A stretch of DNA of 64,000 nucleotides from Phytoactinopolyspora limicola (lineage in GTDB: Bacteria > Actinomycetota > Actinomycetes > Jiangellales > Jiangellaceae): NCBI RefSeq assembly GCF_011320225.1, contig NZ_JAAOEN010000005.1, forward strand, positions 37,515-101,514, read 5' to 3'. The translations under genes and the position numbers were made by a program. Of the stretch, positions 1-64,000 are shown one piece after another. Each line of letters begins with the position of its first letter. Positions within the stretch are counted from its first letter, which is position 1. The notes beneath the pieces are model-generated. The model was not told the DNA's origin. It saw only the letters and a list, made by a program, of their open reading frames with translations, and made no database searches.

Positions 1-18
1 CCCCGTCTCTTGCCCCCC

Positions 19-56
<38 letters not shown>

Positions 57-116
57 CAACGATCACCGGGAGTTGAGGGCGCAGATCAGCTAACGATCAC
101 TGCTGATGGTCAACGG

Positions 117-1004
117 ATGATGCGGCCCACCGAACCCCCGAACCGGGACGGTGGGCTGTTGCGCGTCCGGATGGATATCGCCTATGACGGCACCAACTTC
201 TCGGGCTGGGCTGCTCAGCCAGGACGGCGTACCGTTCAGGGTTCGCTGGAAGATGCCCTCGGTACGGTGCTGCGCTGTGAGCCACCCCGGCTCACTGTGG
301 CCGGCCGTACCGATGCCGGAGTACACGCTCGTGGTCAGGTGTGTCATGCCGACCTGCCCGAGTCAGCGTGGGTGACGTTGCCGGGCAGGTCCGCCCGCAG
401 CCCGGGCGTTTCACTCGTGCGCCGATTGGCCGGCGTGCTGCCTGGTGACGTTCGGGTCATGTCGGTGGCGCCAGCGCCGGAGGGATTCGACGCCCGATTC
501 TCGGCCATCTGGCGCAGATATATCTACCGGGTCGCGGACAACGACTGCGGCCCCGATCCTTTGCTGCGTTCACATGTGGTGCACCACAACCGGTCCCTCG
601 ACCTGTCCGCGATGAACGCCGCGGCGGCCGGCTTGCTCGGTGAGCACGACTTCGCCGCCTTCTGCCGGGCACGTGAGGGTGCCACCACAATCCGGGAGTT
701 GCGGACGCTGCGCTGGGAACGTGGCATCGACGGGATAGCGGCGGCGACGGTGGAGGCCGACGCGTTCTGCCACAACCAGGTCCGGGCGATGATCGGTGCG
801 CTGTTGTTCGTCGGCGACGGCCGGCGGCCGATCGACTGGCCGGCCACGGTGCTGGCGCGAGCGGTGCGTGACTCGGCGGTCACGGTTGCCGCGCCGCACG
901 GGCTCACCCTCGAGGCGGTCGGCTACCCACCGGATGCCGACCTGGCTCAGCAGGCTCGAACTGCGCGCCGACTGCGGACCCTCCCCTCCCCGCCCCTCCC
1001 ATGA
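117..1004 (+). CDS. truA: tRNA pseudouridine(38-40) synthase TruA
   Basis: TruA isomerises uridines 38, 39 and 40 of the tRNA anticodon arm to pseudouridine in the cytoplasm. The 295-aa product carries the family hallmarks: an N-terminal [17 protein letters not shown] segment and the catalytic block GRTDAGVHA with the nucleophilic Asp at residue 66. The chosen ATG gives a slightly long N-terminus; the ATG at 171 (before DIAYDG) is a possible shorter start, and neither has a strong ribosome-binding site. In most actinobacteria truA follows rplQ and sits close to rplM-rpsI. Here rplM is 36 kb away. The stop codon lies inside a palindromic repeat, so the protein ends in Leu-Pro encoded by the border of that repeat. 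Confidence 0.95.
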
Positions 1005-1056
1005 TCATGAACACTTTGCCGTGCTATCGCACGGCAAAGTGTTCATGATCATGGGA
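997..1056. repeat. CATGATCAT palindrome, subfamily A, copy 1
   Basis: Perfect inverted repeat with 28-nt arms (997-1024 and 1029-1056) around the 4-nt loop TATC. The arms begin TCCCATGATCATGAACAC and end GCCGTGC. The left side is preceded by a C-rich stretch and the right side is followed by a G/A-rich stretch. The TGA at 1002-1004 inside the left arm is the truA stop codon. Its position suggests a transcription terminator, although no T-tract follows. Related copies lie at 12209, 17633 and 22869, and a second subfamily at 11129 and 42589. Confidence 0.92.
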
Positions 1057-1110
1057 GAGATCGGGGATGGCCCTGAGGCATTCGGCGGCGTTGACGCGTA
1101 GCCTGGGGGC

Positions 1111-1524
1111 ATGGGCACGCTTATCTCGGTTCTGGTCGCCGTCCTCGGCACGGGTATGGTTGCCCTCTCCCTGCGGGAGGTCCGTACCAAAGGTGCCGCG
1201 GCCGCTATGCAGATGGCGGCGTTCGGTCTGCTGCTGGTCGGCGCCTCGGCTACGGGCTTGATTCGGTTCGTCACTCAAATCGTGTTCAACCCACTGGCGT
1301 GGATCGGCGTCGGCATGCTGTCGCTGGCTGGTGTGTTGTTCGTCGTCGGGCAGAAGTTGGAGGGCCCGGCGGATCAACCAAAGAAGACCAAGAAGGCCAA
1401 GAAGGTCGAAGAGTCCGGCAAGCGGCCGGCGGTTGAAGAGTCCCCGAAGCGCAAAGGAAAAGGCAAGGGCGACGACGACCTCGACGACATCGAAGCCATC
1501 CTGCGCAAACACGGTATCGAGTAG
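1111..1524 (+). CDS. Small membrane protein with basic tail
   Basis: The 137-aa product is not a recognised enzyme. Residues 1-20, about 30-53 and about 59-80 look like three hydrophobic segments, followed by a very Lys-rich cytoplasmic-type stretch (about 90-120) and an acidic-to-helical C-terminus, DDLDDIEAILRKHGIE. Short membrane proteins of this kind are, to my recollection, found near truA in other actinobacteria, so this may be the last conserved neighbour before the accessory block begins. Function unknown. The start is an ATG without a clear ribosome-binding site; the next gene begins 12 nt downstream, so the two may be co-transcribed. Confidence 0.75.
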   Translation: MGTLISVLVAVLGTGMVALSLREVRTKGAAAAMQMAAFGLLLVGASATGLIRFVTQIVFNPLAWIGVGMLSLAGVLFVVGQKLEGPADQPKKTKKAKKVEESGKRPAVEESPKRKGKGKGDDDLDDIEAILRKHGIE

Positions 1525-1536
1525 CGGCGCGCGGGC

Positions 1537-2832
1537 GTGATTCCGGCAAGAGCAGACGGTCTCGTGCGGGTTGGCGGCTTAGCGTTGCGCGACCACTGGT
1601 TCGACGTACCACTGGACCACCACAGTCCGGGCGGGGAGACCATCCGGGTCTACGCGCGTGAGGTCGCCGCCGTCGACCGCGCGGACGATCCCCACACACC
1701 ATGGTTGCTGTACCTCCAAGGGGGGCCGGGATGTAAGAGCCCGCGGCCTATCGGCGCCAGCGGTTGGCTCGGTCGCGCGGTCCGCGACTATCGGGTGCTA
1801 CTCCTAGATCAACGGGGTACCGGTCGTTCGTCGCCGGTCACCGCGCAGACCATCGCATGGCGCGGTGAGCCAGACCAGCAGGCTGCCTACCTGGCGTGTT
1901 TCCGGGCCGACTCCATCGTGGCCGACGCCGAACTCATCCGCAGGGTCCTGCTCGGTCCGGGCGGCCGGTGGAGCGTCCTCGGGCAGTCGTTCGGCGGCTT
2001 TTGCACGCTCACCTACCTCTCGTTCGCTCCCGCACACCTTGACGCCGTCTACATCACCGGTGGTCTGGCGCCGCTACGGGCCGTCGCCGACGACGTCTAC
2101 CAGGCCACTTACCAGCAGGTGCGGGCGAAGAACGACGCCTTCCACGCCGCCTTTCCCGAGGACCGCGGTCGGATCGACGCGATTGCGGCGTATCTGCGAG
2201 ACAACGACGTGCGGCTGCCCGATGGCACGGCTCTACCGGTGCGCCGATTCCAGCGGCTCGGGATCGACTTCGGCGCACGGATGAGCACACCGAATCTGCA
2301 CTACCTGGTGGAAGAGGCCTTCGTCGACGGTCCGGCCGGCGCTGAACTGTCCGAGACCTTCCGCCACAGCGTCCAACAGTCGTTGTCCATGGCCGACCGG
2401 CCGTTGTACGCGGTACTCCACGAGGCCATCTACGCCCAGGGCGCGGCCACCCGGTGGGCAGCTCATCGAGTCCGCCCGGCCGACTTCGATCCTGACGTAT
2501 CACCGGTGCTGTTCACCGGCGAGATGATCTATCCGTGGATGTTCGACGACGATCCAGCGCTGCGCCCGTTCCAGCCCGTCGCCGAACTGCTCGCGGAACG
2601 TTCGGACTGGCCCGCGCTGTACGACGTCGATGCCCTAGCGCGCAATGAGGTCCCCGTGGCCGCCGCCCTGTACACCGACGACATGTACGTCGACGCGGAG
2701 TTGTCCGAACAGACGGCCGCCGCGGTGCGCGGCCTGCGGGCCTGGAAGACCAACGCCTACGAACACGACGGGTTGCGGGAGACCGAGTACATCCTCGACC
2801 GGCTGATCCGGATGGCCCGCGGCGAGCTCTAG
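1537..2832 (+). CDS. Alpha/beta hydrolase, prolyl aminopeptidase-like (S33)
   Basis: This 431-aa protein resembles prolyl aminopeptidases of family S33, which remove N-terminal proline from peptides in the cytoplasm. Visible motifs are the oxyanion-type LQGGPGCKSPRP (60-71), DQRGTGRSSP (91-100) and the nucleophile elbow GQSFGG with Ser151. Asp381 or Asp382 and His410 near the C-terminus can complete the triad. There is no signal peptide. Translation starts at a GTG 12 nt after the preceding gene. Together with the exported Xaa-Pro peptidase 6 kb downstream and the hydroxyproline operon, it would fit intracellular trimming of proline-rich peptides. Exact substrate is not provable from sequence; other S33 hydrolases share these motifs. 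Confidence 0.8.
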   Translation: MIPARADGLVRVGGLALRDHWFDVPLDHHSPGGETIRVYAREVAAVDRADDPHTPWLLYLQGGPGCKSPRPIGASGWLGRAVRDYRVLLLDQRGTGRSSPVTAQTIAWRGEPDQQAAYLACFRADSIVADAELIRRVLLGPGGRWSVLGQSFGGFCTLTYLSFAPAHLDAVYITGGLAPLRAVADDVYQATYQQVRAKNDAFHAAFPEDRGRIDAIAAYLRDNDVRLPDGTALPVRRFQRLGIDFGARMSTPNLHYLVEEAFVDGPAGAELSETFRHSVQQSLSMADRPLYAVLHEAIYAQGAATRWAAHRVRPADFDPDVSPVLFTGEMIYPWMFDDDPALRPFQPVAELLAERSDWPALYDVDALARNEVPVAAALYTDDMYVDAELSEQTAAAVRGLRAWKTNAYEHDGLRETEYILDRLIRMARGEL

Positions 2833-2874
2833 GCGGGGCGTTCGCGAACCTCGGGTCTTCTGCATCGCGCACTT

Positions 2875-2934
2875 CGCTACCGCCACATGGTGTTCGGGCT
2901 CGCGTACCGTGCTCGACGCCATGTGGCGGTAGCG
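2875..2934. terminator. Long hairpin after the S33 gene
   Basis: A 16-nt inverted repeat, CGCTACCGCCACATGG (2875-2890) and its exact complement (2919-2934), is separated by a 28-nt loop and lies 43 nt after the stop codon. It is a likely terminator. It is not related to the two dispersed repeat families. The rest of 2833-3111 holds no recognisable gene. Confidence 0.6.
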
Positions 2935-3111
2935 GAGTCGCTCGCCGGCGGGTGCCTCCGACGTTGGATGGACGCGGTGAGCCGAACTTCCATCAGATGA
3001 CTGGTGATCCCGGAGACATCGGCGGAATAGCGTGCTACAACCGGGCCCGTCAGGGCAGTCGATCCCTGTTCCGACCGAGTCGGGCCGCCGTCGTCGTGTG
3101 AGGAGTCCCGG

Positions 3112-5823
3112 ATGAGACGTGTGACCGTTCCCCTGGCATCGGCTGCCCTGGCCGCAGGGCTGCTGGTAGTCCCCATGACCAGCTCCGTCGCCGACGAGGC
3201 AGCCGAGGTCGCACCGGCCGACACCGGACCGGCCGAACATCTGGCGAACCTGCCGCCCTGGCCGGAGCCCGGCAGCGCCAGGGTGGTGCCCCTACAGGAG
3301 ACCGGACCACCTGGCGAACGGCTCAATCTCATCGTCGTATGCGACGGCTACCAGGCGGTCGAACTCGACACCTGCCACGAAGATGTGGATCGTAATCAGG
3401 CGGTCCAGTGGAGCGTCGAGCCATTCCGCACCTACCGCGACTACATCAACGTGTACCTCTTGGAAATCTCCTCGGTGGACTCCGGCATCCGTCGCGACCC
3501 GGAAGAGGACGCGCCGCCGGAGGTGCGTGACGCCAAGAACACTCCCCTTCGGCTGTGGTACGCCGACGGCTTAACCAACCCGCTGGCGCGCGGCATCACC
3601 TACGGACAGCCGCTCGCGGGGCCGACGAATGGCAGCGCCTGCCCCGGCCACCCGAGCCCCACCACCAACCCGGACTACCCACTGGACGCCGGGATCCTCG
3701 GAGACCCCAGGTGTAACGGCCATCAGCAGCGGGCCATGTACCTCAACAGCTACGTCGCGCCCGCCCTAGGAGTACCGGTGGGCAGCTTCCGGCCCACGGG
3801 CGGGCAGAACTCCGGCCCGCAGAACATCCAGACGCTGGCGATCTCCAACACGTTCACCTATGGCGGGATCGGTGGCCGGGATGCCACCACCTCCGGCGGT
3901 AGCCCCCAGGCCCCGCTCATCTCGCTGCACGAGCTTGGTCATTCGCTCGGCACCATGCAAGACGAGTACCCGTACTCGGCCCGGACCGAACCCGGACCAC
4001 GACACCCCGACTCCGAGCCGAGTTCGTTCCACCACACCCGGATGACGTCGGAGGAGATGATCGCGGCCGAGGCGAAGTGGTGGCGTTGGCTGGGGGAGGA
4101 GAGCGAATCCGGTGGCATCATCCGGGCCGCCGACCCGGATGGCTACGAGAGCGGTGTCTACAGCGGCTCGAACGTCTGGCGGCCCAGCTCGAATTCGATG
4201 ATGAGGTGGATCGGTTTCTACTTCGACCAGGTGGGCAGGGAACACATGGTGGCGCGGATCACCGGTCAGAGGGACAAGGGTGAGATGAACCTGCGGCACA
4301 CACCAGAGGGTGAGGTCCGCCGCGGCGGCGTGGTTTGGGTTGAGCCGATGCACCCGAAGTATCACGAGGTCGAGGTCACCTGGCGGATCGGTGGGCCGGA
4401 TGGCGACGTCGTCTCGTCCGGCAACACCCGTTATCTCGACCTCAGCACCCTCGACCTGGCCCCCGGCGACGTCGTGCACGTCGAGGTCCGGGATCCGGTC
4501 GGCCCCGACGGGATTGACTGGGTGCGTAACCCATCCACCGGAATCAGTGCGACGGACTCCGGTTACAACGGCGCCCGCTTCGTGCAGACCCGCGAGTGGA
4601 CGGTGAGCCGGCTCCGGGCTGTCCCGTCGAACCCTGACGTCGAGTTCGTCGCGTCGACCCCGACACACCGGCCGGTTGCCGGCGACGAGATCGTCTACGT
4701 GACGACCACCCACGCCAACACGCGGATTCTGGACGTCGGCTGGCGCCTCGACGGGCAGGAGTTGGACGTCGAGCCGGACCGCCGCACCCTGGATCTGGGT
4801 GCGCTCGACCTGGCCGAAGGCACGTATGAACTCTCCGCCACGGTCACCGACCCGGCCCGTCCACACGCTGGTTCGGACACGCTCACCTGGACCGTCGACA
4901 ACGCGCTTCCGTCCGCGCCACGGACCCTATCCGAGCCATTGGCCACTCTCGGAGGCGACGTGGAACATCCGGTCTACTTCGAGGGCTGGGACATGTGGTT
5001 GGAGCCGCAGGACGATCAGGACGGATACCAAGATGAGCCGTACGTCGTCGGCGAGTTCCGGCTGAACGGCGACGGGTGGTTCAACTACTTCGGGTTCCCG
5101 GAGGAGCCCATGCCAGAGTCGCCCTTCCGGTTCCGCCACTCCGGCACCGACGTCAAAGCACTCACCTACGGCAACCTCGGTACCGGCGGACTCTCGAAGG
5201 CGACGTTCGAGCAGCACTACGGCCCCGGTGATCCCAACGGTCCGTTCATCCCCGGGTATGGCACTCACGTCGTGGAACACCGGGCGATCGACCCGGCGGG
5301 CAACATCGGTGACGCCGACGAATACCGCGCCACGGTTCTGCCCGGCGAAACACCCGAGTGCACCCGAACCATCACCGGCGCGCACCGCGGGACCATGGTG
5401 GTCACCGACGGCGTCACCTGCCTCCACGACGCAGAAGTCACCGGTAACGTCACCGTCCGCGGCGGGTCGCTTGTTGTGTCTGGCGGCTCGGTGTCCGGCA
5501 CCGTGATCGCCGACCGGGCCGACCTTGTCCAACTGATCGGTGCCGACGTGCGCGGGCTCACGCGCATCTCCGGGACTACCGGTGGTGTCACGGCGGTGGG
5601 CAGCACGTTCCGCGGTTCGGTGACGCTCAGCGGCAATGCCCAGGTTCCACACCATGAGTGGGCCGAACGGTATGCCGAGCACGCTGGGGCGTACGGCCCG
5701 ATCCTGGCCGGCAACACGTTCAGCGGCCGGTTGTCATGTACCGGCAACAGCGCGGCGGCGAGCGACTTCGGCGCGTCGAATCAGATCAACGGTCCCGCCG
5801 CCGGCGACTGCGCCCACCTTTGA
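3112..5823 (+). CDS. Exported M64-family metalloendopeptidase with C-terminal beta-repeat domain
   Basis: A 903-aa exported protease of the IgA-peptidase M64 type. An N-terminal signal peptide (1-28, MRRVTV then a hydrophobic stretch ending near SVA) is followed by the M64 core with LNLIVVCDGYQ and the zinc site HELGH (His273, Glu274, His277). Ig-like or fibronectin-like segments occupy roughly 400-740. Residues 749-903 form a Gly/Val/Thr-rich repeat domain bounded by Cys residues that matches the C-terminus of the secreted nuclease at 42655. The ATG is preceded by GAGGAG at 3100-3105. It is followed by two further exported peptidase genes. The stop codon touches a fold-back repeat element. 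Confidence 0.88.
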   Translation: MRRVTVPLASAALAAGLLVVPMTSSVADEAAEVAPADTGPAEHLANLPPWPEPGSARVVPLQETGPPGERLNLIVVCDGYQAVELDTCHEDVDRNQAVQWSVEPFRTYRDYINVYLLEISSVDSGIRRDPEEDAPPEVRDAKNTPLRLWYADGLTNPLARGITYGQPLAGPTNGSACPGHPSPTTNPDYPLDAGILGDPRCNGHQQRAMYLNSYVAPALGVPVGSFRPTGGQNSGPQNIQTLAISNTFTYGGIGGRDATTSGGSPQAPLISLHELGHSLGTMQDEYPYSARTEPGPRHPDSEPSSFHHTRMTSEEMIAAEAKWWRWLGEESESGGIIRAADPDGYESGVYSGSNVWRPSSNSMMRWIGFYFDQVGREHMVARITGQRDKGEMNLRHTPEGEVRRGGVVWVEPMHPKYHEVEVTWRIGGPDGDVVSSGNTRYLDLSTLDLAPGDVVHVEVRDPVGPDGIDWVRNPSTGISATDSGYNGARFVQTREWTVSRLRAVPSNPDVEFVASTPTHRPVAGDEIVYVTTTHANTRILDVGWRLDGQELDVEPDRRTLDLGALDLAEGTYELSATVTDPARPHAGSDTLTWTVDNALPSAPRTLSEPLATLGGDVEHPVYFEGWDMWLEPQDDQDGYQDEPYVVGEFRLNGDGWFNYFGFPEEPMPESPFRFRHSGTDVKALTYGNLGTGGLSKATFEQHYGPGDPNGPFIPGYGTHVVEHRAIDPAGNIGDADEYRATVLPGETPECTRTITGAHRGTMVVTDGVTCLHDAEVTGNVTVRGGSLVVSGGSVSGTVIADRADLVQLIGADVRGLTRISGTTGGVTAVGSTFRGSVTLSGNAQVPHHEWAERYAEHAGAYGPILAGNTFSGRLSCTGNSAAASDFGASNQINGPAAGDCAHL

Positions 5824-5990
5824 CACCTGATCGCCGTTTGTGCGCCTGATCGTTTTCCTGGGAGCGATCAGGCGCACAAACGGCGGAACAATGGCGACGT
5901 CGGTGCGTCTGATCGCGTCCACTATGCGAACGCGGAATGGATCAGATGCGCCCCTGGCCACCATTGGCCCGATGTGGCATCTGATCGTCG
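5824..5990. repeat. GATCAG fold-back element, short copy (C1)
   Basis: The region starts directly at the stop codon of the M64 gene. It has a 21-bp perfect hairpin, arms 5832-5852 and 5865-5885 (CGCCGTTTGTGCGCCTGATCG and complement), then a second imperfect pair, GGTGCGTCTGAT near 902 and ATCAGATGCGCC at 5941-5952, and a terminal GCATCTGATCGTCG at 5977-5990. It shares its outer sequence with the elements at 36627 and 56633, so it looks like a shortened member of the same family. No credible gene is seen in 5824-6408. Confidence 0.8.
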
Positions 5991-6166
5991 TACCGTCGGC
6001 GGGCAGCGCACGCGGCGGTGGCGCCGAGACTGGTGCTCACTCCATGGCTGCTGAAGCCCATGCCACCGTCTCGGCCTGAGCCCCGTAGATGGGTGGGCGG
6101 ACCTTCGCCTGGTGCCCTGACGCGCTGACCGCTTCCACACAAGGCGCATATCGGGCGTGGTTACCG

Positions 6167-6243
6167 GCGCTCAGCGCACCAGGGTCGCCGCGCTCAGCGC
6201 ACCAGGGTCGCCGCGCTCAGCGCGCCAGGCTACCGGCGCTCAG
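6167..6243. repeat. 23-bp tandem repeat, about 3.3 units
   Basis: The unit GCGCTCAGCGCACCAGGGTCGCC occurs at 6167-6189 and 6190-6212, a diverged third copy at 6213-6234 and a partial fourth to 6243. There are no spacers, so this is not a CRISPR array. It lies about 165 nt upstream of the M6 peptidase start and could affect its expression or simply be a slippage product. Positions 6244-6408 hold nothing else recognised except the ribosome-binding site. Confidence 0.85.
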
Positions 6244-6408
6244 TTGGTGACCGTCGGTGGTGTGATCGGTGGCGATCTCGACAGATGTCGCATGGTTCGA
6301 CGGTTTTTCCGTGCAGATGCGCGGTGACGTCCGAATGGTAACCCTTCTAGGGTCCGAGGATCAGTGCCCACGGCCGTCGACACACGATGTCGGCGTTGGG
6401 AGGGTGTT

Positions 6409-8898
6409 ATGGCAAGACCGGAAAGTCACCCACCGCACAAGACGACACGGGCATGGCGGGCGACGGGTATCGCCGGCTCCGTGGTTCTCACCGCATCGCT
6501 GCTCGGCGGGATCGGGTTGGCCACCGCACAGGACGACCACGCCAATCCCGCAGGTGCCACATCGGCTGGTCCGATCGTCCCGATAGATGCCCAGGATTGG
6601 CTCGACATGGAGTTCAAGACCTGGGACGACTACGTGCCAGTCCGCCCGGACGAGTGGCATGACGACTCCGTCCATGGCAGTGACGTGCAGTTCGAGGCTG
6701 CCGTCGTGCTGCTCGATTACGAGGACGAACCGTTCTTGGTTGCCCAGGAGGAAGGCTCACATCCGTTCGGCAACCCGGCCCCTCCGGGATCACCGTGGGA
6801 GGGCTCGTGGGAGCCGGTCGAGGATGTGAACTCGTGGTTCCACGAGTACTTCACGACTCCGAACGAGTTCAACGGCGGGCAGACCATCCACTCGTACTGG
6901 ATGGAGACCAGCCACGGCCGCACGGGTGTCACCGTCGATACCTTTGGCCCGTACACCCTGCCGGGTAATTACCACGAATGGGGGCTCGGTCACGGGCCGA
7001 CGGGCGGGCGTGCGCTGGGTGATGAGCCCGATTCGGTCTGTCCGGCCGGCGACAACTGCACGCCTTGGTCGGCGCAGAATCCGGATGGCCGCAACCTCCG
7101 CCGGGACGGCAATCTGCCGTGGCGCACAGAGATGGAGCAGAACGGATTCGAGTGCCCAACCGCTACGGCGCTCGACGTCGCTGACTGTGGGTACGACTTC
7201 GTCCTTTACGTCACCGCTGGTCACGACGAGTCGTCCACCTGGGAAGAGCAGGGTCGGATGATCTTCCAGACGCACGAGGACGTCCCGGACGCGTTCGGTC
7301 CGCCCGGCGCGGAGGATGGTCCGGTGTTGAACAGCGCTGGTAATCCGATCCCGAACTACGTCGGTACTCGGTATTTGTTCGATGCCGGGATCGCACCCGA
7401 GGACGGTGGGTTCACGTCGTGGCGGTCAGGGGCGAGTCAGTGGCCGAACGCCACGGGTGGAAGCCGTCCGAGTTCCACGCAGGCGGAATCGTCTGGGCAG
7501 AGCACCTTCGCCCACGAGATCAGTCACTTGTTCGGACTCCCGGACAATTACAACAACCCGTTCGCGGACAACCTGCGTAACGCCACCGGCTACTGGGAGA
7601 TGATGTCCCGCGGTACGTTCAACGGACCTGGTGGCACTCACAACCGTTGGCAGGTGCCCAACCAGGGCGGTTCGGCGCTTGGTCCGCATCACATGACTAA
7701 GTACAAGCGGGACATGGGGTTCTTCCAGCCCAGCGAGATCGCCGAATTCCAGCGGGACGAGTTACCGGACAACGGCGTCGCGCGTGCCACCCTGCAGGCT
7801 CGGGCGCATCAGCCGGGCTCCGGTGGTCAACTCGGTATGCGGATCCGGTTCGGAGAGACCACGGCCAACGGCCAGAACTTCCGCACCTGCGCAGCCCTCG
7901 GGCATGTTGGTGAGGACTCGTTCTGGTGCCACGGCAACGACAACTACCACAACTACGAGGTCGAGGTCGTCGACACCGTCGGCAACGACTCGTTCGTCCC
8001 CGGGCACGGCGTGCTCATCGCGATGACACGGAACACGAACGCGTTCCCCAGCGCGTGGCTGATCGACCCGAACCCGGAGACCCTCGACCTGGTCGACTAC
8101 CACCGGCCGGATGGCACACCAGTGCCCGTGCTGCGCGGCGACCCGCGTCAGTTGAACAACGCCACCTGGCATGCCGGCACGGACTCCGACAGCGAGTTCG
8201 AGTTCGTCGACGAACACAACAAGCTGCACTTCTACATCCTCGACACGTACCGCAACGGTGACGGCGTCTTGCTCTACGACCTCGCCGTCCGGCACCTCGA
8301 CGGAGCGGGGGAGTTCGACCGCGACGTCTCGTTGGGCGACGTGAGCACATTCGCCGTGGGCGACTCGACCGGCCTGGTGACACTGCCGGTCACCAACACC
8401 GGTGCCGCCGGTGCCGATCTGTACAGTTCCGACGTCTATCGACTCAGTTCCTCCGTCGACGGCGAGGGTTGGCAGGTCTGGTTGCCGTATGAGGTTAAGG
8501 CCGTCGACGCCGGTGAGACGGTTCCCGCGTACGTCTATGCAACAGCGGGGCCGGGTGCGACGGAGTCCGCGACGGTGACGATCACCGCGACCAGCGAGTC
8601 CGACCCGGATGCCACCCAGACGCTGGAAGTGGAGCTCACCACGACGGATCTGAAGGTGACCTTCGCCGGTGCGGCCGAGCTAGTGGACTCCTACTACGAC
8701 GATGGCCTGCTGGAACGTTCCGAGCGGCAACGGTTGCTCGCACACTTGCGGGCGGCCGAGCGTGCCGGCGGGCGCGGCGCCGAGCAGGCTCTCAACCGGT
8801 TCGTCGAGGTGGCCGAAGGTGTCGCCGACACCGGGGTCGCCAACCTGGCGAGCGCAGCCCTCGTGGCGCTCGCCGAAGACCTGCGGGCCGAGTTGTAA
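6409..8898 (+). CDS. Exported M6-family (immune inhibitor A-like) metalloprotease
   Basis: The ATG at 6409 is chosen because GGGAGGG sits at 6398-6404; an in-frame GTG at 6364 would add 15 residues before the signal peptide. The 829-aa product begins with a signal peptide ending near LATAQDDH (about residue 42). The zinc motif HEISH spans residues 369-373, followed by LFGLPDNYN, typical of M6 peptidases. The C-terminal 80 residues (from about 748) form a helical, Arg/Glu/Ala-rich domain resembling FIMAH-type domains of secreted enzymes; this assignment is tentative. It is the second of three consecutive exported peptidases and acts extracellularly on proteins. Its exact specificity is unknown. 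Confidence 0.87.
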   Translation: MARPESHPPHKTTRAWRATGIAGSVVLTASLLGGIGLATAQDDHANPAGATSAGPIVPIDAQDWLDMEFKTWDDYVPVRPDEWHDDSVHGSDVQFEAAVVLLDYEDEPFLVAQEEGSHPFGNPAPPGSPWEGSWEPVEDVNSWFHEYFTTPNEFNGGQTIHSYWMETSHGRTGVTVDTFGPYTLPGNYHEWGLGHGPTGGRALGDEPDSVCPAGDNCTPWSAQNPDGRNLRRDGNLPWRTEMEQNGFECPTATALDVADCGYDFVLYVTAGHDESSTWEEQGRMIFQTHEDVPDAFGPPGAEDGPVLNSAGNPIPNYVGTRYLFDAGIAPEDGGFTSWRSGASQWPNATGGSRPSSTQAESSGQSTFAHEISHLFGLPDNYNNPFADNLRNATGYWEMMSRGTFNGPGGTHNRWQVPNQGGSALGPHHMTKYKRDMGFFQPSEIAEFQRDELPDNGVARATLQARAHQPGSGGQLGMRIRFGETTANGQNFRTCAALGHVGEDSFWCHGNDNYHNYEVEVVDTVGNDSFVPGHGVLIAMTRNTNAFPSAWLIDPNPETLDLVDYHRPDGTPVPVLRGDPRQLNNATWHAGTDSDSEFEFVDEHNKLHFYILDTYRNGDGVLLYDLAVRHLDGAGEFDRDVSLGDVSTFAVGDSTGLVTLPVTNTGAAGADLYSSDVYRLSSSVDGEGWQVWLPYEVKAVDAGETVPAYVYATAGPGATESATVTITATSESDPDATQTLEVELTTTDLKVTFAGAAELVDSYYDDGLLERSERQRLLAHLRAAERAGGRGAEQALNRFVEVAEGVADTGVANLASAALVALAEDLRAEL

Positions 8899-8980
8899 AC
8901 AGCTCCCCGCGGGTCTCGAGCGGGAGGCGCTCCGGAGTCCGACCATCCCCAGGCTCCGGAGTGCCCCCGCCTATGTCTGT

Positions 8981-9019
8981 CGGGTGCCGGTCCAGATTGA
9001 GCTACCAGGCCGGCACCCG
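8981..9019. terminator. Inverted repeat between the M6 and S15 genes
   Basis: CGGGTGCCGG at 8981-8990 pairs with its complement at 9010-9019 across a 19-nt loop. It lies 80 nt after the M6 stop codon and 63 nt before the S15 start, so it is probably a terminator or leader hairpin. A direct repeat, GCTCCGGAGT, also occurs twice just upstream, around 8930 and 8953. Confidence 0.45.
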
Positions 9020-9082
9020 CCCGCTCCATCGTCATGTCCCTTAGCTCCTGATCGACGTTACGCACGGCGTGTAGGAGGAACG

Positions 9083-11110
9083 ATGCCAACGTTCACCCAG
9101 ATGAGACGGCTGGTTGTGGTCGCGGTTGGTGCTGGTGCACTGGCCGTCGCAGCCATCCCCGGGACCGGCCAGGCCCAACCAAGCGACCACGAAGCCGGCA
9201 GCCCTGGTGGGCCACTGCCGGCCACCGACACGTTCCCCGACGATCCACCATTCGACCAGGACGCGGCTCGGGAGGCTCGGGATCGTCTCGACGATGTCCT
9301 CCGTTCGCCGCTGACGACGCTGGCCGAGCCGGGGGACATCGTCGTCGACGACGGAGTAACGCAGCCGGTGTTCGACTACGCCGGCGCCGTCCGCGAGTCC
9401 GTGATCATCCCCGGCGCCGTGAGCAGCGTCGACGGCGACGAGATCGACGAACTCTACGTCGATATCATCCGGCCGGCCGCATCGGACGGCGATCTACGGG
9501 TCCCGACGATCATCGTGCCGAGTCCGTATTACCACGCGAACGGCCGTGGCCGGCTCGCCGAGCGTAAGACTTTGCCCGACGGTCCACTCGACCATTTCCC
9601 GCTGTATTACGACAACTACTTCGTGCCTCGTGGCTATGCCGTGGCGTTGCTCGACCTCGCCGGAATCCGGGGCTCGACCGGGTGCCTGGACATCGGCGGG
9701 CCGGCCGAGATCGACAACACGGTCAAGCTGGTCGAGTGGCTCAATGGCTCCGGTACCGCCTATGACACCGAGGGCAACGAGGTCGAGGCCAGCTGGTCCA
9801 ACGGCCTGTCCGCCATGGTCGGGAAGTCGTGGGACGGGACGGTGGCCAATGGGGTCGCCGCCACCGGCGTGGAGGGCTTGGCGACCATCGTGCCCATTAC
9901 GGCGATCTCCAGCTGGTACCACTGGTATTGGCACAACGGGGTCCACTTCCAAGGGCACACCGCGCTCAGCCTGGCGACGTCGATCCAGAACGCGAACCAG
10001 TTGCCGCCGTTCTCCGAGTGTACGAACGTCCGCGACGAACTCGCCCTGGGGCAGGTCACGCGTGACCCGAACCACGAGTTCTGGGTGAAGAGAGACTACA
10101 TCCGCAACGCTGACCAGGTGAAGGCCAGTGTGTTCGTCGTTCACGGCACTCAGGACTACAACGTGAAGCCGATCAACTACGGCGAGTGGTGGGACGCCCT
10201 GGCGGAGAACGACGTGCCGCGCAAGATCTGGCTGGCTCCGGTGGCGCACGAGAAAGGATTCGATTTCCGGCGCGACGAGTGGATGGTCACCATTCACCGC
10301 TGGTTCGACTACTGGCTGCACAACATCGACAACGGCATCATGGACGAACCGATCGCCGACGTCGAATACGATCTGGGCCGGTGGGAGAGCTACGACGAGT
10401 GGCCGGGCGGCACCCACACCCTGCTCCGTCTCGGGCAGCCTAACGACGCCAACGATCCTCGGCAGGGGGTCCTCAGCCTCGACCGGCGGAACCTGTCGCC
10501 GCGGACGCAGACGTTCACCGAGGCCAGGCGGGCGTTGAACACCCAGGTGCAGAACGGCTTCGCCGACGACGACCACCGCCTGGTGTTCATGACCGACGAA
10601 CTCACCGAGCCGGTCCGGATTAGTGGTTCGGCCTTGGTGTCGCTGCGGGCGGCTATCGACGGAGCCGACGCCGGACTGGCGGCGTACCTCGTCGACTACG
10701 GCACCGCGGAGCGGACTAACTGGACCGCGAGCGGCGGCATCCGCAACCTCGACACGATCAGCTGTTTCGGGGCGGGCACCGATGCCGACACTGGGTGTTA
10801 CCCGGACGTCGAGCGCAATACTCGAACCCTGCCGTTCGAGGTGGTGGCCCGTGGCTGGGCCAGCGCCAGTTACCTGGCTGGCCAGGACAGCTTGCGGCCG
10901 GGATCGGGTCAGCGGCTCGAGTGGGACATCATGACCGACGACTACACGTTCGAGGCGGGGCACCGCATCGGCATCGTCGTCGCCGGCGTGGACACCGGCA
11001 TCCAGGCCAGATTCAACTTCGGGAATGACGTCGAGGTGAATCTGACCGGGAGCCACGTGCACCTGCCCGTCGTCGGTGGTCCGGGCGCGCTACGGCGGGC
11101 CATGAACTAA
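9083..11110 (+). CDS. Exported S15/CocE-type Xaa-Pro dipeptidyl-peptidase
   Basis: Translation from the ATG at 9083 is supported by AGGAGG at 9073-9078. The product is 675 aa with a signal peptide (1 to about 31, ending GQAQP). The catalytic block is GKSWDG with the nucleophile Ser249, preceded by the Tyr- and Gly-rich PSPYYHANGRG region and followed by a C-terminal jelly-roll domain typical of the CocE/S15 family. S15 enzymes release Xaa-Pro dipeptides from polypeptide N-termini; some relatives are esterases, so substrate is inferred. Its place after two exported endopeptidases and near hydroxyproline catabolism favours a proline-peptide role. A subfamily B palindrome follows 18 nt after the stop. 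Confidence 0.85.
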   Translation: MPTFTQMRRLVVVAVGAGALAVAAIPGTGQAQPSDHEAGSPGGPLPATDTFPDDPPFDQDAAREARDRLDDVLRSPLTTLAEPGDIVVDDGVTQPVFDYAGAVRESVIIPGAVSSVDGDEIDELYVDIIRPAASDGDLRVPTIIVPSPYYHANGRGRLAERKTLPDGPLDHFPLYYDNYFVPRGYAVALLDLAGIRGSTGCLDIGGPAEIDNTVKLVEWLNGSGTAYDTEGNEVEASWSNGLSAMVGKSWDGTVANGVAATGVEGLATIVPITAISSWYHWYWHNGVHFQGHTALSLATSIQNANQLPPFSECTNVRDELALGQVTRDPNHEFWVKRDYIRNADQVKASVFVVHGTQDYNVKPINYGEWWDALAENDVPRKIWLAPVAHEKGFDFRRDEWMVTIHRWFDYWLHNIDNGIMDEPIADVEYDLGRWESYDEWPGGTHTLLRLGQPNDANDPRQGVLSLDRRNLSPRTQTFTEARRALNTQVQNGFADDDHRLVFMTDELTEPVRISGSALVSLRAAIDGADAGLAAYLVDYGTAERTNWTASGGIRNLDTISCFGAGTDADTGCYPDVERNTRTLPFEVVARGWASASYLAGQDSLRPGSGQRLEWDIMTDDYTFEAGHRIGIVVAGVDTGIQARFNFGNDVEVNLTGSHVHLPVVGGPGALRRAMN

Positions 11111-11128
11111 CCCGCCCCCCCACCCCCA

Positions 11129-11178
11129 TGATCATTGGCTTTTGACTACCGAATTCGGGGGTCAAAAGCCAATGATCA
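11129..11178. repeat. TGATCATTGG palindrome, subfamily B, copy 1
   Basis: Arms TGATCATTGGCTTTTGAC (11129-11146) and its exact complement (11161-11178) enclose TACC-GAATTC-GGGG, which is itself partly self-complementary. It is flanked by a C-rich tract (11111-11127) and a G-rich tract (11181-11200), which can pair with each other and lengthen the stem. It lies between the S15 gene and the MenC-like gene and probably terminates the former. Confidence 0.9.
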
Positions 11179-11180
11179 GC

Positions 11181-11200
11181 GGGAGGGGAGGGGAGGGGGG
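11181..11200 (+). other. G-quadruplex-type motif upstream of the menC-like gene
   Basis: GGG, GGGG, GGGG and GGGGGG runs are separated by single A residues, which is a textbook intramolecular G-quadruplex pattern with 1-nt loops on the coding strand. It lies 22-28 nt upstream of the start codon and could form in either the DNA or the mRNA leader. It may instead serve as the G-rich partner of the C-tract left of the palindrome. Confidence 0.7.
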
Positions 11201-11228
11201 TTCGGGTGGTGCGCCAGACTAGGTGGCG

Positions 11229-12218
11229 ATGAACAGTGACATCGACACCGATGGTGCACGGATCTACGCGATCCCCATGCGAACCCGGTTCCGGGGTATC
11301 AACGTCCGCGAGGGGATGCTGATCGAGGGACCGGCCGGTTGGGGTGAGTTCTGCCCGTTCGCCGAGTACGACGACGCCGTAGCGTCCGGCTGGCTGGCGA
11401 CCGCCATCGAACAATGTACGCGGGGATGGCCGGAACCAGTCCGGGACCGGATCCCGGTCAACTGCACGGTTCCGGCGGTCGGCCCGGAGCGGGCTTATCG
11501 GATCGTCGAGAGTTCCGGCTGTCGGACCGCCAAGGTGAAGGTCGCCGACCACCCCGGCTCGTTGGCCGAGGACGTCGCCCGGGTCGAAGCGGTACGCGAC
11601 GCGCTGGGGCCGGAAGGTGCCCTCCGGGTCGACGCGAACGGAGCGTGGGACGTCGATACCGCCGTCGCCACCATCGGGTATCTGGATCGGGCGGCACATG
11701 GGTTGGAGTACGTGGAGCAGCCGTGCCACACCATCGATGAGTTGGCCGCGGTGCGGCGCAGAGTGGACGTACGGATCGCCGCCGACGAGTCGATCCGACG
11801 AGCCGACGATCCACTGCGGGTCGCGGTGGCCGGCGCGGCCGATATCGCGGTGATCAAATGCACGCCGTTGGGCGGTGTGCGCCGTGCCCTGCGGGTCGCC
11901 GAGGCCGCCGGACTGCCGTGTGTTGTGTCGTCGGCATTGGAGACCAGCGTCGGGTTGAGTGCACAACTCGCGCTGGCGGGAGCGCTACCGGACCTGGAGT
12001 TCGCCTGTGGCCTGGGTACGTTGTCGCTGCTGGACGGCGACGTCGTGGCCGCCGCGGATTCGCTTCGGCCCGTCGGTGGCTACCTCCCCGTGCCGCGTCG
12101 CCCACCGACACCGGACGGAGCACTGCTGGCCACCTACGAGCTGCGCGACCCGGAACGTGTGACCTGGTGGCGCCGCCGCCTCGCCCGTGTCCTCCACGGC
12201 TCTCCCTCTCTCCCATGA
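11229..12218 (+). CDS. menC: MenC-like o-succinylbenzoate synthase, enolase superfamily
   Basis: The 329-aa protein has the MenC/mandelate-racemase barrel signature: KVK with the two lysines at 102 and 104, metal ligands Asp135 (RVDANGAWD), Glu163 (VEQP) and Asp186 (ADES), and the second base Lys210 (IKCTPLGG). MenC dehydrates SHCHC to o-succinylbenzoate in menaquinone synthesis. A GTG at 11223 is an alternative start giving two more residues. No other men gene is nearby, so a related activity such as N-succinylamino-acid racemisation cannot be excluded. The stop codon is supplied by a palindrome, and the protein ends Leu-Pro. Confidence 0.82.
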   Translation: MNSDIDTDGARIYAIPMRTRFRGINVREGMLIEGPAGWGEFCPFAEYDDAVASGWLATAIEQCTRGWPEPVRDRIPVNCTVPAVGPERAYRIVESSGCRTAKVKVADHPGSLAEDVARVEAVRDALGPEGALRVDANGAWDVDTAVATIGYLDRAAHGLEYVEQPCHTIDELAAVRRRVDVRIAADESIRRADDPLRVAVAGAADIAVIKCTPLGGVRRALRVAEAAGLPCVVSSALETSVGLSAQLALAGALPDLEFACGLGTLSLLDGDVVAAADSLRPVGGYLPVPRRPPTPDGALLATYELRDPERVTWWRRRLARVLHGSPSLP

Positions 12219-12272
12219 TCATGAACACTTTGCCGTGCTATAGCACGGCAAAGTGTTCATGATCATGGGAGA
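12209..12272. repeat. CATGATCAT palindrome, subfamily A, copy 2
   Basis: A perfect 64-bp palindrome without loop (arms 12209-12240 and 12241-12272). Compared with copy 1, the centre is GTGCTA/TAGCAC. The TGA at 12216-12218 terminates the menC-like gene in the same frame relation (CCA TGA) as in truA. A G-rich stretch follows to about 12299. It separates this gene from the convergent PucR gene. Confidence 0.93.
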
Positions 12273-12306
12273 AGCGGCGAGGGGGAGAAGGTAGGGGGCA
12301 ACGTTG

Positions 12307-13614
12307 TCAGCGGATGGCGACACGTTGTTTGGCCGTACGTTGCTCAGGTGGTGTGATCGATTCGTTGGCCGGGTTGGCTCCCGGGCCGGAACCACGACGA
12401 GGTGCGTACTGACCGGTCATCCGGGCCACCTTCAACGCCAGGTGCAGGGCGAGCCGTTCGATGCCGTCCTTGAGATCGGTGTTGGCCAACTGCTCAACCC
12501 GCTGAAGGCGGTAATACAGCGACGTGCGGTGTAGGTTGAGCCGTTCGGCGGTGGCCTGGGCGTTGCCCGCGACGTCGAGGTAGGTCTCGAGCGTCTCCAG
12601 CAGGGGGAGGCTCTCGGGGTCTTCGAGCAGGCGGCCGAGACCGGCGTGGACCCTCGGCACGTGTTCGTTCATCGATGCCAACTCCACCACGATCTGGTGG
12701 ATACCGAGACGTGACCAGTGCACGATGCTTCCCAGACCGGACAACAAGCGCGCCGCATCCGCTGACATCCGCGCCTCGCGGAACGATTCGATGGCGTGGT
12801 CCAGACGGCCCCGGCGGCCGCCAACCCCGACCACCAAGGTGGTGCTCCGGCCAGCGGCGGCCAGTCTGGCCTGGACGAGCTCGTGGGCCAGCTCGATACG
12901 TTCGGACAGTTGAGCATCGTCGTCGCCGGGGCAGGCGAGCAGCAACACGCAGTGGTCACGGCGGACGAGTTCCAAGGCCTGCCCGCGCCGGGCAAGGCGT
13001 TGGAAGTCGATCATGGCTTGGCTCAATGCCTCTTCGGTGCGCGGCTCGTCGCCAACCTCGCCGGACAGTGGCTGCAACACAGCCACGGCGATGCCGTCGG
13101 TGGTGTCGATGTAGCCGGTCTCCTCCAGGCTCTGGGCAGCCTCCTGGGTGAGTGGTGAGTCGCTGAGCAACATGTGCATGGCGTCGTTGAGGCGGGCCGC
13201 GGAGAACAGGCTGGCGACGCTCTCGCGATGTAGGTGGTCGGCGAGTTCGGCGGCCTCCCGTACACAGAAATCGATGTCGGCCGAACTCATGGAGTCGTCG
13301 GAGTCCACGAACCACAAGTAGCCGAGCGCTTTGTCTTTGTGCAGCACAGGGATGCAGACCCGGGCGAGCATGTGCAGATCGGGATTGGCGGGGAGGCGCA
13401 GTGGACGACGGGCGTCGGGCAACCCGAACTCCTTGAGCCAGCTGGTCACCTCGGGCGAGGCGTGCCGGCGCAAGATGGAGTCTTCCCGCACTCCGTCGAT
13501 CGGTTGGTCGTGTGAACTGTAGGCGATCAATCGCATGAAGCGGTCTTCCAGCACGGCTGGCCGTCCGACGCGCTCGGCGAGTGCATCCAAGAGCTGCTGT
13601 AGCGAGAGTTCCAA
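12307..13614 (-). CDS. PucR/CdaR-type transcriptional regulator
   Basis: A regulator of about 435 aa with a central GAF/GGDEF-like region and a C-terminal PucR helix-turn-helix (GNAQATAERLNLHRTSLYYR). The TTG at 13614 is chosen because GGAGG lies just upstream on this strand (13620-13624) and the family normally begins with a leucine-rich SLQQLLDALAERVG segment followed by RLIAYSSHD. A longer reading from a GTG at 13680 has no ribosome-binding site. PucR-type proteins often control amino-acid, purine or proline catabolism. The nearby hydroxyproline operon, 4 kb away, is a possible target, but no binding site could be linked to it. Confidence 0.85.
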   Translation of the reverse strand: MELSLQQLLDALAERVGRPAVLEDRFMRLIAYSSHDQPIDGVREDSILRRHASPEVTSWLKEFGLPDARRPLRLPANPDLHMLARVCIPVLHKDKALGYLWFVDSDDSMSSADIDFCVREAAELADHLHRESVASLFSAARLNDAMHMLLSDSPLTQEAAQSLEETGYIDTTDGIAVAVLQPLSGEVGDEPRTEEALSQAMIDFQRLARRGQALELVRRDHCVLLLACPGDDDAQLSERIELAHELVQARLAAAGRSTTLVVGVGGRRGRLDHAIESFREARMSADAARLLSGLGSIVHWSRLGIHQIVVELASMNEHVPRVHAGLGRLLEDPESLPLLETLETYLDVAGNAQATAERLNLHRTSLYYRLQRVEQLANTDLKDGIERLALHLALKVARMTGQYAPRRGSGPGANPANESITPPEQRTAKQRVAIR

Positions 13615-13747
13615 TGGCGCCTCCGCACGCTCAGGGACCGCGGAACATGCCGACGATCCCAGAGCAGTATGGCATATCACATGGTACCCATGTCGATCTT
13701 GGGACAGCGCTATCCGTCACAACGGTGACCGATGGCGCTGGAAACGC

Positions 13748-14410
13748 TCAACTTCTATCCCGGCCATGAGCGATGTGCACACGCATGAGTGTCGCTAACG
13801 CTGCGCCGTCCCCTTCCGTCAAGTGTTGGCACATCGTTACGTGTTCCGCGGCCGATACCCCGAGCAGTCCTCGCTCGGCCAGACCCGCTGGTTCGGCCAG
13901 TCGTGACCGGTTGCGCAGTTCGTCGACCAGAACGACGAGCCGGTTGTTGCCGCCGAGTGTGAGCAGCCGCCGGTGAAACTCCCGATCGGCTTCCACATAA
14001 CCGAAGAGGTCACCGGCGGCCGCCGCCGCGACCCCTCCCTCGGCGACCACGGTGAGACCGGCCACGTCGCCGAGCTGAGCCTGTGCGACCGCCCGCTCCA
14101 CGGTTGGGGGTTCCAACAACAAGCGGATCTCGATGATCTGATCCAGCTCGGTGTCGGACAGCCTGGTCACCTGGAAACCTTTGTTGGGAACTACCTCCAC
14201 CAGCCCTTGCGTCGCGAGGTCGAGCATCGCCTCGCGGACCGGCGTCGGCGACACGCCGAAACGTGCCGCCAGGGCCGGAGCTGAGTAGACCTTCCCCGGT
14301 GCCATGTCACCTGAGATCACTGCTCGGCGCAGCGCATGTGCGACCTGTTCCCGCAAGCTGGTGCGCTTGGCCACGGTTGCCGTCGGCGCCGGCGTTCCGG
14401 TCTGTTTCAT
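13748..14410 (-). CDS. GntR-family regulator, FCD subfamily
   Basis: The 220-aa protein has an N-terminal winged HTH (SLREQVAHALRRAVISGDMAPG, then FGVSPTPVREAMLDLATQGL) and an all-helical FCD ligand domain with the metal-type residues EADREFH and H near the C-terminus. The ATG at 14410 is used; upstream in-frame codons overlap the next gene and lack regulator-like sequence. FCD regulators usually sense organic or amino acids, and a member of this subfamily controls hydroxyproline genes in rhizobia. That makes this a candidate regulator of the operon starting 3.3 kb away. This link is inference only. Confidence 0.87.
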   Translation of the reverse strand: MKQTGTPAPTATVAKRTSLREQVAHALRRAVISGDMAPGKVYSAPALAARFGVSPTPVREAMLDLATQGLVEVVPNKGFQVTRLSDTELDQIIEIRLLLEPPTVERAVAQAQLGDVAGLTVVAEGGVAAAAAGDLFGYVEADREFHRRLLTLGGNNRLVVLVDELRNRSRLAEPAGLAERGLLGVSAAEHVTMCQHLTEGDGAALATLMRVHIAHGRDRS

Positions 14411-14501
14411 CGACGGCCTGCCGCCCCATCGGCCAGGTGGCATCGCTGCGGCCCAGCGGCGCGGACCCGGCACCAGGCCGGACCGCGCCACCGGTTTCCG
14501 C

Positions 14502-16895
14502 TTACTGTGCTGCTCGGCAAGAGGCCAACACCCCGGGCACGCCGACCCCAGGATCACGCAGCGGCAGCCGGGTCGACGCCGCGCGGCACCGCGGCACGTC
14601 GACCTCATAGATGCCACGGCCGAAGGTCGCCACACTCAACTGGCGGGTCGGCTCGTGGTATCGCATGTACATCGTCGCCGCCACCGGCAGGTCGTCACCG
14701 AGCGCAGCCCACTCGCCGCCGTTCCACGCCGAGAGGTAGACCCCGACATCGGTGCCGACGATCAATAGCCCGTCGGAGGTCGGCACAACCGAGTTCACCG
14801 GTGCGTCGGGCAGGCCATGGCCGAGGTCGGTCCAGGTTGCGCCGCCATCCTGAGTGACCATCAAGTGTGGTCGGTCGCTGCCGGCCCGGAAGCCGGAGAA
14901 CGTCGCGTAGGCAACGTTCTCGTCGTCCGGGTGGACGGCGATCCGCGTCACCCACGTGCCGGGTAGCTGGTCGGAGTCGACCTCCGTCCAGTTCTCACCC
15001 ACGTCGTTGGTCCACCACACTTTCCCGTCGTCGGTGCCGACGTACAGGGTGTCGCTGTCGGTTGGGGCGACGGCGACCGCGGTGATGGTGCCCCACGGGT
15101 AACCGGCTGGGTCGTTGGGCCCACCGTCGGTCAGGTCGGGGCTGATGGCGGTCCACGTGCGGCCATTGTCGGTGGACCGGTTGACGATGTTCCCCGCGTA
15201 GTACATGACGTCGGGGTCACTCGGGTCGAACACCAACGGCGTGAACCAGTTTCGACGCTGCGACGTCGTCTGCCCCGGCCCGATGGGTTGGCGCGGGGTT
15301 CCGCCCGCGGTCTCCGACCGGTAGCAACTGCCGTACTGGCTGCATCCGAAGACGATGTCCGGGTTCTCCGGGTGGATGATCACCTGCAAGCCGTCGCCAC
15401 AACCGATGGAGTTCCATGGACCACCCGCGCCGTTGTAGCCACGCAAACAGCCGTTGTCCTGTGTGCCACCGACCTTCAGTACTGGGTCGGTCTCGGCCGC
15501 GTCCACAGAGTAGAACTGGGTGTAGGGCTCATAGGTGGCCTTGGTCCACGACTGCGTGACGCCGTTGGTGTCCGAGCGGTACATGCCACCGTCGTTGCCC
15601 AGGTAGACCCGGTTCGGAACGTCCGGATCCCACGCCATCTTGTGCTGGTCGACATGGATGCCGGCGGAGGTGGTGAACGTCATCGCACCGTCCGTCGAAC
15701 GCCGGAGCTGTACTCCAGCGAGGAACAGATGGTCTTCGTCGGCCGGATCCACCCAGATCTTGCCGAACCACCAGCTGAACGTGGACTGCGAAGCGCCCGC
15801 CGCGGTCAGCGGGGTCTGTGTCCAGGTGTCCCCGCCGTCGTCGGAGCGGTAGAACGCACGGAACGGTCCGAGTGCGGTGCCGACATAGGCGTACAGCCGA
15901 TCCGGGTTGCTCGGGGCGAGTGTGAGTCCCCAGCGGCCCTGGTCGTCGTCGGTCGGCAGCCCGTTGGTCATGCGCTCCCAGGTTTCGCCGCCGTCGTCGG
16001 AGCGCCACAGGCTGGAACCGGGACCGCCGTACGTGCGCTGGTGCGGCTCCCGCAGGTGATCCCACATGGCGGCGTAGACGCGACTCGGGTTGTCCGGGTC
16101 GATGACCACCTCGGTGGCACCCGTCGTGTCGTTGAGCGGTTCGAGTACCTGCCGCCAGGTGTCGCCACCGTCCTCCGTCAGGTAGACGCCGCGCTCGCCA
16201 CCGGGGGTGAAGAGGTTGCCGGCAGCCGCGGCGAACACGCGATCCTCGTCGCTTGGATCGATGGCGAAACGGGCGATCGCGTGGCTGTCCTGCAGGCCGA
16301 CGTTCTCCCACGTCTCACCACGATCGTGCGAGCGGTACACGCCGTCGCCGCCGAAGGTGATGGAACCACCGCCGGGCTGTGGTTCACCGGTGCCGGCGAA
16401 CAGGACACCGTCGCTGGTGATGGCGACCGCACCCATCCCCTGCACCCAGTCGTCGGGCCACACCGATTCGTAGGTCATGCCGGCGTCGCTGGACTTCCAG
16501 ATCCCGCCGGAGGCGGCGGCGATGAACAGTTGGTCGTCGACCTCGGGGTCGATGGCGATGTCGACGATCCGGCCACCGATGTTCGACGGACCGAAGAAGT
16601 CCCATTCCAACTGAGCCAGGTGCCGGTAGACGTTGCGGGTGCGCAGGGCGATACCCCGGGCCTCGGCACGAGCCGACGCGTACGTCGCCGCCGATAGGTC
16701 GGTGTCGCCGTCACTGAGCCGCTGGCTGGTCATCCATTCGTCGGGCAACTCCATGGGCCCGGTAGGTGTGGACGTGGCCAGTGACTCCTGACCACGACCC
16801 GGGACAAGTGAGATGACCAAAGCCGCTGTCGCGGCCAGTGCGAGCACCGCCATCGCTGTGACACGCCAGCGGTGCCGGGCGAACGTCGCTTTCAT
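14502..16895 (-). CDS. Exported BNR/Asp-box beta-propeller protein
   Basis: A 797-aa protein with an N-terminal signal peptide or anchor (residues about 13-32) after a basic MKATFARHRWR start. Many Asp-box motifs of the form S-x-D-x-G-x-T-W are visible, including SSDAGMTYES, SHDRGETW, TEDGGDTW, SDDGGETW, SDDGGDTW and STDNGRTW. These indicate a sialidase-fold or VPS10-like propeller, probably two propellers given its length. Related proteins include xyloglucanases and photosystem assembly factors, and no catalytic residues can be assigned here. GGAGGG precedes the ATG. It is presumably extracellular and may bind glycans or protein surfaces. Confidence 0.82.
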   Translation of the reverse strand: MKATFARHRWRVTAMAVLALAATAALVISLVPGRGQESLATSTPTGPMELPDEWMTSQRLSDGDTDLSAATYASARAEARGIALRTRNVYRHLAQLEWDFFGPSNIGGRIVDIAIDPEVDDQLFIAAASGGIWKSSDAGMTYESVWPDDWVQGMGAVAITSDGVLFAGTGEPQPGGGSITFGGDGVYRSHDRGETWENVGLQDSHAIARFAIDPSDEDRVFAAAAGNLFTPGGERGVYLTEDGGDTWRQVLEPLNDTTGATEVVIDPDNPSRVYAAMWDHLREPHQRTYGGPGSSLWRSDDGGETWERMTNGLPTDDDQGRWGLTLAPSNPDRLYAYVGTALGPFRAFYRSDDGGDTWTQTPLTAAGASQSTFSWWFGKIWVDPADEDHLFLAGVQLRRSTDGAMTFTTSAGIHVDQHKMAWDPDVPNRVYLGNDGGMYRSDTNGVTQSWTKATYEPYTQFYSVDAAETDPVLKVGGTQDNGCLRGYNGAGGPWNSIGCGDGLQVIIHPENPDIVFGCSQYGSCYRSETAGGTPRQPIGPGQTTSQRRNWFTPLVFDPSDPDVMYYAGNIVNRSTDNGRTWTAISPDLTDGGPNDPAGYPWGTITAVAVAPTDSDTLYVGTDDGKVWWTNDVGENWTEVDSDQLPGTWVTRIAVHPDDENVAYATFSGFRAGSDRPHLMVTQDGGATWTDLGHGLPDAPVNSVVPTSDGLLIVGTDVGVYLSAWNGGEWAALGDDLPVAATMYMRYHEPTRQLSVATFGRGIYEVDVPRCRAASTRLPLRDPGVGVPGVLASCRAAQ

Positions 16896-17084
16896 GCCGA
16901 AGTCTCCCTCCGCAGCAGGTGGGGAGCGACCTGAGCACCCCGTTGAGACGCTGAAGTCTCAGCTCCTGAGAATCGGTCGCATGTGCGCAGCGTAGACGCG
17001 GGGTTCATGCCGGTCACCGATCATGTGCAGGGAATCCTGACCGGCCGTTAGAACATCTGTCGAGTGGCCTCGGCGCGTGGCCGG

Positions 17085-17615
17085 TCAACCGTGGTCGCTG
17101 CGGAATTCCGGCAGACCGGCGTCTTCGGAATCGGGACCGATGACCGCGGTGATCGACGTGCCGTCGTCGCACAGAGCCGCGGCGAGCACGTACATCCGCA
17201 GCCCGTCCGCCCGGACCAGGACTTCGGCCTCGAAGATCTCGTCTTCGACGCGGAGCAGTTCCACGTCGTCGCGGTTCTCGTAGTCGGCCCGCACGTCGAG
17301 AGGGGTCATGCGGATGGTGCCGTCGACCGTCGTCAGCGGCCCTTGTTCCAAGACCGACGTGATCCGGGCACCGTCGGGTAGGACGAGGCCGGGCACGTCC
17401 GGGTCGATCTCGGGGTCGTCCTCCAGTGGAACGCGGTCGCAGTCTGGCAGGTTGGCCAGCATGGCCTCGGCGGGATCCTGGGCGGCGCCGTCGCCGTCGT
17501 CACTGCCGCAGCCGGCCAGTAGTGTCACCGCGAGGAGCACGGAGATCACCCCGCCGGCGGCACGAACGCACGTCGCGGGGCCGCGGGCGGCGTCGACGAG
17601 GGGCCGGTTCACCAT
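17085..17615 (-). CDS. Small putative lipoprotein
   Basis: The ATG at 17615 gives 176 aa; a GTG at 17633 would start inside a palindrome. After a hydrophobic segment (VISVLLAVTLLAGC) comes a lipobox with Cys about residue 36, then an Asp/Gly-rich linker and a compact domain of about 130 residues that I do not recognise. It is probably membrane-anchored outside the cell. It stands alone between the BNR gene and the transporter operon, all on the minus strand, with 189 nt of unannotated sequence (16896-17084) on its downstream side. Confidence 0.72.
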   Translation of the reverse strand: MVNRPLVDAARGPATCVRAAGGVISVLLAVTLLAGCGSDDGDGAAQDPAEAMLANLPDCDRVPLEDDPEIDPDVPGLVLPDGARITSVLEQGPLTTVDGTIRMTPLDVRADYENRDDVELLRVEDEIFEAEVLVRADGLRMYVLAAALCDDGTSITAVIGPDSEDAGLPEFRSDHG

Positions 17616-17632
17616 CGCGTCAGCATCGCACA

Positions 17633-17690
17633 CCCATGATCATGAACACTTTGCCGGGCTATAGCCCGGCAAAGTGTTCATGATCATGGG
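17633..17690. repeat. CATGATCAT palindrome, subfamily A, copy 3
   Basis: A perfect 58-bp palindrome (17633-17661 and 17662-17690). The centre is GGGCTA/TAGCCC instead of GTGCTA/TAGCAC, so both arms changed together relative to copy 2. It lies between the end of the ABC operon (stop at 17706) and the start of the lipoprotein gene, both on the minus strand, and probably terminates the operon. Confidence 0.93.
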
Positions 17691-17705
17691 AGGAGTGCGG
17701 GGGCG

Positions 17706-18620
17706 TCAGCGGAGGATGCGCCAGCGCCGGACCACCAGTAGTAACGCCGTGATGATGGCGGTGGTGATCAGCATCAGAACGATAGTGATCAGTGCGCCGT
17801 AGGCGAAGCCGGAGAACTCGAATGCCTGGTCGAAGATGTACACCGGGAGATACAACGTCGCGTTGGCCGGCCGGCCGTCGGTGAGCACGTACGCGGGGAC
17901 GAAGTTCACCTGCAACGTCAGAATCGTGTCGCGCACCGCCAGGAGCACGAGGATGGGTGCCAGCAGCGGCAGGGTGATCCGGCGCAGCTGGCCGAACGGC
18001 CCGCACCCTTCCAAAGCGGCCGCCTCGTAGAGCCGGTTGTCCAGCAGCCGGCGGGCGGCGAGGACAACGATGAACCCCTCGCCGATCGGGAACAGCAGCA
18101 TCAAGACCACGCCCACCCGGGCGGTGGTCGGTTCGGCCAGCCAGTTGAAGGCCGGCAGCCCGAACAGGCCCAGCAGCTGGTTCAGTGGCCCGTACAGCGG
18201 GTTGAGTACCCACAGGAACAGGACAGCCAGGGCGACGTCCGGGATGACGGTGGGCAGGTACACCGCGGTGCGGAACCAGCGACCGCCGGGGCGGGGCGCG
18301 GCCAGCAACAGACCGAGACCAACGGCCGCCAACAGCCGTAGCGGCACCGACAACGCGACATGGAACAGCGACGCCTCCAGGCTGTCCACGAAGAACGTGT
18401 CGGACGTCAGCCGCTGGACGTTGTCGAAGCCGACGAACTGAGGGTCCCTCGTCAGCCCGGTGTGGTCGGTGAACGCGTAGCCGACGTTGAGCAGCGCGGG
18501 CAGAGCGATGAGCACCACCACGGCGGCCGCGTACGGCGCGAGGAACACCCACCCGGTCATGGTGCGTGGCGCGCTGCCCGGTCGCCGCGACGTCGGCGGC
18601 GGACCCGCTGACGTGGTCAT
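17706..18620 (-). CDS. CUT1-type ABC transporter permease (first)
   Basis: The 304-aa inner-membrane permease of a carbohydrate-type (CUT1) importer has about six transmembrane segments and the EAA loop DNRLYEAAALEGCGPFGQLRRITLP, which contacts the ATPase. The ATG at 18620 overlaps the stop codon of the ATPase gene by four bases (ATGA), so translation is coupled. It is the last gene of the hydroxyproline operon. With the permease at 20967 it would form the channel. CUT1 systems normally import sugars or polyols, so the natural substrate is uncertain. Confidence 0.9.
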   Translation of the reverse strand: MTTSAGPPPTSRRPGSAPRTMTGWVFLAPYAAAVVVLIALPALLNVGYAFTDHTGLTRDPQFVGFDNVQRLTSDTFFVDSLEASLFHVALSVPLRLLAAVGLGLLLAAPRPGGRWFRTAVYLPTVIPDVALAVLFLWVLNPLYGPLNQLLGLFGLPAFNWLAEPTTARVGVVLMLLFPIGEGFIVVLAARRLLDNRLYEAAALEGCGPFGQLRRITLPLLAPILVLLAVRDTILTLQVNFVPAYVLTDGRPANATLYLPVYIFDQAFEFSGFAYGALITIVLMLITTAIITALLLVVRRWRILR

Positions 18621-19660
18621 CGGCGCAGCCCCGTCCGCGCGTCGAACCGGTGGATACGGTCGGGGCTGGCTCGCAGCCGGATCGGGTCGCCGGGCCGCAC
18701 GTCGGGCCGGGGGCCGGTCCGGACGGCCAGCGCCGTCCCGTCCCCGCACCGGGTCAACAGCACGGCCTCGCTGCCGAGGGCCTCCACCGCCTCCACGGTG
18801 GCCTCGATCGGCCCGTCGTCGTCGATCGTGAGGTCTTCTGGTCGGACCCCGGCGACGCTGTCCTCGGGATGGCCCAGCACTCCGCCGCCGGGCGTCAGGT
18901 TCATGGCCGGACTGCCGAGGAAGCGGGCGACGAACGTGTCGGCGGGTGCGTCGTAGACCTCCTGAGGTGGGCCGACCTGGCGGACCCGGCCACCTTCCAC
19001 GATCACGACCCGGTCGCCCATCGTCATCGCCTCCGCCTGATCGTGCGTGACGTGCAACGTGGTTGTCCCGAGTTGGCGGTGGATGGCCAGCAGATCGGAC
19101 CGTGTGGTGATCCGCAACTGGGTATCCAGGCTGGCCAGCGGCTCGTCGAGGAGGTAAACGCTGGGATCGCGGACTAGGGCGCGGGCCAGCGCCACCCGCT
19201 GCCGTTGCCCGCCGGACATCTCGTCGGGATGACGGTCCAGCAGCTCAGCGATGTCTAAGCGGCGGGCGGCCGCCTCCGCTCGTCGGTCCGCCTCGGCGCG
19301 GGCTACCCGGCGTACCCGCAGCCCGAACCGGAGGTTGTCCCGGACGGTGAGGTGTGGGTAGAGCGCGTAGTCCTGGAAGACCATCGCTACCGAGCGCCGG
19401 TGCGGGGGCACGTCGACGACATCCTGGCCATCGACGACGACCTGCCCAGCGTCGGGCCGCTCCAGGCCGGCGATCAGCCGCAGGATCGTCGATTTTCCAG
19501 AGCCCGACGGGCCGACGATCGTCACCAGCTCCCCGGCGCCTACTTCCAGGTCGACCCCGCACAACGCGGCGACCGTGCCATAGGACTTCGCCAGCCCAGC
19601 GAGCCGGATACTCGCACCTTCGCGCCGTCCATCCGGCGGAGCCTCGGTTGGTGTGTTCAC
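18617..19660 (-). CDS. CUT1-type ABC transporter ATPase (UgpC/MsmK-like)
   Basis: The 347-aa ATPase shows Walker A GPSGSGKST (50-58), Q-loop FQDYALYPHL, signature MSGGQRQR (148-155), Walker B VYLLDEP (168-174) and the switch His in HVTHDQAEAM. The C-terminal 100 residues form the MalK-type OB/regulatory domain. The GTG start at 19660 overlaps the previous stop as GTGA. It powers import through the two flanking permeases. In many actinobacteria CUT1 importers share one ATPase encoded elsewhere, so an operon-encoded ATPase points to a dedicated, complete transporter. Confidence 0.92.
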   Translation of the reverse strand: MNTPTEAPPDGRREGASIRLAGLAKSYGTVAALCGVDLEVGAGELVTIVGPSGSGKSTILRLIAGLERPDAGQVVVDGQDVVDVPPHRRSVAMVFQDYALYPHLTVRDNLRFGLRVRRVARAEADRRAEAAARRLDIAELLDRHPDEMSGGQRQRVALARALVRDPSVYLLDEPLASLDTQLRITTRSDLLAIHRQLGTTTLHVTHDQAEAMTMGDRVVIVEGGRVRQVGPPQEVYDAPADTFVARFLGSPAMNLTPGGGVLGHPEDSVAGVRPEDLTIDDDGPIEATVEAVEALGSEAVLLTRCGDGTALAVRTGPRPDVRPGDPIRLRASPDRIHRFDARTGLRR

Positions 19661-20970
19661 GGACGGCCACCCCCACCATCGAGGGTGAACAACGGACGTA
19701 GGTCCTCTTCCAGCCGCCGGAGTCCTTCCTCCCGTTCGACCCGGCCGTAGAAGACCTCCTCCAGCAGGGCGTTCGCCTCGCGCTCCACCCGCGACCACGT
19801 CCCGGTCCGCGGCGTCGTGCGCAGGTGCGGTTCGGCGTCGAGAAAGACGTGCGACGATGCCGGCGGCTCGGTTGGTTCGAGGAAGAGGTCCGAGGTGGCG
19901 ACGTCGAGCCGCGAAGGGACGGTCCGGCCCGAGTCGGCGAGGATCTCCTGGCCGGTGACATCCGTGGCGAACTCGATGAACCGCCAGGCGCTGGTGTGGT
20001 CGGGAAGGTCGGCGCTCATGCAGTAGGCGTCGCTGTGCAGGATGCTCGCCGGCTCGCCGCCCGGTGCGACCGGCAGCGGTGCGACGTCCCACTCGAACCC
20101 GTCGATGCCGCGGAGCACTGGGACCGCCACCCGGCTGTCGAGGTACATGCCGAGGGTGCCGCGGAGGAACCGGGCCTGGCTGGTTTCGCTCTGTTCCTCG
20201 ATGTCCGGCGGGACCACACCGTGCACCAACTGGAGGTCCAGGAACCAGTCGACGGCAGCCCGGGTGGCTGGGTCGCCGGTCAGGGTCAGGGTGCTCGGGT
20301 GGTCCGGGTCGTCGACGACGTCGCCGCCGTTGGACCAGATGAACGGAGCCAGCCGGATGATCATCACCTCAGTGCCGAGGCCGTAGCTGCCATCACCGGT
20401 GAGTGCCTGGGCAGCGGCCCGAAACTCGTCCCAGTCCCAGCCGTCGCGTGGCAACGGGATGCCGGCGGCCTCGAACATGTCCTTGTTGTAGTAGACCACC
20501 AGCGACGAGAGGTTCTGAGGTAGGCACGTCAACTCGTTGCCGTCGAACCGGAACGCATCCAGGGCGGCCGGGCTGAAATCGGCCTCGTCGAGAACGTCAC
20601 TGGTATCGAGGTAGGACTGGGCCGGCTCGATCGCGGCTTCCGCGGCGAACTGGCCATATCGGCGGAAGTTCAGCAGGAACACGTCGGGCGGGTTGCCACC
20701 GGCGAACGACGTCGTCAGCCGGGCCATCAGCTCGTCCTGGGTGGCTACCGGGGAGAGGTCGACGCTGACATCGGGGTTGGCCGCCTCGAACGCCTCGACC
20801 AGATCGCGGTAGCCCGCGACCTCCTCGGCGTCACCGAACAGTACGACGGTGATCCGTGCGGCCGGTCCGGTTCCGGGGCCGTCGCCGTCACCGTCGCCCG
20901 TTCCGCCCGAGCAGGCCGCCAGAGCCGTGGCAGCGAGCAGCGCGGTCACCCAACGCGTGAAGCGGGTCAA
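19657..20970 (-). CDS. Extracellular solute-binding lipoprotein, family 1
   Basis: The 437-aa protein starts with a lipoprotein signal ending LAAC (Cys20), then a Gly/Asp linker and a family-1 solute-binding fold (ITVVLFGDAEE, NPDVSV, PPDVFLLNFRRYGQFA, VVYYNKDMFEAAGI). It is tethered to the outer face of the membrane and delivers substrate to the permeases at 20967 and 17706. The ATG overlaps the upstream permease stop as ATGA. Family-1 proteins mostly bind sugars. Being embedded in a hydroxyproline operon, it may bind hydroxyproline, a hydroxyproline-containing compound or a glycosylated form. Confidence 0.9.
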   Translation of the reverse strand: MTRFTRWVTALLAATALAACSGGTGDGDGDGPGTGPAARITVVLFGDAEEVAGYRDLVEAFEAANPDVSVDLSPVATQDELMARLTTSFAGGNPPDVFLLNFRRYGQFAAEAAIEPAQSYLDTSDVLDEADFSPAALDAFRFDGNELTCLPQNLSSLVVYYNKDMFEAAGIPLPRDGWDWDEFRAAAQALTGDGSYGLGTEVMIIRLAPFIWSNGGDVVDDPDHPSTLTLTGDPATRAAVDWFLDLQLVHGVVPPDIEEQSETSQARFLRGTLGMYLDSRVAVPVLRGIDGFEWDVAPLPVAPGGEPASILHSDAYCMSADLPDHTSAWRFIEFATDVTGQEILADSGRTVPSRLDVATSDLFLEPTEPPASSHVFLDAEPHLRTTPRTGTWSRVEREANALLEEVFYGRVEREEGLRRLEEDLRPLFTLDGGGGRP

Positions 20971-21869
20971 CGTCGTCTCCTCAAGGCACTCAAGGGGTCG
21001 TCACTCAGCAGGATGCGCTGCGCCAGTAGGAACACCACCACGCAGGGGAGGGTGGCGATCACGCAGCCGGCCATCAGCAACGGCCAGTCGGTCGGGTTCA
21101 GCAACCGCAAGAACTGCAACCCCAGCGGGAACGTGTACAAGTCGCCGCGTTGCAGGTAGAGCAGCGGGTCGATGAAATTGGCCCAGTGGAAGGTGAAGGC
21201 GAGCACGGCCACCGCCAGGGTCGCCGGCCGGACCTGGGGGAGCGCCAGCCGCCGCCAGATGGTCAGCCAGTGTGCGCCCTCCAGGCGGGCGGCCTGCAAC
21301 TGGCTGTCCGGGATGCCGCCGAAGCTCCAGGCATAGAGCAGTACGAGGAACGGGCTGACCGCGAGTAGCGCCGGGGCCAGCAACGGGATGTACGTATCGA
21401 CGACGCCGGCCAGCCGGAAGACCTCGAAGCGGGTTGCCCACACCGCGGTGACCGGCACCAGCAGGACGACGAGTAGTCCCAGCACCGCGCGGCGGCGGTG
21501 GGGCGGTGTCATGATCCGCAGGCCGAAGCCGGTCAGCGCGGCGACCACCACCGTCAGCGGCACCGCCAGCGCGACCACGAGGGCGGAGTTCCCGAGATAG
21601 GTGAACAGCGGGATCAGTTCGGGGAGCCGCGTGTAGGCGTCGAGTGTCGGATCCGGCGGCAGGACCTCGAGGGTCCGCGGCGGCGGCGACCCGGCGGGGC
21701 GCAGCGATCCGACCACCATGAACCACAGCGGTGCCGCGAAGACCGCTGCGAGGATGGTTGGCACGACGAACCTGCCGGCGACCCGGCCGACGGCGCGGAC
21801 GCCGGCCCGAGTTCGGGCCCGGTCGCGCTCACGCCGTCCTGGCTTGGACGGGGTGCCCAGAACCGTCAA
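20967..21869 (-). CDS. CUT1-type ABC transporter permease (second)
   Basis: The 300-aa permease has about six transmembrane segments and an EAA-type loop with LQAARLEGAHWLTIWRRLALP, typical of MalG-like CUT1 subunits. It uses a TTG start at 21869 that overlaps the epimerase stop codon as TTGA, and its own stop overlaps the next gene as ATGA. An ATG alternative is not available nearby, and the run of four-base overlaps supports the TTG choice. It partners the permease at 17706. Confidence 0.87.
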   Translation of the reverse strand: MTVLGTPSKPGRRERDRARTRAGVRAVGRVAGRFVVPTILAAVFAAPLWFMVVGSLRPAGSPPPRTLEVLPPDPTLDAYTRLPELIPLFTYLGNSALVVALAVPLTVVVAALTGFGLRIMTPPHRRRAVLGLLVVLLVPVTAVWATRFEVFRLAGVVDTYIPLLAPALLAVSPFLVLLYAWSFGGIPDSQLQAARLEGAHWLTIWRRLALPQVRPATLAVAVLAFTFHWANFIDPLLYLQRGDLYTFPLGLQFLRLLNPTDWPLLMAGCVIATLPCVVVFLLAQRILLSDDPLSALRRRR

Positions 21870-22852
21870 AGGACGAAACCTTCGGGAAACGGATCGGTGG
21901 GATCGACGACGTACTGGGCCCTACCGGTGATCCAGGCTCGCCCGGTGATGGTGGGCACCACGGCGATGTGACCACCGACGGTGTCCTCGCCTACCAGCCG
22001 CCCGACGAACCGGGTGCCGACGAACGACTCGTTGACGAACTCGGCGTCGATCGGCAACTCGCCGCGAGCGTGCAGCTGAGCCATCCGGGCGGAGGTGCCG
22101 GTGCCACATGGCGAGCGGTCGAACCAGCCCGGATGGATGGCCATGGCATGTCGAGAGTGCCGGGCGTTCGCCCCGGGGGCCAGGAACTGGACGTGGTGGC
22201 AGCCGGCGATGTCCGGCCGTTCCGGATGGACGGGGCGGCGCTGCTCGTTGATCGCCGCCATGATGGCCAGCCCGGTGTCCAGGATCCGCTGCTTCTGCGC
22301 CCGGTCGAAGGGGAGCCCTACCTGGTCCAGCGGCAGGATCGCATAGAAGTTGCCGCCGTACGCGATGTCGTAGGTGAGTTCACCGTGGCCGGGTAGGTGC
22401 ACGGTGGCGTCGAGTTCGTGGCTGTACGAGGCGACGTTGCGAATGGTCACCGATTCCGCGGAGCCGTCGCGGACGGTCACCTCGGCGACGACGAGACCGG
22501 CCGGTGTGTCGAGGCGGATCGTGGTGACCGGCTCCGTGACCTCCACCCGCCCGGTTTCGACGAGGACGGTGGCCACCCCGATGGTGCCGTGGCCACACAT
22601 GGGCAGGCAGCCGGACACCTCGATGAACAGCACACCCGCGTCGGCGTCGGGCCGAGTGGGGGGTTGCAGGATGGCGCCGCTCATGGCTGGGTGGCCGCGG
22701 GGCTCGTTCATCAGTAGCCGGCGTATGCCGTCGGAGTTCTCGATGAACCACTGGCGCCGCTGCGCCATCGTGGCCCCGGGCAGGGTGCCTACGCCCCCGG
22801 TGATCACCCGCGTGGGCATACCTTCGGTGTGCGAGTCGACAGCGTCGTACAT
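21866..22852 (-). CDS. 4-hydroxyproline 2-epimerase (proline racemase family)
   Basis: A 328-aa proline-racemase-family enzyme with both catalytic cysteines: Cys86 in MCGHGTIG and Cys249 in DRSPCGTGTSA. Having two Cys argues for a racemase or epimerase and against trans-3-hydroxyproline dehydratase, where the first Cys is replaced by Ser or Thr. It would convert trans-4-hydroxy-L-proline to cis-4-hydroxy-D-proline in the cytoplasm, the substrate of the dehydrogenase encoded upstream. The ATG begins 50 nt from the deaminase stop, with a palindrome between them. True proline racemase activity is the main alternative; the operon context strongly favours hydroxyproline. Confidence 0.9.
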   Translation of the reverse strand: MYDAVDSHTEGMPTRVITGGVGTLPGATMAQRRQWFIENSDGIRRLLMNEPRGHPAMSGAILQPPTRPDADAGVLFIEVSGCLPMCGHGTIGVATVLVETGRVEVTEPVTTIRLDTPAGLVVAEVTVRDGSAESVTIRNVASYSHELDATVHLPGHGELTYDIAYGGNFYAILPLDQVGLPFDRAQKQRILDTGLAIMAAINEQRRPVHPERPDIAGCHHVQFLAPGANARHSRHAMAIHPGWFDRSPCGTGTSARMAQLHARGELPIDAEFVNESFVGTRFVGRLVGEDTVGGHIAVVPTITGRAWITGRAQYVVDPTDPFPEGFVL

Positions 22853-22868
22853 GGACCCCTCCCTCCGG

Positions 22869-22918
22869 TGATCATGAACACTTATCCGGGTTATGACCCG
22901 GTCAAGTGTTCATGATCA
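22869..22918. repeat. CATGATCAT palindrome, subfamily A, diverged copy 4
   Basis: Arms TGATCATGAACACTT-ATCCGGGT and ACCCGGTC-AAGTGTTCATGATCA surround TATG; two positions of the stem no longer pair. It is inside the hydroxyproline operon. The deaminase gene reads into it on the minus strand and ends there (Ser-Met-Ile-Met-Asn-Thr-stop), and the epimerase gene starts 17 nt beyond. If it terminates transcription, it would lower expression of the epimerase and transporter relative to the genes upstream. Confidence 0.88.
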
Positions 22919-23792
22919 TGGACATGGTGTGGCGGATCTCCTCCTCCTGATCGGCCAGGAGTGGTTGCCGGGGTGGCCGGCACGGCCCGCCGTAGCGGCC
23001 GGCGACGTCCATCGACAACTTGATCGCCTGGACGAACTCCGTGCGATAGTCCCACCGCAACAGGGGATGCAGGTCACGGTACAACGGCAACGCGGTGTCG
23101 AGATCGTGGGCGAGCGCGGCCTCATACAGGTCCACACACAGCCGTGGCAGCGAGTTGGGGAAACCCGCGATCCAGCCCTTGGCACCGGCCAACGCCAGTT
23201 CGAGCACGGAGTCGTCGGTACCGATGATCAGGTCCAGTTCGGGTGCGAGCTCGGCGATCCGGTAACCCCGCCGGGGATCGCCGGTGAACTCCTTGACACC
23301 GACGATCAGCCCTTCACCGTGCAGCGCGGCCAACAGCTCCGGCTGGAGGTCGATCTTCGTGTCGATCGGGTTGTTGTAGGCCACCACCGGCAGGCCGGCC
23401 GCGGCGACCTCGCGGTAGTGCTGTACGACGGCACGGTCGTCGCCCCGATAGGTGTTGGGCGGCAGGCTCAGCACCGCCTGGGCGCCCGCCTCGGCGGCGG
23501 CTTCGGCCCAGCGGCGGGCCTCGAACGCGCCGTAGGCTCCCACACCCGGCACCACCGCGAACCCGTCCGGAGCGACGTCGACCGCGGTGCGGACCACGGC
23601 CGCCCGCTCGTCGGCGGTGAGCACTTGGTACTCGCCCAGTGAACCGTTGGGGCAGACCCCGTGACAGCCGGCGGCTGCCAGCCAACGTACGTGATCGGCG
23701 AATCGGTCGAGGTCCACTGAGAGGTCGGCACGGAACGGCAACGCCGTCGCGACGAGGACGCCGTGCCAGGGCTGGCGCGGAGTGACGGTCAT
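22902..23792 (-). CDS. DapA-family deaminase/aldolase for hydroxyproline catabolism
   Basis: A 296-aa dihydrodipicolinate-synthase-family protein with NGSLGEY (49-55), Tyr139 in VVAYNNP and the Schiff-base Lys167 in GVKEFTGD. In hydroxyproline operons this family acts as 1-pyrroline-4-hydroxy-2-carboxylate deaminase, yielding alpha-ketoglutarate semialdehyde. The ATG at 23792 overlaps the stop of the FAD subunit as ATGA. The final six residues come from a palindromic repeat, which also provides the stop codon, so the native C-terminus may have been altered. No alpha-ketoglutarate semialdehyde dehydrogenase is present in the window. Confidence 0.87.
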   Translation of the reverse strand: MTVTPRQPWHGVLVATALPFRADLSVDLDRFADHVRWLAAAGCHGVCPNGSLGEYQVLTADERAAVVRTAVDVAPDGFAVVPGVGAYGAFEARRWAEAAAEAGAQAVLSLPPNTYRGDDRAVVQHYREVAAAGLPVVAYNNPIDTKIDLQPELLAALHGEGLIVGVKEFTGDPRRGYRIAELAPELDLIIGTDDSVLELALAGAKGWIAGFPNSLPRLCVDLYEAALAHDLDTALPLYRDLHPLLRWDYRTEFVQAIKLSMDVAGRYGGPCRPPRQPLLADQEEEIRHTMSMIMNT

Positions 23793-25258
23793 AGAGGTCG
23801 ATCCTTCCTGTTGTGCGACGGGACCGGAGCCGGTCCGGGCTGGAGCGGCGGCTTCTCGACGCGGCCGAGTAGCCCGAGGGGAATCGGGGTGGCGACCGGG
23901 CGTTCGGCGAAGGCATGCGGTGTTGCGGCGGTGCCTGCCTCGGCGCCGGCCAGAGCCGCAACTCCGGTGCCGCACATGCGCCCTTGGCACCATCCCATCC
24001 CGGCCCGGGTAAGCAGCTTGACGGAGCGGGCATCGGTGGCCCCGAGTTCGTGCACGGCATTGGTGACAGTGGCGACGGTGACCTCTTCACACCGGCAGAC
24101 GAGGGTGTCTGGGCGCAGCCAGCTCAGCCAACCGGGACGCACCGGATACACCTCGTGGATGGCCTGCGCGAAACGGCGAAGCTGCGCCCGTCGACCGAGC
24201 AACCGGGCGAGCCGGTCGCGGTCGGGCACTGCTCTCGCCCCCGCGGCCGCTAGGCCGGCCAGCTCACCTTCGACGACGGCCAGTGCCGCCCCGCCGACCC
24301 CACACACCTCACCGGCGGCGTAGACCCCGGTGACGTCGGTAGCCTGGTGATCGTCCACCCGCACCACCAGCGAGCCGTCGGCGCCCAGGCGAGTGGTACA
24401 ACCCAGCGCGAGCGGTAGTTCCAGGCGCGGCGTGAAGCCCCAGCCCACCGCCACGGCATCACATTCCACTACTCGTGACGATCCGGGCACGACGGTCCAT
24501 TCGGGAGTGAGCCGCACCACCGTCACCGCTTCGACGTGGTCGTCACCGTGGGCGGCGACCACTGCGTGCCGGACCCGCGGCCGCACCCGATGGCGGCTCA
24601 GCGTGGCGACGTGGCCGGCGCCGCGGAGGAACGTACCAACCGAGCTGGTGACAGCCGGCAGGTGCCGGCTCCACGATCGTGGGTGGTTCGCCTCGAACAC
24701 CCCGACCACCCGCGCACCGTGTGCGGCGAGGTCGGCGGCGACGGGAAGGAGGAACGGCCCGGTGCCACCAACAGCTACCCGTGGGCCGATGGTGACCCGG
24801 TGCCCCTTCCACAATGATTGGGCGCCGCCGGCGCTGTACACCCCGGGCAGGTCCCAGCCGGGGAACGGTAGCGAGCGGTCGTGTGCCCCGGTGGCCAGGA
24901 CCAGGCGCCGGGCGTGGACGGTGACTTCGGCGCCTTCATGCACGGTGTGCGCGGCGAATCCGTCATCGTCACGCTCGACGGCCCACACGTCGTGCCCGGA
25001 CAGGTACCTGGTGCGGGCCCGGACCGTCTCCGCCAGCATTCGATAGACGCGCGTGGTGGGGTGTTGGCCGATACCCGGAGGCGACGAGCCGGGTGGATGC
25101 CTCCAGTACTGTCCGCCGGGCGTCGGACCAGCGTCGACGACGGTCACCCGTGCCCCCGCGTGCACGGCGGCCGTCGCGGCGGCCAGCCCGGCCGGGCCGG
25201 CGCCGAGCACGAGGACATCGACCCGGGCGTCGGCAGACGAGTCACGAGAGATTGCCAT
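23789..25258 (-). CDS. D-hydroxyproline dehydrogenase alpha subunit (HcnB/LhpF-like)
   Basis: The 489-aa FAD/NAD(P)-type subunit starts with a dinucleotide fold (VDVLVLGAGPAGLAAATAA) and ends with a BFD-like [2Fe-2S] domain: CRCEEVT and GMGWCQGRMCGTG. Such subunits, with a DAO-type beta and a small ferredoxin-like gamma, form the heteromeric D-hydroxyproline dehydrogenases known from pseudomonads. The ATG at 25258 overlaps the gamma gene by 17 bases. It passes electrons from D-hydroxyproline oxidation to the respiratory chain. Opine or glycine dehydrogenase (HcnABC) is the paralogous alternative, but the epimerase and deaminase genes favour hydroxyproline. Confidence 0.9.
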   Translation of the reverse strand: MAISRDSSADARVDVLVLGAGPAGLAAATAAVHAGARVTVVDAGPTPGGQYWRHPPGSSPPGIGQHPTTRVYRMLAETVRARTRYLSGHDVWAVERDDDGFAAHTVHEGAEVTVHARRLVLATGAHDRSLPFPGWDLPGVYSAGGAQSLWKGHRVTIGPRVAVGGTGPFLLPVAADLAAHGARVVGVFEANHPRSWSRHLPAVTSSVGTFLRGAGHVATLSRHRVRPRVRHAVVAAHGDDHVEAVTVVRLTPEWTVVPGSSRVVECDAVAVGWGFTPRLELPLALGCTTRLGADGSLVVRVDDHQATDVTGVYAAGEVCGVGGAALAVVEGELAGLAAAGARAVPDRDRLARLLGRRAQLRRFAQAIHEVYPVRPGWLSWLRPDTLVCRCEEVTVATVTNAVHELGATDARSVKLLTRAGMGWCQGRMCGTGVAALAGAEAGTAATPHAFAERPVATPIPLGLLGRVEKPPLQPGPAPVPSHNRKDRPL

Positions 25259-25520
25259 GGCCACTTCCCTCCTGCCTGCGCACGTCTGTCTCGGCCCGGG
25301 CGGGGACGAGACAGGCTCGCTGGTTCGGCTGGCCGTCGACGATCACCAAGCAGTCGAAGCACACTCCGATGCCGCAGAACATCCCCCGCGGCCGGCCGCC
25401 GACGCGAGTGGTACGCCATGAACGGATGCCGGCGGCGAGTAATGCCGCACCGACACTCTGACCGGGCCGGAACGGGATGGCCTGACCGTCGAAGTCGAAC
25501 GTCGGCGGTGGCGGGCTCAT
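25242..25520 (-). CDS. D-hydroxyproline dehydrogenase gamma subunit, [2Fe-2S] (HcnA-like)
   Basis: A 92-aa plant-type ferredoxin-like protein: residues near 17-35 read IPFRPGQSVGAALLAAGI, then the cluster ligands Cys49, Cys54, Cys57 and Cys70 (MFCGIGVCFDC and RAC). The length is usual for the small gamma subunit. The ATG at 25520 overlaps the beta gene stop as ATGA; longer in-frame readings would overlap the beta gene without family similarity. It mediates electron transfer within the complex with the two flanking FAD subunits. Confidence 0.92.
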   Translation of the reverse strand: MSPPPPTFDFDGQAIPFRPGQSVGAALLAAGIRSWRTTRVGGRPRGMFCGIGVCFDCLVIVDGQPNQRACLVPARAETDVRRQEGSGHGNLS

Positions 25521-26674
25521 CCGAACCGCTCCGGTCGGAACGGAACGAGATCCACCTCGGTAGACCGGCCGGCCAGGCTCGCCGCGATCACGTGCCCGGT
25601 GGCCGCGGCCAGGCACACCCCCGCACCCTCGTGCCCGCAGGCGTGCCACAGGCCAGGAGCGCGCGGGTCGGGGCCGATCACCGGCAGGTGGTCCGGGCAG
25701 TAGGGCCGGAAGCCGCGGTAGGCGCGGATGACGTTGACCCGGGCCAGCACCGGGAACAGCCGGACCGCGGCGGCAGCCAGAGTGCGCAGGATCTCCGCGG
25801 GCATGGAGCGGTCGAAACCGACTCGCTCCCGACTGGAGCCGATCAAGATGGGGCCGGCGTCGGTGCCTTCCACCACCGGCGACGTGTGAAGGCCGGCGTC
25901 GGCACTGGCGACGTCGGAGACGTATTCAGCCGCGTAGACCTTGTGCCGGACGAGCACCGGTACGGGTTCGGTCACCAGGACGAAACCACGGCGGGGAAGC
26001 ACGGGGAGGTGGACGCCGGCCAACTCGGCCACCTGCCCACCCCACGTGCCGGCGGCGTTGACGACCGCCGCCGCAGGAATGGAGCCGCTGGTGGTGTCTA
26101 CTCCGACCACCCGCTCACCGTCCCGCAACAAGCCGGTGACCTGCACACCAGTACGTAGCTCGGCGCCGCCGTGCCCCCTGGCGTCGGCGAGCATCCGGGC
26201 CGCCGCCAACATGGGCTGCACCTGTGCGTCCTGGGGGTAGTACATACCGCCGGCGAGGTCGCCCGCGAGGTGCGGCTCGTAGCCGGGCAGGTCGTCGGGG
26301 GCCACCGGGGTCGCCGTCACGCCGGCCGCCTGCTGGCCGAGGCCGGTGTCGAGGAGGTTCTGGTGGGCGCTCTCCGAGGCCGCCACCACCAGACCGCCTT
26401 TGTCGTGGTGCTCGAACCCACCCAACTCAGCGGCCAGGTCGGACCACAGCCGGGCCGACAGCAGGGCCAGCTCGAGTTCCGGGCCGGCGGGTTTGTCGGA
26501 GACCAGGATGTTGCCCTCACCGGCGCCGGTGGTGCCGGACGCCACCGGACCGCGATCGACGACGGTGACCCGTAGTCCCGCCCGTGCGGCGTGCCAGGCG
26601 CAGGCCGCACCAACCACACCTGCCCCGATGACCACGACATCAGGAGCGGCAGGCACAGGCGCAATATGGCACAT
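25517..26674 (-). CDS. D-hydroxyproline dehydrogenase beta subunit (DAO-type FAD oxidoreductase)
   Basis: This is the first gene of the operon. The 385-aa DAO-family protein has the FAD-binding fold VVVIGAGVVGAACAWHA (GAGVVG 17-22) and a C-terminal GHEGAGVCLAAATGHVIAASLAG segment. It should carry the active site that oxidises cis-4-hydroxy-D-proline to the pyrroline. The ATG at 26674 begins just before the conserved core; the in-frame ATG at 26749 lies inside the upstream hairpin and is less likely. The promoter must lie in the 467-nt gap shared with the divergent peptide-transporter operon. Confidence 0.9.
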   Translation of the reverse strand: MCHIAPVPAAPDVVVIGAGVVGAACAWHAARAGLRVTVVDRGPVASGTTGAGEGNILVSDKPAGPELELALLSARLWSDLAAELGGFEHHDKGGLVVAASESAHQNLLDTGLGQQAAGVTATPVAPDDLPGYEPHLAGDLAGGMYYPQDAQVQPMLAAARMLADARGHGGAELRTGVQVTGLLRDGERVVGVDTTSGSIPAAAVVNAAGTWGGQVAELAGVHLPVLPRRGFVLVTEPVPVLVRHKVYAAEYVSDVASADAGLHTSPVVEGTDAGPILIGSSRERVGFDRSMPAEILRTLAAAAVRLFPVLARVNVIRAYRGFRPYCPDHLPVIGPDPRAPGLWHACGHEGAGVCLAAATGHVIAASLAGRSTEVDLVPFRPERFG

Positions 26675-26710
26675 GGGCGGGCCGTCGCACACTGGTGAGC
26701 GCGCATCTCG

Positions 26711-26755
26711 CGACAGGTGATGGAGCGGACCCGTTGCCCGCTCCATCACCTGTCG
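26711..26755. promoter_or_regulatory. 18-bp perfect inverted repeat upstream of the hydroxyproline operon
   Basis: CGACAGGTGATGGAGCGG (26711-26728) and its exact complement (26738-26755) are separated by 9 nt. The hairpin starts 37 nt upstream of the DAO gene start. It sits in the gap between two divergent operons, so it could be an operator, an mRNA leader hairpin or an attenuator. It is not related to either dispersed repeat family. Confidence 0.6.
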
Positions 26756-26763
26756 GAACGCTT

Positions 26764-26783
26764 CGATCCGTGTGATCGGATCG
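26764..26783. promoter_or_regulatory. Short inverted repeat, operator candidate
   Basis: CGATCCG (26764-26770) and CGGATCG (26777-26783) are exact complements with a 6-nt spacer TGTGAT. This size and spacing suit a dimeric HTH regulator such as the GntR or PucR protein encoded nearby; the assignment is speculative. Confidence 0.4.
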
Positions 26784-27141
26784 TTACGGGAGTGGGATCC
26801 TGGGTCGTTCAGTTCGGGTTCGGGTTAGGACTACGCTGCGAGGCAGGTCTCGCCTAAGGAACGGCGGGAACGAGCCGGTGATCGATCGAGTGCGGAACGG
26901 CGGAGGCAGCCCCAATGCGCTGGCATCGGGGTGTGGTGGCACCCGTCGCACGTCCGGTCGGTCGCCGGGTCAGCCCGGCGGACCGTCGGTGAGACCGGCA
27001 GGTGCCCAACGACGGGTCGACGGATCCGGCGCGGGCGCGAACGCACCGGACGGCCTGGCCTGCTCACCGGTAGGTCAGGGAAACACCGCTCTCGGTGGAG
27101 AACCCACCCCGGCTCATACCAAGGACATCGAGGTGAACCCG
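26784..27141 (+). other. Long leader of the peptide-transporter operon
   Basis: No convincing gene was found here, although the reading frame of the binding protein stays open back to 26878. The translated stretch is Gly/Pro/Arg-rich and lacks a signal peptide, so it is treated as a 5-prime leader. Several short hairpins are visible, for example CCCCAATGC with GCATCGGGG around 26912-26940. I considered a riboswitch, but no known consensus could be matched. Confidence 0.45.
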
Positions 27142-28842
27142 ATGCGCGGACGAAGGTTCAGAGCATCCACGATCGCCGATCTCGGCGCGGACCAACCAAG
27201 GAGACGCGTCGCGTTGCCGCTCGCTGTCGGCGCCGCGTTGGCCCTGGTGCTGGCGGCGTGTGGCGGCGACGACAACGGCAATGGCAACGGCGACGACGGT
27301 GGTGACGACAACGGCGCAGCCACCGATGACAACGGCAACGGCAATGGCGACGAGGTCGACACCGCGCTGCCGGTCATCCTCGGCACCACCGACACAGTGA
27401 CCAACGTCGACCCGGCGGGGGCATACGACAAGCCGTCCTGGAACGTCGTCTACAACACCTATCAGCGGCTCCTCGCCGTGCCGCTCGGCGAGACCGACCC
27501 CCAGCCAGACGCCGCCGAAAGCTGCGACTGGGAAGACGACACCACCTTCGTCTGTGTGGTCCGACAAGGCCAGATGTTCGCCGACGACACCGAGTTGACC
27601 GCCGAGAACGTCGTTCACTCGATCGAACGCAACCTCAACATCCAGCACGAGTCCAACGGCTGGGCGCTGCTGTCGGGCATCGAGTCGGTTGAGGCCCGCG
27701 ATGAGTACACGGTGGCCTTCAGCCTGGAGTCGGCGGACGCGGTCTTCCCGTACATTCTGACCACTGGCGCCGCCGCTATCGTCCCGATGAGCTATCCGGC
27801 CGATGAGCTTCAGCCGAACGATCAGGCTTTCGGGTCTGGGCCCTACCAGATCGAGGCGTTCGACACCACGCAGCAGATCCGCCTTGGTGTCAACGAGAAC
27901 TACGCCGGCGACAAACAGGTCAACAACAGTGGCGTCGTGATCCAGTTCTACCAGCAGCCGTCGGCGCTGAAGCAGGCGATCGAGGAAGGCGAAGTGATGA
28001 TCGCCTACCGCAGCCTCGCCGTCACCGACATCGCCGATTTGCAGGAGCGCGGCGCCGATCGGGGCGTGCAGGTGGTCACCGGTGAAGGCACCGAGATCAA
28101 CTACATGGTGCTGCAGACCGGCCGCGAGCCACTGGAAGACCTGGCAATCCGGCAGGCCATCGCCCAGGTCATCGACCGCGAGACGATCGCCGAGTCGGTG
28201 TACCGCGGCACGGTCTCGCCGCTGTACGGCCCGGTGCCCGAGGGTGTGGCCGGCCACGTGCCCAGCTACCTCGACCGGTACGGCGAGCCGGATGTGGATG
28301 AAGCGACGCGTCTGCTCGACGACGCCGGCATCGACACCCCGGTATCGTTCGACCTCTGGTGGATGCCGGACCGCTACGGTGAAGAGATCGGCGACATGTA
28401 CGGCGAGATCCAGCGGCAGCTCGAAGACACGGGTTTGTTCGACGTCAACCTGGAGCAGTTGTCCTGGGCGCAGTACTCGACGACGTTCAGCGACGGAAGT
28501 ATGGACGCCTTCGACCTCGGTTGGTTCCCCGACCACCCGGACCCGTCGAACTACATCACCGGCTTCTACCATTCCGACGAGGACACCAACTTCCTCAACA
28601 ACGGCTTCGCCAACGACGAGATGGATGACCTGATCAACACCATCCTCACCGACACCGACCAGGACGCCCGGGTCGCCGCGGTGGAACGGGCTTCGGAGAT
28701 CGTCGCCGAGGAGGTTCCGGTGATCCAGCTGTGGCAGCGTGACCAGATCGCGGCCATCCGGGACGGTGTCACCGGTGTCGAGGAAACTCTCGACCCGTCG
28801 TTCATCTTCTACTACAACGTCGTGTCAGGAGTGGCCGACTAA
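27142..28842 (+). CDS. Peptide ABC transporter substrate-binding lipoprotein (family 5)
   Basis: The ATG at 27142 is preceded by a GAGGTG (27130-27135) and gives a 566-aa lipoprotein with lipobox LAAC (Cys40). A striking low-complexity Gly/Asp/Asn linker (about 41-75) leads into a family-5 (DppA/OppA) fold with VFACVVRQGQMFADDTELTAENV-like core and a C-terminal VPVIQLWQRDQIAAIRDGV. These proteins capture di- or oligopeptides for the permeases downstream. Placement opposite the hydroxyproline operon suggests uptake of proline- or hydroxyproline-containing peptides, which is inference. Confidence 0.9.
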   Translation: MRGRRFRASTIADLGADQPRRRVALPLAVGAALALVLAACGGDDNGNGNGDDGGDDNGAATDDNGNGNGDEVDTALPVILGTTDTVTNVDPAGAYDKPSWNVVYNTYQRLLAVPLGETDPQPDAAESCDWEDDTTFVCVVRQGQMFADDTELTAENVVHSIERNLNIQHESNGWALLSGIESVEARDEYTVAFSLESADAVFPYILTTGAAAIVPMSYPADELQPNDQAFGSGPYQIEAFDTTQQIRLGVNENYAGDKQVNNSGVVIQFYQQPSALKQAIEEGEVMIAYRSLAVTDIADLQERGADRGVQVVTGEGTEINYMVLQTGREPLEDLAIRQAIAQVIDRETIAESVYRGTVSPLYGPVPEGVAGHVPSYLDRYGEPDVDEATRLLDDAGIDTPVSFDLWWMPDRYGEEIGDMYGEIQRQLEDTGLFDVNLEQLSWAQYSTTFSDGSMDAFDLGWFPDHPDPSNYITGFYHSDEDTNFLNNGFANDEMDDLINTILTDTDQDARVAAVERASEIVAEEVPVIQLWQRDQIAAIRDGVTGVEETLDPSFIFYYNVVSGVAD

Positions 28843-28853
28843 GAGACCGCGCA

Positions 28854-28918
28854 GAATGGGCATCGTCGGGTTCGCGGGCCCGGGCATCCTGCCCCGCTCA
28901 CTACCCGACGCCCCATTC
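28854..28918. terminator. Imperfect hairpin after the peptide-binding gene
   Basis: GAATGGGCATCGTCGGG (28854-28870) pairs with CCCGACGCCCCATTC (28904-28918), with a 2-nt bulge. Lying 12 nt after the stop, it may cause partial termination so that the binding protein is made in excess over the permeases, a common arrangement. Confidence 0.5.
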
Positions 28919-29071
28919 CGCGTGGCCTCCAAGGCCGCGACTGTCTCGGCGAACATGAATCCCTCAGATCGTGCCGGCCGGTGCGTACCTGCCAGCAGAC
29001 GGGCTCGTCGGTCGCCATCCGAGTCCCCGTCCGCTCGGCGGGTGGTGTCGGCCGGCACGATCACGTGCGGG

Positions 29072-29095
29072 GTGCCGCGTAGCCTGACGCGGCAC
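29072..29095 (+). other. 9-bp hairpin before the first permease gene
   Basis: GTGCCGCGT and ACGCGGCAC enclose AGCCTG, 26 nt upstream of the TTG start. It may be an mRNA processing or stability element. The remainder of the 278-nt gap 28843-29120 shows no gene. Confidence 0.45.
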
Positions 29096-29120
29096 CGTTG
29101 ACTGGAAGGCTGGTGTTCGG

Positions 29121-30152
29121 TTGTCGACTCGCACCTCGGGGTCGCTGCGCACGTACTTGTTGACCCGGGTACTGCTCTTCGTCCCGCAGGTTCTGGTGAT
29201 CCTGACGATCGTGTTCATCCTCATGCGGGTGGCGCCCGGTGACCCCATCAGCGTCGCTCTCGGCGGCCAACGGACCCCTGAGCAACTCGCCGAGCTACGC
29301 GCCGCGGCTGGATACGATCGATCGATCTTCGTCCAGTACTGGGAATACATCACCGGGATCTTCACTCTCGACTTCGGTCACACCATCATCGACAACCGTC
29401 CCGTGACGCAGATCTTCACGGTCAACGGCGGCGCGACGCTGACCCTCACGGCGGCGGCGTTCCTGGTGGCGATGGTGGTTGGTGTCCCGCTGGGGTTGCT
29501 CGCCGGCAGGTTCCGGGACACCCCGTTCGACGCTTCCCTGCGGGTGTTCGGCATCCTCACCTACGCCGCCCCCGTGTTCTTCCTCGGGCTGTTGTTCCAA
29601 CTCGCTTTCGCCCGAGGGCTCGGGTGGTTGCCATCAAGCTCCCAAGCCAGCCCGATCGTGCTGGCCACGGTGGAATCACGAACCAACATCTTCCTCGTGG
29701 ACGCCCTGCTCGCCGGAGATACCAGCGCCTTCTGGAACGGGGTTCAACACCTGATCCTTCCGGCGCTCACGCTCGGACTGCTCTTGTCGGGGATCTTCAT
29801 GCGGATCATCCGGATCAACCTGATCCAGACGCTGCGCAGCGACTACGTCGAGGCGGCGCGGTCGCGTGGCATACCCGAACGGAAGGTGGTCATTCAGCAT
29901 GCCTTCCGCAACGCCATGGTGCCGTTCGTGACGATCCTCGGGCTGCAAGTGGCGTTGCTGATGGGAGGGGCGATCCTGACCGAACAGACCTTCAACTGGA
30001 ACGGAATCGGTAGCCAGCTCGTGCGGTATCTGGAAAACCGCGACTACGTAGCCGTGCAGGGTGTCATCACGCTGTTCGCACTGGTCGTGGTCACGGCGTC
30101 GTTGTTGATCGACATCATCAACGCGATCATCGACCCGAGGGTGAGGTACTGA
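29121..30152 (+). CDS. Peptide ABC transporter permease (DppB type)
   Basis: The 343-aa protein has the DppB layout: an N-terminal transmembrane helix (about 12-35) with VLLFVPQVLVILTIVFILMRVAPGDP, an extracellular loop, five more helices and the EAA loop DYVEAARSRGIPERKVVIQHAFRNA. It uses a TTG start at 29121 with GAAGG upstream; its stop overlaps the next ATG by one base (TGATG). It forms the membrane channel with the DppC-type partner. Confidence 0.92.
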   Translation: MSTRTSGSLRTYLLTRVLLFVPQVLVILTIVFILMRVAPGDPISVALGGQRTPEQLAELRAAAGYDRSIFVQYWEYITGIFTLDFGHTIIDNRPVTQIFTVNGGATLTLTAAAFLVAMVVGVPLGLLAGRFRDTPFDASLRVFGILTYAAPVFFLGLLFQLAFARGLGWLPSSSQASPIVLATVESRTNIFLVDALLAGDTSAFWNGVQHLILPALTLGLLLSGIFMRIIRINLIQTLRSDYVEAARSRGIPERKVVIQHAFRNAMVPFVTILGLQVALLMGGAILTEQTFNWNGIGSQLVRYLENRDYVAVQGVITLFALVVVTASLLIDIINAIIDPRVRY

Positions 30153-31234
30153 TGGCTACCGCAGCGGTTCCTCCGCCGAGCGACATGGGTGACGTGGGCG
30201 GCGGTCGGGGGCGCACTCGGCTCCGGCGTTTCCTCAGCGGCATCGCCCGGCCCTACCGGAACTCCCACGGCGTAGGCCGGTTCATGCTGATCAGCGGAAC
30301 CGTGCTGGTCTGTTTGATGCTGGTGATGGCGGTGTTCTCACCGCTGATCGCACCATACGGGTTCTCACAGGTCGCCGACGCCACCGGTGAAAGGTTCGGC
30401 AATCACCTCGAACCCGGCGGCGACCACTGGTTCGGGACCAGTACGCAGGGATTCGACGTATTCAGCCGGGTGGTCTGGGGCGCCCGGACCGCCGTCACGG
30501 TGGTTCTGCTCGCGCTGGCGTTCTCGCTGTTCATCGGGGTGCTTCTGGGCCTGCTGGCCGGCTTCATCGGCCGCTGGGTGGACCGCGTACTCGTCATGAT
30601 CATGGATTCGCTCTACGCCCTGCCGGCCCTGCTGCTGGCCATCGTCGTCGCCTTCCTGCTCGCCGAGCACGTCGGCGGGGGCACGGCGACAGCGGCGTTG
30701 GCGATCACCGCTGTCTACATCCCTCAGTACTTCCGGGTGGTACGCGCGGCGACGATCAGCGCGAAGGAACAGACCTACGTCGAGGCGGCTCGAGCCATGG
30801 GCGCTCGGCCCATCACCATCATGCTCAGGTACCTGCTGTCCAACGTGGTCCAAAGTGTGCCGGTCATCGCCACCCTCAACGCGGCCGACGCGATCCTGAC
30901 GCTGGCCGGTCTCGGCTTCCTCGGTTATGGCATCCAGCCCACCGAGGCATCCGAATGGGGATACGACCTGCAGCGGGCGGTGGCCGACGCGGGCACCGGC
31001 ATCTGGTGGACCGGCCTATTCCCCGGTCTCGCCATCGTCTTGCTGGTTATGGGGTTGACGTTGATGGGTGAAGGCCTGAACGAGACGATGAACCCAGCCA
31101 TCCGGGTGCGGCGCCTGGTGTCCATCACCATGCCGAGCATCGACCGGGCAACAGCCCGGCGCGACGACGCCGCCGGCGGCACGGCCGGCACCACCGGTTC
31201 CGTCGACGACCTCAGGAAGGGTGATGTGAGGTGA
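30152..31234 (+). CDS. Peptide ABC transporter permease (DppC type)
   Basis: A 360-aa permease with an N-terminal cytoplasmic stretch, the DppC-type segment APYGFSQ near the first helix, the HWFGTSTQGFDVFSRVVWGARTA block and the EAA loop TYVEAARAMGARPITIMLRYLLSNV. The last 40 residues are hydrophilic and Arg/Gly/Ala-rich. Its stop overlaps the GTG start of the ATPase gene (GTGA), so the operon is translationally coupled. Confidence 0.92.
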   Translation: MATAAVPPPSDMGDVGGGRGRTRLRRFLSGIARPYRNSHGVGRFMLISGTVLVCLMLVMAVFSPLIAPYGFSQVADATGERFGNHLEPGGDHWFGTSTQGFDVFSRVVWGARTAVTVVLLALAFSLFIGVLLGLLAGFIGRWVDRVLVMIMDSLYALPALLLAIVVAFLLAEHVGGGTATAALAITAVYIPQYFRVVRAATISAKEQTYVEAARAMGARPITIMLRYLLSNVVQSVPVIATLNAADAILTLAGLGFLGYGIQPTEASEWGYDLQRAVADAGTGIWWTGLFPGLAIVLLVMGLTLMGEGLNETMNPAIRVRRLVSITMPSIDRATARRDDAAGGTAGTTGSVDDLRKGDVR

Positions 31235-32253
31235 CCGAGCCGGTTCTCTCGGTACGCGAGTTACGGGTCTGGTATGGCACCGAACACGGCCCGGCACGCG
31301 CTGTCGACGGTGTGACGTTCGACCTGCGGCCGGGTGAGGTGCTGGGTCTTGTGGGTGAGTCCGGCTGTGGGAAATCCACGCTGGGCCGTGGTGTGCTGGG
31401 GCTGTTGCCGCGAGGCGCACACCTCGACGGTGAGGTGATCTACCAGGACCGCAACCTCGTCGAGGCCAGCGCGCGAGAAATCCAGCGGCTGCGGGGCCCG
31501 GAACTCGGACTGATCTTCCAGGAGCCCCTCACTCGGTTGAACCCGCTGCTGCGCATCAGCGAGCACTTCGAGGAGACCCTGAAGGCACACGAACCCGACC
31601 TGCCGAAGGGCGAGGCCAAACACCGCAGCATCGAGGTGCTGCGAGCGATGGGCATCCCGCCCACCAGGTACCGCGCCTACCCGCACGAATTCTCCGGTGG
31701 CATGCGGCAACGGATCATGATCGCGCTGGCGTTGGTGCTGCGGCCGGCATTCGTCGTCGCCGACGAACCCACCACCGCGCTGGACGTTCTGGTGGAAGCT
31801 CAAATCATCGGCATCCTCGCCGACCTTCGACGTAACTTCGACACGTCGCTCCTGTTCATCACCCACAACCTGGGCATCGTGGCGGAGGCCTGTGACCGTG
31901 TCGCGGTGATGTACGCCGGGCGGATCGTCGAGCAGGGGCCGGTCAATGACGTCTTCGCTCGACCCCAGCATCCCTACACGCAGGAATTGCTCCGCTCGAC
32001 GATCTCCCTGTCGACGACCGGCCTGCACTACATCCCCGGTGCACCACCGGACCTGATCAATCCACCATCCGGCTGTCGATTCCATCCGCGCTGCCCCAAA
32101 GCCATGCAGGTGTGCCCACAGCGGTTCCCCGAGCGGGTGCCGGTAGGACCACAGACGGTCGAATGCTGGCTGCACGGCCCGGACGAACTCATGCCGGACG
32201 GCGGCCGGGAAATCCTGGTGCGGGAGGAGATCACCGTTGCCGACGAAGCCTGA
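31231..32253 (+). CDS. Peptide ABC transporter ATPase (DppD type)
   Basis: The 340-aa ATPase has Walker A GESGCGKST (42-50), signature FSGGMRQR, Walker B FVVADEP followed by TTALDV, and the switch FITHNLG. The C-terminal OPP/DPP domain carries the Cys-containing motif GCRFHPRCPKAMQVC found in peptide-type ATPases, which in some members coordinates an iron-sulfur cluster. The GTG start overlaps the upstream stop. It forms a heterodimer with the ATPase at 32237 to power peptide import. Confidence 0.92.
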   Translation: MTEPVLSVRELRVWYGTEHGPARAVDGVTFDLRPGEVLGLVGESGCGKSTLGRGVLGLLPRGAHLDGEVIYQDRNLVEASAREIQRLRGPELGLIFQEPLTRLNPLLRISEHFEETLKAHEPDLPKGEAKHRSIEVLRAMGIPPTRYRAYPHEFSGGMRQRIMIALALVLRPAFVVADEPTTALDVLVEAQIIGILADLRRNFDTSLLFITHNLGIVAEACDRVAVMYAGRIVEQGPVNDVFARPQHPYTQELLRSTISLSTTGLHYIPGAPPDLINPPSGCRFHPRCPKAMQVCPQRFPERVPVGPQTVECWLHGPDELMPDGGREILVREEITVADEA

Positions 32254-33574
32254 CATCCAGCCCACTGCGGAGGGCACCGATCAGGATGTCCTCATGGAGA
32301 TGCGGGACCTCGAGGTCCACTTCGATCTGCGGTCCAGCGCCCTGGCTCGCCTCCTCGGCAGCGCCGGCGAGACGGTGAAGGCCGTCGACGGTGTCAACGT
32401 ACTGCTGCGCCGTGGTGAGGTGCTCGGACTCGTTGGTGAGTCCGGCAGCGGCAAGACGACGCTGGGCCGGGCGTTGCTCGGACTGGTGCGCCCCACGTCG
32501 GGACAGATCCGTTATGGTGCCGACGACCTCGCCTCGTTGCCCCAGCGGCGGCTGCGTGTGCTCCGGCGGCGGCTGCAGATGGTGTTCCAGGACCCCCATG
32601 CCGCTCTCAACCCGACCATGGATCTCCGCACCGCTATCGGGCACCCGCTGCGTATCCACGGGCTGGTGTCGTCGCGGGCCGAAGCCCGAGACCGGGTGAT
32701 CGACGCCCTGGAGCGGGTTGGGTTGACGCCGGCCCACCAGTTCTTGGACAAACTGCCGGCTGAGCTGTCCGGCGGGCAGAAGCAGCGAGCAGTGATCGCT
32801 CGGGCCATCATCTGCGGTCCGGAACTACTGGTGGCCGACGAGCCGATCTCGATGCTCGACATGAGTGTTCGGGCGAAGATCCTCGAGCTGATGCTCGATC
32901 TCAAGCGCGAGCTGGATCTCACCTACGTGTACATCACCCACGACCTCGCTACCGCGAAGTTCTTCTGCGACCGGGTCGCCATCATGTACCTGGGCCGGGT
33001 GGTGGAGCTGGGGCCGACCGAGGAGATCTTCGCCGACCCGAAGCACCCGTACACCCGAGCCCTGCTCGGTGCGGTGCCCGACCCGGACCCGGAACGGCGG
33101 GTGCCTCGGGACCTGCCCCGCGGTGAGATCCCCGACGCCGCTGCGCCGCCGCACGGCTGCTCATTCCATCCGCGCTGCCCGCTGGCCTTCGAGCCGTGTG
33201 GCTGGGAGGCGCGCGACCTCCGGGCGATGTTCGAGCGTCGTTGGACCCGCTTGGGCGAGGATGTCTTCGCCAACGAGCAGCCGCTGGTAGCAGCCCTCGA
33301 CGACGTCAAGGTAGGTGACGGCACGGCGCGGATCCGAGTTCCCTCGAACCGCCAGGTGTCCGAACTGGCTGGGTTGATGGAGGAGGCGCAGGCCGAGACC
33401 CCGGACGACCCCTTGTGGCGCGGTGTGGTGGGGGTCGAGACCGATGACGACACCGTCGTGGTCCGGTTCCACGAAGGCAGCGATCCGGGCCTGTTGCGTA
33501 GTGGTGGTGTGGACGTAGCTTGCCACCTGCACGACCCACGGTTGCGCCCCGAAGGAGCAGAACGACGCGGCTGA
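32237..33574 (+). CDS. Peptide ABC transporter ATPase (DppF type) with C-terminal extension
   Basis: Translation from the TTG at 32237 is supported by GGGAGGAG at 32222-32229 and overlaps the previous gene by 17 bases; an internal ATG at 32294 is the alternative. The 445-aa product has Walker A GESGSGKTT (67-75), signature LSGGQKQR, Walker B LLVADEP and the motif GCSFHPRCPLAFEPC. Beyond the usual length of about 330, it has some 110 extra residues, ending VDVACHLHDPRLRPEG. To my recollection this extension typifies an actinobacterial subgroup, and its role is unknown. It is the last transporter gene. Confidence 0.9.
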   Translation: MPTKPDIQPTAEGTDQDVLMEMRDLEVHFDLRSSALARLLGSAGETVKAVDGVNVLLRRGEVLGLVGESGSGKTTLGRALLGLVRPTSGQIRYGADDLASLPQRRLRVLRRRLQMVFQDPHAALNPTMDLRTAIGHPLRIHGLVSSRAEARDRVIDALERVGLTPAHQFLDKLPAELSGGQKQRAVIARAIICGPELLVADEPISMLDMSVRAKILELMLDLKRELDLTYVYITHDLATAKFFCDRVAIMYLGRVVELGPTEEIFADPKHPYTRALLGAVPDPDPERRVPRDLPRGEIPDAAAPPHGCSFHPRCPLAFEPCGWEARDLRAMFERRWTRLGEDVFANEQPLVAALDDVKVGDGTARIRVPSNRQVSELAGLMEEAQAETPDDPLWRGVVGVETDDDTVVVRFHEGSDPGLLRSGGVDVACHLHDPRLRPEGAERRG

Positions 33575-33581
33575 TCGCGGG

Positions 33582-33608
33582 CTGCGCCGACGACGGCCGT
33601 CGGCGCAG
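33582..33608 (+). terminator. Strong hairpin after the Dpp operon
   Basis: CTGCGCCGACG (33582-33592) and its exact complement (33598-33608) enclose a 5-nt loop, 8 nt after the dppF-type stop. No T-tract follows, as is common in actinobacterial terminators. The SDR gene starts 19 nt later, so partial readthrough is possible. Confidence 0.65.
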
Positions 33609-33626
33609 GCTGTTAGCGTCACCGTC

Positions 33627-34406
33627 ATGGATCTGGAGTTAGCCGGGCGGCGCGCCCTCGTCACCGGCAGCAGCGGCGGCATCGGCGCCGCCATCGCGCA
33701 CACGTTGGCCGCGGAAGGATGCGCGGTGCTGGTGCACGGGCGGGACCCGGACGCTGCCCAGCGGGTGGCCAAACGGATCCGCTCATCCGGAGCGGATACG
33801 GGTGTGGTGCTCGGCGACCTGACCCTCGATGGTGTCGCGGACGACGTCGGGTCGGCGGCTAACGCGTTCGGCGTCGACATCCTCGTGAACAATGCCGGCC
33901 CGTTCGCCGAACATGACTGGTGTGGCGCACGCCCACGTGACTGGCTGGCGGCGTTCGAGGCCAATGTGTTGACGGCGGTGCAGGTCACTCAGGCGGTGCT
34001 GCCGGCGATGCAGGAGAACCGGTGGGGGCGGGTGATCAACATCGGTAGCCGTGCGGTCACCACTCCACTGCCCACGATGGTGGAATACTCGGCGGCCAAA
34101 GCCGCGGTCGTCAACATGACGACGAGTCTGGCCCAGCATCTGTCGGGTACCGGTGTCACCGCCAACTGCGTCAGCCCCGGCGTGATCCTCACGCCGTCGT
34201 CGGAAGATCTGCTCCGACGCCGTGCTGGGCGGCGGCTGGATCGTGCCCAGATGGAGGCCGACGCGGTGGGCGCCGCCAACCCATCCGGACGGCTCGGGCG
34301 GGTGGAAGACATCGCCGACGCCGTCACCTTCCTCGCCAGCCCCCGCGCCGGGTACATCAACGGTGTCAATCTCCGGGTAGACGGCGGCGTCACCGGGACC
34401 CCTTGA
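33627..34406 (+). CDS. Short-chain dehydrogenase/reductase
   Basis: The 259-aa SDR has the cofactor motif TGSSGGIGAAI (14-24), NNAG at about 89-92, the catalytic Ser in NIGSRAV, and YSAAK with Tyr and Lys of the active site. Arg47-type charged residues after the second strand (HGRD) hint at NADP(H), but this is not certain. It starts 52 nt after the transporter operon. A role in modifying a keto or hydroxy acid is possible, but the substrate cannot be deduced. Confidence 0.88.
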   Translation: MDLELAGRRALVTGSSGGIGAAIAHTLAAEGCAVLVHGRDPDAAQRVAKRIRSSGADTGVVLGDLTLDGVADDVGSAANAFGVDILVNNAGPFAEHDWCGARPRDWLAAFEANVLTAVQVTQAVLPAMQENRWGRVINIGSRAVTTPLPTMVEYSAAKAAVVNMTTSLAQHLSGTGVTANCVSPGVILTPSSEDLLRRRAGRRLDRAQMEADAVGAANPSGRLGRVEDIADAVTFLASPRAGYINGVNLRVDGGVTGTP

Positions 34407-34444
34407 ACGGCTGCGAGGGCGCACACCTTCGGTAAGGAGGCAGG

Positions 34445-34858
34445 GTGAGGGACTCAGCGGAGGTTCCGGGCGGCGTGGCCGAGCACCTACGCTCGTTGTG
34501 CCTGCGGTTGCCCGAATGCGTCGAGGAGGCCGCCTGGGTCGGTACCCGGTGGCGGGTGGGTACGCGCACCTTCGCCCACGTCGTGCTGGTCGACTCCGGC
34601 TGGCCGCCGGCCTACGCCCGTGCGGTGGGCGCCGACGGGCCCCTCGTCGTGCTCACGTTCTACGCCCCGGATCCGGACGTCGAAGCGCTGAGCAGCTATG
34701 GCCCTCCGTTCTTCCGACCACCGTGGGCGCCCAACATCATGGGGGTCGTGCTCGACCCCGGCACCGACTGGGACGACATCGCCGAACTACTCGTGGAGAG
34801 TTACCGGTTCCGGGCGCCGCGGCGGCTGAGCAGCCAGCTCGAGGATCCCGAACCGTGA
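34445..34858 (+). CDS. MmcQ/YjbR-family protein
   Basis: The 137-aa protein matches the small MmcQ/YjbR (DUF419) fold: an N-terminal helix, ERW-like EEAAWVGTRWRVGTRTFAHVV, then LTFYAPDPDVEAL and a C-terminal WDDIAELLVESYRF helix. Family members are DNA-binding-like in fold but of unknown function. AAGGAGG at 34434-34440 supports the GTG start at 34445. It lies 38 nt after the SDR. Confidence 0.8.
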   Translation: MRDSAEVPGGVAEHLRSLCLRLPECVEEAAWVGTRWRVGTRTFAHVVLVDSGWPPAYARAVGADGPLVVLTFYAPDPDVEALSSYGPPFFRPPWAPNIMGVVLDPGTDWDDIAELLVESYRFRAPRRLSSQLEDPEP

Positions 34859-34944
34859 CCGAACACCGGCACCGTTCGCCGGCCGCGCAGGGCAGGTGAA
34901 ATTCGGTCGACATCGGTCCGGCAGCTGTCCGACACTGACTGTTT

Positions 34945-36621
34945 GTGGGCCACGTCGACCTGAACTCGATCTCCTTCACCCTGCCGGACGGGAGGGTGTT
35001 GCTCGACGACGTCTCGTTCCGCGTGGGGGACGGCGCCAAGGTGGCCCTGGTTGGTGCCAACGGCTCGGGCAAGACCACGCTCCTGCGGATCGTCGGGGGC
35101 GATCTCAACCCACACGAAGGTGCGGTGACCCGCAGCGGTGGGCTGGGCATCATGCGGCAGTTCGTCGCCCGCGACGTCGAGGACGTCCGTTCCCTGCTGC
35201 TGTCGGTGGCACCGCCGCGGGTGCGCCGTGCGGCCGCGGCCGTCGACGATGCCGAGCTGGCGATGATGGAACGCGACGACGAACCAGCCCAGCTGGCTTA
35301 CGCCACGGCGCTGGCCGAGTGGGCCGACGCCGGCGGTTACGAGGCGGAGGTCCGGTGGGACGTGTGCACCATGTCAGCCCTCGGCGTGCCGTACGAGAGG
35401 TGCCGGTGGCGACAGGTGTCGTCGTTGTCGGGCGGTGAGCAGAAGAGGCTGGTCCTTGAGGCCCTGCTACATGGTCCGGACGAAGTTTTGCTCCTCGACG
35501 AGCCGGACAACTTCCTCGACGTGCCAGGTAAGCGGTGGCTGGAGGAACGGCTCGCGGAGACCCCCAAGACGGTCCTCTACGTCAGCCACGATCGTGAACT
35601 GCTGGCCCGCACCGCCACCCACGTCGTGACGGTCGAACTTGGCGCCGCGGGCAACACCGCGTGGGTACACCCAGGCGGGTTCGCCTCGTACCACGAAGCC
35701 CGGCAGAACAGGTTCGCCCGGCTGGAAGAACTGCGTCGACGCTGGGACGACGAACACGCGAAGCTGACGGCACTCGTGCAAATGTACAAACAGAAGGCGG
35801 CGTACAACTCCGGCATGGCGTCGCGATACCGATCGGCACAGACCCGGCTGCGACGGTTCGAGGAGGCCGGACCACCCGAGGCGCAGCCGCGCGAGCAGAA
35901 CGTCCGCATGCGGCTGCGGGGCGGGCGCACCGGCAAACGGGCCGTGGTGTGCGAAGGGTTGGAGCTGACCGGCCTGATGCGGCCCTTCGACCTCGAGGTG
36001 TGGTTCGGTGAGCGGGTCGCGGTGCTCGGATCGAATGGATCCGGCAAGTCCCACTTTCTGCGGTTGCTCGCCGGCGGCGGCACCGCCCCGGAGACCGAGC
36101 ACCTGCCGGTAGGCGACGTTCCGGTCGAGCCGGTCCGCCACTCCGGTATCGCTCGGCTGGGCGCGCGGGTGCGCCCGGGATGGTTCGCGCAGACGCACGA
36201 GCATCCGGAGCTGGCCGGCCGTACGCTGCTGGAGGTGCTGCATCGCGGCGACGGCCGACGCGTCGGCCTGCCCCGGGAGGACGCCGGGCGCGTACTCGAC
36301 CGATACGAGCTGGCCTACGCAGCTGAGCAGGCGTTCGACTCGTTGTCCGGCGGTCAGCAGGCGAGGTTCCAGATCCTGCTACTGGAACTGTCCGGCGCCA
36401 CGCTGCTCCTGCTGGACGAGCCGACCGACAACCTCGACCTTGTGTCGGCCGAGGCACTGCAGGATGGTCTGGCCGCATTCGAGGGGACAGTCCTGGCGGT
36501 AACCCACGATCGCTGGTTTGCGCGTGACTTCGACCGGTTCCTCGTGTTCGGTGCCGACGGTGCGGTGTACGAATCCCCAGAGCCGGTGTGGGATGAAGCC
36601 CGCGTCGCCCGCCCCCGCTAG
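34945..36621 (+). CDS. ABC-F family ATPase
   Basis: A 558-aa soluble protein with two ABC cassettes and no membrane segment. Cassette 1 has Walker A GANGSGKT (37-44), signature LSGGEQKR and LLLDEPDNFLDV. Cassette 2 has GSNGSGKS, LSGGQQAR and LLLLDEPTDNLDLV. The charged helical linker with NRFARLEELRRRWDDEHAKL matches ABC-F proteins, which act on ribosomes in translation factor or antibiotic-resistance roles. The start is a GTG at 34945. It may be an EttA-like housekeeping factor or a resistance protein; sequence alone does not decide. A fold-back repeat begins 5 nt after the stop. Confidence 0.9.
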   Translation: MGHVDLNSISFTLPDGRVLLDDVSFRVGDGAKVALVGANGSGKTTLLRIVGGDLNPHEGAVTRSGGLGIMRQFVARDVEDVRSLLLSVAPPRVRRAAAAVDDAELAMMERDDEPAQLAYATALAEWADAGGYEAEVRWDVCTMSALGVPYERCRWRQVSSLSGGEQKRLVLEALLHGPDEVLLLDEPDNFLDVPGKRWLEERLAETPKTVLYVSHDRELLARTATHVVTVELGAAGNTAWVHPGGFASYHEARQNRFARLEELRRRWDDEHAKLTALVQMYKQKAAYNSGMASRYRSAQTRLRRFEEAGPPEAQPREQNVRMRLRGGRTGKRAVVCEGLELTGLMRPFDLEVWFGERVAVLGSNGSGKSHFLRLLAGGGTAPETEHLPVGDVPVEPVRHSGIARLGARVRPGWFAQTHEHPELAGRTLLEVLHRGDGRRVGLPREDAGRVLDRYELAYAAEQAFDSLSGGQQARFQILLLELSGATLLLLDEPTDNLDLVSAEALQDGLAAFEGTVLAVTHDRWFARDFDRFLVFGADGAVYESPEPVWDEARVARPR

Positions 36622-36626
36622 TTGTG

Positions 36627-37143
36627 CACCTGATCGTCGTTTGTGCGCCTGATCGTTCTCATGGCGACGATCAGATGCGCGAAGCCTCGGCTCACCGCGG
36701 TCAACAACGGACCTGTGCATCCGCTCAAGTCTCACGTTTCGGACGCTCGTGGATCAGATGCTGTGACAGGGGCGAACACGCGGCTCCTTGCATCTGATCG
36801 CCAGAGTTCGTTCATCGTGCTGGTGGCCGCCGTTGATCTTCGCAGAGGGTGGCACGCTGAGCGGTTCCACAAATCGGACAAAGTGCCCACGTTTACGGCA
36901 CCTCACCGTGCCACGCACGACACCTCGCCGTGCCGCGCACGACACGTCACCGTCCCAGGCGTGCGCTGGCGATCAGATGCGCAACGCGAGGCCTGAGCCG
37001 CTCTTACGACATCTGATCGCCATATGTCCATGAGGTGAGATGTGACGAGGTGTGCTCACCCGGGGTTTGCCGCGGTTAACGGTGGCGGTGCGCATCTGAT
37101 CGTCGCCATGAGAACGATCAGGCGCACAAACGACGATCAGGTG
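36627..37143. repeat. GATCAG fold-back element with 54-bp TIRs (C2)
   Basis: A 517-bp noncoding element. Its terminal inverted repeats (36627-36680 and 37090-37143) are identical over 54 of 54 positions, beginning CACCTGATCGTCGTTTGTGC. The interior has further GATCAGATGC/GCATCTGATC motifs at about 36751, 36790, 36970 and 37009, alternating in direction. It starts 5 nt after the ABC-F stop and ends before the rplM promoter. No transposase ORF is present, which makes it MITE-like. No credible gene lies in 36622-37168. Confidence 0.85.
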
Positions 37144-37168
37144 ACAAAGTGGGGTGGGGGGCGCTGTT

Positions 37169-37198
37169 TTGACCGCGTGGCCCTGAGGCGAGTAATCT
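37169..37198 (+). promoter_or_regulatory. Probable housekeeping promoter of rplM-rpsI
   Basis: TTGACC (37169-37174) and TAATCT (37193-37198) are 18 nt apart, close to the sigma-A consensus, followed by an A/T-poor leader of about 85 nt to the rplM GTG. The long leader could hold a ribosomal-protein autoregulation site. The promoter begins 26 nt after the end of the fold-back element. Confidence 0.65.
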
Positions 37199-37291
37199 AG
37201 GTCGTCGTTGTGCGTGTCGGTAGCTGCCTGCTATCGGGTGGTGGCACGCCCAGACCGGAACCATCCTCCGACCTAGCGAAGGCCTACGACC

Positions 37292-37735
37292 GTGCGCACG
37301 TATAGCCCCAAGCCCGGTGATGTCGAGCGTCAGTGGCATGTCATCGACGCCACCGACGTCGTCCTCGGCCGGCTCGCCTCCCATGTTGCCACCTTGCTGC
37401 GTGGCAAGCACAAGCCCACCTACGCTCCGCACATCGACACCGGCGACTTCGTCGTCGTCATCAATGCGGACAAGATCGCGCTGAGTGGCAACAAGCTGGA
37501 GCAGAAGATCGACTACCGGCACTCCGGTCGCCCGGGTGGCCTTCGCTCCACCACCTACGCCGAGCTGCTGCAGAAGAACCCGCGCCGCGTCATCGAGAAG
37601 GCGGTCAAGGGGATGCTGCCGCACAACAGCATGGGTCGCAAGATGCTGACCAAGCTGAAGGTCTACGCCGGTCCGGAGCACCCGCACCAGGCCCAGAAGC
37701 CGGCTCAATTCGAGATCGGCCAGCTCACCCAGTGA
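37292..37735 (+). CDS. rplM: 50S ribosomal protein L13
   Basis: The 147-aa protein is a clear L13: [30 protein letters not shown] at the N-terminus, [16 protein letters not shown], and the [29 protein letters not shown] tail region. It binds 23S rRNA early in large-subunit assembly. The GTG start is standard for this gene in actinobacteria. It is co-transcribed with rpsI, which follows at once. Confidence 0.98.
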
Positions 37736-37740
37736 GCGTG

Positions 37741-38250
37741 ATGAACACCATGACCACCACCGTGAGTGAGGACATGACCGAGACCACCGCTGAGACCGGG
37801 GCCGAGGAGGCCACGACCGAGACGTTCACGTCCGAGTCGACGCCGTCGCGTTTCTCCGCCATCGAGCCTGCCACCGCCACCGGCCGCCGTAAGGAGGCCA
37901 TCGCGCGGGTACGTATCGCACCTGGCACCGGCCAGTGGAAGATCAACGGCCGCCCGCTCGACGAGTACTTCCCGAACAAGGTTCACCAGCAGCTGATCCG
38001 TTCGCCGTTTGTCGAGCTGGAGCTGGACGGCAAGTACGACGTCGCGGCTCGCCTCGACGGTGGCGGCACCTCCGGGCAGGCTGGCGCGCTGCGCCTCGCT
38101 ATTGCTCGCGCGCTGAACGAGGCCGACGCCGACAACAACCGCCCGGTGCTGAAGAAGGCTGGCTTCCTCACTCGTGACGCCCGCGTCACCGAGCGTAAGA
38201 AGGCTGGACTCAAGAAGGCCCGGAAGGCTTCCCAGTACAGCAAGCGCTGA
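37741..38250 (+). CDS. rpsI: 30S ribosomal protein S9
   Basis: The 169-aa protein has a Thr/Glu-rich N-terminal extension of about 35 residues (usual in actinobacteria) and then the S9 core, [33 protein letters not shown], and the C-terminal [11 protein letters not shown] that reaches the P-site tRNA. The ATG at 37741 is 5 nt after the rplM stop; GTGs at 37732 and 37738 in the same frame are alternatives. Two hairpins follow the gene. Confidence 0.97.
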
Positions 38251-38355
38251 TCTGCACCGGATGTCCGCCAGGCCGGTGACGCTGGCGGCGGACTCCATGG
38301 CTGCGCTCATCCGGGCGCGGCGGCACGTGTGCGCGTATCAGTGTGATGAAACCGG

Positions 38356-38374
38356 CCCGTAGCGGCGCTACGGG
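38356..38374 (+). terminator. Hairpin downstream of rpsI
   Basis: CCCGTAGC (38356-38363) and GCTACGGG (38367-38374) with a 3-nt loop. Together with the larger hairpin 17 nt downstream it probably ends the rplM-rpsI transcript. Confidence 0.55.
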
Positions 38375-38390
38375 TAACACGCTTAGCATG

Positions 38391-38425
38391 GTTCGGCCCC
38401 GGGGAGACTCACTCCGGGGCCGAAC
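38391..38425 (+). terminator. 12-bp GC-rich hairpin between rpsI and glmM
   Basis: GTTCGGCCCCGG (38391-38402) and its exact complement (38414-38425) enclose an 11-nt loop. It lies 141 nt after the rpsI stop and 85 nt before glmM, so it is a terminator or a glmM leader structure. Confidence 0.6.
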
Positions 38426-38509
38426 GTGTATCCGCGGGTCGGCGGTGCCATCGTGGATTTGCACGAGCCGTGAGGGTATAGACCCGGCCCCGAGCCAAGG
38501 AGTAGATAC

Positions 38510-39862
38510 GTGGCGAGCCTGTTCGGAACCGATGGCGTACGGGGGTTGGCCAACGTCGATCTCACCGCGGAGTTGGCCCTTGACCTGTCGGTGGCGGCCG
38601 CACACGTGCTCGCCGAGGCCGGAGCTTTCGGTGTCGAGCGGCCTACGGCCGTCGTCGGCCGCGACCCACGTGCGTCGGGTGAGTTCCTTGAGGCAGCTGT
38701 TGTCGCGGGCCTCGCGAGTGCCGGGCTCGACGTCTTGCGGGTTGGGGTGTTGCCCACCCCGGCGGTGGCCTTCCTGACCGGGCGGCTCAACGCGGATCTT
38801 GGTGTGATGTTGTCGGCCAGTCACAACCCGATGCCAGACAACGGCATCAAGTTCTTCGCCCGCGGTGGGCACAAACTCGACGACGCGATCGAAGACGCCA
38901 TCGAGGCTCGGCTACGCGAGCCTTGGAAACGTCCCACGGGTGCTGCGGTCGGGCGGGTTCATGACTACCCGGAGGGCGTGGAGACCTACGTCGCCCATGT
39001 GGTGGGTTCTGCCCCCTACCGGCTCGACGGGCTGAAGGTCGTCGTGGACTGCGCCCACGGCGCGGCGTACGAGGCCGCTCCAGAGGTGCTGAGGCGTCTA
39101 GGTGCGGACGTCGTCGCTATCTGCGCCGAACCTGATGGGCTCAACATCAACGCTGGCTGTGGTTCAACCCATCTCGACCTCCTGATTCAAGCGGTTGCTG
39201 AACACGGTGCCGACGTCGGGATCGCTCATGACGGTGACGCCGATCGTTGTCTGGCGGTGGACGCGGACGGGCAGGTCGTCGACGGCGATCGTATTTTGGC
39301 CGTCCTCGCACTGGCGATGCAGGAGCAGGGTCGGTTGCGCCATGACACGGTGGTGGCGACGGTGATGTCCAATGAAGGACTGCGACTTGCGATGCAGGCG
39401 GCAGGGATTACCGTGGTCGATACCGCCGTCGGTGACCGTTACGTGCTGGAGGCGATGAAAGACCACGGCTATGCCCTAGGTGGCGAGCAGTCCGGGCATG
39501 TGATCTTGCTCGATCACAGCACCACCGGTGACGGTGTGCTCACCGCGACTCATCTGCTCGCGCAGATGTCACACACTGGACGCCCGCTGAGCGAGTTGGC
39601 GGGCGTCGTCGAGAAGCTCCCGCAGGTCCTGGTCAATGTCGGCGGCGTAGACAAGCGCCGGGTCGCCAGTGACCACAACATCCGTGAGGCCGTCGCGGCG
39701 GCGGAGGCAGAGCTCGGACACACTGGGCGGGTACTGCTGCGTCCGTCCGGCACTGAACCCTTGGTAAGGGTTATGGTCGAGGCCGCGACGGCGGAGCAGG
39801 CCGAGGCGGTTGCCAAGCAGCTGGCCGACGTGGTCCGATCCTCCCTGACGCTGGCCGAATGA
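38510..39862 (+). CDS. glmM: Phosphoglucosamine mutase
   Basis: GlmM converts glucosamine-6-phosphate to glucosamine-1-phosphate for peptidoglycan and UDP-GlcNAc synthesis. The 450-aa product has the phosphoserine loop [16 protein letters not shown] (active Ser104), the metal loop DGDADRC, the substrate-specificity GEQSGHVI segment and the phosphate-binding [18 protein letters not shown] precedes the GTG start. Its position after rpsI is conserved in actinobacteria. It converges with the SDR gene, with only 6 nt between the stops. Confidence 0.97.
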
Positions 39863-39868
39863 GCCCGG

Positions 39869-40813
39869 TCAGGGGAGCTTCGGGGGTGCTGGGCGGGCTG
39901 GGGAGCCCACCAGTTCGTGCGAGCGGTCCCAGAGCTGGGCGGCGAGAACCTCGTCGTAGGATGCTTTCGAGGATCGCTTAGGTCGTCGGCCGACGAAGTA
40001 TCTCCCGCTGATGTCCGCAACCTCTGCGCTGGTCACCAGCCAGGCGAGGTCGGTGGCGGAGCATTGCGGATGCCGCGCTCCCGGAACGAGCCGTACGAGC
40101 ACGGGTGCCAGCCGCCGGTAGATGCGCTGGGTCCGGCTCGGATAGTCACGATCAAGACCGGTACTTGGCATTAGCCCAGGGTCGAAGGCGGTGGCTGTCA
40201 CGTCCTGGTCGGCGAGGCGGCGGCTGAGTTCGTAGGTGGTGTAGATGTTCGCCAGTTTCGACGTCGCGTATCGGATCCGCCCATCTTTGGCTGTCTGACC
40301 CAGGTGGACAGCGTCGGGATCGGCGAGGACCCGGGGATCAGCCCAGCGAGGTCCGGGGAAGCCGAGTGCACGATGCGGGCCGAAATGGGTGCCGCTGGAC
40401 ACCAGGACGATCCGTGCGGGTGCCACGAGCTGGTCCAGAAGCAGATTGATGAGTAGGAAGTGACCCAGGTGGTTGGTGCCAAAGGTGAGCTCGTGGCCGT
40501 CGACGGTGCGACGTACGCCGTCAACCACCTGAATACCCGCGTTGCACACCAGTGCGCGTAGCGGTGCCGATGGCGGTTGGTCGGTGAGGCTGGCTACAGC
40601 CGCCCGGATGGAATCGAACGAGGCGAGGTCCATCGGCAGGACATACGCGGAGGCGCCGGGAAACTGGCGGTTGATTTCTGCCGCGACGGCAGCACCGCGG
40701 CTTTGGTCACGGCACCCGAGGATGACGTTCCAGCCTTGGCGGGCGAGTTCGGTGGCCACGTGCCGGCCGAGGCCGGACGACGCGCCGGTGACGAGGGCGG
40801 AAGACGGGGACAT
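39869..40813 (-). CDS. SDR-family oxidoreductase (retinol dehydrogenase-like)
   Basis: A 314-aa SDR of the larger, protochlorophyllide-reductase/retinol-dehydrogenase-like type: TGASSGLGRHVA cofactor motif near the start, CNAG, TNHLGHFLLINLLL, the catalytic Ser in VSSGTHFG and YATSK with Tyr/Lys. The ATG at 40813 is preferred over one 12 nt upstream. It is divergent from a TetR gene, and a perfect palindrome lies in the shared promoter, so it is probably repressed by that regulator and induced by a small molecule. Confidence 0.87.
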   Translation of the reverse strand: MSPSSALVTGASSGLGRHVATELARQGWNVILGCRDQSRGAAVAAEINRQFPGASAYVLPMDLASFDSIRAAVASLTDQPPSAPLRALVCNAGIQVVDGVRRTVDGHELTFGTNHLGHFLLINLLLDQLVAPARIVLVSSGTHFGPHRALGFPGPRWADPRVLADPDAVHLGQTAKDGRIRYATSKLANIYTTYELSRRLADQDVTATAFDPGLMPSTGLDRDYPSRTQRIYRRLAPVLVRLVPGARHPQCSATDLAWLVTSAEVADISGRYFVGRRPKRSSKASYDEVLAAQLWDRSHELVGSPARPAPPKLP

Positions 40814-40838
40814 GAGGCTCCTCAAGGACGTCGTTCAA

Positions 40839-40857
40839 TATGGTACTGAGTACCATA
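40839..40857. promoter_or_regulatory. Perfect palindromic operator for the TetR regulator
   Basis: TATGGTACT-G-AGTACCATA is a perfect 9+1+9 palindrome in the 75-nt gap between the divergent SDR and TetR genes. Size, symmetry and place are typical of a TetR operator that controls both genes. Confidence 0.8.
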
Positions 40858-40888
40858 ACGTACGGAGGCCCAGGTTTACCATTGGCGC

Positions 40889-41515
40889 ATGGCCGTGACA
40901 ATGTCCCTCCGCGAACGTAAACAGCGTCGTACCCGGGACGCCATCGTGGCCGCCGCGATGACACTGTTCGCTGAGTCCGGATTCGACGGCGTGACCGTAG
41001 ACCAGATCGCCGCCCGTGCTGAAGTGGGCCGTACCACCTTCTTCCGCTATTTCCGCGACAAACAGGAGGTGCTGTTCGCAGACGACGGTGAGCTACTCGA
41101 TGTACTGGTCACCGAGCTGGACACCGCGGCGAAGCGACATGGCCCCATCGGGGCCAACCTGGCTGTCGCCACCGAGATCACCCGGACGGGCATCCGGGCA
41201 TTGGCGTCGTCTGTTGAACAGCACTCCGGCTGGCTAGTACTGCGAGAGCGGCTGCTACGGGAGAACCCAGCACTGATGGCACGCCAGCTCCTCAAAGAGC
41301 GCAGGTACGTCCATGCCAGCTGTGAAGTTCTCCAGAGGAACGGTGCCGATGCCGACACCGCTATCCTTGCGGCCTCGCTCGCCGCGGCATGTTACGGAGC
41401 TGCCAGTTCGGTGATCGCCGCAGGCGGTGCGGACGGCACGCGGGGTGGCCTTTCCGGGCTTGCCGACGCCGTGGACGCCACTTTCGATCGGCTAGACGAA
41501 CTCAACTCTTCCTGA
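40889..41515 (+). CDS. TetR-family transcriptional regulator
   Basis: The 208-aa protein has the TetR N-terminal HTH (RKQRRTRDAIVAAAMTLFAE, then VTVDQIAARAEVGRTTFFRYF, about residues 8-55) and a variable helical ligand domain. It probably binds the palindrome at 40839 and represses the divergent SDR gene and itself. The ATG at 40889 is used; another Met lies five codons downstream. Ligand unknown. Confidence 0.9.
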   Translation: MAVTMSLRERKQRRTRDAIVAAAMTLFAESGFDGVTVDQIAARAEVGRTTFFRYFRDKQEVLFADDGELLDVLVTELDTAAKRHGPIGANLAVATEITRTGIRALASSVEQHSGWLVLRERLLRENPALMARQLLKERRYVHASCEVLQRNGADADTAILAASLAAACYGAASSVIAAGGADGTRGGLSGLADAVDATFDRLDELNSS

Positions 41516-41599
41516 ACCGGTAGATAGACGCTGAACGGTCGTCTCGGCGTCCGGAGAAATTCTGTTGCGGCGGCTTGCGGGGCGCCGCACTCTTGAGAC

Positions 41600-42595
41600 A
41601 TGCAGATCCGGCCCATCGCGTCCACCGACGCCACCTTCGACGCCTGGTACGACGTTCATATCCAGGCGTATACCGCTGACTACCCGCACGGCCCGCGATA
41701 TACGCTGAGCGAGCTGAGGGTGCTGCGTACTGGGCGCGCGGATTACGATGTCAAACTCTGGCTCGCCGAGGAAGCGGGGCGTGCCGTCGGCGCCGCGGGG
41801 CTGGCCTTGCCCCTGCGGGACAACCTCACGTTGGCCGAGCCGGAGATCTGGGTTCGACCCGATGCGCGTCGGCAGGGCATCGGCACCGCGCTGCTTCAGA
41901 CGGTGACCCAAGCCTCCGTCGACGCGGGCCGCACCAGTCAGCTGTCCTTCCTGGAGGGGCCGACGCAGAGCCCGGAGACGGCGGGCACTCACTTCGCCGA
42001 ACACCATGGCTTCACCCGGCGGATCACCGAGATCGCACGGGTACAACGACCACCATTCGACCTCGACGCGATTGCCAAGGCGGAAGAGGACGCCCGTCCC
42101 TACGCCTCCGGCTACGAGCTTGTGACGTGGAAGGACCGGGTCCCCGACGAGCACGTCGACGAGCTTGCCCGCCTGGAAGGGCGGCTGAGCACCGATGCGC
42201 CTCTCGGTGAACTCGACTACGAGGCCGAGGTATGGGACGCCGCCAGGATCCGGTCGTCGGAGGAGCGGGCGGCGCTCATGGAACGCCGGGAGTGGGGTGC
42301 GATGGCCGTCGCGCCGGACGGTTCCTTGGCGGGTCTGACTCGTGTGTCGTTGTCTGAGCACAGTGACGACGCTGGGTTCCAGGACTCCACCGTGGTCGAT
42401 CCGGCCCACCGAGGACATCGGCTCGGCCTGCTGCTCAAAGCAGCCAACTTCCGCCAGCTCCTGGACGACCGGCCCGGCGTGCAGGCCATCTGGACGTGGA
42501 ATGCGGACTCCAACGCTCACATGATCAGCATCAACGAGACACTGGGCTACCGGGTGGAAGGGTGGACCGCCGGCTACCAGCGCCCCCTCCCATGA
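41600..42595 (+). CDS. Double-domain GNAT acetyltransferase
   Basis: The 331-aa protein has two GNAT-like halves. The first shows the acetyl-CoA motif VRPDARRQGIGTALLQ (about 91-107). The second has VVDPAHRGHRLGLLLKAANFRQL (about 270-292) and ends INETLGYRVEGWTAGYQRPLP. Tandem GNATs of this size are frequent in actinobacteria and resemble mycothiol synthase, but substrate is unknown. The stop codon lies in a subfamily B palindrome, and the C-terminal Leu-Pro comes from its border. Confidence 0.85.
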   Translation: MQIRPIASTDATFDAWYDVHIQAYTADYPHGPRYTLSELRVLRTGRADYDVKLWLAEEAGRAVGAAGLALPLRDNLTLAEPEIWVRPDARRQGIGTALLQTVTQASVDAGRTSQLSFLEGPTQSPETAGTHFAEHHGFTRRITEIARVQRPPFDLDAIAKAEEDARPYASGYELVTWKDRVPDEHVDELARLEGRLSTDAPLGELDYEAEVWDAARIRSSEERAALMERREWGAMAVAPDGSLAGLTRVSLSEHSDDAGFQDSTVVDPAHRGHRLGLLLKAANFRQLLDDRPGVQAIWTWNADSNAHMISINETLGYRVEGWTAGYQRPLP

Positions 42596-42646
42596 TCATT
42601 GGCTTTTGACTACCGGATCCGGTAGTCAAAAGCCAATGATCATGGG
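42589..42646. repeat. TGATCATTGG palindrome, subfamily B, copy 2
   Basis: A perfect 58-bp palindrome without loop, centred on GGATCC (42615-42620). It supplies the TGA stop (42593-42595) of the GNAT gene and lies 8 nt from the stop of the convergent nuclease gene, where it could end transcripts from both sides. C-rich left and G-rich right flanks repeat the pattern of the other copies. Confidence 0.93.
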
Positions 42647-42654
42647 GAGGAGGG

Positions 42655-45600
42655 TTAGGGGGTGGTGAGGTTGCGGCACTGGCCACTCGCCGGACCCACC
42701 ACGGTGTTGGGCGCCCCCTGATCCACCGGGGCCGGGTCGTTGTCCCGGCAGCTCAGCGGTCCAACGATCGCGTTTCCAGCGACGACGGTTGGTCCGGCGG
42801 TTCCGGTGATCTGGACCGGTCCGGTAATCACGTTGCCGGCGCAGTTGGCCTCCGGGTCGCCGAGCGTCACCGCCGAGCTCCCGGACAGGGAGACGGGCCC
42901 AGCCACCGTGGTGCCGCAGAGGGTCACCGCCGCGGCATCGCGGGCTCGGACCGGGCCGGTGATCCGGGTGCCGTCCGACGAAACCACACTCGCCTCAGCC
43001 GCGACCGTCACCGGTCCGAACACCGACGCAGCCGCTAGGCAGGTGACGCCAGCCGACACCGAGAGCGGACCGACGTGCACACCGGTCACCGTCGACGTAC
43101 ATTCCGGCTCGCCGTCCGGCGCGAACCGGAACCTCGCGTACAGCGGGTCGTGGTCGGATGCACCGCGGCCCGGCTCGAAGTCGGGCACACCTGCCGGGTA
43201 GTCCACGTTCACGTGGACGAACCGCGCGACGACCAACTCGTCGAGGGTGGCGTCGTCGACGAAGACGTGGTCGAGAATCTGCGAGACACCGCGGAAGACG
43301 AAGCTGTACGTGTTCTCCGGCGCCTCGTCGAGGATGACGTCGTGCAGGTTGGTGAAGCCGCGTTCGTACATCGCGGCGAGCTGATCGCTGGGGGCACGAT
43401 CCGGGTCGGTCTTGAATGCCGGGAACGGATCGTCCGGGCGCGGGAAGACGTTGAAGTCGCCCGTGACCAGCACCTGCCCGCCGTCCGTACGGGCCGCCTC
43501 ACCCACGGCCGCGTTCAGCCGGGCCTGTTCGGTGCGTTGTTCCACCCGGCCGTCCGGCCCGGCGGACATGTGGTTCGAGGTGACGTAGCGCTCAACATAG
43601 GTGCCGTTGCCGACACCTTCAGGATAAAGCCGGAACTTGGCCACTTGGGCGGGCCGGGTGAACACGTACCCCGTATCTGGGAAGCGGCCACCGTCCTGCA
43701 CCGGCACATCGTCGGCCAGCACGGCGTTGACCGCCTTGGGATTCGCGGCCTCTTTGACCCAGGGCGCCAGCTCGGTGCGCTCGTTGATCTCGGGGTACGG
43801 AATGTCGACGGCGTCGCCATCACCCAGCACGGGGTCGGCGAGTAACTCGTCGGCCGGAACCAGCTCCACCCGGTCCACACGGTGCAGGAAACCCTGGGTG
43901 ATGCCCCGCACGTCGCGCCCGTTGACCGCATCGCCGGAGGCTTCGTAGCGGACCGCACCGTCGGACAAGATAAAGATCTCCAGCGCCAATTCTTCGATGG
44001 TGTCCGGTGCCCCAGAGCCGCGTTCGGTGGTTGTCATGTCCTCACCCGCCTCCGGGGCGGACAGATCGCAGTCCATAGCAGAGTCGGCCGGGCTGGCCTC
44101 GTCATACACCGGGACACACACGTCCTGCTTCTCGGCTTCCTGAATGGTGATGACGTCCGGTGCCTGTAGGGCGTGCAGGATCTGCTCGGCGATAGCGACG
44201 CGGTGCGCGTCGTACTGCTCTTGGCTGCGCGGCGCATAGGTGAACGGCGGGCGCACCGTCGAGCCACCGGGTTCGTCGGCGGTACAGGTGCTGGTGGGCT
44301 GCTGGCCTTCGGGTACGACGTCGGGATCGAGGTCACAGCCGCTGAACGGGTCGGACCGGAAGTCGTAGAGGTTCTCGACGTTGTACACCATCACCGAGTA
44401 CTCGGTATCCGGGTCGAAGCCCTCGACCGCCTGCAGGCTGGCCGCCGATGGATCCGCGCCGCGCTGCAGGTCCGGCTGCTCGTCGACCATCACCTGGTAT
44501 TTGTCGAAGCTGTAGAACAGTCCGCCGCGAACCGCGTCGTTCAGCGTGTCGCCGCTACGGGCCGGAGCGATCGTCGTCGTGGCGTCGTCGGCGGCGGCTT
44601 TGAGACCGAACGACCCCAAAACGATGCGATAGCCGTTCTGGTCACCCGGACCTTGGGTCAGGTCGTGCGGCCCGTTGTGGGCAAGGGGGTGGTAGTCGCG
44701 GAAGACGCGGCGGTGAGCTGGATCATCCCGCAATGCCACCGGGTGGTCACCGCGGATGACCCAGAACTCGCTGGTGGACGGGGCGAAGACGTCGTTGCCG
44801 CTGACGACGACGCTGCCGGCGGGGACCTCCGTCTGCATACCGGCCAGGCGCTCCCAGTAGACCGACGCCTCCTGGATGTCGTCCGGCGGGTCGACCTCGA
44901 CGACGGCGATATGTGCCGCCAGATCGACGCCGGTGTCCACCGGGGTGGTGACGTCGACGACGAACGGGTTCTGCAGGACCGTCTGCTGGAAGTCTTCGAC
45001 CACCGGTCCGCGCAGGGTGACGACGTCGCCGAGCTGAGGTCGGTACTGCTGCCCGATCGGCACCGACGTCGCGGTGTCGGGGCGCACCGTCGGGAACGTT
45101 CCGGTGGACACCCACAGACCATCTGACGTGCGCGGATCACCATCGGTAAACACCGGGGCGTCGGGGTCGAACCCGTCGATGCCGGCGGGGTCGGCGTCGA
45201 GACTCTGGATGAAGAAACCCTGGAAGTCGAAGCCGTTGGGGTTCTCCTCCATCGTCAGCTGGGTCACGACGCCCTGAACGGCGATCGGGTCACCCGGTTG
45301 GAAGATCGGCGAACCCAGTGCGTAAGGCGAGACGTGCAGACGACCGTTGGTGTCGTCGGGCACCACTCCTCGTAGGTGGCCGATGTTGAGCACGGGCACC
45401 ATTCGGACGTCGACGGTGCAGGTGGCGGTCTCGCCGTCGCCGTCGGTCACCGACGTGGTGACCGAGTAGACACCCGGCGATCGCGCGGGGTCGAGGCCAG
45501 GTACGTCGTCGCTGAACCGGATCTCGGCGGTGCCGTCGTCGGTTGCGGTGACACTGACCTCACCCGCCGCGGGAGCGGGGTCGACGCTGGTAACCGCGAA

Positions 45601-46488
45601 GGTGAGCGCACCGGAACCGCCGATCGCGGAGGCGGTAATCGCCTTGCCATCGACGAAGGGCCCGTCGGCGGCGGAATAACCAGCCGTGACCGTGAACGGC
45701 GCCGTGCACTCGAGGCTGAGATCGCCTGGCGGTGGTTCATCGGGGTCGAACGTCGAGTTCCGGGGGGTGACCGCGGCGTTCGCGAAGTCATCGGCGTTGA
45801 CGCCACTTACCTGGGTCTCATCCGTCCGGTCGCCCACACGGACCAGGTCGTACGGGCTGGACGTAGGGAACGACGTGGCCCAGCCGCCGCCTTCGGCGCA
45901 TTGCGAGTCCGGGTGGGTGGTGCCGACGCCACTGACCATCGCGCCGTCGCCGTCTACCAGGCGGACTCCGCTCGCGCCACCGTCGGCGATGCCGGTGCTG
46001 AACGTGAGGTCAGGGGTGGTGCCGCCGCTGTATTGGTCTTGTGTTGGGTTGACAAAGAGGAAGTATCCACCGGGGGTGATCTCCGTGGTGCCGGTGGGGA
46101 CCGTCACCCGGGTGCTGGGGTTGCCGCTGCCTGTGGCGCAGCCCTGGAGTGCCCATCCGGAGATGTCCACGGGCTCGTGGCCGAGGTTGCGTACCTCCAC
46201 GAACTCGTCGAAAGCGCCGCCTGGCCCGCGGGTACGGAACGCGGTGATGACGACGCCAGTGGTGTCGGCCGTGGTAGCGGTGGCGGCAGGCGCACCCGCG
46301 GGGGCTCCGGCCGCCTGGCCGGCGGGCGGAGCACCGGTAGCTGTAGTCAGGCCAGCAGCGGTGATGGTCATGGCGGCGGCTACGGCGGCCCATCCTCGCG
46401 TTGTTCGCCGGAGTGTGGTTGCGTCGCTGGCTTCTGTCAATCCGTGCCCCAGCCGCAGCCGGTCTCCTCGTCGGGTGATGAACCGCAC
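42655..46488 (-). CDS. Secreted ExeM/NucH-like nuclease with lamin-tail and beta-repeat domains
   Basis: A 1277-aa exported protein. After a signal segment (about 33-52) and an Ala/Pro/Gly stretch comes a lamin-tail domain (about 76-240: ITAFRTRG, FDEFVEVRNLG, ISGWALQ), a cadherin/Ig-like region (260-365), an OB-like region (370-640), and an endonuclease/exonuclease/phosphatase domain with YNVENLYDF, IQEAEK, TSNHMSA, GDFNVFP, ILDHVFVD and SDHDPLYARF. Residues 1129-1277 are the same Cys-bounded repeat domain as in the M64 peptidase at 3112. The GTG start follows GGGAGG. It probably degrades extracellular DNA for nutrients. Confidence 0.88.
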   Translation of the reverse strand: MRFITRRGDRLRLGHGLTEASDATTLRRTTRGWAAVAAAMTITAAGLTTATGAPPAGQAAGAPAGAPAATATTADTTGVVITAFRTRGPGGAFDEFVEVRNLGHEPVDISGWALQGCATGSGNPSTRVTVPTGTTEITPGGYFLFVNPTQDQYSGGTTPDLTFSTGIADGGASGVRLVDGDGAMVSGVGTTHPDSQCAEGGGWATSFPTSSPYDLVRVGDRTDETQVSGVNADDFANAAVTPRNSTFDPDEPPPGDLSLECTAPFTVTAGYSAADGPFVDGKAITASAIGGSGALTFAVTSVDPAPAAGEVSVTATDDGTAEIRFSDDVPGLDPARSPGVYSVTTSVTDGDGETATCTVDVRMVPVLNIGHLRGVVPDDTNGRLHVSPYALGSPIFQPGDPIAVQGVVTQLTMEENPNGFDFQGFFIQSLDADPAGIDGFDPDAPVFTDGDPRTSDGLWVSTGTFPTVRPDTATSVPIGQQYRPQLGDVVTLRGPVVEDFQQTVLQNPFVVDVTTPVDTGVDLAAHIAVVEVDPPDDIQEASVYWERLAGMQTEVPAGSVVVSGNDVFAPSTSEFWVIRGDHPVALRDDPAHRRVFRDYHPLAHNGPHDLTQGPGDQNGYRIVLGSFGLKAAADDATTTIAPARSGDTLNDAVRGGLFYSFDKYQVMVDEQPDLQRGADPSAASLQAVEGFDPDTEYSVMVYNVENLYDFRSDPFSGCDLDPDVVPEGQQPTSTCTADEPGGSTVRPPFTYAPRSQEQYDAHRVAIAEQILHALQAPDVITIQEAEKQDVCVPVYDEASPADSAMDCDLSAPEAGEDMTTTERGSGAPDTIEELALEIFILSDGAVRYEASGDAVNGRDVRGITQGFLHRVDRVELVPADELLADPVLGDGDAVDIPYPEINERTELAPWVKEAANPKAVNAVLADDVPVQDGGRFPDTGYVFTRPAQVAKFRLYPEGVGNGTYVERYVTSNHMSAGPDGRVEQRTEQARLNAAVGEAARTDGGQVLVTGDFNVFPRPDDPFPAFKTDPDRAPSDQLAAMYERGFTNLHDVILDEAPENTYSFVFRGVSQILDHVFVDDATLDELVVARFVHVNVDYPAGVPDFEPGRGASDHDPLYARFRFAPDGEPECTSTVTGVHVGPLSVSAGVTCLAAASVFGPVTVAAEASVVSSDGTRITGPVRARDAAAVTLCGTTVAGPVSLSGSSAVTLGDPEANCAGNVITGPVQITGTAGPTVVAGNAIVGPLSCRDNDPAPVDQGAPNTVVGPASGQCRNLTTP

Positions 46489-46737
46489 GTCGACCCTCCC
46501 GTGTCGTTCGAGGCCACCAGCGCGGCACGGCCATTCGAATGCACAAATCGCCCCAGACCGCCCTGGTGGTTCACGTGGGCGCCAGCCTCGCGGACGGGTG
46601 CCGCCTCGTCAAGGCACGATGCCTGAACGGCCGACGACGTACTCATGCATATCGAGTGTCTTCACCCCTTGACGTTCGGCCTAATCCTGGCAGTATTCGT
46701 GCTCAGAAGGGCAGCTCGGCGTAGGAGAGTGGTGGCC

Positions 46738-47829
46738 ATGAGCGAGGTGCTAGTCGCGGTCGGCACTCGCAAAGGATTGTGGCTGCTGCGTAGCTCGGAT
46801 CGGCGGACCTGGGCCGTCGACGGTCCGCATCTGCTGATGAAATCAGTGGCCGCCTGCGCCGTGGATGCCCGCGGCGGGCGCACGCGGCTACTCGTCGGGG
46901 CCAGTTATGACCACTGGGGGCCGTCTGTGTCCTGGTCCGATGACCTTGGTGCGACGTGGAGTGAAGCACCCGACGGCAGTGGTATCCGGTTCCCGGCCGA
47001 CCTGGGCGCGTCGGTAGAGGCGGTGTGGCAGATCCGCCCGGACACCGCGCAGCGGCCCGGTGTGGTGTGGGCAGGCACGGAGCCGTCGGCGCTGTGGCGC
47101 TCGGACAACGGCGGCGAGACCTTCACCTTGTGTCAGGGGCTGTGGGACCACCCCCACCGGCCGACCTGGGAGCCCGGCGGTGGTGGTCAGGCCCTGCACA
47201 CGATCCTCCCGCACCCGGTGAACGACGCCCACATCATGGTGGCGATGTCCACGGGCGGGGTGTATGTCAGCGACGACGGTGGGGCAAGCTGGAACCCCTC
47301 GAATACCGGCATCTCCGCTGATTTCCTCCCCGGCGAGCCGCCCGAGTACGGACAATGCGTCCACAAGGTCGCCCGCGACGCCGGCAACCCGGACCGGCTT
47401 TTCGCCCAGAACCACCCCGGCGTGTATCGGTCCGACGACGGCGGCGCGAGCTGGACGCCCATCGCCGACGGTCTACCGTCCAGTTTCGGATTCCCCGTCG
47501 TCGCGCACCCGCATCGCCCGGATACGGCGTGGGTGGTTCCGCTGACGGCGGACATCGAGCGGGTCCCACCGGATCGGACCCTTCAGGTATGGCGCACCGA
47601 CGACGCGGGCGTCTCATGGAAGAAGGCGACGGTCAGTACGGCTGGCACTTTCTACGCTTCGGTGCTGCGCGACGCTTTCACTACCGACGATGTACCGGAG
47701 GCTGCCGGGGTGTACGTCGGGACCCGCGATGGTTCGGTCTACGCGAGCGCGGACGAAGGCGAGACGTGGTCTGAGGTCGTGCGACACTTGCCCGATGTGC
47801 TGTGTGTCCGGGCGGCGACGCTGCCGTAA
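46738..47829 (+). CDS. BNR/Asp-box repeat protein, cytoplasmic
   Basis: The 363-aa protein begins MSEVLVAVGTRKGLWLL and contains Asp-box motifs SDDLGATWSE, SDNGGETF, SDDGGASWNP, SDDGGASWTP, TDDAGVSWKK and SADEGETWSE, indicating one beta-propeller. No signal peptide is present, unlike the BNR protein at 14502. GTAGGAGAG precedes the ATG at 46738. Annotated relatives are called exo-alpha-sialidases, but no sialidase Arg triad is evident, so function is unknown. It converges with an AraC gene with 4 nt between stops. Confidence 0.82.
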   Translation: MSEVLVAVGTRKGLWLLRSSDRRTWAVDGPHLLMKSVAACAVDARGGRTRLLVGASYDHWGPSVSWSDDLGATWSEAPDGSGIRFPADLGASVEAVWQIRPDTAQRPGVVWAGTEPSALWRSDNGGETFTLCQGLWDHPHRPTWEPGGGGQALHTILPHPVNDAHIMVAMSTGGVYVSDDGGASWNPSNTGISADFLPGEPPEYGQCVHKVARDAGNPDRLFAQNHPGVYRSDDGGASWTPIADGLPSSFGFPVVAHPHRPDTAWVVPLTADIERVPPDRTLQVWRTDDAGVSWKKATVSTAGTFYASVLRDAFTTDDVPEAAGVYVGTRDGSVYASADEGETWSEVVRHLPDVLCVRAATLP

Positions 47830-47833
47830 ACGA

Positions 47834-48697
47834 TCAACGTGTGCGTGCGGCGTAGACACGGGGCGTTAACCCGGTAGCGCGGATGAAATGGCGGTTGAAG
47901 TGGGGCTGATCGTAGAACCCACAGTGCGACGCCACGTCCGCGATGGACTCTCCGCGGCGCAGGAGCCGCTTGGCGTGCAACACCCGCACCGACCGTCGAT
48001 ACGCCGAGGGTGGCGCCCCGACCTGCCGATGAAACAGGGTGGTCAAATGAGATGGGCTCAGGTGGCAGGCCTCGGCGAGTTCGTGCAGGGTGAAGTCGTC
48101 GCGCCAGTTGGCTCGGATATAGTCGCGAGCTTGTTCAACAGCTGGATGTGTACGACGCGTGGTGGGGTGGGCCGCGAGCAGCGGCGCCAGCATGGTGTCA
48201 ACCGCGGCGAGGCTCTCGCCCTGTTCCAGGGCCGAATGCTGATCCTGAAGCGTTGTGTGCAGCGTGTGCAGGGCAGCCGCCAGGCCGGTGTGCTGGAGGA
48301 CTGTAGGTAGCTCGCGCACGGCCGTTTTGGTGGCCAGCCGGCTCCCGAACCGGTCGGCTGATTCGACGTCGACGTACAGAACTCGATAGGTGTAGCCGTC
48401 TGGTGTGGCTGGCTGCCCGGTGTGAACCGTCCATGGTGGTATGAAGAAGACATGCCCGGCGGCTGCGGTGTGGAACTCCCGGTTGACATCGAAACCGGCC
48501 GCGCCACGGTCGACGTAGGCCACGGTCCAGCCATCGTGTAGGTGTGGCGCGTACCGGTGCGCGACGAACGTCGCGTGCAGAGCTTCAACACCCGGCAGCG
48601 ACGAAGGACGGATGAAGCGCGCCCGCTCACTCAGAGTTGACGGACCTCGTTCTGACTCACCTACTGTGGTCCGGCCCAACGCCGCATTTTCGTCCAA
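47834..48697 (-). CDS. AraC-family regulator with N-terminal cupin
   Basis: The 287-aa protein has an N-terminal AraC-type cupin (HLHDGWTVAYVDRGAAGF, FFIPPWTVHTG) and a C-terminal double HTH (LHELAEACHLSPSHLTTLFHRQVG, IADVASHCGFYDQPHFNRHFIRATG). The start is a TTG at 48697 with GGAG about 9 nt upstream. It is divergent, only 34 nt away, from a small cupin gene, which is the likely target. Ligand unknown. Confidence 0.88.
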   Translation of the reverse strand: MDENAALGRTTVGESERGPSTLSERARFIRPSSLPGVEALHATFVAHRYAPHLHDGWTVAYVDRGAAGFDVNREFHTAAAGHVFFIPPWTVHTGQPATPDGYTYRVLYVDVESADRFGSRLATKTAVRELPTVLQHTGLAAALHTLHTTLQDQHSALEQGESLAAVDTMLAPLLAAHPTTRRTHPAVEQARDYIRANWRDDFTLHELAEACHLSPSHLTTLFHRQVGAPPSAYRRSVRVLHAKRLLRRGESIADVASHCGFYDQPHFNRHFIRATGLTPRVYAARTR

Positions 48698-48731
48698 GAC
48701 TCGAACTCCGAATCGTGGTTAGAAACGTCTT

Positions 48732-49094
48732 ATGACGTTACCTCTGGAGCTTGTGAATATCGACAACCCAACAGAAACGACCGAGTTTCCGCTGGGCCGT
48801 TTCGAGGTTTTCCGGGTCGGTGGTCAGGAGATCGGCCAGGCGACGTATGAGCCGGGCTGGCATTGGCGTGAGCATGTCGGCCCAATCGTGGGCACCGAGC
48901 TCTGCCAAACGCCGCACATTGGGTTCGTCCTGTGCGGCAAAGCCGCTGTCTCCATGGCCGACGGGACGGAGATCGTCCTCAGCGAAGGGAACTTCTTCTC
49001 CATACCGCCGGGGCACGACAGTTGGGTGCTGGGCGAGGAAATGTACGTCTCGCTGCACCTCGCCGGTGCGGACACGTATGCACGCACACGCTGA
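48732..49094 (+). CDS. Small cupin-domain protein
   Basis: The 120-aa protein is a single cupin: the first motif region TYEPGWHWREHVGP, with a second region FFSIPPGHDSWVLGEE. Potential metal ligands include His43 and His47 and the His in GHDSWV. Single cupins can be dioxygenases, isomerases or binding proteins; none is favoured here. Divergent transcription from the AraC gene suggests specific induction. A 10-bp hairpin follows the stop. Confidence 0.82.
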   Translation: MTLPLELVNIDNPTETTEFPLGRFEVFRVGGQEIGQATYEPGWHWREHVGPIVGTELCQTPHIGFVLCGKAAVSMADGTEIVLSEGNFFSIPPGHDSWVLGEEMYVSLHLAGADTYARTR

Positions 49095-49128
49095 CGTCGT
49101 GCACCGGAGATCAGCGCATCGTAATGTG

Positions 49129-49151
49129 GCGCCCAGGCGGCGCCTGGGCGC
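49129..49151 (+). terminator. 10-bp hairpin after the cupin gene
   Basis: GCGCCCAGGC (49129-49138) and its exact complement (49142-49151) with a 3-nt loop, 34 nt after the stop. No gene is recognised from 49152 to 49341. Confidence 0.7.
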
Positions 49152-49341
49152 GTTGCCGTCGTCGATCGATGCACCGCATCGACCTCGGCCGGCGCCTCGT
49201 GATGCACCCATCTCTTCGGGCTGAATACCAACGTCGGACGCGGATCTCCGGCACGACACACCACTGTGCCGGCGCGAGCGCGAGCATCCGGTGCGGGGGT
49301 GCCCAGCATGGTCCGAGCGTAAGCACCGAGGACGCGTATCG

Positions 49342-49527
49342 TTAGTCGGCTTGGGCGGTAAATTTCACCCGTTCATGCGGAGCAAGCGGCTCGTTATGTA
49401 CGACGACGTCGAATTCACCGCGTACTTCGATACGTCGGCCGTCGCCGTCGGCCAATTCGAGTGCCTGTGCCCACACGGATGGGTTGACCTGGAAAACAGA
49501 GATGTCGTGTTTCGATGATTTCCCCAC
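49342..49527 (-). CDS. Small hypothetical protein
   Basis: A 61-aa frame on the minus strand from a GTG at 49527, reading VGKSSKHDISVFQVNPSVW and continuing with balanced, globular-looking composition (EVRGEFDVVVHNEPLAPHERVKF). GGAG lies about 12 nt upstream. The overlapping plus-strand frame of 75 aa looks less protein-like. It occupies part of an otherwise empty 493-nt gap between the cupin and rocD genes. Not a recognised family; moderate to low certainty that it is expressed. Confidence 0.4.
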   Translation of the reverse strand: MGKSSKHDISVFQVNPSVWAQALELADGDGRRIEVRGEFDVVVHNEPLAPHERVKFTAQAD

Positions 49528-49587
49528 ATCGCTACATTACTCCGTGCACGGTGACAACGTCAGCCAGTATCGCTGGCAGCGAATTCT

Positions 49588-50814
49588 TCAGCGCGCCGCG
49601 CCCTTCCCGGTGAGGACCCGGAACAACGCGTCGACCACCAGGTCGATCTCTTCGGCCGTGATGACGAGCGGTGGAGCCAACCTGATGGTGGAGCCGTGAG
49701 TGTCCTTGGCCAGAATTCCCTCCGCCAGTAGGTGTTCACAAGCCTGCCGGCCGCTCATGAGATCGGGGTCGATATCGATGCCGGCCCACAGGCCCCGTCC
49801 CCGGACCTCCAGGAGGCCCTTGTCGGCAAGCTGAGACAACCCGTCGAACAGATGACGACCCAGCTCAGTGGCGGTGCGCTGCCAGGTGCCGGTGCTCAGC
49901 ATGCTGACGACCGCACGGCCGGCGGCACACGCCAGGGGGTTGCCACCGAAGGTACTGCCGTGCTCGCCGGGGTGGATCACACCGAGCACATCGTTGTTGC
50001 CGACCACAGCGGAGACCGGAACGATGCCACCGCCGAGCGCCTTGCCCAGGATGTAGAGGTCGGGGATGACGTCTTCGTGGTCGCAGGCAAAGGTGGTGCC
50101 GGCCCGGCCCAGCCCGGACTGGATTTCGTCGGCGACGAAGAGCACCCCGCGCGCGTCGCACAGCTGGCGTACCTGAGACAGGTATCCGTCGGGTGGTACG
50201 ACGACTCCGGCCTCACCCTGGATCGGTTCGATGAGCACCGCCACCGTCGTGTCGTCGATGGCGTCGGCGAGCGCCGGCGGGTCCCCGTACGGAACCACCC
50301 GGAAGCCGGGCGTGAATGGCCCGAAATGAGTGCGTGCCGTGGCATCGGTAGAGAAGCTGATGATGCTGATGGTGCGGCCGTGGAAGTTGCCGTCGGCGAC
50401 GATGATCGTGGCCTGATCTTCCGGAACACCCTTAACTTCGTAACCCCATTTACGCGCTACCTTGATAGCCGTCTCTACCGCTTCGGCGCCGGTGTTCATG
50501 GGCAAGACGAGATCTTTGCCGGCGAGGTCGGCTAGCTCGCGCGCGAACGGGCCGAGCTGATCGTGGTGGAACGCACGGCTGGTGAGGGTAACTCGGTCGA
50601 GCTGCTCTCTGACCGCGGCGACGATCTCCGGATTCCGGTGGCCGAAATTTACCGCGGAATACGCGGCGAGGCAGTCGAGGTAGCGCCGTCCCTCCACGTC
50701 GGTAACCCAGGCGCCTTCGCCGTCGGCGATGACGACCGGAAGCGGATGGTAGTTGTGCGCGGTGCTGCGCTCGGTGAGGGCGATCAGCTCCGTGGCACGG
50801 CCGGTTTCGGTCAT
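49588..50814 (-). CDS. rocD: Ornithine aminotransferase
   Basis: The 408-aa PLP enzyme is a class-III aminotransferase: MNTGAEAVETAIKVARKWGYEVKG, VLIEPIQGEAGV, the Asp in VADEIQSGLGRAG and the PLP-binding Lys258 in LGKALGGG, all close to ornithine-oxo-acid aminotransferases. It makes glutamate-5-semialdehyde from ornithine. It is 15 nt downstream of the guanidine-modifying enzyme gene on the same strand, with the Lrp regulator divergent, so the three form an arginine or ornithine catabolic module. Confidence 0.93.
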   Translation of the reverse strand: MTETGRATELIALTERSTAHNYHPLPVVIADGEGAWVTDVEGRRYLDCLAAYSAVNFGHRNPEIVAAVREQLDRVTLTSRAFHHDQLGPFARELADLAGKDLVLPMNTGAEAVETAIKVARKWGYEVKGVPEDQATIIVADGNFHGRTISIISFSTDATARTHFGPFTPGFRVVPYGDPPALADAIDDTTVAVLIEPIQGEAGVVVPPDGYLSQVRQLCDARGVLFVADEIQSGLGRAGTTFACDHEDVIPDLYILGKALGGGIVPVSAVVGNNDVLGVIHPGEHGSTFGGNPLACAAGRAVVSMLSTGTWQRTATELGRHLFDGLSQLADKGLLEVRGRGLWAGIDIDPDLMSGRQACEHLLAEGILAKDTHGSTIRLAPPLVITAEEIDLVVDALFRVLTGKGAAR

Positions 50815-50829
50815 CGTGGTTCTCCTCGT

Positions 50830-51633
50830 CTACTTGTGTAGTTCTAGGGTGGCGCATTTGACCCCGCCACCGGCCTTGAGTAGCTCGGAAACGTCCACGG
50901 GAACCGGGACGAACCCAAGGCTGGAGATCTGTTCGGCCATCTTCTCGGCCTGGGCCGCCATCACGACGTGCCGGCCGTCGCTCGTGGCGTTCAAGCCGAG
51001 GACCATCGCGTCGCCCTCTCCGACGATCACCGCTTCCGGGTAGAGCGCGTCCAGTTGCCGCTGGCTGGCCTGGGAGAACGCTGGCGGGTAGTAGGCGATG
51101 GTGTGTTCGTCGAGCACGGTGAGCGCTGTGTCGAGGTGGTAGAAATGCGGGTCGACGAGCTCCAGGGCGATCACCGGGACGCCGAACACGCCGGCGATCT
51201 CGGCCTGGGCATCCGATGCCGACCGGAAACCAGTGCCCACCAGGATGTGTTTGCCGGTCCAGGCCAGGTCGCCTTCACCCTCGTTGACGGCTTGGGGCAG
51301 GTGTACTTCATAGCCGCGGTCGGCGAGCCAGGCCCGGTGCGCGGGCGCCTCGGCGGCGCGGACCGGTTCGCGGAACCGGGCGCCGAGAGCACGGCGGCCG
51401 ACGACGAAAGCTCCGTTGGCGGTGAAGACCATGTCTGGCAGTCCAGGGATGGGGTCGATGACGTCGACGCGGTGGCCGAGGCTCTCGTAGGTCTCCCGCA
51501 GGGTGGTCCATTGGGTGATGGCGAGCTCGCGGTCCACCGACCGGGCCGGGTCCATCCATGGGTTGATGGCGTAGGTCACGTCGAAGTAGGTGGGTGGGCA
51601 CATCAGATAGTGCCGCGAATCGATGCTGGTCAC
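50830..51633 (-). CDS. Guanidine-modifying enzyme (DDAH or arginine dihydrolase-like)
   Basis: A 267-aa pentein-fold hydrolase: MCPPTYFDVTYAINPWMD at the N-terminus, LPDMVFTANGAFV, catalytic His166 in DPHFYHLDT and nucleophile Cys260 in GGGVKCATLELH. Dimethylargininase would give citrulline, yet the adjacent rocD needs ornithine. Some family members hydrolyse arginine fully to ornithine, CO2 and ammonia, so this may be such a dihydrolase. The GTG at 51633 is used. It is transcribed with rocD and divergently from an Lrp gene. Confidence 0.85.
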   Translation of the reverse strand: MTSIDSRHYLMCPPTYFDVTYAINPWMDPARSVDRELAITQWTTLRETYESLGHRVDVIDPIPGLPDMVFTANGAFVVGRRALGARFREPVRAAEAPAHRAWLADRGYEVHLPQAVNEGEGDLAWTGKHILVGTGFRSASDAQAEIAGVFGVPVIALELVDPHFYHLDTALTVLDEHTIAYYPPAFSQASQRQLDALYPEAVIVGEGDAMVLGLNATSDGRHVVMAAQAEKMAEQISSLGFVPVPVDVSELLKAGGGVKCATLELHK

Positions 51634-51699
51634 ACGATGAATCTAGGCTCTTGGTGTGCCGCAACGCTATACCGCTCTGTTGCGCGTTGGGCATAGATT

Positions 51700-51740
51700 C
51701 GTTGCGTTGTGAGGCTGTTTAGATGCTGAACGTTGCGTTG
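51700..51740. promoter_or_regulatory. Direct repeats, likely Lrp/AsnC binding region
   Basis: CGTTGCGTTG occurs at 51700-51709 and again at 51731-51740, 31 bp apart (about three helical turns), with related TTGCGCGTTG at 51680 and inverted CGCAACG at 51660. It lies in the 132-nt gap between the divergent arginine module and the Lrp gene, which suits phased binding of an Lrp octamer. Confidence 0.55.
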
Positions 51741-51765
51741 CTGCGATGTTCTACGACACGATGGC

Positions 51766-52218
51766 ATGGTGGACATCGACGACCTCGATCGGCGGATCAT
51801 CCAGGCGCTCATGGCCGACGGCCGGGCCAGTTATGGCGCCGTTGGTGCGGAGGTCAACTTGTCGGCTCCCGCCGTCAAGCGCCGCGTCGACCGGTTGCGC
51901 GAGCGTGGCGTGATCAGTGGCTTCACGGTGAAGGTCGATCCAGCGCTCACGGGCTGGACAACTGAGGCGTACGTCGAACTGTTCTGTAGCCGCAGCACAT
52001 CGGGTGCTGAGGTGCTCCGCCGGGTCGAGGCCTATCCCGAGGTCATCGAGGCGTTCACGGTGACCGGCGACGCCGACACGCTGCTCCACGTGTTCGCCGC
52101 GGACATGCAGCATTTCGAGCGTGTCCTCAGCGAGATCTCGGCGGAACCGTTCGTTGCTCGTACTCGCAGCGTTCTGGTGCTGTCGCCGCTGCTCCGCCGG
52201 GAAATTCTCAGTATGTGA
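51766..52218 (+). CDS. Lrp/AsnC-family regulator
   Basis: The 150-aa protein has the AsnC HTH (DLDRRIIQALMADGRASYGAVGAEVNLSAPAVKRRVDRL, about 5-43) and a RAM effector domain with EAFTVTGDADTLLHVFA. The ATG at 51766 is used, with a GTG one codon later. It very likely controls the divergent rocD module in response to an amino acid such as arginine or ornithine. Confidence 0.9.
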   Translation: MVDIDDLDRRIIQALMADGRASYGAVGAEVNLSAPAVKRRVDRLRERGVISGFTVKVDPALTGWTTEAYVELFCSRSTSGAEVLRRVEAYPEVIEAFTVTGDADTLLHVFAADMQHFERVLSEISAEPFVARTRSVLVLSPLLRREILSM

Positions 52219-52410
52219 GACGCGATTCATGTGACGGGGCCCTGGCGCGTCGCGGGGCGCCGACCAGCGTCGTTAAGAATTACACGCTTGTGTTTCGTCA
52301 AGTCGACACGCCGAGTGGCGGGTGGGTTTCTTGTGATCTGTGTTTTCTTGCGTGACGAGAGTGGCTAATCTCGTCTCCTGTGATGCCTGACGGCGGGGAG
52401 GTCGGCCCAC

Positions 52411-53871
52411 GTGCGAAATGACAGAAGAGCCGCGGTGCCGCGGGTCGGTGGTGTACTCATCGGAGTGCTCGCTGGTCTCGTCGCCGTTGGCCACGTCGCA
52501 CCCGTCGCGGCCGATCCCACCCGGCCATCGGATCAACAACTCGAGGACGCCCGACAGGCCGAGCGACACGCCGGCGATGCCGTCGCCCAAGCCGAGGGGC
52601 GGTTGGCGGCCATTGCCGCCGAGCTCGACGAGATGCACGTCGAGGTCGCGAGTGCCGCCGAGGCGTACAACGGCGCACGGTTGCACCTCGCCGAGGCCGA
52701 GGAACTCGAAGACACCGCACGCGAGCACGCCGCCGACACGGCCCACCAAGCCGAGCAAGCACAGGAACTGCTGGCCGAGGTCGTCGCCGCGTCCTACCGG
52801 CACGGCGGTGAACTGGCGCATCTAGGCATGATCTTCTCCGCCGACGACGACCGGTCGCTTGTGGACGGCGTCGCCGCATTCCGTTCGGTCACTGAGTCTC
52901 AGGCCGGCGCCTTCCACGCCGCCCGGACGGCCAACGAGATCGCGGACCAGGCCGCCGCTGTGGCCCGGCACGCCGTCGCTGAACGCGACCGGGCCGCCGA
53001 CCGTGCCGAGCAGGCGTACCAGTCGGCCACTCGCCTGGCCGCCGAGCACGAAGCGGCCGCCGTCGCCGCCGAACTGGAGCGGCAACGGCTCCTTGGTGAG
53101 CTGGCGACCGCTCGTGGTACCACGTTCGCGCTTGAACAGGCACGTCAGGAGGCGCTGGCCGAGGACGAGGCGGCGGAGCGGGAACGACGAGCTCGCGATG
53201 ACGACAACAACGGATCGCAGGACGGAGAGCCGACCGAGGACCCTGACGAGGATCCGCCTAGCGAGCCAGACGAGGAGCCAGACGGCGAACCCGACCGGCC
53301 CACCTCCACCCCCACCGCGACACCGACACCGACACCGTCGCCGACGACGTCGCCGACACCCACCCCGACGCCGACGAGTTCGCCTACTCCTACCCGTACG
53401 CCGTCGCCCACACCGACCCGCACGCCCTCGCCGACGCCCACCCCGACACCCACGCCCACGCCCACGCCCACCTCCACCCCGACACCACCGCCACCGGATC
53501 CGCCGAGTGGCGCCGATGCCGCCATCGCCTACGCCCGCCAGCAGGTGGGCAAGCCGTATCAGTGGGGCGGCTCAGGGCCGCACGCCTTCGACTGCTCCGG
53601 GTTGACCATGCGGGCCTGGGAGGCCGGCGGGAAGTCGCTGCCGCATTGGAGCGTCGCTCAAGCGCGAATGGTCACCCGCGTGCCGTACTCGCAGATCAAG
53701 CCCGGTGACCTGATCTTCTGGTCGAACAACGGGCAAGAGTCCGGGGTTTACCACGTCGGCCTCTACATCGGCGGTGGCCAAATGATCCACGCGCCCCGGC
53801 CCGGCAAGGACGTGGAAGTCCAGAACGTCTTCTACTGGCGTGACCCCGCCTTCTACGGCCGGGTCCCGTGA
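52411..53871 (+). CDS. Secreted NlpC/P60 peptidoglycan endopeptidase
   Basis: The 486-aa protein has a signal peptide (about 1-35), an Ala/Glu/Arg-rich coiled coil (about 40-265), an acidic stretch, a Pro/Thr/Ser repeat linker (about 293-370) and an NlpC/P60 domain with catalytic Cys395 (FDCSGLT), His448 (VYHVGLYIGGG) and IHAPRPG. It would cut peptide cross-links in the cell wall. The architecture is that of RipA-like actinobacterial hydrolases. GGGGAGG precedes the GTG start. A 7-bp hairpin (GACGAGA/TCTCGTC) lies in its 192-nt upstream region. Confidence 0.92.
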   Translation: MRNDRRAAVPRVGGVLIGVLAGLVAVGHVAPVAADPTRPSDQQLEDARQAERHAGDAVAQAEGRLAAIAAELDEMHVEVASAAEAYNGARLHLAEAEELEDTAREHAADTAHQAEQAQELLAEVVAASYRHGGELAHLGMIFSADDDRSLVDGVAAFRSVTESQAGAFHAARTANEIADQAAAVARHAVAERDRAADRAEQAYQSATRLAAEHEAAAVAAELERQRLLGELATARGTTFALEQARQEALAEDEAAERERRARDDDNNGSQDGEPTEDPDEDPPSEPDEEPDGEPDRPTSTPTATPTPTPSPTTSPTPTPTPTSSPTPTRTPSPTPTRTPSPTPTPTPTPTPTPTSTPTPPPPDPPSGADAAIAYARQQVGKPYQWGGSGPHAFDCSGLTMRAWEAGGKSLPHWSVAQARMVTRVPYSQIKPGDLIFWSNNGQESGVYHVGLYIGGGQMIHAPRPGKDVEVQNVFYWRDPAFYGRVP

Positions 53872-53907
53872 GCCGCGCCGGTGTCTGGGCCTAGGGTGCT
53901 GTGATCG

Positions 53908-55038
53908 TCATGCCCGGTATTCGGCGGCCAACGGGCAGGCGAATGGATCTCGGGCGCCGAGTCCGACGCGGTTCAGATAACGTACGACGATCCGGTAGGA
54001 ACCGAACAGGCTCGTCTCGGTGTAGGCAACCTGGTGACGTGCACAAAACTCCCGCACGATGGGCTGGGCCCGCCGGAGGTTCGGGCGCGGCATACTCGGG
54101 AACAGATGGTGCTCGATCTGGTAATTCAGCCCCCCGAGCGCGAAGTCAGTGGCCCAACCGCCGCTGACGTTCCGGGACATCAGCACCTGACGGCGCAGGA
54201 AGTCAGTCTTCTCGTGGATAGGGACAATGGGCATACCCTTGTGATTCGGCGCGAACGATCCACCAAGCAGCAGACCGAACAGCCCCATCTGGATGCCGAA
54301 GAACGCCGCCGCCTTTCCCGGTGGCAGCACGATCAGTAGCACGGTGAGGTAGCCACCCAGGCGAACGGCCAAGAACGACGCCTCGGTCCACCGATGTTTC
54401 AAGGCCTCCCGGCTCGCGACCCGCTGGATGCTGGCCACGTGCAGCGCCAAACCTTCCAGGAGGAGCAGCGGAAAGAACAGGTAGCCCTGCCTGCGGGCGA
54501 ACCGGTGGGCCAGACCGGTCCGACGGCGAGCGTCGTCGGGCGTGAAAACCAAAGCCCCGGCACCGATATCAGGATCCGATCCGACCTTGTTGGGATTGGC
54601 ATGGTGGCGGTTGTGTTTGGTCAGCCACCACCCATAACTCAGTCCGGTGAACAGGCCTGAGAATACCCGCGCAGACCATTCGTTCCACCGATGTGAGGCG
54701 AATATCTGGCGGTGAGCGCCGTCATGGCCCAGAAAGCCGAATTGGGTGAGCACCACTGCCAGCACGGCGGCCAGAATGAGCTGGAACCAGGAATTGCCCA
54801 GGAGTGCGAACCCCACCCATACCCCGGCGAAGGCCAGCGTCATCAAGACGATCATCGTCCAGTAGTAACCGTATCGCCTCTTGAGCAGGTCAGATGCCTT
54901 GATCTCGTGAGACAGCTCAGCGAATTTGCTGATATAACGTTCGCGCCTCGAGCCGGCGGGTAAACCCGGCAGCGTGGCCGTCGTGTCACTGACTGGCAGG
55001 TCAGATGCGTTGGCTGTTGACGATGTTCCAGGGGTCAT
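53908..55038 (-). CDS. Membrane fatty acid desaturase
   Basis: The 376-aa protein has the three His boxes of membrane diiron desaturases: HDGAHRQ, HNRHH and QIEHH, with about four transmembrane segments between them. The QIEHH form is typical of acyl-lipid front-end or linoleoyl-CoA-type desaturases. It inserts double bonds in fatty acids and adjusts membrane fluidity. The ATG at 55038 avoids an upstream extension rich in Arg. A duplicated 20-bp motif lies about 120 nt upstream and may regulate it. Confidence 0.9.
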   Translation of the reverse strand: MTPGTSSTANASDLPVSDTTATLPGLPAGSRRERYISKFAELSHEIKASDLLKRRYGYYWTMIVLMTLAFAGVWVGFALLGNSWFQLILAAVLAVVLTQFGFLGHDGAHRQIFASHRWNEWSARVFSGLFTGLSYGWWLTKHNRHHANPNKVGSDPDIGAGALVFTPDDARRRTGLAHRFARRQGYLFFPLLLLEGLALHVASIQRVASREALKHRWTEASFLAVRLGGYLTVLLIVLPPGKAAAFFGIQMGLFGLLLGGSFAPNHKGMPIVPIHEKTDFLRRQVLMSRNVSGGWATDFALGGLNYQIEHHLFPSMPRPNLRRAQPIVREFCARHQVAYTETSLFGSYRIVVRYLNRVGLGARDPFACPLAAEYRA

Positions 55039-55154
55039 GGGAACCCACCGTTCTGTGTATCGACGAAGCCTTAGCAGTGGATCCACTGGTACGGCGAAGC
55101 GCGCCGGATGGGCCGGCGCTCATGGTTGATTGTGGTGACTCGATTGATCACCTG

Positions 55155-55194
55155 GAGGTCGTGATCGTCGACCTGAGGTCGTGACCGTTGACCT
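55155..55194. repeat. Two tandem 20-bp copies upstream of the desaturase
   Basis: GAGGTCGTGATCGTCGACCT (55155-55174) is followed directly by GAGGTCGTGACCGTTGACCT (55175-55194), identical at 18 of 20 positions. Each contains an imperfect inverted AGGTC...GACCT. The position, 117-156 nt upstream of the desaturase start, suggests a duplicated regulator site. Confidence 0.6.
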
Positions 55195-55307
55195 ATTGAG
55201 CCAGCCTCCCTAAGGCCAAGTCTACGCGTGATACAGGCATAGGCAATGATTCCGCGTGGCCAGCGACGTCGTGCCACCAGCAGCCGTGTCGCAGAAGCGC
55301 GACCGGG

Positions 55308-56120
55308 CTACACCCGTCGTGACGCGGCGTAGTGCGCGGGGGTGGTGCCGACATATCTCTTGAAGTGCCTAGTGAGATGAGCTTGGTCGTAGAAGCCGGC
55401 CCGGATGGCCACGTCGGTGGGGCGTATACCCGTTAGCAGCAGCCCACGGGCCAGCTCCACTCGGCGGCCGATCAGATAGACGTGTGGCGGCAACCCGAAG
55501 CGAGCCGAGAACGTCCGGACGAGGTGGGTGGGATGTGCATGCAACCGCTCCGCCGCCTGCCGCAATGACAACCCGGAGCCGATGTGGGTGTCCAGCAACT
55601 CACGCAGATCCTCGGCCAACCCTGGCCGAGGCGGCTCGGCGGCGGGGCGTTGCCGGCGCAAATGCCGCTCCAGTCGGTCGGCGACCAGCGCCAACCGACT
55701 GTCCGCCTCCAGAACCTCACCAGGATGCGCCAGCGCCTGATGGAGTTGGTGGATACGGCGGCGCAGCAACGCGTCGGTGATACTCGGATCGTCGACCGCG
55801 GGTCCGATGAGGTCGTCGTCGAGCACCGACGAGTCCAGATACAACACTCGTTTGCGGAATCCCCGCGGGGTGACCGTGCGCCCGTCGTGCACGACATGGG
55901 GCGGCAGCAACGTCACCGTCGGCCGTAGGGCGCCGTGCGGATGCCGGTCGAGCGCGTAGCTGATGGCACCGTCGTCCACGATCAGCAAGGTCCATGTCAG
56001 ATGTGTGTGTGCCGGGTACGCGTGATCGACGAAGCCAGCGTGGAACACCTCGGTGATGCCGTCGATGGTCGGCCGCCAGGCATGGACCCCGGCAGCGGGC
56101 GGATCGGTGCGGCAGTACAC
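55308..56120 (-). CDS. AraC-family regulator
   Basis: A 270-aa regulator from a GTG at 56120 (longer readings run into the divergent gene). It has an N-terminal cupin-type sensing domain (HTHLTWTLLIVDDGAISYAL, TLLPPHVVHDGR) and a C-terminal double HTH (LRQAAERLHAHPTHLVRTFSARFG, DVAIRAGFYDQAHLTRHFKRYVG). It is 49 nt from the divergent DUF2000 gene, a pairing I recall from other genomes, so that gene is the probable target. Confidence 0.88.
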   Translation of the reverse strand: MYCRTDPPAAGVHAWRPTIDGITEVFHAGFVDHAYPAHTHLTWTLLIVDDGAISYALDRHPHGALRPTVTLLPPHVVHDGRTVTPRGFRKRVLYLDSSVLDDDLIGPAVDDPSITDALLRRRIHQLHQALAHPGEVLEADSRLALVADRLERHLRRQRPAAEPPRPGLAEDLRELLDTHIGSGLSLRQAAERLHAHPTHLVRTFSARFGLPPHVYLIGRRVELARGLLLTGIRPTDVAIRAGFYDQAHLTRHFKRYVGTTPAHYAASRRV

Positions 56121-56169
56121 GCAAAAAACGTACAAGCCCCTGGGCGGGTGTGCCACCAACCATGGAGCT

Positions 56170-56631
56170 ATGAGCAGTAATGAAACCCAGCCGGCCGTCG
56201 ATTCACCAGCTGCCGAGCCCGTCCGGTTCGCCACTAAGATCGCGGTTCTGCTGCGCGACGACCTGGAGTTGTGGCAGCGATTGAACGTGACCGCCTTCGT
56301 GGTCAGCGGGCTTGCGAGCGCCGATCCGGAGCTGATCGGCGAACCGTACGAGGACGCCGACGGTACAACCTATCTGCCCATGTTCCGGCAGCCGGTCATG
56401 ATCTTCTCCGGTGCCAAGGAGGTGATGGCCCGGGCGCACGCGAAAGCGTTGGACCGCGGTCTCAGGTTTGCCGTGTTCACCAGCGAACTGTTCGAGACCG
56501 GTAACGACCGCGACAATCGGGCCGCCGTCCGGGCCGTCGCGCGGGATCAGCTCGACGTGGTCGGGATGGCAATCCATGGCCCGAAGAACTCGGTAGACAA
56601 GATCATCAAGGGCGCGACCCTCCACCACTGA
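56170..56631 (+). CDS. DUF2000 family protein
   Basis: The 153-aa product matches the DUF2000 pattern: KIAVLLRDDLELWQRLNVTAF, GEPYEDADGTTYLPMFRQPV, VFTSELFETGNDRDNRAAV, and the C-terminal VGMAIHGPKNSVDKIIKGATLH. The family has a peptidyl-tRNA-hydrolase-like fold but no established function. The ATG at 56170 fits the conserved start. It is divergent from the AraC gene, and a 723-bp fold-back element begins right after its stop. Confidence 0.85.
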   Translation: MSSNETQPAVDSPAAEPVRFATKIAVLLRDDLELWQRLNVTAFVVSGLASADPELIGEPYEDADGTTYLPMFRQPVMIFSGAKEVMARAHAKALDRGLRFAVFTSELFETGNDRDNRAAVRAVARDQLDVVGMAIHGPKNSVDKIIKGATLHH

Positions 56632-56632
56632 C

Positions 56633-57355
56633 TGCACCTGATCTCCGTTTGTGCGCCTGATCTTTTCCATGGCGACGATCAGATGCACAAGCGGCGGAAA
56701 CCTCGCTGGTCAACGCGCCACGACAGCACCGAATCACGTCTCACGATGTGAACCGAAGACGATCAGATGCATCAACCGGTCTGTGCGGTCCGTTTGCGCA
56801 TCTGATCGCCGGCGCGACCGGCGTGAGCGGGGCTGCGACTCACGTGGAACGGCCGACTGAGAGGTGCGAGCACGCATCCATCTGTCCTACTGGCCAGCTT
56901 CGGGCACGCCTCTTTTCGGCTCCGCCGCGCACAACACCCGGATGGCTCTTCGGGCCCCTTGATTGCGGCTGCTAGAACCCCACAGCCTGTGGATCAGTCC
57001 GATGTTTGATGTCCCCGACCCGACCGAACCGACTCGGTGGTACGTACGCAGGTAGTCCCCGTACGAGAAGCCGGCCCTCATTTCGGCTGGCCCTGCCGTC
57101 AGGAGGAACTGCTCTCGGCGGCAAACGCGCACCGCGTCACGGCATGGTGAACCAGCCCCGCTCACGCCGGTCGCACCGGCGATCAGATGCGCAAACGGAC
57201 CGCACAGACCGGTTGATGCATCTGATCGTCTTCGGTTCACATCGTGAGACGTGATTCGGTGCTGTCGTGGCGCGTTGACCAGCGAGGTTTCCGCCGCTTG
57301 TGCATCTGATCGTCGCCATGGAAACGATCAGGCGCACAAACGGAGATCAGGTGCA
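56633..57355. repeat. GATCAG fold-back element with 203-bp TIRs (C3)
   Basis: The terminal inverted repeats 56633-56835 and 57153-57355 are complementary at 201 of 203 positions (mismatches at 56663 and 56813), enclosing 317 bp of unique DNA. At least ten GATCAG-type motifs lie in the arms. The element fills the gap between the convergent DUF2000 and ppa genes, starting 2 nt after one stop and ending 11 nt before the other. No transposase is encoded. A minus-strand frame in the unique part reads like degraded coding sequence but is not recognised. Confidence 0.92.
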
Positions 57356-57365
57356 CAACGGGTGG

Positions 57366-57857
57366 CTAGTGGTGGGAGCTTGTTGTGGCTCGCTCGAAAG
57401 ACGCCCGGATTTCTTCTTCCGCGGCGGCACGACCCACCCATGAAGCGCCCTCAACCGACTTGCCCGGCTCGAGATCCTTGTACACCTCGAAGAAGTGCTG
57501 GATCTCCAACCGGTCGAATTCCGGGACGTCGTTGATGTCGGTGAACTGGTTCTTGCGGGGGTCGTCGGCCGGCACACACAACACTTTGTCGTCGCCGCCG
57601 GCCTCGTCGGTCATCCGGAACATGGCGATGGCTCGGCAGCGAATAAGGCAGCCGGGGAACGTCGGCTCCTCGATGAAGACCAAGGCGTCGAGCGGGTCGC
57701 CGTCCAGCCCAAGGGTGTTGTCGATGAAGCCGTAGTCATGGGGGTAGCGCGTCGACGTGAATAATCGGCGGTCGAGCCGGATCCGACCGGTCTCGTGATC
57801 CACCTCGTACTTGTTCCGGCTGCCTGCCGGAATCTCGATGGTGACGTCGAACTCCAC
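57366..57857 (-). CDS. ppa: Inorganic pyrophosphatase
   Basis: The 163-aa soluble family-I enzyme hydrolyses pyrophosphate to two phosphates. It has [20 protein letters not shown] at the N-terminus, RYPHDYGFI, the signature DGDPLDALV with metal-binding Asp residues, and [15 protein letters not shown] precedes the GTG at 57857; longer frames lack similarity. It is divergent from dacB, the usual actinobacterial arrangement. Confidence 0.96.
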
Positions 57858-58140
57858 CGCCGCACCTTCCTGGTTGCCGCTACCGCTCATCATGCCAGTC
57901 TGGCTTACTCGGCCGCCCGCGAACCGATTGACCCGTGTTCGATTCGTCACGTCTGCCGATGGCCCTCCCGACCTCAGCCACCGGCTCGCAGCGGTGATGG
58001 TTGCCTATCTCAGCGGTGATGGTGGGCTTACTCAGTGGTGACGCGGCCTGTTTCGCCGGTGAGGGCGTGCCGTCGGTGGCGGTCCAGGGCACTAGTCTGA
58101 GTTGTCCCCGTTTCTGGGGTGTGTCGGTGGAGAGAGCGAG

Positions 58141-59559
58141 ATGTCTAGGCGAGATCGGTCCAAGCGGCGCAAGTCCCGGCGCAGGCTGTTGTGGGCGGCC
58201 GGTGGTGTAGTCGCCGTCGGCGCCGCGGTCGGTGCCGGTGTCCTAGGGCCAGATCTGCTCGCGTCGGAACCGGCCGTGAAGGTGGCTGGGGTGTTGTCTC
58301 TGCCGGGCATCGATCCCGGTTGGCCGGCGGCCGACGTAGTGCTGTCCGCTGCCCGCGCGGACGGTGACCCGGTCGACGATGTCGCCGGCCGCATCGACGT
58401 GTTGGCCGGCGCCGCCGAGCTGGGGGGCCACGTAGGTGTCGCCGTGGCTGAACTCGGGTCCGGCGAGGTGGTTTATGAGTCGAACGTCTCCGACGGGTTT
58501 ATCCCGGCGAGCACCATGAAGATCCTGACGTCGGTGGCGGCTCTGGACGTGCTGGGCCCCGACCACCAGTTCGTCACGGGCGTGGTGATGGGCGACGGCG
58601 GTTCGGCCGAGGCGGCCGACATCACCCTGGTCGGCGGCGGCGATCCGATGTTGGCCTCCAGCGCGGACGCCGCCACCGTGCCCGGGGCGGCGAGCCTCGA
58701 TCAGCTAGCCGCCGCCACGGCCGAGGTGTTAGCCGCCGAAGGCATCGATGCGGTCCGCTTGAGCTTCGACGATGCCCTCTTCACCGGACCCGCGATCGAT
58801 CCGGACTGGCGGTCCACGTACGTGCCCAACGGTGTGGTGGCGCCGGTCAGCGCGCTGTCGGTCGACGGTGGTCGGAGGGATCCCGGGCTCCGCCAGCGTG
58901 CGGATGACCCCGCGCAGGCTGCGGCCCAAGTGTTCGCCGGTGCCCTCGAGGACGAGGGCATCGAGATTCTCGACGACCCTCGTCGGGCGTCGGCGGCCGA
59001 CGACGCCCCGGAACTGGTGGCCGCGTCGTCGCCGCCACTGTCGACGATCGTGGAGTATGTGATGCGTACCAGCGACAACGATGCCGCCGAGCACCTCCAT
59101 CGGCACGTGGCGTTGGGGTCCGGTCGCGACGGCTCGTCGGCAGAGGCGGCCGCGGCGACGGAAGACGTCCTCGCTGGCCTCGGCATCGAACTGGCCGGCG
59201 TCGACATCCGGGATGGCAGTGGTCTGGCCAGGGGAAACTCTGTCACGGCCGGTGCGTTGGTGGCAGCGTTGGAGGTCGCGGCGGACGTGGATCGCCCGGA
59301 TCTGCGGCCGGTCCTGGGGGGTTTGCCGGTGGCCGGGTTCACCGGCACGCTGGCTGAACGAGCCGCCGACGGCGGGGCGGGTTACGTGCGCGCGAAAACC
59401 GGAACACTCACCGGGGTGCACAGTCTGGCTGGGATCGCGGCAGGCGCCGATGGGCCCGCGTACGCGTTCGCGGTCCTGGCCGACGATGCCAGCGACGCGC
59501 TGGCCGCCCGGGCCGCCCTCGATCGGCTCGCGGCCGGGCTCGTGCGCTCCTCGCCGTAG
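58141..59559 (+). CDS. dacB: D-alanyl-D-alanine carboxypeptidase/endopeptidase (PBP4 type)
   Basis: The 472-aa protein has a basic N-terminus and a membrane-spanning or signal segment (16-36), then the penicillin-binding motifs STMK (Ser124, Lys127), SDN and KTGT. It trims cell-wall peptides outside the membrane. The length and the inserted domain between STMK and SDN are of the DacB class. The ATG at 58141 is followed by the typical RRDRSKRRKSRRR start. It heads the block leading to ftsH. Confidence 0.92.
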   Translation: MSRRDRSKRRKSRRRLLWAAGGVVAVGAAVGAGVLGPDLLASEPAVKVAGVLSLPGIDPGWPAADVVLSAARADGDPVDDVAGRIDVLAGAAELGGHVGVAVAELGSGEVVYESNVSDGFIPASTMKILTSVAALDVLGPDHQFVTGVVMGDGGSAEAADITLVGGGDPMLASSADAATVPGAASLDQLAAATAEVLAAEGIDAVRLSFDDALFTGPAIDPDWRSTYVPNGVVAPVSALSVDGGRRDPGLRQRADDPAQAAAQVFAGALEDEGIEILDDPRRASAADDAPELVAASSPPLSTIVEYVMRTSDNDAAEHLHRHVALGSGRDGSSAEAAAATEDVLAGLGIELAGVDIRDGSGLARGNSVTAGALVAALEVAADVDRPDLRPVLGGLPVAGFTGTLAERAADGGAGYVRAKTGTLTGVHSLAGIAAGADGPAYAFAVLADDASDALAARAALDRLAAGLVRSSP

Positions 59560-59642
59560 GGTGCGCGCACCCCGGCAGGCCCGGTCAGGCGGAACACGCC
59601 CTTGTCTCGTAGCGGGGCCGTCAGGTGACGTAGCGTGAAGAC

Positions 59643-60722
59643 ATGCCCACACACGATGCTGGTCCGGAGTTCGTCGATTGGGACCTCGCGGCGAGGACTG
59701 GCCGGCGGTTGGCCGGTTCCGGTCCACCGGTGAGCCCCGCCCAGGCGGAGTCCGCCGTGGCCGACCTGCGTCGGTTCGCGGCCGAGGCCGAGGGGCATGT
59801 CCGCCGGGTGACCGGCTTGGACGGGTCGTCGGCGTCCGCGCCGGTGGTGGTGGTCGACCGGGGCGGCTGGATCGCCGCCAATACCGAAAGCCTGCGCACA
59901 GTGGTGGCGCCGCTCATGCGCAAGCTTCACCATGCGCGTGAGCAGCGGCCCACCAACCCGTTTGACTACCTCGGGCCGAAGGCCACCGGCGTCGAGACGG
60001 GGATCTTCCTGGCGTTCATCGCCGGACGGGTGCTCGGCCAGTTCGATCCGTTCCATCGGGGTGCCGACGCTGAACTCGGGCGATTGCTGCTGGTGGCGCC
60101 CAATGTCGTCCATGTGGAGCGGGAGTTGGACGTCTCTACGGACGATTTCCGGTTGTGGGTGTGCCTGCACGAGGAGACCCACCGGGTGCAGTTCACGGCG
60201 GTGCCGTGGCTGAGGGACCACCTGGAGAACGAGATCAAAGACTTCGTGGCGGCCACTCAGGTCGACAGCGGCGCTTTGACCGCCAATCTGCGCGAGTTGG
60301 TCCAGGCGTTGCTGAGGGCGGTCCGCGGTGAGCGGGAGAAGCTGAACCTGCTGGACCTGATGCAGTCGCCGGAGCAGAGGGCCGTTGTGCGGCGGGTGAC
60401 GGCGTTGATGTCGCTGCTGGAAGGGCACGCCGACGTCGTGATGGACCGGGTGGGCCCCGACATCGTGCCGAGTGTCGAGACTATCCGCCGCCGGTTCCAA
60501 CGGCGCCGGCGCGGCGCGTCCGGTGCGGATAGGGCCGTGCGACGAGTGTTGGGTATGGAAGCCAAGATGCGGCAGTACCGTGATGGAGCCGCCTTCGTCA
60601 ACGTCGTCGTCGATCGTGTTGGCATGGAGGGGTTCAACCAGGTGTGGGTATCCGCTGAGCATTTGCCGTCGATGGACGAGATCGCCGATCCGTCGGCGTG
60701 GATTGAGCGAGTCCACGGCTAG
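59643..60722 (+). CDS. Zinc-dependent metalloprotease-like protein (DUF2342)
   Basis: The 359-aa protein belongs to the actinobacterial DUF2342 family, sometimes labelled F420 biosynthesis-associated. It begins FVDWDLAARTGRRLAGSGP and contains HEETH (His176-His180) in LHEETHRVQF, a zincin-like HExxH. There is no signal peptide. It is conserved between dacB and tilS. The family role is not established; the motif suggests, but does not prove, peptidase activity. Confidence 0.88.
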   Translation: MPTHDAGPEFVDWDLAARTGRRLAGSGPPVSPAQAESAVADLRRFAAEAEGHVRRVTGLDGSSASAPVVVVDRGGWIAANTESLRTVVAPLMRKLHHAREQRPTNPFDYLGPKATGVETGIFLAFIAGRVLGQFDPFHRGADAELGRLLLVAPNVVHVERELDVSTDDFRLWVCLHEETHRVQFTAVPWLRDHLENEIKDFVAATQVDSGALTANLRELVQALLRAVRGEREKLNLLDLMQSPEQRAVVRRVTALMSLLEGHADVVMDRVGPDIVPSVETIRRRFQRRRRGASGADRAVRRVLGMEAKMRQYRDGAAFVNVVVDRVGMEGFNQVWVSAEHLPSMDEIADPSAWIERVHG

Positions 60723-60735
60723 CCGGGGGCCGGGT

Positions 60736-61725
60736 ATGGCTGAACCACGGCTGGAGGTGCGCCGCGCGGTGCGTGCCGTGCTGGCCGAGGTGGGCTCGGC
60801 CGCGCCCAACCACCAGACCGCGCCGGTGGTGTTGGTGGCCTGTTCGGGTGGTGCGGACTCGTTGGCGCTGGCGGCGGCGTTGGCCGCGGAGGCACCCAGG
60901 GCCGGAGTGGTGGCCGGCGGGGTTGTCGTCGATCACGGGCTCCAGGCAGGTTCGGCCGGCCGCGCGCGGACGGTCGGCGCTGTGCTCGCCCGTTGGGGCC
61001 TCGATCCGGTGGAGGTGATCCACGTCCGGGTCGGCCCAGGCCCCGGCGGGCCCGAGGGGCGGGCCCGGGGAGCACGGTATGCCGTTCTCGACGCGGCCGC
61101 CGAACGGCACCAGGCGATGGGGGTGTTGCTCGGACACACGATGGACGACCAAGCCGAGACGGTCCTGTTGGGCCTGGCCCGTGGTGCCGGTGCGCGCTCC
61201 CTGGGCGGGATGGCGCCGCGGCATGGCCGCTACCGACGGCCGCTGCTGCGGATGGCGCGGGAAGTTGTCCGCGCGGCCATCCCTGATGAGGTCGATCCCT
61301 GGGAAGACCCCCACAACGCCGACCCGGCGTTCACCCGCTCCCGGGTCCGGCACCAGGTTCTGCCGATCTTGGAGAAGGAGCTGGGGCCGGGGGTCGCAGC
61401 CGCGTTGGCGCGTACCGGTGAGCTGTTGCGCGCGGATGCCGACGTACTGGATGAGTTGGCTCACCAGGTCCGCATCGACGTGACCCGTCCCGGTGGCGGG
61501 CTCGACGTCGGTGAGCTGGCTGGGTTGCCGCGCGCCGTGCGATGGCGGGTGCTGCGCGCCGCCGCCATCGATGCCGGGTGCCCCCCGACCGACCTCACGG
61601 CCGCGCACATCGAGGCCGTTGACGCGCTGGTGACGGCATGGCGCGGGCAAAAGGGGATCGATCTGCCCGGCGCGATCCGGATCCGCCGCAGAACGAGCCG
61701 GCTCGTCTTCGAACCATCCGGCTGA
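60736..61725 (+). CDS. tilS: tRNA(Ile)-lysidine synthase
   Basis: TilS adds lysine to C34 of tRNA-Ile(CAU). The 329-aa protein has the PP-loop ACSGGADS (35-42), VVDHGLQ, GHTMDDQAETVLLGLARG and the actinobacterial short C-terminus. The ATG at 60736 is 13 nt after the previous stop. It is essential in bacteria that use this tRNA. Confidence 0.95.
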   Translation: MAEPRLEVRRAVRAVLAEVGSAAPNHQTAPVVLVACSGGADSLALAAALAAEAPRAGVVAGGVVVDHGLQAGSAGRARTVGAVLARWGLDPVEVIHVRVGPGPGGPEGRARGARYAVLDAAAERHQAMGVLLGHTMDDQAETVLLGLARGAGARSLGGMAPRHGRYRRPLLRMAREVVRAAIPDEVDPWEDPHNADPAFTRSRVRHQVLPILEKELGPGVAAALARTGELLRADADVLDELAHQVRIDVTRPGGGLDVGELAGLPRAVRWRVLRAAAIDAGCPPTDLTAAHIEAVDALVTAWRGQKGIDLPGAIRIRRRTSRLVFEPSG

Positions 61726-61754
61726 GCCGGGCTGGACCCTTCAGGAGGACATCG

Positions 61755-62921
61755 ATGGTTGACACGCCCGAGGTGCGGGTGGCAGTGGTCGGGCTCGGCT
61801 TGATCGCCCAGGCGGTGCACCTGCACAATCTGCACACCCTGCGGGATCGGTTTGCTGTCACGCATGCGTGTGACGCCTCGCCTCGGCTCGCCGAGCAGGT
61901 GGCCGCCGAGTGGGGGATTCCGCGGCACTCCACTGACGTCGCGGCGGTCCTGGCCGACTCAGATGTCGACGCCGTGTTGCTGTTGACTCCGGGCACCCAC
62001 GCCCAGCTAGCCCGACGGGCGTTGGATGCCGGCAAACACGTGCTGGCGGAGAAGCCGTTCGCCCACACGGTGGCCGAGTGCGTCGAACTGGACCGGCTTG
62101 CCCAGCAGCGGGATCGAGTGCTCCAGATCGCCTATATGAAGATGTACTACCCGGTGCTGGCCCGTGCCCGTCAGGCGTTGGACCGCATCGGTGACGTCCG
62201 TCTGGTTCGGGTCACCGTGTTGCATCCCGACCACGACGGCCAGTTCGCTCACCAGCGGAAACTCAGCTACGCCGACGTCGATGCCAGCACCGTGGCGGCG
62301 GCGCGGGCCTACGAGTCCGACCGGCTCGACGAGGCGCTCGGTGCGCTCGGAGAGCCGTTCCGGTCGATCTATCGTGACGTCCTGCAGGGTTCGGTGTGTC
62401 ACGAGATGTCGTTGCTTCGTGCGATCTTCGGCGAGTTGCCGGTTCAATTCGGCCACGCCCAGGTTGGGGCGGCCGACCCCGGTGAGCAGCTGGCCGATCC
62501 GCCGCAGATCCAAGCGCTCGGCCGGCTCGGCCCGGCGCAGCTGTTGTTGTCGTGGAACTGGCTGCCTGGTTACGCGGAGTACACGGAGGAAGTCGCCGTG
62601 TTCGGATCGGCCGGCCGGATCCGGGTGTCTATGCCGGGCCCCTACCTTCGCGACCATCGGGCCGAAGTGGTGGTCGAGCGGATGGACGCGGGCGAGCCGA
62701 TCACCGAACGGTACGTCGCCGAGCATCGCACGGGGTTCGTCCATGAGTTGCTCGCCTTCCACGCGTCGGTGGTCGAGGGGGCACCCGTACTGTCGACGGC
62801 GGCCGGCGCGGCCTACGACACCAGTGCGTTGCAAGGGGTGGCGGCGGCGTTGGCGGCTGGATACGGGGTGGAAATCGGTGGCGAGGCGGGAAGCCGCGGT
62901 CGGGTATGGCAGGCTTCGTAG
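61755..62921 (+). CDS. Gfo/Idh/MocA-family oxidoreductase
   Basis: The 388-aa protein starts with a Rossmann fold (VRVAVVGLGLIAQAVHL, 8-24) and has AEKPFAHT, the family's catalytic Lys motif. The C-terminal alpha/beta domain includes SVCHEMSLLRAIFGELP. AGGAGG at 61743-61748 supports the ATG. Members act on sugars, inositols or amino sugars; the substrate here is unknown. It sits between tilS and hpt, which are normally adjacent, and hpt starts one base after its stop, so it joins this essential operon. Confidence 0.9.
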   Translation: MVDTPEVRVAVVGLGLIAQAVHLHNLHTLRDRFAVTHACDASPRLAEQVAAEWGIPRHSTDVAAVLADSDVDAVLLLTPGTHAQLARRALDAGKHVLAEKPFAHTVAECVELDRLAQQRDRVLQIAYMKMYYPVLARARQALDRIGDVRLVRVTVLHPDHDGQFAHQRKLSYADVDASTVAAARAYESDRLDEALGALGEPFRSIYRDVLQGSVCHEMSLLRAIFGELPVQFGHAQVGAADPGEQLADPPQIQALGRLGPAQLLLSWNWLPGYAEYTEEVAVFGSAGRIRVSMPGPYLRDHRAEVVVERMDAGEPITERYVAEHRTGFVHELLAFHASVVEGAPVLSTAAGAAYDTSALQGVAAALAAGYGVEIGGEAGSRGRVWQAS

Positions 62922-62922
62922 C

Positions 62923-63474
62923 GTGGAACCGCAGCATGTAGACGCCGACATCGAGAAGGTCATCCTCACCGAGGACGACATCCAAAGCCGGCTGGCGGAG
63001 ATGGCCGCCGAGATCGAGCGCGACTATGAGGGCCGGGAGCTGTTGCTCGTCGGTGTCCTCAAGGGCGCGGTCATGGTGATGGCGGACCTGTCCCGACATC
63101 TGTCCCGGCATGTCGAGATCGACTGGATGGACGTCTCCTCGTATGGCTCGGGGACCCGGTCCAGCGGTGTGGTCCGGATCATCAAGGATCTAGACGCCGA
63201 CATCACTGGTCGGCACGTGCTCGTGGTCGAGGACATCATCGACACCGGTCTCACGTTGTCGTGGCTGATCTCCAACCTGCGTTCCAGGGGGCCGGCGTCG
63301 GTGGAGATCTGCACCGTGCTGCGTAAACCGGAGGCGGCCAAGACGGACGTGGATGTCAAGTATGTCGGTTTCGACATACCGAACTCGTTCGTCGTCGGCT
63401 ACGGCCTCGACTTCGCCGAGCGGTACCGGAACCTGCGTGTGGTGGCCACACTGGCGCCACACATGTACACCTGA
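62923..63474 (+). CDS. hpt: Hypoxanthine phosphoribosyltransferase
   Basis: The 183-aa purine-salvage enzyme has VLVVEDIIDTGLTL (99-112), the PRPP-binding loop, LLVGVLKGAVMVMADLSRHL and the C-terminal VGYGLDFAERYRNLR. It converts hypoxanthine (and guanine) to nucleotides. The GTG at 62923 fits the family start. It is the usual neighbour of tilS and ftsH. Confidence 0.96.
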   Translation: MEPQHVDADIEKVILTEDDIQSRLAEMAAEIERDYEGRELLLVGVLKGAVMVMADLSRHLSRHVEIDWMDVSSYGSGTRSSGVVRIIKDLDADITGRHVLVVEDIIDTGLTLSWLISNLRSRGPASVEICTVLRKPEAAKTDVDVKYVGFDIPNSFVVGYGLDFAERYRNLRVVATLAPHMYT

Positions 63475-63630
63475 TCTGGTTGACGCGGCGGTCCGCCCGA
63501 TGGTCAGGGTGGTGCGGATGGTCGGAGTACGCACGTGCAGGGTATCGTCGTAAAGATCCGACACCTTCGGCTGAGCGCGTCGGTCAGCGCGTCGTGCCAG
63601 CCGGATGTGGACCCGACTCAGCAGGAGGAA

Positions 63631-63645
63631 CGGGGTCCTGCCCCG
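63631..63645 (+). promoter_or_regulatory. Hairpin between Shine-Dalgarno and ftsH start
   Basis: CGGGG and CCCCG enclose TCCTG. It lies between AGGAGG (63623-63628) and the ATG at 63650, which are 21 nt apart. Folding would bring them to a normal distance. Alternatively an in-frame CTG at 63638, 9 nt after AGGAGG, is the real start. Confidence 0.5.
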
Positions 63646-63649
63646 CATC

Positions 63650-64000
63650 ATGAACGCTAAGCGATTTGTGCGACCGGCGATATGGTTCATCATGTTCGTC
63701 TTCGTGGCGATCATGCTGAACAGTTTCCTGTCGAGAGGTGACGGTCCGGAGCACGTCGACACGGCACGAGCCGTCCAGGAGGTCGAGGACGGCAACGTCG
63801 CCTCGGCGCTGATCACCGGTGGCGACGTCCAGCGGATCGAGCTGACGCTGAAGAACGACGAGGAGATCTGGGCGTACTACGTCGAAGGCCAGGCCCTCGA
63901 GCTCGAGAGCGAGCTGCGAGATCAGAGCCGCGACGGGACACTCACCGAGGGTTATGACGTCGATATCCCTCAATCGAACCCGTGGATGGCGGTGCTTGGA
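63650..64000 (+). CDS. ftsH: ATP-dependent zinc metalloprotease FtsH, N-terminal part
   Basis: The first 117 codons are present and the gene runs off the window. The translation has a first transmembrane helix (IWFIMFVFVAIMLNSFL, about 11-27) and the extracytoplasmic FtsH domain (about 30-115: VEDGNVASALITGGDVQRIELTL, EEIWAYYVEG). FtsH degrades unneeded membrane and soluble proteins. The AAA and zinc domains lie outside. Its place after hpt is conserved. Confidence 0.93.
   Translation, partial: MNAKRFVRPAIWFIMFVFVAIMLNSFLSRGDGPEHVDTARAVQEVEDGNVASALITGGDVQRIELTLKNDEEIWAYYVEGQALELESELRDQSRDGTLTEGYDVDIPQSNPWMAVLG

Follow-up and report, generated by a model that had tools for sequence, protein, structure and literature searches.

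The window (the whole 64,000-nucleotide stretch of Phytoactinopolyspora limicola DNA that was analysed) carries nine co-directional genes on the minus strand at 17706-26674, in which a five-gene hydroxyproline (Hyp) cassette is followed by the four genes of a CUT1-type importer. Pfam and NCBIfam searches backed the gene assignments, with the caveat that the MalG-type permease and the epimerase both scored under cut-offs. The first gene (25517-26674; PF01266, 7.8e-71) is predicted to encode an FAD-dependent DAO-family protein that is D-hydroxyproline dehydrogenase beta-like and SCO6289-like. It is followed by genes for a 2Fe-2S small subunit (Fer2_4, SCO6290-like; 25242-25520; PF13510, 1.7e-25), a Pyr_redox_2 and BFD-like subunit (SCO6291-like; 23789-25258; PF07992, 3.3e-27, and PF04324, 3.7e-9) and a DHDPS-fold, DapA-like protein resembling pyrroline-4-hydroxy-2-carboxylate deaminase (SCO6292-like; 22902-23792; PF00701, 4.2e-44). 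The fifth gene (21866-22852; PF05544, 9.9e-132) is predicted to encode a proline racemase superfamily protein. The rule used for assigning 4-hydroxyproline 2-epimerases is Cys/Cys versus Cys/Thr, and both catalytic cysteines were present in the alignment (MCGH and SPCGTG). In NCBIfam the 4-hydroxyproline epimerase family scored best (353.5 bits against a cut-off of 376), with proline racemase at 338.9 bits against 556, and since these scores are under the equivalog cut-offs the protein is named epimerase-like, from its context. The order DAO, Fer2, Pyr_redox/BFD, DapA-like and proline racemase is that of the SCO6289-6293-type Hyp operon and, judged by domains and order, the five genes form an actinobacterial Hyp-catabolic cassette of a known type.

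The importer genes encode a MalG/UgpE-like permease (20967-21869, TTG start; NF040932, 4.8e-15, and NF008210, 2.1e-14, both under cut-off; PF00528, 25.0 bits against a Pfam cut-off of 26.4), a binding protein with a lipobox-like leader (LAAC; 19657-20970, TTG start; PF01547, 1.4e-35, and PF13416, 8.7e-35), a MalK/UgpC-type ATPase (18617-19660, GTG start; PF00005, 2.3e-39, and PF08402, 1e-13) and a MalF/UgpA-like permease (17706-18620; PF00528, 4.6e-10; NF040931, 1e-20, under cut-off). The components of a CUT1 system are thus present, namely an SBP_bac_1/8 protein, two MalF/MalG-like permeases and a MalK-like ATPase with TOBE_2.

Seven of the eight junctions overlap, in agreement with the earlier note, which had described all junctions but one as overlapping, mostly by four bases. 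The overlap is 17 nt between the Fer2 and Pyr_redox genes and 4 nt at the six others (DAO-Fer2, Pyr_redox-DapA-like, epimerase-permease and the three within the importer); the start codons were our choice. The only non-overlapping junction is a 49-nt gap between the DapA-like and epimerase genes. A 50-nt palindrome of a dispersed TGATCAT...ATGATCA family lies there (22869-22918), extending over the final codons of the DapA-like gene, and a second copy (17637-17686) is found between the last permease gene and a lipoprotein gene. The strict pattern gave 85 copies in the genome and none in the control. Twenty of the 85 sites were sampled and all were intergenic by our own ORF picks, with 8 in tandem, 6 in convergent and 6 in divergent gaps, so the family is dispersed and not confined to terminators. 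The palindrome at 22869-22918 was considered as a simple terminator, which is unproven as the family occurs in all intergenic orientations.

The importer module and its surroundings

The conserved importer module extends past 17706, down to 14502, and includes genes for a probable lipoprotein, small and matching no Pfam family (17085-17633, minus strand), and a putatively exported BNR/Sortilin-Vps10 beta-propeller protein (14502-16895, minus strand; PF15902, 2.2e-34). The best profile match of the propeller protein overall was 3b7f, a 'glycosyl hydrolase, BNR repeat' (2.4e-16), with partial matches, and profile matches to GH74 covered pieces only (2cn2, xyloglucan hydrolase, 4.4e-9). A single-sequence search of the propeller protein against solved structures gave no matches, and its AlphaFold model was poor (pLDDT 64). 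The similarity to GH74 xyloglucanases is distant and gives no further support to an assignment to that family.

Next to the module are a GntR/FCD regulator (13748-14635, minus strand; PF07729 and PF00392), which in a tree belongs to a clade found beside Hyp genes, and a PucR-type regulator (12307-13680, minus strand; PF13556, 1e-20). In the tree both importer-linked regulators are related to Hyp-linked ones, which counts against the reading preferred below. A scan of the window with the Streptomyces HypR operator TGCAATGTCAC, which may differ in the host genus, gave 6 matches with at most two mismatches against 12.7 expected, and no match before the first gene. On the plus strand are an alpha/beta hydrolase (1537-2832), an M64-like peptidase (3112-5823) and an M6-like peptidase with a FIMAH domain (6364-8898), both putatively exported, and an S15 protein like X-Pro dipeptidyl peptidase (8702-11110, true start probably downstream; PF02129, 9.1e-50; NF003780, 9.2e-153, under cut-off). 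An enolase-superfamily gene (11223-12218) was considered as a dipeptide epimerase and rejected, since NCBIfam assigned it to menC-type o-succinylbenzoate synthases (NF002782, 447.8 bits, above cut-off). Divergent from the nine genes is a Dpp/Opp-type peptide importer with an SBP_bac_5 protein, two permeases and two ATPases (26878-33574, plus strand).

Distribution of the importer and the Hyp genes

Relatives were taken from the best 80 of 167. The importer, lipoprotein and propeller genes occur together within one 20-kb locus in all 18 close relatives (L006-L023); each locus has a homolog of the lipoprotein, and the propeller protein is 74-83% identical in all of them. It is a constant partner of the importer also at a greater distance, as a 23-26% identical relative adjoins a paralog of the importer (45-48%) in seven of seven loci examined. 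No hint of a pathway came from ten neighbour genes (moeA-like, threonyl-tRNA synthetase-like, EF-G-like and others), of which nine lie in the more distant homolog loci L121-L124; L121 has a propeller protein among its neighbours.

The Hyp enzymes adjoin the importer in only one of the 18 close relatives. The joint is present in three genomes in total (the window, one of the 18 and one more), all of one genus, and the binding proteins of the linked species are 75-85% identical to that of the window. The claim that a CUT1 importer is tied to Hyp enzymes was confirmed, and the joint is kept in three genomes. The comparison of junctions across the linked species took in all but the DAO/Fer2 junction of L119. 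A start option with a 4-nt overlap exists in both other linked species at the epimerase-permease junction and at each of the three importer junctions; in one of these species (L115) the epimerase-permease junction also offers a start 2 nt past the stop. The overlaps appear to be maintained, and a coupled or near-coupled epimerase-permease junction in all three species suggests that selection ties the two together in this genus, which counts against the reading preferred below. Gene content, gene order, overlaps, conservation and phylogeny are thus demonstrated.

Four of the 18 importer-bearing close relatives have no epimerase. With thresholds of 1e-60 for the importer and 1e-80 for the epimerase, the epimerase was found in 7 of 8 genomes of the host's order with the importer and in 12 of 14 without it (p = 1.0). 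In Micromonospora (importer at 1e-100 and 70% identity), where the 20-genome sample overlaps the 18 close relatives, 11 of 20 importer-bearing genomes gave no epimerase match at E<=1e-80; the surroundings were read in 17 of the 20, and the remaining three are without an epimerase match. The epimerase was nevertheless more frequent with the importer (9/20) than without it (14/101; Fisher p = 0.003, kinship ignored), which also counts against the preferred reading. Conversely, we surveyed 91 epimerase loci (85 examined among 101 epimerase genomes and six from Micromonosporaceae), some of which end at contig ends, with 30 kb for the window and at most 20 kb for the others. Orthologs of the CUT1 binding protein were found in three of the 91, and Opp-type components in 20, nine of these in Jiangella and a few weak. 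Judging from these genomes, the importer module is older than the Hyp joint and mostly occurs without Hyp genes.

Substrate of the importer

The earlier note had proposed Hyp or Hyp O-glycosides as the substrate. The joint and the clade of the GntR regulator lend this proposal partial support, but a Hyp-type substrate cannot be concluded from them and is weak in view of the distribution of the module. Because the pump is part of an older set of genes, found mostly apart from Hyp genes, the joint alone is no proof of Hyp transport.

The structure model of the binding protein (pLDDT 88.7) matched CUT1 oligosaccharide binders best, such as those for cycloalternan (5f7v) and arabinobiose (AbnE, 6rjy). 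Among the matches of the model to solved structures that were listed, no title named an amino-acid ligand, several titles naming no ligand. CUT1-type binders of non-sugars are also among these matches (UgpB, bound to glycerophosphocholine, and a binder of a dinucleotide), which counts against the preferred reading. The presumed pocket-lining loops, which were chosen from the AbnE alignment and general knowledge of the fold and not from coordinates, are largely the same in the binding proteins of 2 linked and 13 unlinked loci, with 63 of 82 columns invariant in the 15 sequences compared to 208 of 388 for the mature protein as a whole. This alignment comprised the window and 14 of the 18 close loci, with two of its 15 rows from linked genomes; another comprised the window and 17 of the 18, leaving out L011, and L026, whose range contains a stop, was excluded from the binding-protein alignments. 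We take an oligosaccharide or glycoconjugate, and not free Hyp, to be the most likely substrate of the module.

We give about an even chance to the reading in which the Hyp cassette directly precedes an older importer of glycans or glycoconjugates, within a locus that in this genus would scavenge proline/Hyp-rich (glyco)protein. The M64- and M6-type peptidases, if exported, and the S15 X-Pro dipeptidyl peptidase could cut such a protein, and the divergent Dpp/Opp importer may take up peptides as a source of Hyp. Conversion of Hyp to alpha-ketoglutarate semialdehyde would fall to the epimerase, the three-subunit D-Hyp dehydrogenase and the deaminase. The CUT1 pump, presumably co-transcribed with these enzymes, would take up the carbohydrate part, to be used independently of the Hyp pathway. 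Counting against scavenging, the menC-type gene breaks up the proposed cluster, and against a glycan, no glycosidase was identified beside the importer.

Alternatively, the two modules could be functionally unrelated neighbours, with an importer for an unrelated sugar and a packing that arose when transcription units fused in one genus. This would fit the 17 of 18 loci in which the importer has no adjoining Hyp genes, the lack of association in the order, the dispersed palindrome that sets the epimerase and importer apart from the other four enzymes, and P. halotolerans, a relative grouping with a linked species (support 0.86), whose importer site has no Hyp genes. We consider it unlikely, as the coupled junction is kept in three species with binding proteins of the identity given above, and the GntR regulator of the Hyp-linked clade adjoins the module even in P. 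halotolerans.

Uptake of Hyp-O-glycosides or Hyp glycopeptides (e.g. arabinosylated extensin Hyp), with the sugars removed inside and Hyp passed to the coupled epimerase, appears more doubtful. The epimerase-permease coupling in three species would agree with it, as would AbnE, an arabino-oligosaccharide binder, being the best PDB sequence match of the binding protein (5.9e-35), although 27% identity is too low to fix the ligand. A GH127-type beta-L-arabinofuranosidase gene is present in 11 of 12 Hyp clusters of the related genus Jiangella, and Bifidobacterium longum provides a precedent in its beta-arabinobiose ABC importer, as described in the part of the source used (PMC7263609). However, the host genome (99.45% complete) gave no GH127 match (PF07944, E<=1e-10), while 19 of 22 genomes of its order did, and the two other linked species have one match each, on contigs other than that of the joint. 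The importer without an epimerase in the close relatives and in Micromonospora (overlapping samples) also argues against it. Slightly less probable again is the more specific form in which the CUT1 and propeller module as a whole takes up a Hyp glycoconjugate (glycosylated Hyp peptide or Hyp-O-arabinoside), its translation being coupled in the host genus to that of the epimerase at the start of Hyp catabolism; if true, it would be a new CUT1 substrate class, as far as literature searches show, and a single importer would bring both components of extensin-type glycoproteins, sugar and amino acid, into one pathway. Among open-licence PMC papers we found none that describes a CUT1 importer linked to Hyp enzymes. 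Import of free Hyp, or of a small derivative of it (a betaine, for instance), would suit the operon-like coupling to the committing epimerase and the several transporter classes of known Hyp regulons (PMC5343134, in part), but is improbable given structure matches whose listed titles name no amino acid, the retention of the module in genomes without epimerase and the presence of the importer in just three of 91 Hyp clusters.

Preferring a glycan or glycoconjugate importer next to a Hyp cassette, we note that the joint prompts a guess at the substrate which wider genome comparison weakens, a caution for reading substrates from gene neighbours. The conserved importer with its constant propeller partner, and Hyp catabolism in Jiangella with a GH127-type gene, remain as leads, and both bear on actinobacterial use of Hyp-rich proteins and their attached sugars.

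Comparison with known systems

The cassette resembles SCO6289-SCO6293 of Streptomyces coelicolor in five enzyme genes alike in order and domains and in a GntR regulator nearby, as far as the sections of PMC6608401 used describe it. In those sections the operon has no adjoining KGSA dehydrogenase gene, and likewise two aldehyde-dehydrogenase queries found none at 10001-40000 of the window. Knockout of the epimerase abolished growth of S. coelicolor on L-Hyp, and its HypR also represses an M9 collagenase gene (PMC6608401, in part). The systems differ in that the regulon table for HypR in that source contains no CUT1 importer, and in the place of the regulator, which in the window is downstream of the propeller gene.

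Transport genes belong to Hyp regulons also in Sinorhizobium meliloti (HypMNPQ) and other proteobacteria, where the classes named in the part of PMC5343134 used are ABC (HypMNPQ), MFS (HypT) and TRAP (HypABC), and where collagenases, proline peptidases and a di/tripeptide permease are reported as members of some HypR regulons. CUT1 is absent from the transporters named there, and HypMNPQ is set apart from the present importer by its description, not by sequence.

The binding protein shares its fold with the cycloalternan binder Lmo0181 (5f7v) over 383 residues (Z 46.9, 22% identity) and with AbnE over 395 residues (Z 40.8); both comparisons concern the fold and not ligand residues in 3D. The B. 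longum system also has a sugar-type ABC importer and Hyp-rich glycoproteins as the source. According to the excerpted text of PMC7263609, GH43, GH121 and GH127 adjoin that importer and only the sugar is imported, whereas in the present genome, which gave no GH127 match, Hyp enzymes are linked to the importer instead.

Nine-gene run and its internal palindrome

Nine genes were found on the minus strand at 17706-26674, all in the same direction. They overlap at seven of the eight junctions (by 4 nt at six and 17 nt at one), so that the overlapping run described in the earlier note was borne out. The enzyme genes matched the Pfam families DAO, Fer2_4, Pyr_redox_2 with a BFD-like domain, DHDPS and Pro_racemase; the importer genes matched BPD_transp_1 (two permeases, one slightly under the cut-off), SBP_bac_1/8 and ABC_tran with TOBE_2. 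The epimerase-like protein contains the MCGH and SPCGTG motifs and stayed under the NCBIfam equivalog cut-offs, and its substrate was therefore assigned from context. Gene content, order, overlaps, conservation and phylogeny are what the analysis shows; the enzyme activities and both import routes are putative.

The remaining junction, between the DapA-like and epimerase genes, is a 49-nt gap that contains a palindrome in all three species in which the hydroxyproline (Hyp) enzymes directly adjoin the importer (linked species). The arms differ by species, the ends resemble TGATCAT...ATGATCA, and the RNAfold energies, with unequal flanks, were -40.7, -71.1 and -80.3 kcal/mol. Palindromes of about 50 nt were located in the window at 1002-1051, 12216-12265, 17637-17686 and 22869-22918. 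They belong to a dispersed family: a loose pattern gave 214 copies in the window's genome and between 1 and 161 in each of the remaining 21 genomes of our Jiangellales sample, with 0 for the control in all 22, and some matches in low-copy genomes resemble coding sequence. All 20 sampled sites were intergenic, and at eight a neighbouring gene ends in the TGA of the palindrome itself, which it uses as its stop codon (at one site both neighbours do so). The gap palindrome may split or attenuate the transcript, and a single nine-gene operon is putative.

Extent and age of the importer module

Among the best 80 of 167 binding-protein relatives considered, 18 loci showed 70-77% identity and the remainder 35% or less. 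The 18 come from Micromonospora and relatives, Plantactinospora, Jiangella and Phytoactinopolyspora, and all keep the order permease, binding protein, ATPase, permease, lipoprotein. This set is followed in all 18 by a propeller gene 74-83% identical to that at 14502-16895, directly next in most and about 4-5 kb further in a few (L008, L011). The importer module runs beyond the range first assigned to it and represents an older unit. The five enzyme genes adjoin the importer at one of the 18 loci, in Phytoactinopolyspora alkaliphila (L007); one more linked genome was found within the order (L115), making three with the window's, all within one genus group. The earlier note had tied the importer to the Hyp enzymes and suggested a possible Hyp-type substrate; the joint holds in three genomes, but the substrate does not follow, the importer being unlinked at 17 of the 18 loci.

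The P. halotolerans site retains the importer, propeller, GntR, PucR, S15 and peptide-importer genes, and Hyp genes were not found there. As this species pairs with P. alkaliphila in the concatenated tree (support 0.86), it is simpler to suppose that the site has lost its Hyp genes. The Hyp cluster of P. halotolerans is at another location, adjoining CUT2-type permease and ATPase genes. CUT2-type (ribose-like) importer genes lie beside some Hyp clusters (L125, 16445-19207; L127, 14530-17597), and constitute a second sugar-type importer class found adjoining Hyp enzymes.

The propeller is a constant partner of the importer. A paralogous importer (45-48% identity) was present in 25 of 121 Micromonospora-genus genomes, and a propeller protein adjoined it in all seven paralog loci fetched, with 23-26% identity to the window's over 329-944 residues. 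BNR/Vps10 propellers stand beside two paralogous CUT1 importers (window 14502-16895; L121, of the order; L253-L259), and the pairing persists down to about 25% identity between propellers. In the three further distant loci, L122-L124, no propeller was detected; one of these loci is truncated by its contig end. The propeller matched Sortilin-Vps10/BNR in Pfam, only pieces of BNR and xyloglucanase structures by profile, and a glycosylhydrolase family in NCBIfam with a score under the cut-off.

Ligand of the importer

A close epimerase (66-83%) was present in 14 of the 18 genomes and absent from four, and in 13 of the 14 it was located away from the importer. Within the order, it occurred in 7 of 8 genomes with the importer versus 12 of 14 without (p = 1.0). 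In the 121 Micromonospora-genus genomes, with the importer called at 70% identity or more, it occurred in 9 of 20 importer genomes versus 14 of 101 others (p = 0.003, uncorrected for kinship), which may indicate a loose association; the other 11 of the 20 keep the importer without it. Mere adjacency of cassette and importer is a possible, though less favoured, explanation.

In 15 binding-protein sequences (2 linked, 13 unlinked), 63 of 82 columns were invariant in the presumed pocket-lining loops, which were our own choice, versus 208 of 388 in the whole mature protein. This invariance suggests that genomes with Hyp catabolism and genomes lacking it probably share one ligand. The binding-protein model (pLDDT 88.7) resembles cycloalternan, arabinobiose, maltose and other oligosaccharide binders along almost the whole mature length, a likeness that speaks for the fold and not for the ligand.

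The idea of Hyp-glycoside uptake draws on Jiangella, where a GH127-type gene, which we take to encode a beta-L-arabinofuranosidase, was found in 11 of the 12 Hyp clusters examined (L126, L165, L168-L175, L177), as two weakly matching pieces in L172 and a more distant form (44%) in L165; the twelfth cluster, L167, is a 6.2-kb contig. Opp components lie near nine of the twelve. The combination suggests use of Hyp-arabinosides from plant glycoproteins. In Bifidobacterium longum, as an excerpt of PMC7263609 describes, the GH127 enzyme HypBA1 acts on arabinobiose released from Hyp-rich glycoproteins, and arabinobiose enters via a sugar-type ABC importer; together with the Jiangella pairing, this makes Hyp-arabinosides a credible Jiangella food. 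A PF07944 (GH127) match at E<=1e-10 was absent from the window's genome, which weakens the idea there, and we regard Hyp-glycoside import as unlikely. Free Hyp is the least probable substrate of this importer.

Probable protein scavenging and known systems

With moderate confidence, we read the genes as a Hyp cassette of known type attached to an older module for importing a glycan or glycoconjugate, in a locus for scavenging Hyp-rich (glyco)proteins. Protein scavenging is suggested by the gene neighbourhood. Elsewhere in the window are genes for an alpha/beta hydrolase, for M64-like and M6-like peptidases, for an S15 X-Pro dipeptidyl peptidase, for PucR and GntR regulators and for a divergent Dpp/Opp-type importer, the row being broken by a menC-type gene. 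Homologs were seen again at other Hyp clusters: in Micromonospora (L125, L131, L132), genes for an M24 aminopeptidase P-like protein and an alpha/beta hydrolase, L132 having M64-like and S15 genes as well; and M6-like and PucR genes beside L128 and L130 (Plantactinospora), L235 and L238. Of the 91 Hyp clusters surveyed, 20 had Opp-type components nearby (9 of these Jiangella), 3 had orthologs of the window's CUT1 binding protein and 7 had other, weakly matching CUT1 binding proteins. The GntR of the linked species and P. halotolerans nests among Hyp-adjoining GntRs, beside that of L163, and PucRs next to Micromonospora importers cluster with those next to Plantactinospora Hyp genes; these trees, midpoint-rooted without an outgroup, are suggestive only.

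According to published accounts, which show a similar pattern, proteobacterial HypR regulons contain collagenases, proline peptidases and a peptide permease (PMC5343134), and HypR of Streptomyces coelicolor represses a collagenase gene (PMC6608401). The S. coelicolor genes SCO6289-6293 described in the latter match the five enzyme genes of the window in gene order and domains.
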